Below, one piece after another: positions 1 to 40,338 of a stretch of 40,338 bases of DNA; position 1 is the first letter of the stretch; the number at the start of each line of letters is the position of its first letter. A program made the position numbers and the translations under genes. This DNA is from Bacilli bacterium (GTDB lineage: Bacteria; Bacillota_I; Bacilli_A; RFN20; UBA1709), in assembly GCA_028693955.1 (NCBI GenBank), contig JAQUUH010000008.1:1-40338 (forward strand), written 5' to 3'. Below the pieces are notes generated by a model, which made no database searches, was not told where the DNA came from, and was given only the letters and a program-made list of their open reading frames with translations.

Positions 1-884
1 GCATCAACACCTTTACCAACTGAAGTAGTATATGAAAGATAAGTCTTTTCAACAGATTCTTCTTCTTGACCTATTGGATATTGAATTCTCTTGTAAACTG
101 GTTTTATAAAAGATTTTTGAGATTTTATCTTTGAATCAATCGTTATTTTATCAAAGTGTGATAGATATTCACTATCAAGCCATAACAATTTCTCTTCAAC
201 ATCCATATTTCCATACATAATAATATAACTATTTGCTGGATGATAATATTTCTTGTGAAAATCTAAAAATTCTTCATATGACAAATCAATTATTTTATCG
301 GGATCGCCGCCAGACTCATTTCCATAACAATTATCAGGAAACATGGTATGCAAGACTTGACTTGAAAGAATTCTATCAGGCGAAGAGAATGCTCCCTTCA
401 TCTCATTATAGACAACACCATTATAAATAATATCATCTTCTTTATTGTTTAATTCGTAATGCCAGCCTTCTTGTTCAAATATCTCTTTTCGCTCATAAAT
501 CCTTGGATATAACACAGAATCCATATAGACATCCATCAAATTGGCAAAATCCTTATCATTGCAACTGGCTACTGGATAAACTGTTTTGTCAGGAAATGTT
601 AAAGCATTTAAGAATGTGTTAAGAGAACCTTTCATCAACTCAACAAATACTTCTTTAACTGGGTATTTTCTTGTCCCACAGAGTACTGAATGTTCTAGAA
701 TATGGGGAAGCCCTGTGTCGTTAGTAGGTGGTGTTTTAAATCCAATTGAAAAAACTTTATTATCATCATCATTGCTAAAAACTAAAATTCTAGCTCCACT
801 TTTTTTGTGTTTTAATAGGATAGCCATAGAATTGAGTTCTTTTATTTGTTTTTCTTGTAAAATTTGATATTGTTCAATATTCAT
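1..884 (-). CDS. M16C insulinase-family (presequence-protease-like) metallopeptidase, N-terminal part; runs off the left edge
   Basis: Minus-strand reading from ATG at 884 gives MNIEQYQILQEKQIKELNSMAILLKHKKSGARILVFSNDDDNKVFSIGFKTPPTNDTGLPHILEHSVLCGTRKYPVKEVFVELMKGSLNTFLNALTFPDKTVYPVAS...; HILEH matches the inverted HxxEH zinc motif and M16C context. Confidence 0.9.
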   Translation of the reverse strand, partial: MNIEQYQILQEKQIKELNSMAILLKHKKSGARILVFSNDDDNKVFSIGFKTPPTNDTGLPHILEHSVLCGTRKYPVKEVFVELMKGSLNTFLNALTFPDKTVYPVASCNDKDFANLMDVYMDSVLYPRIYERKEIFEQEGWHYELNNKEDDIIYNGVVYNEMKGAFSSPDRILSSQVLHTMFPDNCYGNESGGDPDKIIDLSYEEFLDFHKKYYHPANSYIIMYGNMDVEEKLLWLDSEYLSHFDKITIDSKIKSQKSFIKPVYKRIQYPIGQEEESVEKTYLSYTTSVGKGVD

Positions 885-1016
885 CACTTTTTCCTCCGCA
901 TAATTTTTATATATTTACTATAACATAATTTTACCCCAATTAAAAGATTTAATTTTAGATAAAAAACTTATATATAAAGAACTAATTAATCCAAATTAAT
1001 AAACTGATTGGTAATA

Positions 1017-1050
1017 AAACTGAGCATAATATTTTATTATGCTCAGTTTT
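1017..1050. terminator. Bidirectional intrinsic terminator
   Basis: AAAACTGAGCATAATA-TT-TATTATGCTCAGTTTT-like perfect stem between convergent/adjacent genes. Confidence 0.8.
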
Positions 1051-1064
1051 ATTATATCTCTTTT

Positions 1065-1592
1065 TTATCTTTTTAAAGAAATCCAATATCTCTGTGTGAT
1101 TCCATCTTCCTCTTCAACTTCGTTTTCTAAGACTCCTCTATTGGCCATAATCGTTTTTGCTGAAGCAATGTTATGTTTGTAACAAGAAACAAGGACTCTA
1201 TCCAAACCTAATTCCTGACATTTAATAAGAGCTAAGCGCAACATTTCTTTGGCATATCCTTTTCTTCTTTCCGATTTACGGACACTATATCCGATATTAC
1301 CACCTATTTTTAAGAGCCATTCATTCAAGTAGTGTCTGATGTCTATCATACCTACAATTCTATTATCGCTTTCTCTTATTGCTAAGTATTCATCGGAGGG
1401 AACCCATCCCTTTTGAACAGTTTCTTTTTTTTGATTTCTAGTAATATGTTCTAACCATTCCTCAGTGTTTTCATAGTTTCTTAAAAGTGAAGTTCCATCC
1501 ATACTATCATTGTTTTCAAGAAATTCTTTTCTATATGATACTATTTGATCTTTATATTCTATTGTTGGTCTAACCAGTTTAATTGTTTCCAT
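1065..1592 (-). CDS. GNAT family N-acetyltransferase
   Basis: IGYSVRKSERRKGYAKEMLRLAL acetyl-CoA binding motif A. Confidence 0.85.
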   Translation of the reverse strand: METIKLVRPTIEYKDQIVSYRKEFLENNDSMDGTSLLRNYENTEEWLEHITRNQKKETVQKGWVPSDEYLAIRESDNRIVGMIDIRHYLNEWLLKIGGNIGYSVRKSERRKGYAKEMLRLALIKCQELGLDRVLVSCYKHNIASAKTIMANRGVLENEVEEEDGITQRYWISLKR

Positions 1593-2203
1593 AAAAACTC
1601 CTTTGATATATTATATCATTAAAAATATATTTTAAATAGTAAAATAAAAACTCAGTTTAACTGAGCATAGTTTAAAATGTATCATTTCCATGTTTTTCGA
1701 ACAAAAAAGTAATTTATATCCAAAAAACTTATTCTTAGAAAATTGGATTATTTATATTTTAAATAACTTCCTTAATACCAGAATAATATCTTGGATTAGT
1801 ATTTGCATATACACTAAGTAATAAATCTCTTTTCACCTTAGACGGAGTATTTTATCATATAGTTTTGATACTATTTAAATCATACTATAATATTCTATAG
1901 TAAATCTTTTTCAATAATCAGTTCATTTTCCATCAACTCATTATTGATTAGGAAATCATAAAATGTTATTTTTTATTAGTTTTTGTAAAAATTAACTTAT
2001 ATACTTCATCATCAGGTTTTGGATTCATAAATAAGCAAATAAAAGTGTTATATATGGATTATCAGTTCAATCTATCATATGTGTTGGCAATCCAAAATAT
2101 TATATTGTAGAAACAAAATCAAAAGTATTTGAAATCCTGTTAAAATATAGTCCAATATTTTGTTTAAATTCCGTTTTTCATAATATACCATAACATTTTT
2201 TTA

Positions 2204-2745
2204 TTAATAATACCTATTATTAACACCTTTCCAATCAATTCTTTTTCCTTTGTCGTTTACAATTCCATATGCTTTTATCCCATCACATTTTATAACTTTG
2301 TATTGTTCATTTTTAATTGAAAAATGAGGAAAGTCATTGGATTTCGTAAGATTATTCAGTCTTTGCATTGGCTCGAAGTTATTGTAAAACTCAGCATCAT
2401 TTTCATAATCATCTTTGGGTCTGATATGGTCAATGTTCCAACTATAGTCATATACAATTAAAAATTCAATCTTCTTATATATGATGATTCTTGTGAAGAT
2501 TTAAATTTTTTTATTTCACTACCATTAAAAGTCGTCAATAAATAATTTTGTGATTGTTTATTGACGCAAACACGTTTTATTTCATATTCAAAAATATTGA
2601 ATTCGTTCTTTCTAATTTGCTTATTTTTATATAAATAACAAATATAATCTATTTGTGAAAATAATGAATCAATACTTAATTCTAATTCTTTAGAATTATG
2701 GAATTTTTCATCATACCATTTTTCATTATATTCAATTATTCGCAT
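2204..2745 (-). pseudogene. HNH endonuclease-like gene split by a frameshift
   Basis: 95-aa ORF 2458-2745 is followed in another frame by FLIVYDYSWNIDHIRPKDDYENDAEFYNNFEPMQRLNNLTKSNDFPHFSIKNEQ..., an HNH core, stopping at TAA 2204-2206. Confidence 0.65.
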
Positions 2746-2823
2746 AGCATCTGTTATTTTATCATTACATCTTAATTTATCGAGTATCCCAGAAATAAAA
2801 ACAGCTCTGTTTACTTTGTTTTT

Positions 2824-2919
2824 TTATCTCATTTGTAAAAAATTCAAGAAAATACCTACTACTCCCAAAACAAATGCTAATATAATAGAAATCAGTTGAA
2901 ACAATTCTAATTTAGTCAT
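2824..2919 (-). CDS. Small hydrophobic peptide (31 aa), type I toxin / holin-like candidate
   Basis: ATG at 2919 with upstream AGAGGAAC; translation MTKLELFQLISIILAFVLGVVGIFLNFLQMR, a single predicted TM helix. Confidence 0.5.
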   Translation of the reverse strand: MTKLELFQLISIILAFVLGVVGIFLNFLQMR

Positions 2920-3153
2920 TTATGTTCCTCTGATTTCTTTATATTATTTTCCTCCAAAATATAACAAATATCCCATTTACTAATTTCTAAATATGTAATA
3001 ACATAATAACTTATTAATTTCTATAGAAATAAATGTTTTATTCAAATTCCATTAGCTGAAAAAATTTAGTTCAAACAAAATGTATCGTTTCATGGGTATT
3101 TTGAACAAAAAGGGTTTATATTATTGATAGTGAATTTGTTTTCTAAATAAAAA

Positions 3154-3196
3154 AAGTGTTCTTAAGAGATGATAATATTCACACATTAAGAACACC
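3154..3196. terminator. Intrinsic terminator hairpin
   Basis: GTGTTCTTAA...TTAAGAACAC stem next to a 7-A/T tract. Confidence 0.7.
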
Positions 3197-3416
3197 TAAT
3201 AGATATATATCTACAATAATTATTATGCACTAAGTAGTAGAAAATATGAAAAAAAAGAAGAAAAATCTTCTTTTATAAAAGTGTAGAGGGATTCACTTTG
3301 CGTAACGATTTGGGCGTCTCAACAAGAACTACTTGGTTATTTTTCCATATCACTTTATGTATTACTAGATACATTAATATTATACATTATTTCTATTTTA
3401 TTGTCAAGCAAATAAT

Positions 3417-4838
3417 TTATTTATTTCTATTTATTTTTGCTTTTTTGATTTGTTTAACATTTTTCTTGCAAAAATATATTAAAAATATGTATATACCGAA
3501 GAGTAAAATTGTAGGAATACCAACGACATGAAACTTATCTATTTTCCCTTCATCAAAAAATACATAATAAGCTCCCAACAAACTACAGAAAGCATTTGTG
3601 ATAGTTATAGCAGTAAAGAATTTAACAATTAAATCGAGTTTTTCATTTCGCTTTTCTTTTAAGATTTCATCTAAAGGTTTAGTGGAGTTTTCAATTTCCT
3701 TCGAAAAATTGTCAATCGATAAAGTATTTAAAAACAATTGATATATTTTTTCTTGATAATAAAACTGCGATACTTTTTTATAGATATAGTTTGTTTGAAA
3801 TAGAACATATTCTTCTTTAATTGATATTAAATTTTCTTTTATCTTCTTATCATATATATTTAATTTTTTGATTTTCTTTTTTAAATAATGCAAAAAATAA
3901 TACTGATGAAGAATAATAATATATGAATAAAAGACATTTTGTATAAATGGTTCATTTTTCCCTTCATATGTTTTATTATACAATTTAATGTTACATGAAT
4001 ATTTAGTAGTTAATGATAATACTCCTTCTTCTGTACAAAAAACTTTGTTACCATAAAAAGCAGATGTATATGGTATTTTGTCAGGAGGAAAATGAATATA
4101 ATTTGCAACACTATTTCTATTTAAAAAATAATTTGCTAATATATTTGTTTCATTTTCATTTAAATATTCATAATCATTTTTTGAATGTCTATATTTCTTA
4201 TTATCTTCATGTCCTAAAACAACTTCCGAAAACATTTGAAATCTAGTAGTTCCTTGTTCTTTATCCATATCAAATGTTTCAGTTTGTTTTTTTTGCAAAC
4301 CAGTTATAGTTTCAACAAAATCTAAAATTTTTGTTTGTTTGTAATAATCTCTTAATTTTAATATTATCTCAAAATATTCTTCGTATTTATGTATTATACA
4401 ACTTTTATATTTAATTATCAAAAAAAATATTCCTGTTTCAAATAAAATAAATTTAAGATTTTCAATTGAAAAAAACTTCTCAATTTCGATATTACTATTA
4501 TTCTCAAATTTAAAAACTTTACTAAAATTATTATTATTTTTATCAATTGAAAAAGCATAATTATTTGGTTCTGTTGAACAATTTATTTTTTCGGTCGTAA
4601 ACTCATCTTCATTACTTACTAATACTTTGTTTGCTTTATATAAAAACATCTGTTCTATATGATCAAAGTGCCTTGAATCATCATCGATAAATTGTTCATC
4701 ATTTGTAAAATTCTTATCTAACAAGTTTTGTTTAATTGTATTGATATTACTGTTTAATGTTGAAAAGGGAAATACAAGACTGATCATAGTATTTTGCGGA
4801 AAATCATTTTTTTCATTTTGTTTATGTTCTTTATTCAC
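3417..4838 (-). CDS. 473-aa protein with two C-terminal TM segments (CorA-like topology), unknown function
   Basis: Long ORF; C-terminus IVKFFTAITITNAFCSLLGAYYVFF...VGIPTILLFGIYIFLIYFCKK; start is probably GTG with AAAGGAA upstream; no GMN motif seen. Confidence 0.7.
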   Translation of the reverse strand: MNKEHKQNEKNDFPQNTMISLVFPFSTLNSNINTIKQNLLDKNFTNDEQFIDDDSRHFDHIEQMFLYKANKVLVSNEDEFTTEKINCSTEPNNYAFSIDKNNNNFSKVFKFENNSNIEIEKFFSIENLKFILFETGIFFLIIKYKSCIIHKYEEYFEIILKLRDYYKQTKILDFVETITGLQKKQTETFDMDKEQGTTRFQMFSEVVLGHEDNKKYRHSKNDYEYLNENETNILANYFLNRNSVANYIHFPPDKIPYTSAFYGNKVFCTEEGVLSLTTKYSCNIKLYNKTYEGKNEPFIQNVFYSYIIILHQYYFLHYLKKKIKKLNIYDKKIKENLISIKEEYVLFQTNYIYKKVSQFYYQEKIYQLFLNTLSIDNFSKEIENSTKPLDEILKEKRNEKLDLIVKFFTAITITNAFCSLLGAYYVFFDEGKIDKFHVVGIPTILLFGIYIFLIYFCKKNVKQIKKAKINRNK

Positions 4839-4908
4839 TAAAAATATTCCTTTCGCGTATTTTCAAATGCTTTATTTAATCTTTTTTGGAAAAAGAAGGT
4901 GCCTGTGG

Positions 4909-5004
4909 TCATAACCAACCAGGAGCCGGACTATTCATAAAAGAGTAATCTCCTTTGCACATCTGCATTAAAGCTTTAATTAATTTTTTAATTATTGCTT
5001 TCAT
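4909..5004 (-). CDS. 31-aa cationic amphipathic peptide, unknown
   Basis: AAAGGAGGTGGTTCAT-ATG strong RBS; translation MKAIIKKLIKALMQMCKGDYSFMNSPAPGWL, TGA stop; about 70 nt upstream of the 473-aa gene on the same strand. Confidence 0.6.
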   Translation of the reverse strand: MKAIIKKLIKALMQMCKGDYSFMNSPAPGWL

Positions 5005-5320
5005 ATGAACCACCTCCTTTTGACATTGCTTAATGTCTTAAGCACTCATATTATAACAAATTATTACAATATTTGCAAGCCTTTTCATTTTCGAAATAGT
5101 AAAGTTAATTGAGCATTTTATTCATTTTTTTCTATTATATTTACTTTTATTATTATTTATTTGAACTATTTATGTATTAATAGTTATTTTTTGCTGATTT
5201 TCGCTCATTTTACTTTTTTTATAATATCATCTACATCATCTTTATCTATTAACCCTAGTATCTCTTTTCGAGTCTTTCATCAAAGACTGCTACAGGCTCT
5301 AAAATAGGTTCTAGAACGTA

Positions 5321-5353
5321 AAAAACACCTAATAGGTATCCTACTAGGTGCGA
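5321..5353 (-). terminator. Intrinsic terminator downstream of HNH operon
   Basis: CACCTAGTAGGATACCTATTAGGTGTTTTTT on minus strand. Confidence 0.75.
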
Positions 5354-5368
5354 TTTAAATATTTATGA

Positions 5369-6004
5369 TTATTGGGTATATGTATTTCTTTTACTTTGTA
5401 ATAATAATATACTATTATTTAACACCATTTCAACTTGTGAATTTGTTTTATATTTTTTTGCAAGACCTCGCAATAATAATAATAAATAATCTAATCTTCT
5501 TGTTAAATTGTTTAGTCCTAATTCATTATAGAAATGAGTAATAAAATTATCTTGAATATATGTATTATTTATTTTAATACTAAAATCACTATCTCTGAAA
5601 AAAACTTTTTCTATCCCAAGATTAGGATTTAATAAATTAAAATAAATTGTTTTATCATTAATAAATATTGATGTTTTATTTCTATTACATGTTCTACATG
5701 ACGGATAAATATTTTCTAATTTATGAGCATCAATAGTTTTTTCAAATGAAGCTTTATTAACATAGTGATCTATTTCAAATAAATCAATTGATAAATTTTC
5801 TATTCCATTTCCACAATATACGCATTTATTATCATATATATCAAGGAATTTTTCTTTGTACCCTCCATTTTGGTCACTAATAATAGAATAAAAATTCTTT
5901 CTTGGATATCTCAATCTAATTTCTTTTTTAAATTCTTCTTTTTTTTCAACTTTATTTGGCTTTTTTAACTCATATTTAGTATAACGATAATCATTGTTTA
6001 TCAT
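5369..6004 (-). CDS. HNH endonuclease domain protein
   Basis: CVYCGNGIENLSIDLFEIDHYVNKASFE...NIYPSCRTCNRNKTS. Confidence 0.85.
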   Translation of the reverse strand: MINNDYRYTKYELKKPNKVEKKEEFKKEIRLRYPRKNFYSIISDQNGGYKEKFLDIYDNKCVYCGNGIENLSIDLFEIDHYVNKASFEKTIDAHKLENIYPSCRTCNRNKTSIFINDKTIYFNLLNPNLGIEKVFFRDSDFSIKINNTYIQDNFITHFYNELGLNNLTRRLDYLLLLLRGLAKKYKTNSQVEMVLNNSILLLQSKRNTYTQ

Positions 6005-6228
6005 AATTTAGACTCCAATGATTTAAATGCTTCAATTAATTTATCAACATCTTCTTTTGTTAATTCAGTATATGCTGGTAAACCATTGATACTATTATTT
6101 ATTTTTTCAATCAGTGCATCATCAATACATTTTGCATTTTTTATCTCATTATTTATAGTTTTATATGAAGTGACTTTTTGTTTTGCTTTGTATATTTCTT
6201 TTTTTAATACAGCATTATAATAAGCTAT

Positions 6229-6588
6229 TTAATCTTCATCTTGTTGGCTACCTATAAACTTTTTTATATATCCAATATCGTTGTTATCTTCATTTTGAGA
6301 GATAACAATTGCTTCTGTGTATGGTAATAATCTCTTCATAATCAACATTAAACCTTCACCAGAATATTTTTCATCAATAACTGTACTATCTTCAAACAAG
6401 TTTGAATCAATTAAGACTATTTTTGCATTTTTAAGTATTAAATAATCTACCAATTTATTATATGTGGAATCTGTTTTGAAAATTATTTCTTCATAATCAA
6501 ATTCTTTCATTTCTTGATCTAAATATTGACTCAACTGTAATTCAGGATCATCATCAATATATATAAGTTTTAATTTTTTATCAGTCAT
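6229..6588 (-). CDS. Receiver (REC)-like response regulator domain protein
   Basis: LKLIYIDDDPELQ...KIVLIDSNLF...AIVISQNED; overlaps the stop of the upstream kinase gene. Confidence 0.75.
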   Translation of the reverse strand: MTDKKLKLIYIDDDPELQLSQYLDQEMKEFDYEEIIFKTDSTYNKLVDYLILKNAKIVLIDSNLFEDSTVIDEKYSGEGLMLIMKRLLPYTEAIVISQNEDNNDIGYIKKFIGSQQDED

Positions 6589-8717
6589 TATAATTTATCC
6601 CCTAACGTAAATTTAATTTTAAACCCACCATGACCATTAATTTCGTTTACTTCTCCTCCAGACATAATTAAAGAATTATTAATTATCCACATACCCAAAC
6701 CATGTCCATTAGTACGAGAACTTTCATGAACTTCAAGAATTCTTCTTGGATCATTAATATAATTTGAATTTAATCCTACACCATTATCCATATACTCAAA
6801 TTCTAATAAAGTATCATTTTTATTTGCTTTTATATTTATATCAAGTTTCTTTTTCCCTTTATTTTGTTGAACACTATTTAGTAACAGATTATCAAAAATG
6901 ACATTAATCACATCAACACATGTAAAGAATTCTAGATCTGAAGATATTTCTAATGTAATATCTAACCAATTATAATCATATTCCCAACTTTTCTTTATTT
7001 TTTCAAATATTTCATTAATATTCAAATTATCTGAGACAAATTGTTTTTTCTCTATTTTAGTAAGCATTGTATCCATAAATGTTTTAATCTTTGAAATAAC
7101 TGCATTACTTTTTTCAATCATTAAAGGAACATTTTTATATGATAATTTTTTATTTTCTTCTGCATTTATTATATCCCATATATTCAACTCTTTTAATCTA
7201 TTAACTAAATTTTCACTAGAATATGATATAAAATTCCGATTTGTTTTCATTTCATGAGCAATAGAAGCAGCTTTTAACCCAACTGTAGAAAGAACATTTA
7301 ATATTCTAGTATCATATCTGTGTTCTTCTTCTTTATTCGTAAAATCTTTCTTTTGTTTCTCATTACTTTCTTTTAAATCTTTAACTTCTTCTGCTAATCT
7401 AACAACTTTTTCTTCGTCATAATCTTTAAATTCTGATGGTTTTCTTAAAAAGGAATCTAATACTCTTGTTTCTTTTATTTCTTCTTTATTTTTAATATTA
7501 ACTGCTCTAACAATAGATTGTCTATATCTTTCAAATTCAGCTATACCTTTGTCAATGATTTGTAGAAACAACTTATAATATTCAGTTTCTTCTAATCCTT
7601 GTCTATTTGCTAAATCCTTTAAATTATTATTTTCTTTTTTATCTATTATTACTTTTCCAGACAATTGATTTTCTCTAACTCTCCAAGAACCAGTTGGATG
7701 TGTAGCTGCAGCAGGTGATTTTCTTGATCTTTTACCTAAGCCAAGCCAATCTTTCTTTCCTTCATATGAACTTATACTAAATACATTTCTATATAAGATT
7801 ACACCATCTTTATAAGGTTCTTGAAGTGAATTATATTTATATAAAAATTTTTCACAGTCATCTTTTTGAGGATTAAAAGCAAAATATAATTCAGCTGTGA
7901 ATGATCCTAATTCCTCTAATGCTAATTCTTTATCTTTATCATCTAATTCAATATCATCAAACACTTCATTTTTCATATTAATTATTGAAATCTTATCATG
8001 AAGATTAGTGGTTGGGCAATATGATATTGCTTCATCAAGAAATTCGTCTGAAATAATTTTGCTAGTTAAATCTTTAGTTTTAGCATTATAATTCAGTTTA
8101 ATTATTGATAAACAGTTCACACCTAAAGTAGGTTTCATAAATTTTCTTTCAACAGTAAAAATTTTATCCAAATAGTTCAATGTAATTTTCATAGAATCAT
8201 CATTATATGTTGTTGAAAGATAATTTGATAGATTTTCAATAGCTTTTATTGACCATTTGTCACGAAGTTGTTTAATTATTATTGTGGTTCCAATTGTATT
8301 TAATTGAATAAAATCAAGTTTAGTAATTGACCAATCTGTTGTCCATCTCGCTCCATTATTATTCAACATTTTTGTCTGAACTTCTATTTGTTTTCCAAGT
8401 CTTGCTAAAGCAAATCTTCCAATACCTTTTGATCCAGAATAAATTCGTTGTTTAGCATCTTTATCAACAAAATCATAAGCTTTATTACTTAATCCTACTT
8501 TAGTCCAATTATCTTTTAAGATGTTATAGCTCATACCTGTTCCATCATCTATTAAGATAATTTTATCGTCATCAAAGTTAATTGATAGATTACTTGCACC
8601 AGCATCATATGCGTTTTTTACAAGTTCTAATATAGCTGATTCTTTATTTGTGAAATTTTGCACTCCAAATAATTCTGCAATTTTATCATCTTCTATAACA
8701 TATTTTAGTATCTCCAT
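6588..8717 (-). CDS. Dual GHKL ATPase: N-terminal Hsp90/MORC-like ATPase plus C-terminal histidine-kinase-like HATPase
   Basis: N-term ILELVKNAYDAGASNLSI...ILIDDGTGMS...GSKGIGRFAL; C-term IAHEMKTNR (DHp-like), FDNLLLNSVQQ, DNGVGL, GHGLGMWIINNSL. Confidence 0.85.
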   Translation of the reverse strand: MEILKYVIEDDKIAELFGVQNFTNKESAILELVKNAYDAGASNLSINFDDDKIILIDDGTGMSYNILKDNWTKVGLSNKAYDFVDKDAKQRIYSGSKGIGRFALARLGKQIEVQTKMLNNNGARWTTDWSITKLDFIQLNTIGTTIIIKQLRDKWSIKAIENLSNYLSTTYNDDSMKITLNYLDKIFTVERKFMKPTLGVNCLSIIKLNYNAKTKDLTSKIISDEFLDEAISYCPTTNLHDKISIINMKNEVFDDIELDDKDKELALEELGSFTAELYFAFNPQKDDCEKFLYKYNSLQEPYKDGVILYRNVFSISSYEGKKDWLGLGKRSRKSPAAATHPTGSWRVRENQLSGKVIIDKKENNNLKDLANRQGLEETEYYKLFLQIIDKGIAEFERYRQSIVRAVNIKNKEEIKETRVLDSFLRKPSEFKDYDEEKVVRLAEEVKDLKESNEKQKKDFTNKEEEHRYDTRILNVLSTVGLKAASIAHEMKTNRNFISYSSENLVNRLKELNIWDIINAEENKKLSYKNVPLMIEKSNAVISKIKTFMDTMLTKIEKKQFVSDNLNINEIFEKIKKSWEYDYNWLDITLEISSDLEFFTCVDVINVIFDNLLLNSVQQNKGKKKLDINIKANKNDTLLEFEYMDNGVGLNSNYINDPRRILEVHESSRTNGHGLGMWIINNSLIMSGGEVNEINGHGGFKIKFTLGDKL

Positions 8718-8726
8718 CTTATCCTC

Positions 8727-10187
8727 CTAAAACATATATTTCTTTACATCATTTGGTGTTATTCGTTTTGATTTTCCTGATGATGTAATTCCAATCTCAT
8801 TTATATAATTTAAAAAATCATCTGATTCTAAAGTTTCTTTAGCTTTTTCCAATGTATATTTTTCATCAATCTCTGTTATATATATTCCTGAATAAGGTAT
8901 CTCATTTTCTGATAATTCATACACTTTTACTTTATTCGTAATAATTATACTCATCATTATTTTTTTTTGATTCATATTTGTTAAAGATTGAGATCGACCA
9001 TATTCAAACCAATTTACTCCTGATTCATTATCCTTATTCGTTAATTCTATTTTGTATTTTTCTAAATACTTGTATGCAAAAGGAAATTTTTCTTTAAATG
9101 TTTGTTCTGTATATCTTTTTATTTCTTTATTATCATTAATTTTATATGGGAAAATAATATATTCAGTCTTTGAAAAAGCACAATTTTTAGGTGATAATGC
9201 TTTTTTAGTTATTTCTTTTTCTATTTTTTCGGTACCAACATAATAATACAACTCGTCTTCGTTATCAATTTCAAATACAAATGCTTTGTTAAATAAAGTA
9301 GCTAATGTACTACCTACATTATACAAAGAGCCTAATTCTTTTTTTGAATCTTCAGATGTTTCATATATTTTTAGGAATTTCCATTTATCAACGAGATTAT
9401 CTTTATTAATATCAAAACTATTTTGAGTTATATTATCATAATAATTAAAACTTTTTGAAAGACATTTTACTATACAAAGTATAGAAGTTGTAACTGTTAC
9501 ATTTGGAAATACATCAGCACCATAATTATCAATTATTTTTTTTATATATGGTTTAATAATATTTCTTAAATCTTTTGCAGAAACATTCTTATATATACTA
9601 TTTGGTATTAAATATGACATTTTACCATCTTGAGATAATAAGTTAAATGATTTTTCTATAAAAGCATAACAATAATCAAATCTACCATATTTACAACTAT
9701 TAAAGTTTTCTTTTAGGTATATTCTATTATCTTCAGTTAATTGTTTATAATTAATATATGGAGGATTTCCGATTATGTAAAAAAAATTCTCATCAATCTT
9801 AGCTTTTAAAAAATCTTCTTGTTTGAATTTCCAATTAATTGTTTCATACATGTTATTGTTTAATACTTTTTGATTTAATTTTTCTATGCAGCTTTTGTAT
9901 TTATTTTCATCAATTTCATAACCATAAATATCATTTTCTAATCCTTGTTTGATTTTATTATTACTAAAATTATTTTTCCTACAATCATCAATATAAGTTT
10001 GAACTATTTCAACTAAAATCGCTCCATCACCAAATGAATTTTCTAATACTTTTTTCCCAAATAGATTTTTTTCATAATCTATACTTGAAAGTAAAAGTTT
10101 TGCATATTTAGTTGGAGTAAAAACTTGACATTTAGTGTAATTCATTTCATCTAACATAATATTACCTTTTTCTATAAATACTGACAA
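8727..10187 (-). CDS. N6-adenine DNA methyltransferase (Eco57I/type IIG-like, no visible nuclease domain)
   Basis: FTPTKYAKLLL...VLENSFGDGAIL (motif I) and FYIIGNPPYINYKQL (motif IV NPPY); C-terminal TRD-like region. Confidence 0.85.
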   Translation of the reverse strand: MSVFIEKGNIMLDEMNYTKCQVFTPTKYAKLLLSSIDYEKNLFGKKVLENSFGDGAILVEIVQTYIDDCRKNNFSNNKIKQGLENDIYGYEIDENKYKSCIEKLNQKVLNNNMYETINWKFKQEDFLKAKIDENFFYIIGNPPYINYKQLTEDNRIYLKENFNSCKYGRFDYCYAFIEKSFNLLSQDGKMSYLIPNSIYKNVSAKDLRNIIKPYIKKIIDNYGADVFPNVTVTTSILCIVKCLSKSFNYYDNITQNSFDINKDNLVDKWKFLKIYETSEDSKKELGSLYNVGSTLATLFNKAFVFEIDNEDELYYYVGTEKIEKEITKKALSPKNCAFSKTEYIIFPYKINDNKEIKRYTEQTFKEKFPFAYKYLEKYKIELTNKDNESGVNWFEYGRSQSLTNMNQKKIMMSIIITNKVKVYELSENEIPYSGIYITEIDEKYTLEKAKETLESDDFLNYINEIGITSSGKSKRITPNDVKKYMF

Positions 10188-10263
10188 TTCACATAACTAT
10201 TATATCATAGTAGGTGTTTTTTTAAAATATAATAAATTCTATTTTGATTCCAAATAAAAAAAG

Positions 10264-10291
10264 TTGCACTGGTAGATTTATACCAATGCAA
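10264..10291 (-). terminator. Intrinsic terminator
   Basis: TTGCATTGGTATAAATCTACCAGTGCAACTTTTTTT on minus strand. Confidence 0.75.
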
Positions 10292-10302
10292 GATTTATTT
10301 AT

Positions 10303-10710
10303 TTATTTATTTATCCATTTAATTAATTCATCATTAGAATCAGTTTTAAACACTGCTTTCATAAAGTTATTATCATTTATGTATACTGCATATTTATTCT
10401 TTTCTACAGAATTATTTATTGAAATAATCAAGCACTTCTTTTTAGTGTTTTCATTTATAAATATTATATCATCATGATATTTACCTGAGAATGATAAGTG
10501 TTCTTTAAAACATAATAATGTTTCACTTATTTGAAAAATTTGATTATCTTTTAAATTGCATACTATATTACTATATTCTTCAGTTTTATTATATAGTTTA
10601 TTATCATTACAAAACCAATCTAACCAACCTATTTCTATTTGTACTTTAACATTTTTTTTATTGAAGTTACCTGATAAATAGTTGTTTTGCCATTCTTTTA
10701 TCGTATACAT
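10303..10710 (-). CDS. Hypothetical protein (135 aa)
   Basis: ORF with RBS-like region upstream (AAGGAGCAAT) and terminator downstream. Confidence 0.6.
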   Translation of the reverse strand: MYTIKEWQNNYLSGNFNKKNVKVQIEIGWLDWFCNDNKLYNKTEEYSNIVCNLKDNQIFQISETLLCFKEHLSFSGKYHDDIIFINENTKKKCLIISINNSVEKNKYAVYINDNNFMKAVFKTDSNDELIKWINK

Positions 10711-10775
10711 AATTTATTGCTCCTTGTATAATTATATTCTATTTTTAATATGAATTATGTTATAAAATAGATATT

Positions 10776-12366
10776 TTATATTTCTTCAATAATTTTTAAA
10801 TCACATTTAAATTGAAACTCTAATGTATGTTTATCAATTGCTTTAATATATTCTATTAATTTTCTCATTATTTGTTGGTCATATAGATCAACTTTTTCTT
10901 TACTTAATGTATCTAGAATTATTTTCATTTTTTCTTTCTTAATCTGAATATTAGTATTTTGTGATTTCTTTTTTTCTATATCTTCTTCTAGACTATGGAT
11001 TTCCTCGCTTAATCTTATATATTCATTATTATAATATTCATCTGTTATTTCTTTATTTCTTTTCTTTTGGAAGATTTCCATAATAAGTTTTCTATCATTG
11101 TTTATTTTCGTTTCAATTGGTTCTATATTTTTGCTACAATCATTATTTAACTCTGAATTGATTGTCTCTTTGACCATTTCCACAAGCTCTGACAAATCTC
11201 CAGAAAAGCGTTCAATAACTCTTTTATATGCTTCTATGATATCAGTTTCTTTAATTGGTAACATTTTCCAACTTCCATTATCTTTTTGATGACCAATACA
11301 CACCCATGTTTTTACAATTCTCCCATCAGCTACTCTTCTTCCATGTCTTCTAAAATTGCTTCAACAATCACTACATATAAGAAGTCCACTTAATGAATTC
11401 TTACTACTATACTTTCCATTACCAGTATTAGCTGTTGGCCTAAGAGATGTCCTATTCTTTTTTTTCTTCTTGTACCATATCAAACAATTCTTGTGTAATT
11501 ATAGCAGGATGGCTATTCTCTACATAGTATTTAGTTGCCTGTCCAGTATTCTTCACTCTAGATTTGCTTAAGACATCAGCTTTATATGTTTTTGCTAAGT
11601 ATGAATTTCCAGTATATTTTTCATTTGCTAGAACACCTTGAATGCTACTTGGTGTCCAGGTATTACCTAGTTTAGTTGTTATCTTTTCATCATTTAATGC
11701 TTTAGCAATTTGTCTAATTGTTTTTCCAGTAATGTATTCAAGAAATATTCGTTTAACAACTTTTGCTTCATCTTCTACAATCACATAGTCATCATTAACT
11801 TTATTATACCCCAAAACTGTTTTATAATTAATTAATACTTTACCTTCTTGAAATCTTTTTTTATATGCCTATTTAATGTTTGTTGAAATACCACGTGACT
11901 CTTGTTCTGCAATTGCAGCAAGAATTGTAATGAGTACTTCTCCATTAGCAGTCATTGTGTCTATTCCTTCATTCTCAAAGTATGCACTTACACTAATATC
12001 CTTTAACTCTCTAATATAGCTTAGTTTATCAACTGTATTTCTAGAAAATCTTGATATTGATTTAATAAGAATTCTATTGATTTTTCCTTCTCTTGCATCA
12101 CTAATCATTCGCATAAACTCTGGTCTTTTTTCTGCTTTAGTACCTGAAATTCCTTGATCTGCATAACCTTCAACATAATTCCATTCAGGATGCGATTTAA
12201 TTAGTTCCTCAAAGTGTGCTTTTTGTCTTTCATATGATTCTTCTTGTTCATCAAAATCAGTACTTACTCTAACATAATAGGTTACATTTTCTTTAGTTAT
12301 AACCTCTGTCATGTTTGCTCTAAATAATGTAGGGATTTCTTTAACAACTCTTTTACTAGTCTCCAT
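10776..12366 (-). pseudogene. Large serine recombinase, disrupted by several lesions
   Basis: TYYVRVSTDFDEQEESYERQ...SISRFSRN...AEQES, then TAG at 11869 where related proteins have Trp (NIK*AYKKRFQEGKV), in-frame continuation to 11452, frameshift, TGA in the zinc ribbon (CSDC*SNFRRHGRR), then ORF 10776-11303 with coiled-coil C-terminus. Confidence 0.8.
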
Positions 12367-12970
12367 ACTTTTGTTTCTCCTTTACTTGCTTTTTCTTCCA
12401 ACCTTTTTGATTACCTGATGGTCCATTTGAATATTTTTTAGTTATTTCTACTCCGTTAATAAATCTAAATGTTACTTTGTTTTTAAATATTTTTACTTTT
12501 TCTAAGAAGATTTCTACTTTTTGTTCATCAAACACAACTAGTTCTTTACAATCAGTTTTAACCATATTTCTAATTTCTGATATTGATATTTTATCAGTTA
12601 ACTCTTTTATTTCTTTTCTAATTACTTCTACTTCTTTATTATAATCGTTAATATCAATTAATCTATTAATCTTCAAAACTTTTAATTCATTTTCTTGTTT
12701 GACTAAAATTGCAAGTTTATTTTTATCATCAATTTGTTCATCATTATCTAGTTTTGTATTAATGAATTCATTATAACTTTCTACAAACTTACTCTTTAAA
12801 ACATCATCCTTTATTCTTGTATTATCGCATACTTTTTTTACCATAATTATTTTAGTTACTACATGACCATATCTCACATCTCCATGACTTGTTAGTATTA
12901 TTAAACTTGTGATTAAATCCTTTACCACAAACTCCACATACTATTTTACTTGTAATGCCTCTGGACAATA
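12356..12970 (-). pseudogene. C-terminal remnant of a second large serine recombinase
   Basis: Frameshifted zinc ribbon VCGVCGKGFNHKFNNTNKSWRCEIWSC followed by CDNTRIKDDVLKSKFVESYNEF coiled coil. Confidence 0.7.
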
Positions 12971-13429
12971 TTTCTTTAAAAAATTTACTGCATAATTATC
13001 AAGTTCATCTTTAGGAATGATTGGCACAAGTCCACTTGATAGATTTTCTGGCATTTCACTATTGTATAATTCCATCTCATCTTTTTTTCTTCCTCTAAAG
13101 CCTTCTTTAAAAGACCCTGACATTTTATATAAAAATGATTTTTGTGTTGGATATGATTTTATCAAACATTCATCTTCAGTTTCAAAAAGATTATAATCAG
13201 CATCTATATGTACTATGAATTCTACATTATCGATTTCTGATTTGATAAATCTATAACCTGTAACTTGAATGTTATTGATATGATAGTTATTTATGTATAT
13301 CTCTCCCCTATATACCTTTCCTGTTAATTCCTTTTCTTCAATGTAATCTTCTAAAGCATGATAGATATTTTCTATGTAGTTTTGTTGAAGAAAATCCGAA
13401 AAGTTTCTATATTTTTTACCCAATAGCAC
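12941..13429 (-). CDS. Hypothetical protein (162 aa) associated with recombinase region
   Basis: ORF; no family recognised. Confidence 0.5.
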   Translation of the reverse strand: MLLGKKYRNFSDFLQQNYIENIYHALEDYIEEKELTGKVYRGEIYINNYHINNIQVTGYRFIKSEIDNVEFIVHIDADYNLFETEDECLIKSYPTQKSFLYKMSGSFKEGFRGRKKDEMELYNSEMPENLSSGLVPIIPKDELDNYAVNFLKKYCPEALQVK

Positions 13430-13565
13430 TCACCTCTTTTTCCATATATTGCCATTTTAAGTAGTACTATTATACTAAAAATAGTGTTATTTGTCGGGTA
13501 AAAAAAGAGCTGAAAATGTAGGATTTATTTTCATAAAAAAAGACCACTATTTACTAGTGATCAAT

Positions 13566-13991
13566 TTACAAAAATCTTTTGTATCTCTTTATATATATCA
13601 ACTCTTGATATTTTATATTTGGATGTTTTATCTTTACCCCTTCTCTTGCAAGAAACACTTGTGTAAAAGCAAATGCATCTAATTCAAATGTTTGTAGATT
13701 ATAACCTTTTTCATTTCCTGTCTTTGCTTTTATTAATTCTTCTTTCCATAGTTTAGCAAGTTCATCATTTGGCATAAGTATCACCCAGTATAATTGGAAT
13801 ACGTGCCTGTATTCATGTGTTATACTTTTAACTGTTTCTAAGTAGTTTTTTTTATACTTTTGGTTGATAATTATTTTTGATTTTCCCTCAGTTACCAGTC
13901 TATTATCATCAACTATATTATTATCATATTCTATTGGTAGAACATCAACTCCTAAATATTCTGCTATTCTTTTGGATATCTCTTCTAACAT
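13566..13991 (-). CDS. ImmA/IrrE-like putative metallopeptidase
   Basis: SITHEYRHVFQLYW contains HExxH; FELDAFAF third-ligand-like segment. Confidence 0.55.
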   Translation of the reverse strand: MLEEISKRIAEYLGVDVLPIEYDNNIVDDNRLVTEGKSKIIINQKYKKNYLETVKSITHEYRHVFQLYWVILMPNDELAKLWKEELIKAKTGNEKGYNLQTFELDAFAFTQVFLAREGVKIKHPNIKYQELIYIKRYKRFL

Positions 13992-14039
13992 TTAACTCCA
14001 CTAAATATTATATCATTTTCCTATAGTATATTCAAGGTA

Positions 14040-14065
14040 ATCAGTCTATTAGCAAAAAACTGCAC
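14040..14065 (+). repeat. Left direct repeat flanking IS (26 bp)
   Basis: ATCAGTCTATTAGCAAAAAACTGCAC identical to 15253-15278. Confidence 0.9.
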
Positions 14066-15252
14066 TGTTATATTACAATACATATGAGACCAATATTGAT
14101 TAAAACGCAAAAGTGATTTATACTTTGCACAAAGAAGATAACCACAACGAAATTTCTTCACACAAGGAGTATAAATCACATGGCTATTATATCACATAAA
14201 TCTCATGATATCAAAACAAAATTTCATGCTGTTTCATCTTATCGTAATAATCATTATTCTATTGCTCATATCTGTTCTAAATATCACATCTCTAAAGCTT
14301 CCCTAATGCGTTGGAATAAAGCTTTCGATGGTTCTTGGGATTCCTTAAAAGAGAAAAGTCGTCGTCCTTTATCTCCTCATCCTAATGCTCATACTGATTT
14401 GGAACTTCTTAAAATATCTTCTCTCATTAAACGTAATCCTCATATCGGTCTTACGGAACTATATACAAAACTTAGGCAACAAATTGCTTATTCCCGCCAT
14501 TATTCTAGTTTATATCGTGTTCTAGTTAAACTCGGTTATTACATCAATAAGTCTAATATTAAGAAAAGATATGTCCCTAAAAAATATCATACCCCTGAGT
14601 TGTTAGGAGAAAAGATGCAATTAGATGTTAAATATGTTCCTAACGATTGTAACGCAAATTTAAGGGACGATTATCATTATTTTCAGTATACTATCATTGA
14701 TGAAGCTTCTAGAGAAAGGTTTATCTATCCTTATAAAGAACAAACTTCTGCTAGCACCATTGATTTTCTTTATCGAGCTATTTGTTACTTTGGATACATC
14801 CCCAGAATTATTCAAACTGATAATGGCTTTGAGTTCTCTTACTTTAGGGAAACTAAGAGAGTTCATCCTTTTGATTTAGAATGTCAGAAGTTAGGGATTA
14901 TTCATAAAACCATTAAACCCAGAACTCCAAGACATAACGGTAAGGTTGAGCGCAGCCATAGAAATGATAATGAAAGATTCTATCGCTTTCTTAAATTCTA
15001 TAACTTTGAAGATCTCATAAAACAAATGAAAGCTTACTTAAGAAGATCAAATAATATTGGTATGACTCCATTGAATTACAAAACACCTATCCAAGTTAGA
15101 CAGCATTTAATAATCAACAATATGATTAACTATTTATCTTGTAAATAATTTTTTAACTGCCTTCATTCTAGGGGGACACATTCCCCCTAAAACCCCTTTA
15201 ATCTTATCTTCTTTTTTTAATTATTTTGTCTCATATCATTTACAATTATACA
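14066..15252 (+). mobile_element. Insertion sequence with DDE (rve) transposase, IS481/IS1202-like
   Basis: Imperfect 25-bp terminal inverted repeats TGTTATATTACAATACATATGAGAC / TGTATAATTGTAAATGATATGAGAC; flanked by 26-bp direct repeats. Confidence 0.85.
14180..15148 (+). CDS. DDE-type integrase/transposase
   Basis: N-terminal HTH (YHISKASLMRWNKAF) plus rve core: MQLDVKYVP, IIQTDNGFEF, HNGKVERSHRND. Confidence 0.9.
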   Translation: MAIISHKSHDIKTKFHAVSSYRNNHYSIAHICSKYHISKASLMRWNKAFDGSWDSLKEKSRRPLSPHPNAHTDLELLKISSLIKRNPHIGLTELYTKLRQQIAYSRHYSSLYRVLVKLGYYINKSNIKKRYVPKKYHTPELLGEKMQLDVKYVPNDCNANLRDDYHYFQYTIIDEASRERFIYPYKEQTSASTIDFLYRAICYFGYIPRIIQTDNGFEFSYFRETKRVHPFDLECQKLGIIHKTIKPRTPRHNGKVERSHRNDNERFYRFLKFYNFEDLIKQMKAYLRRSNNIGMTPLNYKTPIQVRQHLIINNMINYLSCK

Positions 15253-15278
15253 ATCAGTCTATTAGCAAAAAACTGCAC
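15253..15278 (+). repeat. Right direct repeat flanking IS (26 bp)
   Basis: Exact copy of 14040-14065. Confidence 0.9.
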
Positions 15279-15645
15279 AAATGACTGAACAAGGGTTTGT
15301 AAAGCCGTTCAGTTTTTAATGATTTTATTCTTTTTAACTACTTGTCTATATATAGAGAGACTATATAATCGGTCGTTTTAATCAAATGAAAACTGTCTAC
15401 GATATTTTCACTAAATAAATATGAAATAACAACATTTAAAGTTTTTGTTCACTTAATTACTTTGTATAGTTTAACTCACTTCTATATAAATTTTGTTTTT
15501 TATATACAGTATCTATTATCATTCGATGAAATTTTTCATTTGTCTAAAGTACAATCACTCCATCATTTACACCTTGTAATTTACATGATGTAAATATATC
15601 CATTTTTCCATATATTCTAACTTATAGTCTTTTATTGATTATTAA

Positions 15646-16278
15646 TTATTCATCTAATTTATCAATAAGTTTAAGTTTTATATCTCGTTTAACTTTTAAT
15701 TCAAAACCAGTATGAAAAGCCGAATCCTCATGTTGAGTAAAATCTATATCTTTAACAAGTGGTTCATCAACAATGTATAAATAAGATGGTTTTACTTCAC
15801 CATCATGGAAAATATTTGGTCCATCAATTGTCACAAATGAAGGTTTATGTGAAAATGCTATTGCAAGTTCTTTACATGGAGTAATATCAGATCCCTTTTT
15901 TAAATATTCTATCGGATTTGATGATCCATAATAATATTTTTCATCATCAAATCTTGAAATTGTTAAACTCTTAGAAAGGAAACGAACACCACCTCCTTCA
16001 CAATACCATCCTTTATCATCACATAAATTTCTAAATAAATTCATTATTTCATACGGGCTTGTATTTTTAGGTGCATTTACATGAGCTTTCAGAACAAACT
16101 TTTCAGCGTTGTTTTCATCATATTTTATATTATTTATTTCGAATGGGATAATTTTTTTATCAATGCATTTTTTAAAATATATTCTAATTGCAGTTGATAA
16201 ATCTAAACCTAAGTCATTAAAAAATTTACTTGCTTCATCTTTTAATTCTTCATCAATTATTATTTGTAGAATAGCCAT
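15646..16278 (-). CDS. RelB/DinJ-type antitoxin domain fused to a putative ADP-ribosyltransferase-like C-terminal domain
   Basis: N-term MAILQIIIDEELKDEASKFFNDLGLDLSTAIRIYFKKCIDKKIIPFEI is RelB/DinJ-like; C-term KYYYGSSNPIEYLKKGSDITPCKELAIAFS...SYLYIVDEPL resembles ART-fold YHGS...A..YIV pattern. Confidence 0.6.
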   Translation of the reverse strand: MAILQIIIDEELKDEASKFFNDLGLDLSTAIRIYFKKCIDKKIIPFEINNIKYDENNAEKFVLKAHVNAPKNTSPYEIMNLFRNLCDDKGWYCEGGGVRFLSKSLTISRFDDEKYYYGSSNPIEYLKKGSDITPCKELAIAFSHKPSFVTIDGPNIFHDGEVKPSYLYIVDEPLVKDIDFTQHEDSAFHTGFELKVKRDIKLKLIDKLDE

Positions 16279-16537
16279 TTTTCCCTCCTTGATACTTATA
16301 TTATAATATAGTGTATTTACAATATCAATACATAATTGTTAAATAATATATAATATTTAAATATAGAACTTAGTGGTTGTAAAAATAATTACATAACAAG
16401 ACTATATTAATATTATATTCAAATTATATTTTTGCTTTTTTTGTAAAATTAAACCCTATCAACTAAGTTAACTTATTTACTGAAAAAGTATATTAAATAA
16501 TTTTAAATTAGATCTATTACATAGAATTTAATTTTAA

Positions 16538-18307
16538 TTATTTTTTATTTATAAAAAAATCAGCTTGTGATTCAAATAATCTTTTATATATACTATTACT
16601 CTTATTCATCAATTCATAATGTGTTCCAATTTCCTTAATGGTTTTATCACTTATTACAATAATTTTATCACTAAATAAGCAACTAGATAATCTATGAGAT
16701 ACAAAAAATACAAAGTTGTTTTCAGTATATTTATTAATACTATTATACACATTGAATTCTGATTCTATATCTAAAGAAGCTGTTGGTTCATCAAGAATTA
16801 ACAAATTAGATTCTTTATAAAATGTTCTTGCAATCGCAATTTTTTGTAATTCACCTCCACTGAAATTGACTCCACATTTATCAAACCATTTATTAATATA
16901 TGTATTTATTCCGGAATCAAAACTAATAATTTTATCATATATTTCTGCTTTTTTTAAAGAAGAAAACAATTTTTCATTATCATTGGACTTTATACATATA
17001 TTGTCTTTTACAGTGAAAGAAAAAATAGAATAATCTTGGAACATACAATTTACAGCATTATAAAGTGAATTATTATCAATACTATTTATATCTATATTAT
17101 TTATATATATATATCCTTTTGATGGTTTAAGTAAACCACATAATAATTTAATTAAAGTGGATTTACCAGCTCCATTTATACCAACAATGGATATTTTTTG
17201 GGGTTTATCTAATTCTAGATTAATATTTTCTAATACATAATCACTTTTTTTCGAATATTTGAAATATAAATCTTTAATTTTTATAGAATAAATTTTAGTA
17301 ATTTTGACTCCATTTTTTCTTTTTGTTGGTTCTTCAATAATATAAATATAATTTATTAAGTAATTACAATCATTAAAATATAAATTTAAATAAAAAAGTA
17401 AATCTGACAAAGAATTTCCAAAATTTTTTGCAATTGAAAATAGTAATACTATAGTTGAAATATTCAACATATTTTTTTTATAATCAAATAATAAGACTAT
17501 AATAGGTAATATATTTATAAATAAAAATTGTAACAGAATATTTATAGAACTTAAAAATATGTTTTTATTAAAATGTTTGTCCATTTTGTTAAAATAATTT
17601 TTATTATATTTGTCAGTATACAAATCAATAATACATTTAATATTGGATGTTCTACATATAATTTGATGCCTAATATCATATATAGAATTATTAAAATAAC
17701 TTTGTATTTTTGCAATTTCTGTTGATTCATAATTAAATTTTTGTTGATTTTTTAACATTCTATTAGTAATATAACTTGTCAAAATTATACCAAATGATAA
17801 ACATATAAATAATAAATATTGCTTATATGACAAAAAAATAATAATTATACCAGTTAGTGTTATTATTCTTTGCATTATGTTTTTTAAATTATAGATTACT
17901 CCATATGCCCCATTTGTATATTCATTTAAACACTTTTTTGCATAGTATAATTTATCTAAATATTCTTTATCTTCAAAATTCATATAATCAATTTGTGTTA
18001 TTTTTTTATTTAATAAATCATCAAAATAAACAATAACTTTTTTAGAATAAAAAAAGTTTATTTTTTCCAATAATGTAGATGAAATTCTTAATAATATATA
18101 AATAGTAAAATAAGATAAGACATTTATATATATATATGTATTATTGACATTGTCAATAATTAATTTTGGTAAGTATGTGATTAAAATACTATTAAAGCTA
18201 TTTATTACTATTTCTAATACTAATAAAATTAAAAAAATTTTTGAGCATCTAAAAAAATGTTTTATAAAAAAAGTAATAGTTTTACATATTAATTTAACTT
18301 TCTTCAT
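16538..18307 (-). CDS. ABC transporter, fused TM + ATPase (peptide exporter-like), subunit 2
   Basis: Walker A GINGAGKST, signature FSGGE, Walker B LLILDEPTASLD, H-loop FVSHRL; no C39 peptidase domain. Confidence 0.92.
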   Translation of the reverse strand: MKKVKLICKTITFFIKHFFRCSKIFLILLVLEIVINSFNSILITYLPKLIIDNVNNTYIYINVLSYFTIYILLRISSTLLEKINFFYSKKVIVYFDDLLNKKITQIDYMNFEDKEYLDKLYYAKKCLNEYTNGAYGVIYNLKNIMQRIITLTGIIIIFLSYKQYLLFICLSFGIILTSYITNRMLKNQQKFNYESTEIAKIQSYFNNSIYDIRHQIICRTSNIKCIIDLYTDKYNKNYFNKMDKHFNKNIFLSSINILLQFLFINILPIIVLLFDYKKNMLNISTIVLLFSIAKNFGNSLSDLLFYLNLYFNDCNYLINYIYIIEEPTKRKNGVKITKIYSIKIKDLYFKYSKKSDYVLENINLELDKPQKISIVGINGAGKSTLIKLLCGLLKPSKGYIYINNIDINSIDNNSLYNAVNCMFQDYSIFSFTVKDNICIKSNDNEKLFSSLKKAEIYDKIISFDSGINTYINKWFDKCGVNFSGGELQKIAIARTFYKESNLLILDEPTASLDIESEFNVYNSINKYTENNFVFFVSHRLSSCLFSDKIIVISDKTIKEIGTHYELMNKSNSIYKRLFESQADFFINKK

Positions 18308-20075
18308 TTATGCCCTTCCTATAATTAATTCCTTGTTTATTATAAAGTTCATAATATTTCCCTTTTTTTTCTATTAATTCATCATGGCTACCATTTTCAA
18401 CTATTTTTCCATCTTCAAGTAAAAGAATTTTATCACAAAATGTAATAGAGTTTAACCTATGAGTTATAAATAATCCAAATCTATTTTTCATATTATTTTT
18501 TAGTAACTCGTATAATTTAATTTCAATAAAAGGATCTAATGCTGCAGTAGGTTCATCCATAATAAAAAACTTTTTCTTACTATTTATAATTCTCAATATA
18601 TTAATCTTAGCTATTTCTCCACCACTTAATTGAACACCAGTAGAATATAATTCTTTGGAATAACAATATCCATTTTCTATATTATTTATTAGATTATCAT
18701 TTAATTCAATTTCTTTATATAATAATGATAAATTTTCTTTTTCCGTATTTTCATATAATATATTTTCTTTTAAACTGATTGCTAATAAAGGATTATTTTG
18801 AAATAATATATCCAAGTATTTAAATATACAAGTTTTATCAATATTTTTTATATCTATACCATTAATTTCTATTATACCTTCAGTTGGTTCGTATAAACCA
18901 CATAATAATTTTACAAGTGTCGTTTTTCCCGCACCATTTAATCCGACTAAAGCTATCTTCTCATCAGAAATTTTTAAATTAATATTCTTTAAAACATATT
19001 TATTTGAATCAAAATATTTGAATGAAACATTTTTAAATTCAATTAATTCAATTTCATCTATAGTTTTTAAATTGGTTATTTTTTCTCCAATAATATATTT
19101 ATTTTTGAAATCAATTAAATCTTTTAAATATAATTTATTATTAATAATACTAACAATAAACGATATTATCTGATTTAATGCAATTATCACAGATGAAGAA
19201 ACTGTTATATAATAAACAAAATTTGCTGTATCAATATTATTATTAATATATCTCATTATAAAATATACATAGCATACTAAATATTCCAATATTTCAAGCA
19301 AGACTTTAACTATTCCTAATTTAGATTTTATAATTTGATTGTCTTTTAGTTTTTTAAAGTAATTATCAACTTCAATTTTTTTCATTTTATTAATTTTATC
19401 AAATAGTGAAAAAATCCTAATTTCTTTAGCAAATGATACATTATTACATATTGAATTTAAATAATTAATTTTTCGTGTTACTATTCTGGTATTATTATAA
19501 TATTTATTTTTTTCTATTCTTTTTTGAAATATACTAATTAAAATTGAAAGAATTAATATGACAATTATAATTAAAGCCATATAAAAATCAATTAATAATA
19601 AAAAAGGTATAATAATTGTAAAACACGAAAAATATGATATAAAAGAAATTTGATTTGTTACAATTGCAATAATTCCAGTATTATTTCCTAAATTGTATAT
19701 AGCATTATTATACATATCTTGTGTTTCTGATAATTCGTAAACAGAATATGGAATATTTAAAGTAAATTTATTAAAATCTAATTTCATTTTAATAGAAATC
19801 TTATATTTATTCTTACTTTCAAGATAACCAAAAATATTGCTAAAACATTTTAATAAAAAAGAAAGTAGTATAATTATTAATACTTTTTTTATAAAAAATG
19901 ATATATTATCATTTTCTAAATAAATAATAAAATTTTTAATTATATATGGTGTGATAATTAAATTAAAACAAATAAGAATGTTTTTTAAAAATACATAAAT
20001 GCAATAATTTTTGTTATGAGATATAAATTTAATTATTTCATTATTAATGGTATCTTTTTTCATATATTTATTCAT
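18294..20075 (-). CDS. ABC transporter, fused TM + ATPase (peptide exporter-like), subunit 1
   Basis: GLNGAGKTT, LSGGE, FIMDEPTAALD, FITHRL; overlaps both neighbours (4 and 14 nt). Confidence 0.92.
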   Translation of the reverse strand: MNKYMKKDTINNEIIKFISHNKNYCIYVFLKNILICFNLIITPYIIKNFIIYLENDNISFFIKKVLIIILLSFLLKCFSNIFGYLESKNKYKISIKMKLDFNKFTLNIPYSVYELSETQDMYNNAIYNLGNNTGIIAIVTNQISFISYFSCFTIIIPFLLLIDFYMALIIIVILILSILISIFQKRIEKNKYYNNTRIVTRKINYLNSICNNVSFAKEIRIFSLFDKINKMKKIEVDNYFKKLKDNQIIKSKLGIVKVLLEILEYLVCYVYFIMRYINNNIDTANFVYYITVSSSVIIALNQIISFIVSIINNKLYLKDLIDFKNKYIIGEKITNLKTIDEIELIEFKNVSFKYFDSNKYVLKNINLKISDEKIALVGLNGAGKTTLVKLLCGLYEPTEGIIEINGIDIKNIDKTCIFKYLDILFQNNPLLAISLKENILYENTEKENLSLLYKEIELNDNLINNIENGYCYSKELYSTGVQLSGGEIAKINILRIINSKKKFFIMDEPTAALDPFIEIKLYELLKNNMKNRFGLFITHRLNSITFCDKILLLEDGKIVENGSHDELIEKKGKYYELYNKQGINYRKGINEES

Positions 20076-21550
20076 TTAATCTTTATTTTATCAAATTCTT
20101 TAACTAATTTGGGATTAAATTCAAGAATTGTAATAGCCTTTTTTATTCTAAAATATACTTCGCTTCGATATGTTTTACATTTATCAATATTTGAGTACAA
20201 AAATTTCCAACACATATGACAATGTACAATTGCCCAACACTTATTACATTTTTGTATTAAACTAGAAAAATCATTAATTATTTTATCTATTTTTTTATAG
20301 TTATAACCATCTGAAACGTTACCTATTAAATATTTTTCGTTATTAATATCAACTTTCTCACATGGAAAGATATTTCCATTAACATCAACAAACATTTTTC
20401 TTTGGCCTAAAATACAGCAACCATTATTCCAAAAGTATCCATTATTCTTTAATTTAATATCAATATTTTTAAAATATGGTGCTAAAGCATCATCATAAAC
20501 ACTTAATTTGATTCTTTCCTTCGTACTATCTACTAATCCCAAATAATATCTTTCAGATATTTTTTCCTCTTTTTTCAAATCTTTTATTTTATAAAATAGC
20601 TTGTTTTTATTTAAAATTTGAAAATATTCATTAATTTTTTCAATATTATATCCAGGTGATAAATCACTGAACATAAATCTATTTTCAGGAAATTTTTCTA
20701 CAAAAAAATTTATAACATAATCTTTATATTTTAGTTGGGGAATAACAGCATTAAATGAAATATTGTTTTTAAAATATACTGGATATTTATTTTTTATCAT
20801 CATTAAATTATTAAATATTTTTTCATATGTTCCCGAATTATTAATCGTTATTCTTCCTGCATCATGGATCCATTGTGGTCCATCTAAACTTACTAATAAA
20901 TGAAAATTATTATTATATAAAAAATCTAAAATTGTTTCATCCAACAAATACAAATTTGTAGTAAAATTATAATGATGTTTTTTTGTTTTAACATTTTTAT
21001 TAATATAATCAACTACAAATTTAATATTATTAAATGCAATTAAAGGCTCCCCTCCATAAAATGATATTGCTATATTCTCGCTATCTTTAGAATAATTAAG
21101 AAAATTATCTAAGCTCTTCTTAATAATATCAATACTCATATCTTTATTAGCATAGCAATCTTTTTCATAATAAGTATCAGACCAACAACAATATTTACAT
21201 CGAAAATTACATTTTTTAGTAACTTCTAAAACTAAAACTTTACTTTTATTCTCCAATAAATCTTTAATATTTTCTTTGTTATACCAATATTTAGGCTGAC
21301 CAAAATCAAATCCATTTAAAATATTGTTTTTTTCAATAAGCATCTTGACTAAATTATATCCTTCTTCATATTTATTAATAATTTCATTTGATATTTCTTC
21401 TCCAATTTTAGTATGTAATTTAGCCTCTTTGAAAAAATCATAAGCTTCTTTAGATATTTTTACATAATTATTTGTAATTGAATCATAAGCATAATAAAAT
21501 CCATATATATCAAATAGCATCATAATTGGTAATTTCATTTTTTCCTCCAT
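20072..21550 (-). CDS. Radical SAM/SPASM peptide maturase
   Basis: EVTKKCNFRCKYCCWSD (CxxxCxxC), SFYGGEPL, C-terminal SPASM cysteines CCILG...IFPCEKVD...CNKCWAIVHCHMCW...CKTYR; N-terminal PqqD/RRE-like segment. Confidence 0.92.
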   Translation of the reverse strand: MEEKMKLPIMMLFDIYGFYYAYDSITNNYVKISKEAYDFFKEAKLHTKIGEEISNEIINKYEEGYNLVKMLIEKNNILNGFDFGQPKYWYNKENIKDLLENKSKVLVLEVTKKCNFRCKYCCWSDTYYEKDCYANKDMSIDIIKKSLDNFLNYSKDSENIAISFYGGEPLIAFNNIKFVVDYINKNVKTKKHHYNFTTNLYLLDETILDFLYNNNFHLLVSLDGPQWIHDAGRITINNSGTYEKIFNNLMMIKNKYPVYFKNNISFNAVIPQLKYKDYVINFFVEKFPENRFMFSDLSPGYNIEKINEYFQILNKNKLFYKIKDLKKEEKISERYYLGLVDSTKERIKLSVYDDALAPYFKNIDIKLKNNGYFWNNGCCILGQRKMFVDVNGNIFPCEKVDINNEKYLIGNVSDGYNYKKIDKIINDFSSLIQKCNKCWAIVHCHMCWKFLYSNIDKCKTYRSEVYFRIKKAITILEFNPKLVKEFDKIKIK

Positions 21551-21611
21551 ATCTTAATGCTTCACTTTCAGTGCAAACACCTTATTAAATGAAGCTCTCT
21601 AAATTTGATTT

Positions 21612-21644
21612 TTTCTAATATACTATATAATAGTATATTAGAAA
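21612..21644. repeat. 33-bp perfect palindrome (15-bp arms, 3-nt loop)
   Basis: TTTCTAATATACTAT-ATA-ATAGTATATTAGAAA. Confidence 0.9.
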
Positions 21645-22044
21645 GTGTAATGATGTAATTAGTAAATAAAATTCATAAACATATGATTTTTAATTTACTT
21701 TAAGATTTTAGTATGATATATCCTCTTTCATATCATTTAAAAAATATTAAAGTTTAATTCGAGTTTCGTAAATACAAATGAATATAATTTAATCTCTAAT
21801 CTTATATTTAAATTATTTAACCCATCTAATATTTGTATTATCGATAATGAATTTAATTATTAATATAGATCTATAATAGTAGTATGATATATTTTTTGAT
21901 AATACATATGTAGATATAATTAAATAAAAACACATTTAATACGTCTACTTTATGTATTATTCTAATAAATATAATGCTTATTATAATTTGAACTATGGTT
22001 AACACATATTTAGTGCTCAATTATAATAAAGCATTATATTTTTA

Positions 22045-22063
22045 TAATAATAAGTGTATTTAT
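22045..22063 (+). repeat. Left arm of 19-bp inverted repeat flanking precursor genes
   Basis: TAATAATAAGTGTATTTAT. Confidence 0.85.
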
Positions 22064-22078
22064 TTTATGATATATTAT

Positions 22079-22216
22079 TTAATGTTGATAACGACCTGCA
22101 TCATTATTATTTCCATCATTAGTTTGTTCTTCATCAGAAGTACCCTTGCAAACACAACCATAGACTTTTATATTTAAACTAGTTTTTTTAATTATTCCAT
22201 ATATCATTTTATTCAT
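22079..22216 (-). CDS. Putative RiPP precursor peptide 2 (45 aa)
   Basis: MNKMIYGIIKKTSLNIKVYGCVCKGTSDEEQTNDGNNNDAGRYQH; start codon overlaps stop of precursor 1 (ATGAATAA); shares IYGI.KK and YGCxC with precursor 1. Confidence 0.75.
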   Translation of the reverse strand: MNKMIYGIIKKTSLNIKVYGCVCKGTSDEEQTNDGNNNDAGRYQH

Positions 22217-22379
22217 AATCTTCACCAGTAGCACCAGATGACAAAAATTTATCGTTCACTTCTGATGTTGAATCTGGTTTGTTTGCATCATTGGGTGAAC
22301 CACAAGCACAAGTACAAGCACAACCATATAACTTAAATTCTTTTAAAATATTCTTTTTCATTATTCCATATATATTCAT
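22209..22379 (-). CDS. Putative RiPP precursor peptide 1 (56 aa), Cys-rich
   Basis: AAGGAGGTAATT-ATG RBS; MNIYGIMKKNILKEFKLYGCACTCACGSPNDANKPDSTSEVNDKFLSSGATGEDYE; CxCxCxC core. Confidence 0.82.
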   Translation of the reverse strand: MNIYGIMKKNILKEFKLYGCACTCACGSPNDANKPDSTSEVNDKFLSSGATGEDYE

Positions 22380-22400
22380 AATTACCTCCTTATATTATTT

Positions 22401-22419
22401 ATAAATACACTTATTATTA
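22401..22419 (-). repeat. Right arm of 19-bp inverted repeat flanking precursor genes
   Basis: Reverse complement is TAATAATAAGTGTATTTAT, identical to 22045-22063. Confidence 0.85.
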
Positions 22420-23931
22420 AACTAGATTAAGTAATTGATTATAAGAATCTATTAAAATAAAATCTATATTTTCTGATAACAATTCTTTTTTTATTTTACT
22501 TTTTTTACTAATATCTATATCAAAACGATTTATTTTATCATCTTCATTTAAATATTCATCATATAAATTATTAGATAAAAACCCGAGATAAACTTTTGTA
22601 CCGCTTAACAATTCAATATAATTTTGTAATTCTTTAATTTTATTTATTCTATCATTACAATTTAATACTAAAATAACTCTATCATAATTTTTTGATAAAA
22701 ATTTATTCAAATTATCTTTAAAATTACTTGAGTAATCGTTATATAATTTACAATAATAAAAATCATATCTATTTCCAGTTGGGTGATTTTTTTTATGAAA
22801 TATATTCATACCAATGTTTGTAGAATTTACTTTAAACCTCTTTAAACTTTTACACATCTTATACTCAATTTCATATAAATCATTAAAATTATTACTTGAA
22901 ATAAATGCAGTAGAATATTCATTCATATTGTTTTCGCTCTCAAAACATTTATTAATATATAATTTACTATTATTATTTATAAAATTAGGAATTATTTTTA
23001 TAATTTCATTCATTTCAATTTTAAAATTACCATATAAAAAATAATTATTTATACAACTTAAATTTATATTAATATTGGAGTTATCATCAAATGTAAGTAA
23101 AATTATATTACATGTTTCAATAGGTAATTCATTAATAGTATCAATTTTCTTATTATTTATAATAAGATTTAAATTCTTAATCAAAAAATAATCTTTATAA
23201 AATAAAAAATCTATATTCCATATTAATTTTATTTTTTTTAAATAATTCTTAAAAATAAAATATGTATAAAAATCATTTATGACAAGAACATTCTTAATAT
23301 TGTTATTAATAATATCATTATTAAAATAAAAACAGTCATTAATCCTGTTTAATAATAACATACTTCCAAAAAATGCGGTTGAATAACTAGATCCAGATGT
23401 AGAAATGAAATTATTTTGTTCTTTAAAATACCATTTTCCATTACAACAATAATGGTTTTTTATTTTAAAAATTTTACTATTAATCTCTTTTGAATCAGAA
23501 ACACCAAATACACCTTTTATTAACGCAGGGAATAATGTTTCTTTTTCATTTTGAGCTGAAACTATTTTAATATTTTTACTTAGTGCAATATTAATTATAT
23601 CTTGTAATTTATTAAAATCCTCTTTATCAATCTTCTTTTTATCAATACCACAGCTTAAATTAATTAAATCAACATCATCATTAATAGCCATTTCAATTGC
23701 ATATATTACTTCATTAACGCCAGAATATAATTCATCAAAGAAAACCCTATAGCTTCCAATAAACACATCATCTAAAAAATTTCTATACATTTTTTCAACT
23801 AAAGAACCATGTTTTAATATATCTTCCGAGTAATTTTCTTCTAAACTCATTATTTGATTTCCATTATTAAAAATAGAATATCCATAATCTGCATCTTCAC
23901 ATCCACTATCTATAATTGCTATTTTAAACAT
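22417..23931 (-). CDS. S8 subtilisin-like peptidase domain plus novel C-terminal domain; peptide maturation protein
   Basis: KIAIIDSG (Asp), LKHGSLV (His), LINLSCGI, SAQNE (oxyanion Asn), SGSSYSTAFFG (Ser); about 300 aa of unassigned C-terminus. Confidence 0.75.
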   Translation of the reverse strand: MFKIAIIDSGCEDADYGYSIFNNGNQIMSLEENYSEDILKHGSLVEKMYRNFLDDVFIGSYRVFFDELYSGVNEVIYAIEMAINDDVDLINLSCGIDKKKIDKEDFNKLQDIINIALSKNIKIVSAQNEKETLFPALIKGVFGVSDSKEINSKIFKIKNHYCCNGKWYFKEQNNFISTSGSSYSTAFFGSMLLLNRINDCFYFNNDIINNNIKNVLVINDFYTYFIFKNYLKKIKLIWNIDFLFYKDYFLIKNLNLIINNKKIDTINELPIETCNIILLTFDDNSNININLSCINNYFLYGNFKIEMNEIIKIIPNFINNNSKLYINKCFESENNMNEYSTAFISSNNFNDLYEIEYKMCKSLKRFKVNSTNIGMNIFHKKNHPTGNRYDFYYCKLYNDYSSNFKDNLNKFLSKNYDRVILVLNCNDRINKIKELQNYIELLSGTKVYLGFLSNNLYDEYLNEDDKINRFDIDISKKSKIKKELLSENIDFILIDSYNQLLNLV

Positions 23932-24790
23932 TTTTATTTACCTTTTTATATGATTCTATAATTATATCATTTATTTTCTTCACATTATTAGTTAATGTAT
24001 CTTCATTATTAAATTTATATATAGAATCACTATTATTATTTATAAACTTATTAATAAATTCTTTTTTAAAAGATATATCAGACAAAACATTATCAAATAT
24101 TGTCTTTTCTATATTTTCAGAATCCAATACAAATAGACATTTGAAAATTCCCGTCTTCCTTGATGTATTATTTAAAAAATATCTACTTTTCAACCCATAG
24201 TCATTTTCATCAATATACTCGTCATTATCACTTAAAAGCATTTTATATGTTGCATTATTCATATTAAAACCTTTAAAAATCCCTTCAATATAATAATTTC
24301 CATTTCCCAATAATTTAATTGGTACAACGTCATCGGTTATTAGTTTATATCCATAATCCAAACATAATTTAATAGATTTAGAACTTTTACCACTATTCTT
24401 ATTACCTAAAATAATATACACAAATCCATCTTTTTCAATTGCAGTAGCATGTAAAAAACAAACATCATCAATCTTGTTAAAGTAATTTTCAATACTATTA
24501 TAAATAAAATTTTTTAAAGAATAGTATAATTTTTTGTCAGATGTTAAAAAAACAGGACACATTAATTTTTTATTTATACCATAAAATTCTTTATTAAAAA
24601 TATCATAACTATTAAAAAAACTTGATTTAAATACATTTTCATCAAAATAATTAATCTCTAAATGTAAATTCGTGGCTTGTTGACTATTTGTTTTCTCAAT
24701 AAGTTCAAGATTTAATAGGTCTAATATGTTTTTATTTTTACTTAAAATTGTAATTTTTTTTTCAAATAACAAAAATGAAGTATTATACAT
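23924..24790 (-). CDS. HPr kinase/phosphorylase-like protein
   Basis: FLHATAIEKDGFVYIILGNKNSGKSSKSIKLCLDYGYKLITDDVVPIKL. Confidence 0.8.
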   Translation of the reverse strand: MYNTSFLLFEKKITILSKNKNILDLLNLELIEKTNSQQATNLHLEINYFDENVFKSSFFNSYDIFNKEFYGINKKLMCPVFLTSDKKLYYSLKNFIYNSIENYFNKIDDVCFLHATAIEKDGFVYIILGNKNSGKSSKSIKLCLDYGYKLITDDVVPIKLLGNGNYYIEGIFKGFNMNNATYKMLLSDNDEYIDENDYGLKSRYFLNNTSRKTGIFKCLFVLDSENIEKTIFDNVLSDISFKKEFINKFINNNSDSIYKFNNEDTLTNNVKKINDIIIESYKKVNKNV

Positions 24791-25775
24791 TTTTATAAAC
24801 CTCCTTGCTAAATTTAACTAATTCTTCGATTGAAATATCAATATTATTTAATTTGTGAAAAAAAATTTTCTTATATTTTTCACAATTAGTAACATTAAAA
24901 TTTTCACAAAAATTATTTAAAGAGCAATTGTAACATTTATTAAAAATACTGTAATCATTTACAATATCTCCTTTTAAATCAACAATTAAGTTATCATTAT
25001 AAAACTCACCACTATTAATTAAAATGTTTGGATAATTCTTTAATGATTTATATCCATCAAGACTCTTTTTTCTTATTTTAAAATAATCATAAAATTCAAG
25101 AAAATCAAAAAATATTTTATCTATATCTACATTTAATTTTGTATAGAGTGCAAACGTATTGAAATTAAAATTAATTTTATTAGTAAGACATAAATATATC
25201 ATATCTTTAAAGTTTTCATTAGGTAAGGGAGAAATTAAGATTTTTTTAGAATCATATTTTTCTGATATACATAATATTTCATCGGCATTGCTTGTATATA
25301 CTATTAATTGTATATTATATTTTCTAATTATATTAAAACAATTATCTACACTATCATAATCAACATGTATAACAATATTTTCACTATGATAATATAAAAA
25401 AATTATTAACTTATATAAATGATTATTTAAATTATTTTTTATGAATATATAAACATTTCCAAATATAAAACTACTCTCTTTTATATTATTAAGAATTTTA
25501 ATATAATTATTATCATCATAATGAATATATAAGTCTTTTTTAAAATCAAGATAATGGACTATTTGTAATTTGTTAATTTTTTCTAAATAATGTGAAATAT
25601 ATAAATATTCAAATGATTTATTAATATTCTCATTATCATATTTATAGTTTGCAATATTTAATAAAGAACTATATAAATCCCTGGAAATTTGTACATATTC
25701 ACAATTTTTATAATTTAAAATATAATATGAATCATGAAACTTTTTCAATATTGTTTTAGAATTTAAAATATACAT
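24783..25775 (-). CDS. SPASM-like/Cys-cluster protein with PqqD-like N-terminus, lacking CxxxCxxC
   Basis: N-term SYYILNYKNCEYVQISRDLYSSLLNI; C-term FNKCYNCSLNNFCENFNVTNCEKYK; no radical SAM motif. Confidence 0.65.
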   Translation of the reverse strand: MYILNSKTILKKFHDSYYILNYKNCEYVQISRDLYSSLLNIANYKYDNENINKSFEYLYISHYLEKINKLQIVHYLDFKKDLYIHYDDNNYIKILNNIKESSFIFGNVYIFIKNNLNNHLYKLIIFLYYHSENIVIHVDYDSVDNCFNIIRKYNIQLIVYTSNADEILCISEKYDSKKILISPLPNENFKDMIYLCLTNKINFNFNTFALYTKLNVDIDKIFFDFLEFYDYFKIRKKSLDGYKSLKNYPNILINSGEFYNDNLIVDLKGDIVNDYSIFNKCYNCSLNNFCENFNVTNCEKYKKIFFHKLNNIDISIEELVKFSKEVYKNV

Positions 25776-25788
25776 AAAAGTATCCTTT

Positions 25789-27252
25789 CTAATTAATAAT
25801 TAATGGAGAAGAATTATAAGGTAAAAACTCTACATAATCAAACACATTGTTAAAATCATCTATCAAATAAATAATAAAATTAATTCCAATATTCTTTTTT
25901 ATGTTTAACAATTGAGAAAAATTAATTTTTATTGATAAATCATTTCCATGCATTTTAATATCAACATTATTAATTGTTTCAGATCTTAACTCAATATCAC
26001 TTCGAAATAAACTTATATTTCTTGGATAAAGGGATTTTGTTATCTTAAATCCATCATTATCCTTATGTATAAATATTGGATAATATGGTTTAATGTATTC
26101 ATTATAGTTATCATATCCATATATTTGAAAATATATAATAAATTTATCATATGCCATATTATCATAAGTTATTGTAAAAATTTCACTAAATGAATAATTA
26201 CAAATTATTTTCTTTTTATTCAACAATAGAATACCACTATATTTATTATTTTTTTCTGAAAAATTAAAAATATACTTATCATAAAAGAATGCTTTAATAA
26301 AATCGATTATTTCATTATTATTTAAATAATAATTCATAAAATTTATTTCTAAATCTTTTTTAGTCCTAACATTATTCAAACTTAATTTATAAATATATTT
26401 TTCATAACTACTATTTAGAAAAACTTCAGATAATAATTCTAAACAATTTACAATTTTATTTTCCATTTTATTTATATTTATTTTATTTTTTAGTTTTTCA
26501 TAATCCATAATTATATTATGATTATTTAAAAAATCGTTTATTTCTACTATATATTTCATTATTATTTTATGGGAAAACAAAATTGAGTTAATGTTTGAAA
26601 TATAATATGAAAAATAGTTAACTAAATTCAAAAATGTCATTTCATAATTAAAAGTAGTTATAGAATGATAATTTTTCAACTCCACCAAATCTGATTTGTC
26701 ATTAAATAAAATTTGTGTTTTTTTAATATTTTTTAATTCTAATGTAAATTTATTTTTTTTATACCAAATTGTTATTTGTAATTCCTTATTCAATGAATTA
26801 AAACTATTAATATCATAAATATCTAAAATAAAATATTTATTTAAAATATTTACTACTTTATTCAGATCATCTTGTTCTAACAATATAATATCTATATCAT
26901 TATATATTCTACAATTATTATTTTCATATAATAGATAATTAAGTATTAATCCTTTATATAAGATATAACTAATATTATTCTTATTAAATATTTCAACAAT
27001 TTTAAATGCTAATTCATTTTTTTCGTTTATTCCATAAATATAGTCATCATATATAGCTTTAATTAATGTTTTTTTATTTTTGACATTAATATTTTTTATT
27101 AACTTTATATAATATCTTAAAAAAATTTTATTTTCAATTAAAAAACTCAACACATAATCAATATCTAAATCTTCAATATATTCATCTTTTAATCGGTTAT
27201 TAACCAAATCAATTATAAACTTTTGACTCGAATTATACATATTTTTCAACAC
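25789..27252 (-). CDS. NTP_transf_5-like nucleotidyltransferase
   Basis: NNISYILYKGLILNYLLYENNNCRIYNDIDIILLEQDDLNKVVNIL matches the KG...R...DIDI pattern of the family. Confidence 0.75.
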   Translation of the reverse strand: MLKNMYNSSQKFIIDLVNNRLKDEYIEDLDIDYVLSFLIENKIFLRYYIKLIKNINVKNKKTLIKAIYDDYIYGINEKNELAFKIVEIFNKNNISYILYKGLILNYLLYENNNCRIYNDIDIILLEQDDLNKVVNILNKYFILDIYDINSFNSLNKELQITIWYKKNKFTLELKNIKKTQILFNDKSDLVELKNYHSITTFNYEMTFLNLVNYFSYYISNINSILFSHKIIMKYIVEINDFLNNHNIIMDYEKLKNKININKMENKIVNCLELLSEVFLNSSYEKYIYKLSLNNVRTKKDLEINFMNYYLNNNEIIDFIKAFFYDKYIFNFSEKNNKYSGILLLNKKKIICNYSFSEIFTITYDNMAYDKFIIYFQIYGYDNYNEYIKPYYPIFIHKDNDGFKITKSLYPRNISLFRSDIELRSETINNVDIKMHGNDLSIKINFSQLLNIKKNIGINFIIYLIDDFNNVFDYVEFLPYNSSPLIIN

Positions 27253-27256
27253 TCCA

Positions 27257-27287
27257 AGTATAATATAAATTGTTCAAGTATTATACT
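27257..27287. promoter_or_regulatory. Inverted repeat, candidate operator just upstream of the first biosynthetic gene
   Basis: AGTATAATA-N13-TATTATACT immediately 5' of the nucleotidyltransferase start. Confidence 0.4.
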
Positions 27288-27344
27288 AAATATCCTTTCT
27301 ATTAATTTGGTCTTTAATAATTATTTAGCTTTATATTTATTTTA

Positions 27345-27765
27345 TTACTTTTTGTAATACCAAGCTTGTGATTTGAACATTTCATAATATAACCATTCTT
27401 TATTACTCATCAATTCTATATAATTTTCCTCTTGAATTATTTTGTTACCATCTAAATAAAGGTTCTTATCGCAAAATAAACAACTTGATAATTTAAGAGA
27501 AATGAATAAAGTCATTTTTCTCCAATTATTTCATGAAATTCTATATGAATTATATCTTCAATTAGTGAATCTAATACACTAGTAGCTTCATCTAGTACAA
27601 TAAAATCAGAATCTTTATAAATTATTCTTGCTAAAATAAATCTTTTTAATTATCTAATAGAAAACTCAACACCCAACTAATCAAACCATTTGTTAACATA
27701 TGTATTTTCTTGATTTGGTAATTCCGATATTATATTTTAATTTATTTTTTCAAAATTTATAATTC
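27345..27765 (-). pseudogene. Decayed ABC transporter ATPase fragment, related to the 16538-18307 exporter
   Basis: KIN*NIISELPNQENTYVNKWFD*LGVEFSIR*LKRFILARIIYKDSDFIVLDEATSVLD...FISLKLSSCLFCDK...YYEMFKSQAWYYKK* aligns by eye with the intact exporter; in-frame stops and frameshift. Confidence 0.8.
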
Positions 27766-27783
27766 TTATTATTTTAATATGTT

Positions 27784-28944
27784 TTAATAATTATCAAAGT
27801 ATTGCCCAATTGAATCAGCTGTAGATAATCCAAATGTTCTTAATCTTTCCTCAAGTAATACAACTTTATCAAGTTTTTCCCATGACAAACCCTCTTTACC
27901 AAAATGACCATAGTTTGTAGTTAAATGATAAATTGGTTTTCTTAAATCTAAACACTCTATAATTCCTTTTAGTGTTAATGGAAATACTTCTTTTATTGTT
28001 TTCAATATAAATTCATCTTCTACCTTACCAGTACCAAAAGTATCAATATTTATAGATGTTGGTTCAGAAACTCCAATTACATAGCTTAATGCTATTTCAA
28101 TCTTATCTGCATAACCAGCAGCTACTATGTTTTTTGCAATGTACCTAGTCATATAGGTAACACTTCTATCAACTTTAGATGGATCTTTCCCAGAGAACGC
28201 ATCACCACCATGATGATCTACTCCTCCATAAGTGTCAACAATGATTTTTCTACCAGTCAAACCACTATCAGCCTCTGGTCCGCCAATAACGAATCTTCCT
28301 GTAGGATTTATATAATATTTAGTATTTTCATCTAATAAGTTATTAGGCAATACTTTTTTAATAACATTTTCCATTATGTATAATCTTAAATCTTCGATTT
28401 TTATATCTTCGGTATGCTGAGTAGAAACAACCACATTATCAATTCTTAATATTCCATTATTACAATATTCTACTGTTACTTGTGCTTTTCCATCAGGTTT
28501 AATAAATTCAACTTTCTCTATTTTTCTAATGTCTTCTAATTGTTTTGTTAATTTATGTGCAAACATTATAGGAGCTGGCATGTATTCTATAGTTTCATTT
28601 GTAGCATAACCATACATCATACCTTGATCTCCAGCACCTTCATCATTCCTAACTCCAATTGATATATCAGGAGACTGTGTGTTTAGCATTATATCAATAT
28701 CATCATATCCAATATAACCAATCTCTTTTATTGTCATTTTTACAATATTATTTATATCTACATTAGCATATGATTTTACTTCTCCAAAAACTTTAATACT
28801 TTTTCCTATTGTAATAACTTCACACGCTACGTGACTATTCTCATCTTGTCGTAGATATTCATCTAAAATTGAATCAGCAATTTTATCACATACTTTATCA
28901 GGATGTCCTTCAGTTACAGATTCACACGTCATATATTTTTTCAT
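27784..28944 (-). CDS. metK: S-adenosylmethionine synthetase
   Basis: TCESVTEGHPDKVCDKIADSILD, GAGDQGMMYGYATNET, GGHDAFSGKDPSKVDRS-like motif (GGVDHHGGDAFSGKDPSKVDRS). Confidence 0.97.
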   Translation of the reverse strand: MKKYMTCESVTEGHPDKVCDKIADSILDEYLRQDENSHVACEVITIGKSIKVFGEVKSYANVDINNIVKMTIKEIGYIGYDDIDIMLNTQSPDISIGVRNDEGAGDQGMMYGYATNETIEYMPAPIMFAHKLTKQLEDIRKIEKVEFIKPDGKAQVTVEYCNNGILRIDNVVVSTQHTEDIKIEDLRLYIMENVIKKVLPNNLLDENTKYYINPTGRFVIGGPEADSGLTGRKIIVDTYGGVDHHGGDAFSGKDPSKVDRSVTYMTRYIAKNIVAAGYADKIEIALSYVIGVSEPTSINIDTFGTGKVEDEFILKTIKEVFPLTLKGIIECLDLRKPIYHLTTNYGHFGKEGLSWEKLDKVVLLEERLRTFGLSTADSIGQYFDNY

Positions 28945-29008
28945 ATTATTATTTCCTTTTCGTGATATTTTGAATACTAATTTATGCTAATCTGGAATTT
29001 TGTATTAA

Positions 29009-29437
29009 TTATTTTAATGTTATTTCAGTATTTAATCCAAACAGGTATCCTAAATCACCCGTAACGCTAGAAACATAGCCTTCACCTGTTAATTCATTTA
29101 TGATTGTAATTGTTAATGTTCCACGAGAACTACCAACCTCACTATTACATAATACATATCCATTAGGATTTTGACTATTAATAACAATAACTGTACAAGT
29201 TCCTAATATTTCATCTTCACCATTACTTGTATAAACAACATATCCAATCTCATTCTCTTCATCAACATCTATACTATATTCTTCATCAAATAGTGAAAGT
29301 ACAGTAACGCAATCTGGATTCTCGTCCCTTACAATTTTAATTTTTGCTGCTTGAACTTCTACTGTTGCCATAAACAAAAACATACTGAAAATAACTTCTT
29401 TTTTAAATTTTTCATTCTTTTTTCCCCCATTCACCAT
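29009..29437 (-). CDS. Secreted hypothetical protein
   Basis: N-terminal signal-like segment KKEVIFSMFLFMATVEVQAA followed by a Thr/Ser/Gly-rich beta-type sequence. Confidence 0.55.
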   Translation of the reverse strand: MVNGGKKNEKFKKEVIFSMFLFMATVEVQAAKIKIVRDENPDCVTVLSLFDEEYSIDVDEENEIGYVVYTSNGEDEILGTCTVIVINSQNPNGYVLCNSEVGSSRGTLTITIINELTGEGYVSSVTGDLGYLFGLNTEITLK

Positions 29438-29510
29438 TATTATACATTATTCTAAAATCTTTATCAACCGCTTACAAATTATATAATTGAGCATTTTTTG
29501 CCGTTTTAAA

Positions 29511-29538
29511 CAAAAAAAAAGCCCGTGTTTTTGGGCTT
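29511..29538 (-). terminator. Intrinsic terminator
   Basis: AAGCCCAAAAACACGGGCTTTTTTTTT on minus strand. Confidence 0.85.
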
Positions 29539-29580
29539 ATTTTAAAGCTTTTTAGTGAAATTAGGCATTTTCTGCCCATT

Positions 29581-30750
29581 TTAAAATTTTTTTAATATTT
29601 TGATGATTGGACCCATTAAATCATACTTTGCAAGGGTATTTAATATTCCTTTGTTGTTAATTTTAAGATAAGAGTTTAAAGAATTAAATAAATCTTTATC
29701 ATGTTTTTCCAAATCATTATCGATGACATTCTCCTTATAGTATGCTAAGTATTGGTTCTTATTAGTTTTATATAAGGACACTAATAAACATATTATGAAA
29801 GTAAGATTAGTATATTCAATGTCCATTAATAAATCGATTATTTCCTTATATCTTTCCATTCCTAATAATGATGTTACATAAAGCTTATTTGCTGATTCTA
29901 ATTCAAATTGTTTTATATCTAATGATTCCAAACAAGCAATCTGTTTTAATGCTATTTTATAACATTCATTATAATTTCCAGCATATAACATACTACTCAT
30001 TATTATTTGATTAACATAAATAAATCTTTTAAAATTCGAATCGGCTAATAGGATATTTTTAGCTATATTAGCATAGAATATTGCTTCAATGTACTTCTTA
30101 TATGTATGGCACTTTGACGCTTTAATCTGATATAACATAGCATTTTCATAATCTTTATCCCAATCATCATCATTAGTATTGTCAAAAAACATATTTAATA
30201 TTTCATATATTGATTTTAATTCTTTTGTAAAAAAACTATAATATTGCTTTATATCATTATAAAGCGTACTATATTCGTTCATCATAGTAAATGTTGATTT
30301 TTTAGAATTCAATACCATAAATAATTTCAATAAATTTAGAACAGGGAAAAACAGGGATTTCTTTTCAAGTAATTCTTCAATATACTTTAAGTCTTCATCA
30401 TAGGAAGTGTAAATCTTATAATACATATTTTTGTATACTTTATTTGTAAATACCTCTAGTCCATTTATTAATTCAATGCTTGGTACTACAAATCCATAAT
30501 GATCAGATAATTGGTCAACAATCTGTCTTCCTACATTTTGTTCATAATCTCTTGCTCTACGATATGAACTATTATTAATGCATAATTTATCAAATAATAC
30601 TTCTTTACTTATTCCTTGTTTTTTAATGTATGAATCATATAACACTAAATATATTCTCGTTTCTTTATATATTGAATAATCGAATTTTTCCATAAAAAAC
30701 TCCTTTACTAAATCTATAATAATTATACTATATAATGAAAAATAAAACAA
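29581..30750 (-). CDS. HTH + TPR-like (RRNPP-like) regulator
   Basis: N-terminal HTH-like SKEVLFDKLCINNSSYRRARDYEQN followed by an all-helical repeat region; likely start is MEKFDYS at about 30693. Confidence 0.5.
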   Translation of the reverse strand: MFYFSLYSIIIIDLVKEFFMEKFDYSIYKETRIYLVLYDSYIKKQGISKEVLFDKLCINNSSYRRARDYEQNVGRQIVDQLSDHYGFVVPSIELINGLEVFTNKVYKNMYYKIYTSYDEDLKYIEELLEKKSLFFPVLNLLKLFMVLNSKKSTFTMMNEYSTLYNDIKQYYSFFTKELKSIYEILNMFFDNTNDDDWDKDYENAMLYQIKASKCHTYKKYIEAIFYANIAKNILLADSNFKRFIYVNQIIMSSMLYAGNYNECYKIALKQIACLESLDIKQFELESANKLYVTSLLGMERYKEIIDLLMDIEYTNLTFIICLLVSLYKTNKNQYLAYYKENVIDNDLEKHDKDLFNSLNSYLKINNKGILNTLAKYDLMGPIIKILKKF

Positions 30751-31012
30751 ACAAAATAAAACTTATTTATTTTTACCATATAATTCAAACCCCATTACTT
30801 GCAAAAATAGTTGATAATTCAAATCCCATTAGTTGCGGAATTATTTTGATTTGAGTCCTTGTTTATTTTCCTACTTTCAGTCGAACAATATGGGGTGTAT
30901 TTTGAATAAAAAAAACTATTTCTGTCATAAATCATAGCAATATACTAAGAATTGAAGAAATAGTCGTTATATTTTGTCAAAAGTCAGAAGACTTTTTGAC
31001 CAACTTACATGG

Positions 31013-31086
31013 CGCGCCTAAGAGGATTCGAACCACCAGCCTTCTGATTCGTAGTCAGATGCTCTATCCAATTGAGCTATAGGCGC
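31013..31086 (-). tRNA. tRNA-Arg (ACG)
   Basis: GCGCCTATAGCTCAATTGGATAGAGCATCTGACTACGAATCAGAAGGCTGGTGGTTCGAATCCTCTTAGGCGC; anticodon ACG. Confidence 0.95.
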
Positions 31087-31099
31087 AAAATAAAAATGG

Positions 31100-31172
31100 C
31101 GGTCTCAACGGGACTTGAACCCGCGATCTTCAGTGTGACAGACTGACATGTTAACCACTACACCATGAGACC
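31100..31172 (-). tRNA. tRNA-Asp (GTC)
   Basis: GGTCTCATGGTGTAGTGGTTAACATGTCAGTCTGTCACACTGAAGATCGCGGGTTCAAGTCCCGTTGAGACC; anticodon GTC. Confidence 0.95.
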
Positions 31173-31249
31173 TTTTCCATAATGCTTGTATATTATAGCA
31201 CACTTTTTTCCCTATTTCAACAGTATTTTTTGTTTTTCCGATTTAATTT

Positions 31250-31284
31250 AAAAATAGGGTTTGGCTATTTTTAAGCCAAACCCT
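31250..31284 (-). terminator. Intrinsic terminator of permease
   Basis: AGGGTTTGGCTTAAAAATAGCCAAACCCTATTTTT. Confidence 0.85.
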
Positions 31285-31293
31285 CAATATTTT

Positions 31294-32664
31294 TTATAAT
31301 TTTATTTCTTCTAATTCTTTTTCTTTTGGCAGTAATGTATTTAGCAATATACCAACGATTGCTGATAATGCCATACCAGAGAAATTAAAACTTCCAAAGC
31401 TTATAACCGCACCACCAATACCAATAACTAGCATAACCGATACGATTATTAAATTTCTTGTTTGTGTTAAATCAACTTTTGCATCAACGATTGTTTTTAA
31501 ACCATTAGCAGCGATGAAACCATAAAGAATCAGGCAAACACCACCTAAAACGGCAAGAGGGATTGTATTTATTAGAGTAGAGAAGACATTAACAAATGAC
31601 AAAATTATAGCAATAACCGCTGCTCCGCCTGTTACCCATACTGAACCAACTTTAGTAATACCTACCACTGATGTGTTCTCACCATATGAAGTATTTGCTG
31701 GACCACCGATTAAACCAGCAAAAGATGTTGCTAAACCATCACCTAACAAAGTTTTATTCAAACCAGGGTTAGTTATGTAATCTTCACCAGTTATTTTACC
31801 TAATACTTTATGATCTCCAATATGTTCACATATTGTTACGAAAGCAAGAGGAATAACTGATATTGCTGCACTAAAATTAACTTTAGCCATTGAGATTCCA
31901 AGTCCTAAATCAGCATCTTTCCAACCAAGTAAAATAAACTTAGGTAGACTAAACCATTGGCTTGGATCCTTTAAAACAGCTAGTACTGAACTGAAATCAA
32001 CTAATGCTGGATAATTACCATTAGGAATAAAACCAATTAAAACTGCAAATATATATCCACCGATTATTCCCACTAGGAACGGAACTACTTTTAAGAAGCC
32101 TTTAGCTTTTATAGCAATATAGGCAATTAAACCCATTGTGAAGAATGCTGTTATCATACTGCGATAATCGCCAGCCCAAGGATTGCTAGCTAAATTTGCA
32201 GCAGTTGGAGCAAGTAGACCTGTTTCTGTTATTGCTGTTCCTGACAAACTCAAACCTATTACCATAATCATTGGTCCAACGATAATTGGAGGTAAAAGTC
32301 TATTGATCCAACCAACACCAAGTAATTTGATGAATAAAGAAACGATACAGTAAATCACACCAACTAAAACTAATCCTGTCATAGCTGCTCCGAATGTTCC
32401 TCCAGCTAGTGCTGATGCAGCAATTATGTAAGAGATATACGCAAAACTAGATCCAAGATAGATTGGTACTTTTTGTTCAGTACATAGGATATAGATTAGT
32501 GTTCCTACACCTGAAGAAAATAGCGCTACTGATACTGGTAAACCAGTCAATAATGGTACAAGAACTGTTGCCCCGAACATCGCAAATACATGTTGAAAGC
32601 TAAGTAGTAACCATTTCCCACCTTTTGGCTTGTCTTTTGCTCCTAAAATAAGATTTTGATTCAT
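31294..32664 (-). CDS. NCS2 family nucleobase (uracil/xanthine-type) permease
   Basis: LSFQHVFAMFGATVLVPLLTGLPVSVALFSSGVGTL...YLGSSFAYI...LPPIIVGPMIMVIGL; PyrP/UraA-like. Confidence 0.9.
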   Translation of the reverse strand: MNQNLILGAKDKPKGGKWLLLSFQHVFAMFGATVLVPLLTGLPVSVALFSSGVGTLIYILCTEQKVPIYLGSSFAYISYIIAASALAGGTFGAAMTGLVLVGVIYCIVSLFIKLLGVGWINRLLPPIIVGPMIMVIGLSLSGTAITETGLLAPTAANLASNPWAGDYRSMITAFFTMGLIAYIAIKAKGFLKVVPFLVGIIGGYIFAVLIGFIPNGNYPALVDFSSVLAVLKDPSQWFSLPKFILLGWKDADLGLGISMAKVNFSAAISVIPLAFVTICEHIGDHKVLGKITGEDYITNPGLNKTLLGDGLATSFAGLIGGPANTSYGENTSVVGITKVGSVWVTGGAAVIAIILSFVNVFSTLINTIPLAVLGGVCLILYGFIAANGLKTIVDAKVDLTQTRNLIIVSVMLVIGIGGAVISFGSFNFSGMALSAIVGILLNTLLPKEKELEEIKL

Positions 32665-32725
32665 AATGTCCTCCTTTTCAAAATCATCTTAGATTTAGAT
32701 TATTAGCTATCTATAAACTGTCTAT

Positions 32726-32754
32726 AAAAAAAGATCCAAAGACAATTGGACCTT
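32726..32754 (-). terminator. Intrinsic terminator between leader ORF and permease
   Basis: AAGGTCCAATTGTCTTTGGATCTTTTTTT. Confidence 0.8.
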
Positions 32755-32890
32755 AAAAATCAAAAATATGAATGCTAATACTAGCAAATACAAAAGAAAG
32801 TGATTCGCTAGCAACAACATTATTAAAAATAAATGAATTAGTTTTCTTAGTATGTTGGTTATATGTTAGTCTATTTACATTCTTTTTCAT
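32753..32890 (-). CDS. Small ORF (45 aa) between riboswitch and permease
   Basis: GGAGGTCAGT-ATG; MKKNVNRLTYNQHTKKTNSFIFNNVVASESLSFVFASISIHIFDF. Confidence 0.55.
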   Translation of the reverse strand: MKKNVNRLTYNQHTKKTNSFIFNNVVASESLSFVFASISIHIFDF

Positions 32891-32964
32891 ACTGACCTCC
32901 AAAATTCTAAAATAAAAGGTCTAAGTGCGTCCTCAGGCCTTTAGTCTTGTGAAAACTAACTAAA

Positions 32965-33031
32965 GTCGTAGACCAGCTGTTTATGGTAGCTAGGTAGAGA
33001 CGTTCAAACCATATCTTTGAATTTATACGAC
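32965..33031 (-). ncRNA. Purine riboswitch aptamer, guanine-type (C74)
   Basis: GUCGUAUAAAUUCAAAGAUAUGGUUUGAACGUCUCUACCUAGCUACCAUAAACAGCUGGUCUACGAC: P1 GUCGUA/UACGAC, P2 UUCAAA/UUUGAA, P3 CUAGCU/AGCUGG, GG/CC loop kissing; C precedes the P1 3' strand. Confidence 0.9.
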
Positions 33032-33110
33032 ATTTATTTTTTTCTCTATTATATAACATTAATTAGAAAAAACAAAGCATTAATTTGTGTAAACGTTTTC
33101 TATTATCCGC

Positions 33111-34592
33111 TTATTTTTTCTTCCTTTTTAAACGATTATACTTTTTTACTTGCCATAATGACCTAATAATTGATTTATCAACTGCCTTAAAATAAAATTT
33201 CAATTTTAAGCCTAAGCCTTTGATAATATTAGGATTTACTTTTCTTAATGGAGCATAATTAATCTTTACTCCATCAAGGATTTCATTAAACTTTTTTAAT
33301 CTTATCTCAAAATCATCATAATCACTATTATTTTCTGACCAACCTACTTCAGCTACAGCAATTAATCGAGGATACATCAAGTACTCCATACGACTAAGGT
33401 TATCGACATACTCTGTCCAAAGCGGAGCTTCAACTCCTAGTATTTTTGTAGAATTCGTAATTCCCTTTAAAAGTGGTTTAAAATTATACGTTCTTTTTAA
33501 TGAAGTAATACCATAATTGTAATCCAAGTAATACTTTGTAAATGGGCTTATAATGAGATTACGACCAGTATTAGCCTCATCTATTGCTTTCAGAGTGAAC
33601 TCATCATTATCCTTCCAATATTGCATGATAACGTCATCTTTTACTGTATTTCCATTCATTCCATCATTCCAACAGATGACCTTTTTTCCCTTACTCATCA
33701 AGTAAGAAGCCATGTGATTAATGAAAAATGTTTCCAGCTCTTCTTCATCCTTTAAGCCCTTTTCCTTTATCTTGTTTTGACAATCAGGACAAAAAAGCCA
33801 ATTAGTTTTTAAAGCCTCATCTCCCCCTATGTGAATGTATGGCGAGGGAAATAGTTCGGTAACCTCATCCATTATTTCTTCACAAAATTTATAGGCAAAA
33901 TCTCTACCCGCACAAACTATATTTGGGAGAATTCCAAAACTTTCAGAAACTTCTATATTTTTCTTAGTGCACAGAAGTTCTGGATAACTGCTACAAGCAG
34001 CTGTAAAGTGCCCTGGCATATCAACCTCAGGAATAACCTCAATAAATCGTTCCTGGCAATACTTGATGATTTCTTTTATATCTTGTTTACTATAATATCC
34101 GGAAACAATTTTATTATCTCCACGAGTTCCTCTTCTTGTTGAACCAATTTCGGTAAGGCGTGGATATTTTTCTATTTCTATACGCCATCCCTGATCATCG
34201 GTTAGATGCCAATGAAAAACATTTAATTTTAACAAGGCCATAATATCGATTTGTTTTTTGATTTCCTCAACACTAAAAAAATGGCGTGAAGAATCAAGCA
34301 TATAACCGCGATAACTATATTTTGGAGAGTCCCTAATCTCTAAATAAGGAATATTTTTTGGATATATTCTAAATAATTGTTTTAATGTCATTTGAGCATA
34401 AAATTTACCTTTAGTAGTCGCACTTTCAATGATGATTCCTTTATCGTTGATAATTATTCGATATTCTTCAGGTAAAAATGTTTCATTAAAAAGATAACTT
34501 GGATCTTTTGATTCGTAAGTGAATAACTTACTACTATTAATAGTAACGGCTTTCAATTTTGGAATTATTGGTATATTATTCATACTGTTCAA
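33111..34592 (-). CDS. Beta-N-acetylhexosaminidase, GH20
   Basis: YRGYMLDSSRHFF, VFHWHLTDDQGWRIEI, IPEVDMPGH, HIGGDEA. Confidence 0.93.
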   Translation of the reverse strand: MNSMNNIPIIPKLKAVTINSSKLFTYESKDPSYLFNETFLPEEYRIIINDKGIIIESATTKGKFYAQMTLKQLFRIYPKNIPYLEIRDSPKYSYRGYMLDSSRHFFSVEEIKKQIDIMALLKLNVFHWHLTDDQGWRIEIEKYPRLTEIGSTRRGTRGDNKIVSGYYSKQDIKEIIKYCQERFIEVIPEVDMPGHFTAACSSYPELLCTKKNIEVSESFGILPNIVCAGRDFAYKFCEEIMDEVTELFPSPYIHIGGDEALKTNWLFCPDCQNKIKEKGLKDEEELETFFINHMASYLMSKGKKVICWNDGMNGNTVKDDVIMQYWKDNDEFTLKAIDEANTGRNLIISPFTKYYLDYNYGITSLKRTYNFKPLLKGITNSTKILGVEAPLWTEYVDNLSRMEYLMYPRLIAVAEVGWSENNSDYDDFEIRLKKFNEILDGVKINYAPLRKVNPNIIKGLGLKLKFYFKAVDKSIIRSLWQVKKYNRLKRKKK

Positions 34593-34603
34593 TCATAAGA
34601 GAG

Positions 34604-35233
34604 TTAGTTCTCAATTTTCCCTTCCCATTCTTTTTTGAAATTATCAACATATTTTCTCATAAATTTTGTTCGCTTTTTAGCAATCTTTTTAGCTTCTGCT
34701 GTATTCATCAAGTCAGCCAGTTTAAATAACTTATCATAAAAATGAGCTAAACTGCTACTGCCATAATCATTTTCATCATATAAAAGGCGATTTTTACTAC
34801 CTCCAAAGGCAAAAGTGCGCGCTATTCCAATAGCTCCAAGAGCATCTAATCTATCAGCATCCTGAACAATTTTTCCCTCCAAGCTAGTAACCTTTACTCC
34901 TCTTATCTGTTTTGAATAGGATATTGTGTTTATAATATCGATTACTCTATCTCTTGTTTCTTCCTCAAGAGAATTATCTTCAAAAAATTTTCTTGTTCTT
35001 TCATCAGGGATTTTGCTATTACTAATCTTGTAATCATCAATATCGTGCAATAGAGCGCCAAGACTAATTATATACCAATTTGCTTGATATTTCAGATTAA
35101 GATGCAAAGCCATATTATAAACTCTAAGAATATGGTTATAATCATGTCCACTAGCATCATTACCCAAAATATTTTTTACATAAATCTTTGCCTTTTCAAT
35201 AATATCTTTTTCTTTTTCAGTAAACATCATCAT
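34604..35233 (-). CDS. HD domain phosphohydrolase
   Basis: GHDYNHILRVYNMA...LGALLHDIDDYK...VQDADRLDALGAIGIARTFAFGG. Confidence 0.9.
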   Translation of the reverse strand: MMMFTEKEKDIIEKAKIYVKNILGNDASGHDYNHILRVYNMALHLNLKYQANWYIISLGALLHDIDDYKISNSKIPDERTRKFFEDNSLEEETRDRVIDIINTISYSKQIRGVKVTSLEGKIVQDADRLDALGAIGIARTFAFGGSKNRLLYDENDYGSSSLAHFYDKLFKLADLMNTAEAKKIAKKRTKFMRKYVDNFKKEWEGKIEN

Positions 35234-35706
35234 TTATTATCTCCATAGTCAAGAGGTAAAACTAGCAATAAGCAGGGATTTTCTTTTCCCCATAAATCTT
35301 CTAGACATTCAAGGGGAATGAATCCCATTGCCCGATAAAATTCTCTCGTCTTAGCATAATTATAATCAGGATTACGATAATCCAAGGTCTTAACTTCAAG
35401 CAATTTATAGCCATTGCTTTTTGCATATCTTTTACATTCATTGATCAAGGTTTTGCCTATTCCTTGGCGATGATAAGCTCTCTTTACTCCCATAACATGA
35501 ATTTCAATTGTGAAAGGATTATGTGGTTCAAGAGAGATAAAGCCTAATGCATTTTCACCTTCATAATAAACAAACATTAACATTCTTTTACTATTTTCAA
35601 TGTATTCTTTAGTTGCTAAGGGAATTCCAAACCATTCTGGTAAATCGTGAAGTATTGTGCTACAAATGAATTCCTTATCGCCAATATTCTTTATCTCTTT
35701 AATCAT
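35230..35706 (-). CDS. GNAT family N-acetyltransferase
   Basis: HVMGVKRAYHRQGIGKTLINECKRYAKSNGYKLLEVKT. Confidence 0.9.
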   Translation of the reverse strand: MIKEIKNIGDKEFICSTILHDLPEWFGIPLATKEYIENSKRMLMFVYYEGENALGFISLEPHNPFTIEIHVMGVKRAYHRQGIGKTLINECKRYAKSNGYKLLEVKTLDYRNPDYNYAKTREFYRAMGFIPLECLEDLWGKENPCLLLVLPLDYGDNK

Positions 35707-35808
35707 ATATACCTCTATTTAATATATCTTACTGAATTAATACTATTATAGATTAATTTTATCACAAAAGGGTTCATTTTCAAAACTATTTGTCAAGACA
35801 GTAAAATA

Positions 35809-35833
35809 AAAAAGCTGCTCTTATGAGCAACTA
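35809..35833 (-). terminator. Intrinsic terminator
   Basis: GTTGCTCATAAGAGCAGCTTTTTTATTTT. Confidence 0.75.
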
Positions 35834-36736
35834 TTTGTTGTATACAGCAGTCCGATCATTTCCAAAATAGAATATCGCCACTGTATCAATCCCAGAATGA
35901 CTACCAATTACTGGTCCTACATAATTGAAAATGACGTCCTTAACCTTTAGTTCTTCAACTATTCTATCCTTGATATACAAAACATCTTCAATGCAATCGC
36001 CATGAGAAATGTATATTAACTGCTCTTCAGGATTTTCAATTGTTTCAATCATTCTTTCAATCATTTTATTAAAAGCTTGGCGACGTCCCCTTACTGCTCC
36101 AGTTTGAACTAAACGTCCAGCCATATCAACATGAAGCAAAGGTTTAATCTTTAACAAAGTCCCTAAAAAAGCCTTTCCATATGAAAGTCTTCCTCCACGG
36201 CGGAGATGATTTAAATCCCCAACTGTAAACAAATGGCACATTTTACTCTTATTATTTTCAACCCACTTCGTTAATTCATCTAAAGTCATCCCCTGTTTCT
36301 TAAGATTAGCCGCATATGTTAGCAATAACCCCTGCCCCATTGAGGCACAAGTTGAATCAACAACGCAAATATTACTTGTTGGATATTTTTCCAATAAGTC
36401 TTCTTTAGCAATCAATGAAGATTGATAAGTTCCTGATAAAGCTGAAGAAAAAGCTATTAACAGAATATCATAACCATCTTTTATGAGTGGTTCCATAACT
36501 TCAATATATTTTTCAGGATTTATCTGCGATGTTGAAGTCTCTTTATGTTCCCTTAACATCTGATAAAATTCCTTAAAGGTTATTTCTCTTTCATCTAAAT
36601 AATTATGATAGTTTTTTCCATCAACAATTACGCTTAATGGTATTACCACCAAGTCTAAATCAGTAGCTAGTTTCTCTGGCAAGTCAATGCATGAATCAGT
36701 AATAATCTTAAATTTGCTCACTTCTAAATCCTCCAT
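35831..36736 (-). CDS. DegV family fatty-acid-binding protein
   Basis: KIITDSCIDLPEKLATDLDLVVIPLSVIVDG, TSTSQINPEKY, SSALSGTYQSS. Confidence 0.93.
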   Translation of the reverse strand: MEDLEVSKFKIITDSCIDLPEKLATDLDLVVIPLSVIVDGKNYHNYLDEREITFKEFYQMLREHKETSTSQINPEKYIEVMEPLIKDGYDILLIAFSSALSGTYQSSLIAKEDLLEKYPTSNICVVDSTCASMGQGLLLTYAANLKKQGMTLDELTKWVENNKSKMCHLFTVGDLNHLRRGGRLSYGKAFLGTLLKIKPLLHVDMAGRLVQTGAVRGRRQAFNKMIERMIETIENPEEQLIYISHGDCIEDVLYIKDRIVEELKVKDVIFNYVGPVIGSHSGIDTVAIFYFGNDRTAVYNK

Positions 36737-36851
36737 TTTTCATTACATTAAAAGTATATACACTTCTTACAATCACATAATAATTATATAATAATTACAT
36801 TTAGCAACCTATCTATTAGTCATAACTCTTTCTATATTACTAAAATCCACC

Positions 36852-36890
36852 CAGTAGAATAGAAAAAATGAATTCTACTATCAGTAGAAT
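36852..36890. promoter_or_regulatory. Candidate operator of the divergent HTH regulator
   Basis: CAGTAGAATA then perfect inverted repeat ATTCTACT-ATC-AGTAGAAT, 52 bp upstream of the regulator start. Confidence 0.55.
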
Positions 36891-36941
36891 CCAATCAAAA
36901 AAGGCATTGATTAATAATAAAAACGGTGTTATAATAATTAT

Positions 36942-37538
36942 ATGATAACAGAAGAACAATTAAAGGAACGTCTTGCCAACAATTTAATACTTTATCGCAA
37001 AGCTCATAATATTACTCAAATTCAGCTTGCTGAAAAATTGAATTATTCAGATAAATCAATCTCTAAATGGGAAAGAGGTGAAAGCTTACCTGATTTATTG
37101 ATTTTAAGCAATATCGCTGAACTTTATGGAATTACCATTCAAGATTTATTAGCAAAACCAAAGACTAAAATAAAATCATCCCTTCCAAAGAACAAAGTAA
37201 TCATAACTTTAATGTCCTTTACTTGCGTCTGGTTTGTTGCAACAGTTGTATATGTCTTATTAGGCATCTTTGATCCAACTTTTACTAAATCTTGGCTTGC
37301 TTTTATTTATGCAATTCCATTATCTCTCATTGACCTAATTGTCTTTACGAAAATATGGGGAAATAGATTCCTTCTCTTTATTTCAACATCCCTTCTATCT
37401 TGGTCAATACCCTTAGCAATTTATTTATCAATTGATTATTCACAATTATGGCTATTGTTCATTGCCATAATTCCCTTACAAGTACTTACTATTTTGTGGT
37501 TTATTCCCAAGAAATCCAGATTGTCAGATAAAAAATAA
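36942..37538 (+). CDS. XRE-family HTH regulator with C-terminal membrane domain
   Basis: LILYRKAHNITQIQLAEKLNYSDKSISKWERGESLPDLLILSNIAELYGITIQDLL plus about 4 TM segments. Confidence 0.9.
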   Translation: MITEEQLKERLANNLILYRKAHNITQIQLAEKLNYSDKSISKWERGESLPDLLILSNIAELYGITIQDLLAKPKTKIKSSLPKNKVIITLMSFTCVWFVATVVYVLLGIFDPTFTKSWLAFIYAIPLSLIDLIVFTKIWGNRFLLFISTSLLSWSIPLAIYLSIDYSQLWLLFIAIIPLQVLTILWFIPKKSRLSDKK

Positions 37539-37562
37539 AAGTCGTATTTAACGACTTTTTTA
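37538..37562. terminator. Bidirectional terminator
   Basis: AAAAGTCGTATTTAACGACTTTTTTATTTT. Confidence 0.8.
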
Positions 37563-38042
37563 TTTTACTTTAATCATCCTTTTAATTAAAACAGGTTCAT
37601 CAAAATTATACTCTTTTATTTTACCATCAAATTCATATCCTTTTTTCTTGTAGAAATCGATAGCACTATTATTCTTTGCTAGTACCCATAAGAAAAATGT
37701 ATTGTGACCAGTAAATTTTCTTTCACAAGCTTCGATTAATTTTGAACCTATTTTCTGTCGATAAAATTCTTTTAAGACATAAATAGCATTTATTTCACCA
37801 GCAGTTGGTAAATCAATATCACGGCTAACCATATAGCAAGCAAACCCGACAATCTTGCCATCAACTTCAGCAATTATCGTGTTTTCTGGATGATTTTTGG
37901 CTATTTCAACACATCTAGCAAGTGACATTCTATCTAAAAAACTTTGAGGAATAATTTCCTTATATGCCTCTTGCCAAGAAGTATAATGAACAAAGGCTTT
38001 TCCTTCAATATCATTTTCTAAGGCATCGCGAATTACTAACAT
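37560..38042 (-). CDS. GNAT family N-acetyltransferase
   Basis: INAIYVLKEFYRQKIGSKLIEACERKF...VLAKNNSAIDFYKKKGYEFDG. Confidence 0.9.
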   Translation of the reverse strand: MLVIRDALENDIEGKAFVHYTSWQEAYKEIIPQSFLDRMSLARCVEIAKNHPENTIIAEVDGKIVGFACYMVSRDIDLPTAGEINAIYVLKEFYRQKIGSKLIEACERKFTGHNTFFLWVLAKNNSAIDFYKKKGYEFDGKIKEYNFDEPVLIKRMIKVK

Positions 38043-38106
38043 GATATTCTCCTTTAATATTCATATTATACTGCATTGTTATTTCTTAAACAATATTAAA
38101 TTATTA

Positions 38107-38136
38107 AAGGCCACAAGTTTTTTCCTGTGGCCTTCT
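38107..38136 (-). terminator. Intrinsic terminator
   Basis: AAGGCCACAGGAAAAAACTTGTGGCCTTT. Confidence 0.75.
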
Positions 38137-38140
38137 ATTA

Positions 38141-39031
38141 CTATTTCTGTTTAATCGCTCTGCCTTCAATATATCCCCGATATCCTTCTGGAGCATATTG
38201 GAAACGATATCCATCCTCATCATATTCAAAACCATATACAGCAGGATTATACTTTGTAACAAAATCCATGACATTTCTTACTTCTTCCTCAAAGTTTTCA
38301 TCATCATAGGGCTCCCCTTGGAATACCAAGAATTTAGCTGCAGGTAGTTCAATTATTTCGTAGCCATCGGGAATAGCTCCATTATATTCATATGGTACTT
38401 CTACTCCTTGAATATATAAAGATGTTCCCTCTTTTTGCATTTTTTTGCTAATCCACATCCCAATTGGTTCACCTATCGCCTCTTTGATACTGCATAGAAC
38501 TCCCCAAATATCACAGCCCACTTCTTCACAGTATTCGAAATATTCTGTTGCTTTGATTCCTCTTTTAATGATAGCTTTTCTTTTTGGTCTTTCCAAAATT
38601 TGAATAAAAACAGCTTTAATTTCTTTCATCTTTTTTTCTCCTTTTTTCATATTTCTATCCATTACATAGTAAGGTGTAAAATACTGTAATGGAATCGGTG
38701 ATGTTTGGTAGACTTTAGGAGTAATGTTAAATTCCTTAGCAAATGCTCTGGTAAATCCCTCATGTGAATCAAACACAAAATCAAAAGCGACGTCTATTAC
38801 CCTAGATTTTGTATCTCTTAATTCTTTAGCTGCTGCTGTTAACCTAATTAATCTTATATAATCAAAAATAGTTTTACCTGTTAATTCTTTAAAAATTTTT
38901 GCGGTATACCATAAGGAATAATGTGAAACTTTAGCTAAATCAGCAAGAGTAATCGGATTATGAACATTTTCTAAAACATAATGTTGAATGTTTTTAACAG
39001 CATTTACTTTTTCATTACCCAATTTTATCAC
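38141..39031 (-). CDS. AraC family regulator with GyrI-like effector domain
   Basis: ITLADLAKVSHYSLWYTAKIFKELTGKTIFDYIRLIRL HTH followed by GyrI-like C-terminal domain. Confidence 0.9.
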   Translation of the reverse strand: MIKLGNEKVNAVKNIQHYVLENVHNPITLADLAKVSHYSLWYTAKIFKELTGKTIFDYIRLIRLTAAAKELRDTKSRVIDVAFDFVFDSHEGFTRAFAKEFNITPKVYQTSPIPLQYFTPYYVMDRNMKKGEKKMKEIKAVFIQILERPKRKAIIKRGIKATEYFEYCEEVGCDIWGVLCSIKEAIGEPIGMWISKKMQKEGTSLYIQGVEVPYEYNGAIPDGYEIIELPAAKFLVFQGEPYDDENFEEEVRNVMDFVTKYNPAVYGFEYDEDGYRFQYAPEGYRGYIEGRAIKQK

Positions 39032-39606
39032 CTCTCATATATTATACTAAAAAATACTAAATATTTCTTGACTGTGCTTGTCATATTGAGATATATCTAT
39101 GATAAAAATAAAAAACTATGCTATAACAGTAATAGCATAGAAATTTTTTAATGTCTTTAGAGTACGAAAAGACTACTAAATTTTTATTGATTTTCGGCGC
39201 TTTAAATCATTAAAATTATATATTTTGACATATATAAAGTGTTTTACCGGGATTTGCCTTCTAGCATCGTGACAATCTCAACGTACCTTGAACTCCAACT
39301 ATCAATAAAGCGTCAATAGGAGTAACCGATTTGGCTCTGACGTTAGCTCAAATTTTTTTAATATATAATTGTATCTGTGCCTATTTATCTAATAGACTAA
39401 AATATAGTTAATAAAAGAAATTTTGTTTTCATTCGCAGTTTATATGATGATTTCATAAATGAGATTACTACTACACTATAAGTCTATTCAATTGCATATT
39501 TGTAATAGCAAATATCAAATGTATCTTATTCCGTAATTTATATATAAGTTGTCGTATAAAATCATACTCTTTGCTTAATTCGCTCATAAGCTTTAATTTT
39601 CCAATT

Positions 39607-39650
39607 AACAAAAAACAAGGTCAGTTCATTTTACCTTGTTTTTTCAAAAT
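39607..39650. terminator. Intrinsic terminator hairpin
   Basis: AAAAAACAAGGT...ACCTTGTTTTTTC. Confidence 0.7.
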
Positions 39651-39716
39651 TTATATTTACATTTATTAAAGTTATAAATTCTAGTTATTATTCGGCATAA
39701 AAGCATGAATCAACTA

Positions 39717-39985
39717 AAATTTTAATTGTTTTTTTGTTAGCTTCTTAACTTCGTCTAATAATTTTTGCTGTACCTTTCTGTATCTCGAAAGTCTTTCTAC
39801 AATTTTCTTTTGTTTATTAAAATCAACATCTTCATTTTCATCAATAGGAATGAGTATTTCTATTTTCTTAATCTTTTCTTTACTAGCTGTTTTACTCCAT
39901 TCAAAATCATCAGAATTTAATAATTTTTTTTCAAGAACTACTCTTACATATTCCAGATTAATTTTATCTTTATGTTCTTTTCAAG
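39717..39985 (-). pseudogene. Truncated type I restriction specificity (HsdS)-like C-terminal fragment
   Basis: KEHKDKINLEYVRVVLEKKLLNSDDFEWSKTASKEKIKKIEILIPIDENEDVDFNKQKKIVERLSRYRKVQQKLLDEVKKLTKKQLKF*; no start, ends at an upstream stop. Confidence 0.55.
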
Positions 39986-40165
39986 ATAAGTGCTGAAAAA
40001 TTCTAGATTCATTAAGCTATTTATGCTATAATATAACCGCCAACCAAACTAAACAATGTACAGAATATCACTGATTAGGAGGATACTCTTGTTCAGCCAG
40101 TTTCTAATAGTTTGGTTTGGCGATTGATCTGTACAGAAACTGGTTGACTAAGGGTATTTTCTTTT

Positions 40166-40338
40166 ATGAAAACTCATAATGAACTTAAAGATTTTGTCAA
40201 ATCACTCTGTACCGATGAAGCCGATATACTTATGGATTTGCTCCCTTCAGTAATGAAATCAAAGAAAAGTAATCAAAAGATAATTAAAAGGGAACGTAAG
40301 ACAATTCTTTGTCCCTATTGTAAATCAATGAAGATATA
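40166..40338 (+). CDS. N-terminal part of a zinc-ribbon transposase-like protein, runs off the right edge
   Basis: MKTHNELKDFVKSLCTDEADILMDLLPSVMKSKKSNQKIIKRERKTILCPYCKSMKI; CPYC resembles the N-terminal zinc ribbon of IS1595/ISL3-type transposases. Confidence 0.45.
   Translation, partial: MKTHNELKDFVKSLCTDEADILMDLLPSVMKSKKSNQKIIKRERKTILCPYCKSMKI

Follow-up and report, generated by a model that had tools for sequence, protein, structure and literature searches.

The nine genes at positions 16538–27252 of the window, the 40,338-nucleotide stretch of DNA from a Bacilli bacterium analysed here, are read as a radical SAM RiPP cassette of the CcpM/lachnocin superfamily that has gained a phospho-tailoring module of the lasso-peptide type, a reading to which we assign a probability of about 0.58. 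The layout of the genes, the class of the precursors, the superfamilies of the proteins and the catalytic residues of the radical SAM enzyme, the kinase and the S8 protease can be read directly from the sequence. A radical SAM RiPP cluster had been proposed in an earlier sequence-only reading and is supported by the present data. Its description of the gene combination as unusual holds for the module composed of a kinase, an NTP_transf_5 protein and a 330-residue protein and not for the core of radical SAM enzyme, S8 protease and ABC exporter, which is standard in CcpM/SacP23 and lachnocin systems. Novelty is thus limited to the added module, which replaces the usual TIGR04066 and ACP-like proteins.

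Organization of the gene cluster

All nine genes are open, co-oriented on the minus strand and arranged from position 27252 to 16538 in the order NTP_transf_5 protein, 330-residue protein, HprK-like kinase, S8 protease, precursor 1, precursor 2, radical SAM/SPASM enzyme and two ABC exporter halves. Most of them overlap (junctions at 24783/24790, 23924/23931, 20072/20075 and 18294/18307); upon re-derivation of the coordinates, the large open reading frames, their common orientation and the overlaps reported earlier were all confirmed. The 528 bp between precursor 2 and the radical SAM gene hold no credible gene. A search for Rfam elements and riboswitches in the region 15000–31300 returned tRNAs alone, and the matches of a promoter scan were not above chance.

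Precursor peptides

The two tiny Cys-rich open reading frames noticed before are present between the S8 and radical SAM genes. Precursor 1 (22209–22379, minus strand; MNIYGIMKKNILKEFKLYGCACTCACGSPNDANKPDSTSEVNDKFLSSGATGEDYE) comprises 56 residues with 4 cysteines, is preceded by a strong ribosome binding site (aaggagg) and opens with MNIYGIMKKNILKEFKLYGCACTCACGSPND. Precursor 2 (22079–22216, minus strand; MNKMIYGIIKKTSLNIKVYGCVCKGTSDEEQTNDGNNNDAGRYQH) starts with the ATG at 22216, comprises 45 residues with 2 cysteines and opens with MNKMIYGIIKKTSLNIKVYGCVCKGTSDEE. The two genes share an overlap of 8 nt, and the peptides are homologous to each other, their alignment score being equalled by none of 2000 shuffles. 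They finish with ...EDYE and ...RYQH, respectively, and not with Ser.

An alignment-based scan of genome contigs yielded the 80 loci whose radical SAM genes are closest to that of the window; a single-protein scan of the contigs with the window enzyme gave no match. From these loci, 33 Cys-rich peptides adjoining radical SAM genes, many of which fit the pattern MKKLGKK...TIEAY.C.C.C, were combined into a CcpM-type precursor profile from which the window was excluded. With this profile, precursor 1 comes out at the head of the 971 stop-to-stop open reading frames of the window (E = 1.2e-4), followed by precursor 2 with a weak E-value of 0.18, and composition-matched shuffles equalled the real scores in 0 of 1000 and 2 of 1000 cases, respectively. 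Because a profile derived from unrelated CcpM loci places both on top, and in view of the shuffling results, we regard them as genuine precursor genes and not as chance open reading frames, although the assignment of precursor 2 leans on its likeness to precursor 1 as much as on the profile. The lead towards CcpM given by the sequence-only reading was therefore a good one for the precursors. A second profile, built from eight lachnocin peptides, again placed precursor 1 first, with an E-value of 0.31, and the NCBIfam precursor models gave no match to precursor 1.

The radical SAM/SPASM maturase

The putative peptide maturase (20072–21550, minus strand; 492 residues) contains the CxxxCxxC motif at 114–121 (C114, C118, C121) and SPASM cysteines at positions 379, 397, 435, 438, 444, 447 and 458, which are those common to the superfamily. 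The Pfam matches are Radical_SAM (E = 1.1e-12) and SPASM (0.0018, just under the cut-off), and the nearest solved structure by sequence is 5wgg (E = 2.7e-25). The best of 18950 NCBIfam models is TIGR04068 (CcpM; E = 2.9e-86), with a score of 290 bits where the cut-off demands 500; it is followed by the models for lachnocin (199 bits, cut-off 550), GG_samocin, RumMC (NF035951; 194 bits, cut-off 720) and PapB; the precursors are unlike RumC. A tree of 90 maturases sets the window enzyme next to those of the lachnocin clusters and apart from the CcpM-type ones, on a long branch (1.86); owing to this branch, with its SH-aLRT support of 89, the exact kin of the enzyme is unsure. On the basis of these comparisons the enzyme is treated as a separate lineage within the CcpM/lachnocin/RumMC superfamily and not as CcpM itself.

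CcpM cassettes (loci L111, L118 and L122) consist of a radical SAM enzyme, a TIGR04066-type protein, an ACP-like protein, a Cys-rich peptide, an ABC exporter and an S8 protease in varying order, and lachnocin loci (L020, L144, L148, L158 and L161) of an ABC exporter, peptides, a radical SAM enzyme and an S8 protease. Since both show the same core, the combination of radical SAM enzyme, S8 protease and ABC exporter is ordinary for the superfamily. With SacP23 and the CcpM cassette (TIGR04068, TIGR04066, TIGR04069) the window cluster shares the radical SAM/SPASM superfamily, precursors of the MKK...Y-x-C-x-C type, which our own profile groups as CLI_3235-type, an S8 protease and MsbA-type ABC proteins. 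In contrast, its radical SAM enzyme lies far under the CcpM cut-off, its precursors have fewer cysteines (4 and 2), and it adds the kinase, the NTP_transf_5 protein and the 330-residue protein, while TIGR04066 and TIGR04069 (ACP-like) match none of the cluster proteins at E 1. The absence of these two proteins and the long branch of the maturase count against the favoured reading of the cluster. The lachnocin systems (NF038169, NF038170) contain the nearest radical SAM clade and likewise combine an ABC exporter, short GCHCGC peptides, a radical SAM enzyme and an S8 protease with a C-terminal extension. However, the window precursors give no hit to the lachnocin model (cut-off 40 bits), the C-terminal half of the window S8 protein gives no TIGR04066 signal, and the five lachnocin loci inspected contain neither the kinase nor NTP_transf_5.

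The HprK-like kinase and the NTP_transf_5 protein

The HprK-like protein (23924–24790, minus strand; 288 residues) shows weak family matches, namely Hpr_kinase_C (0.014) and HprK_rel_A (9.4e-4), both under cut-off, and an E-value of 0.1 to the HPr kinase 3tqf. Its residues H114, K135 (in the P-loop), D153 and D154 correspond to the His-Lys-Asp-Asp catalytic motif of lasso-peptide kinases (PMC9266682) and are invariant with the kinases of two other loci, L213 and L243. The NTP_transf_5 nucleotidyltransferase-like protein (25789–27252, minus strand; 487 residues) matches PF14907 above the Pfam cut-off (E = 8.7e-9). It carries an extra C-terminal domain (about residues 330–487) in common with its counterparts in L213, L243 and L232, and is 31–32% identical over its full length to that of L213 and 25% to that of L243, with the elements YKG, R115 and DIDIIL invariant. 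The family-model search suggested by the sequence-only reading thus placed NTP_transf_5 and Peptidase_S8 above, and the HPr kinase and CcpM matches under, their cut-offs; the resemblance it had seen to the tailoring pair of lasso clusters agrees with the H-K-D-D residues.

The closest described counterparts of this pair are found in the paeninodin (PadeK) and pseudomycoidin (PsmK/PsmN) systems, which combine an HprK-like H-K-D-D kinase with a nucleotidyltransferase-like tailoring protein. In lasso clusters the pair modifies the peptide, and in pseudomycoidin PsmN is reported to act on the phosphate after PsmK, with a sugar or a nucleotide. Unlike lasso peptides, the window precursors are Cys-rich, they do not carry at their C-terminus the Ser on which lasso kinases act, and the cluster proteins gave no Pfam match to a lasso cyclase (asparagine-synthetase-like) or a transglutaminase-like B2 protease.

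A related arrangement occurs in L213, a locus of another genome (G341) of the same class, which comprises a CxxxC-repeat precursor ending in Ser, a PapB-like radical SAM/SPASM enzyme, a PqqD-like protein, an HprK-like kinase, an ABC exporter, an S26-like protein and a long NTP_transf_5 protein with the same C-terminal domain. It differs from the window cluster in the ranthipeptide type of its radical SAM enzyme, in the repeats and terminal Ser of its precursor, and in having separate PqqD-like and S26-like proteins where the window has the 330-residue protein and the S8 protease. In L243 (G411), a kinase, an ABC exporter and NTP_transf_5 lie beside radical SAM-like genes. PF14907 has hits in 78 of the 395 genomes sampled from the class, mostly in proteins near 390 residues; the long form was recovered from G341 and G411, and G363 and G487 carry broken copies of it. 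Searches with the kinase of samples drawn from the class and the phylum, about 395 genomes, returned the window genome only. Searches of plasmids with the kinase, and of plasmids and viral contigs (IMG/VR) with the long NTP_transf_5 protein, returned nothing. Pattern and single-sequence searches found no HprK-like or NTP_transf_5 gene in the fetched flanks of the 80 nearest-maturase loci, the HprK-neighbour pattern used for them being one that does match the window kinase, and a search of 50 of these genomes for the long NTP_transf_5 protein recovered no relative over its full length, five of them showing weak partial matches. The co-occurrence check consequently did not recover the full nine-gene complement elsewhere, whereas each half recurs separately, one in CcpM and lachnocin loci and the other in L213, L243 and L253/L255. 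We therefore take the cluster for known modules that have been recombined and not for an artefact. In the literature searched, outside which many subscription papers lie, no pathway pairing HprK with a radical SAM RiPP was found.

The two loci L253 and L255 of Bacillota contain HprK-like/NTP_transf_5 pairs with no visible radical SAM RiPP, which leaves room for a target of the module other than the peptides. The CcpM-type core might then make and export ordinary thioether-crosslinked peptides, and the kinase, the NTP_transf_5 protein and the 330-residue protein might act on another substrate, in the envelope, in regulation or in immunity, sharing only the operon. The frequency of NTP_transf_5 proteins in the class and the precursor ends lacking Ser point in the same direction, the latter weighing, together with the weak family match of the kinase and the two loci just mentioned, against a peptide-tailoring module. 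Nevertheless, the three module genes are packed against the S8 and precursor genes, by overlap or direct contact, and leave no space for a separate unit, a long NTP_transf_5 protein and a kinase also accompany another radical SAM RiPP cluster (L213), and the lasso pair does modify its peptide. We consider such a mere operon partnership rather unlikely, albeit the most serious competitor to a cassette with a gained tailoring module.

The 330-residue protein

The product of the gene at 24783–25775 (minus strand) matches no Pfam family and, at E 1, no NCBIfam family, TIGR04193 (grasp-with-spasm) included. Relatives were found neither among about 395 class and phylum genomes, where only the window genome contains it, nor on plasmids. 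Its two ends show a weak colinear match to the radical SAM profile, for which hmmsearch gave one sequence an E-value of 0.027. The score of its N-terminus against that of the window maturase was reached by 24 of 1000 shuffles, and that of its Cys tail against SPASM Cys tails by 8 of 1000 (SPASM of L243) and 37 of 1000; the N-terminus gave no signal against the PqqD-like protein of L213 (867 of 1000 shuffles). An AF2 single-sequence model had a pLDDT of 36.8, too low to use. These likenesses fit, at a suggestive level, a degenerate radical SAM/SPASM protein devoid of the CxxxCxxC motif and possibly leader-binding; the "SPASM-like partner" of the sequence-only reading is not established.

The S8 protease and the exporters

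The S8 protein (22417–23931, minus strand) consists of a QhpE-like catalytic domain (D8, H41, S182) and a further C-terminal half. It matches Peptidase_S8 above the Pfam cut-off (1e-5) and, as best model, NF049966 (QhpE) with an E-value of 3.9e-19 and 68.9 bits against a cut-off of 165. The triad falls into alignment columns that do not vary among the S8 proteins of CcpM and lachnocin loci. By hhalign it matches the S8 set of the CcpM loci with 96.9% (1.4e-10) and, more weakly, that of the lachnocin loci with 84.8% (6.5e-6). A Foldseek search with the structure model, trustworthy over about residues 1–130 only, returned subtilisins including the RiPP proteases 4zoq (a lanthipeptide protease), PagA and EpiP. 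The C-terminal part of the lachnocin S8 proteins matches TIGR04066; a likeness of the window protein to this part, seen by eye, was not confirmed (0.2% against a TIGR04066-type alignment). Plasmid and phage sequences searched with the S8 protein gave no match.

Both ABC exporter halves (18294–20075 and, overlapping it, 16538–18307, minus strand) are MsbA-type proteins with ABC_tran matches, the first being 28% identical over 485 residues to a lachnocin-cluster ABC protein. As neither half matches a C39 peptidase domain, the S8 protein is the sole leader protease in sight. By analogy with QhpE, which cleaves the leader from a thioether-crosslinked substrate, an enzyme subunit (PMC7876137), and with SacP23, where leader removal is attributed to the S8 protein (PMC10731318), it likely acts as leader protease, in line with the cleavage role suggested earlier.

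The parallel to QhpD/QhpE/QhpF, with a thioether-forming radical SAM enzyme, a QhpE-like S8 protease and an ABC exporter, raises the alternative that the cluster serves the maturation of a single protein or a signalling peptide and not an antimicrobial one. QhpE is the best S8 model, a dedicated immunity gene is not recognisable in the cluster, and activity cannot be read from sequence. Yet the cluster has no enzyme subunit to carry the modified peptide as in Qhp systems, the precursors group with CLI_3235-type peptides, among them the antibacterial SacP23, and two exporter halves are present, all of which makes this alternative improbable.

Proposed pathway

For a superfamily cassette that has gained a lasso-type tailoring module, we infer the chemistry, the order of steps and the activity of the product as follows. 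Two short precursors would be made with leaders of about 15–17 residues that stop ahead of the YGC core motif. The radical SAM/SPASM enzyme would join the sulfur atoms of core cysteines to carbon atoms elsewhere in the core, so that peptide 1 could acquire as many as four thioethers and peptide 2 as many as two. The HprK-like kinase might then phosphorylate a Ser/Thr in the long hydrophilic tail, in which no acceptor residue can be named, and NTP_transf_5 might attach a sugar or a nucleotidyl group to this phosphate, like PsmN after PsmK. The 330-residue protein may serve as leader-binding or scaffold partner, the S8 protease would remove the leader, and the two ABC halves would export the product. 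The latter is probably antibacterial by analogy with SacP23, a product of a CcpM/CLI_3235-family cluster with an S8 protease, which upon expression in B. subtilis kills Gram-positive bacteria (PMC10731318).

In its fullest form, the scenario envisages peptides bearing both thioether crosslinks and, through kinase plus NTP_transf_5, a phosphate to which a sugar or a nucleotide is attached, while a paralog of radical SAM/SPASM enzymes without catalytic activity binds the leader as a scaffold. The 0.9-Mb genome would then encode a RiPP class with two kinds of modification; this we put forward tentatively, as possible but doubtful. If the kinase and NTP_transf_5 do act on radical SAM peptides, the pair, tied to lasso peptides in the literature searched, would be a portable module for unrelated RiPP backbones, and would offer a substrate for NTP_transf_5, for which transfer of a sugar or of a nucleotide remains unsettled in pseudomycoidin.

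Genomic setting

The host genome has a size of 0.91 Mb at 95% completeness, and a lineage with so small a genome retains an elaborate peptide factory. The G+C content of the cluster is 18.7% compared to 25–30% in the flanks, consistent with horizontal acquisition. A decaying acquired locus of a reduced genome that has lost its product, to which this composition, the broken genes nearby and the broken copies of related NTP_transf_5 proteins in G363 and G487 might point, is highly improbable, as all nine genes are open, their catalytic residues intact and their overlaps tight. The genome has no metK besides the one upstream of the cluster, which was thus ruled out as a cluster-specific SAM supply. 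Broken recombinases lie near the cluster, and just upstream of it (27253–27783, minus strand) sits the remnant of a third ABC exporter, a broken copy, interrupted by in-frame stop codons and a shift of reading frame, which resembles ABC half 2 with identities of 52% (residues 468–513) and 38% (residues 533–582).

Gene neighbourhood of the cluster

The upstream end of the cluster is abutted by the remnant of an ABC exporter gene (27253–27783) resembling ABC half 2, the MsbA-type exporter half encoded on the minus strand at 16538–18307. The remnant shares 52% identity with this half over one piece and is interrupted by in-frame stops and a frame change; a third exporter half has therefore been lost. 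Immediately upstream of the SAM-consuming cluster and in the same orientation lies metK (27784–28944); no second gene for a SAM synthetase was found in this genome.

On the downstream side the cluster is adjoined by the gene for a 210-aa protein (15646–16278), in which a RelB/DinJ-type N-terminus is joined to a longer C-terminal part, and an intact rve-type IS transposase gene (14180–15148, plus strand) is located ca. 1.4 kb past the 3' end. The region 10776–12937 is a decayed mobile element; it harbours a large serine recombinase broken across several frames, with Resolvase (11869–12366) and Recombinase (11452–11814) pieces, and a second C-terminal remnant. A possible defence island (5369–10187) encodes an Eco57I-type methylase (8727–10187), a protein of 709 aa in which the GHKL ATPase domain occurs twice (6588–8717), a 119-aa receiver-like protein whose gene (6229–6588) overlaps the latter, and a PtuB-like HNH protein (5369–6004).

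Related loci in other genomes

Locus L213 (8522–14983) of genome G341, from the same class as the window genome, is an uncharacterised rSAM RiPP cluster composed of a CxxxC-repeat precursor terminating in Ser, PapB-like rSAM, PqqD-like, HprK-like, ABC and S26-like proteins and a long NTP_transf_5 protein, i.e. one with the extra C-terminal domain also encoded at 25789–27252 in the window. It is a better candidate for providing a lasso-type kinase substrate than the window peptides, neither of which ends in Ser. In L243 (G411), an S26/S24-like peptidase domain is fused to a SPASM tail (7428–8366), seemingly without the N-terminal radical SAM part, and the fusion gene adjoins kinase and NTP_transf_5 genes. 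Because the long NTP_transf_5 gene is broken in both L244 (G487) and L232 (G363), each time with ABC exporters adjacent, loci of this arrangement appear to decay repeatedly.
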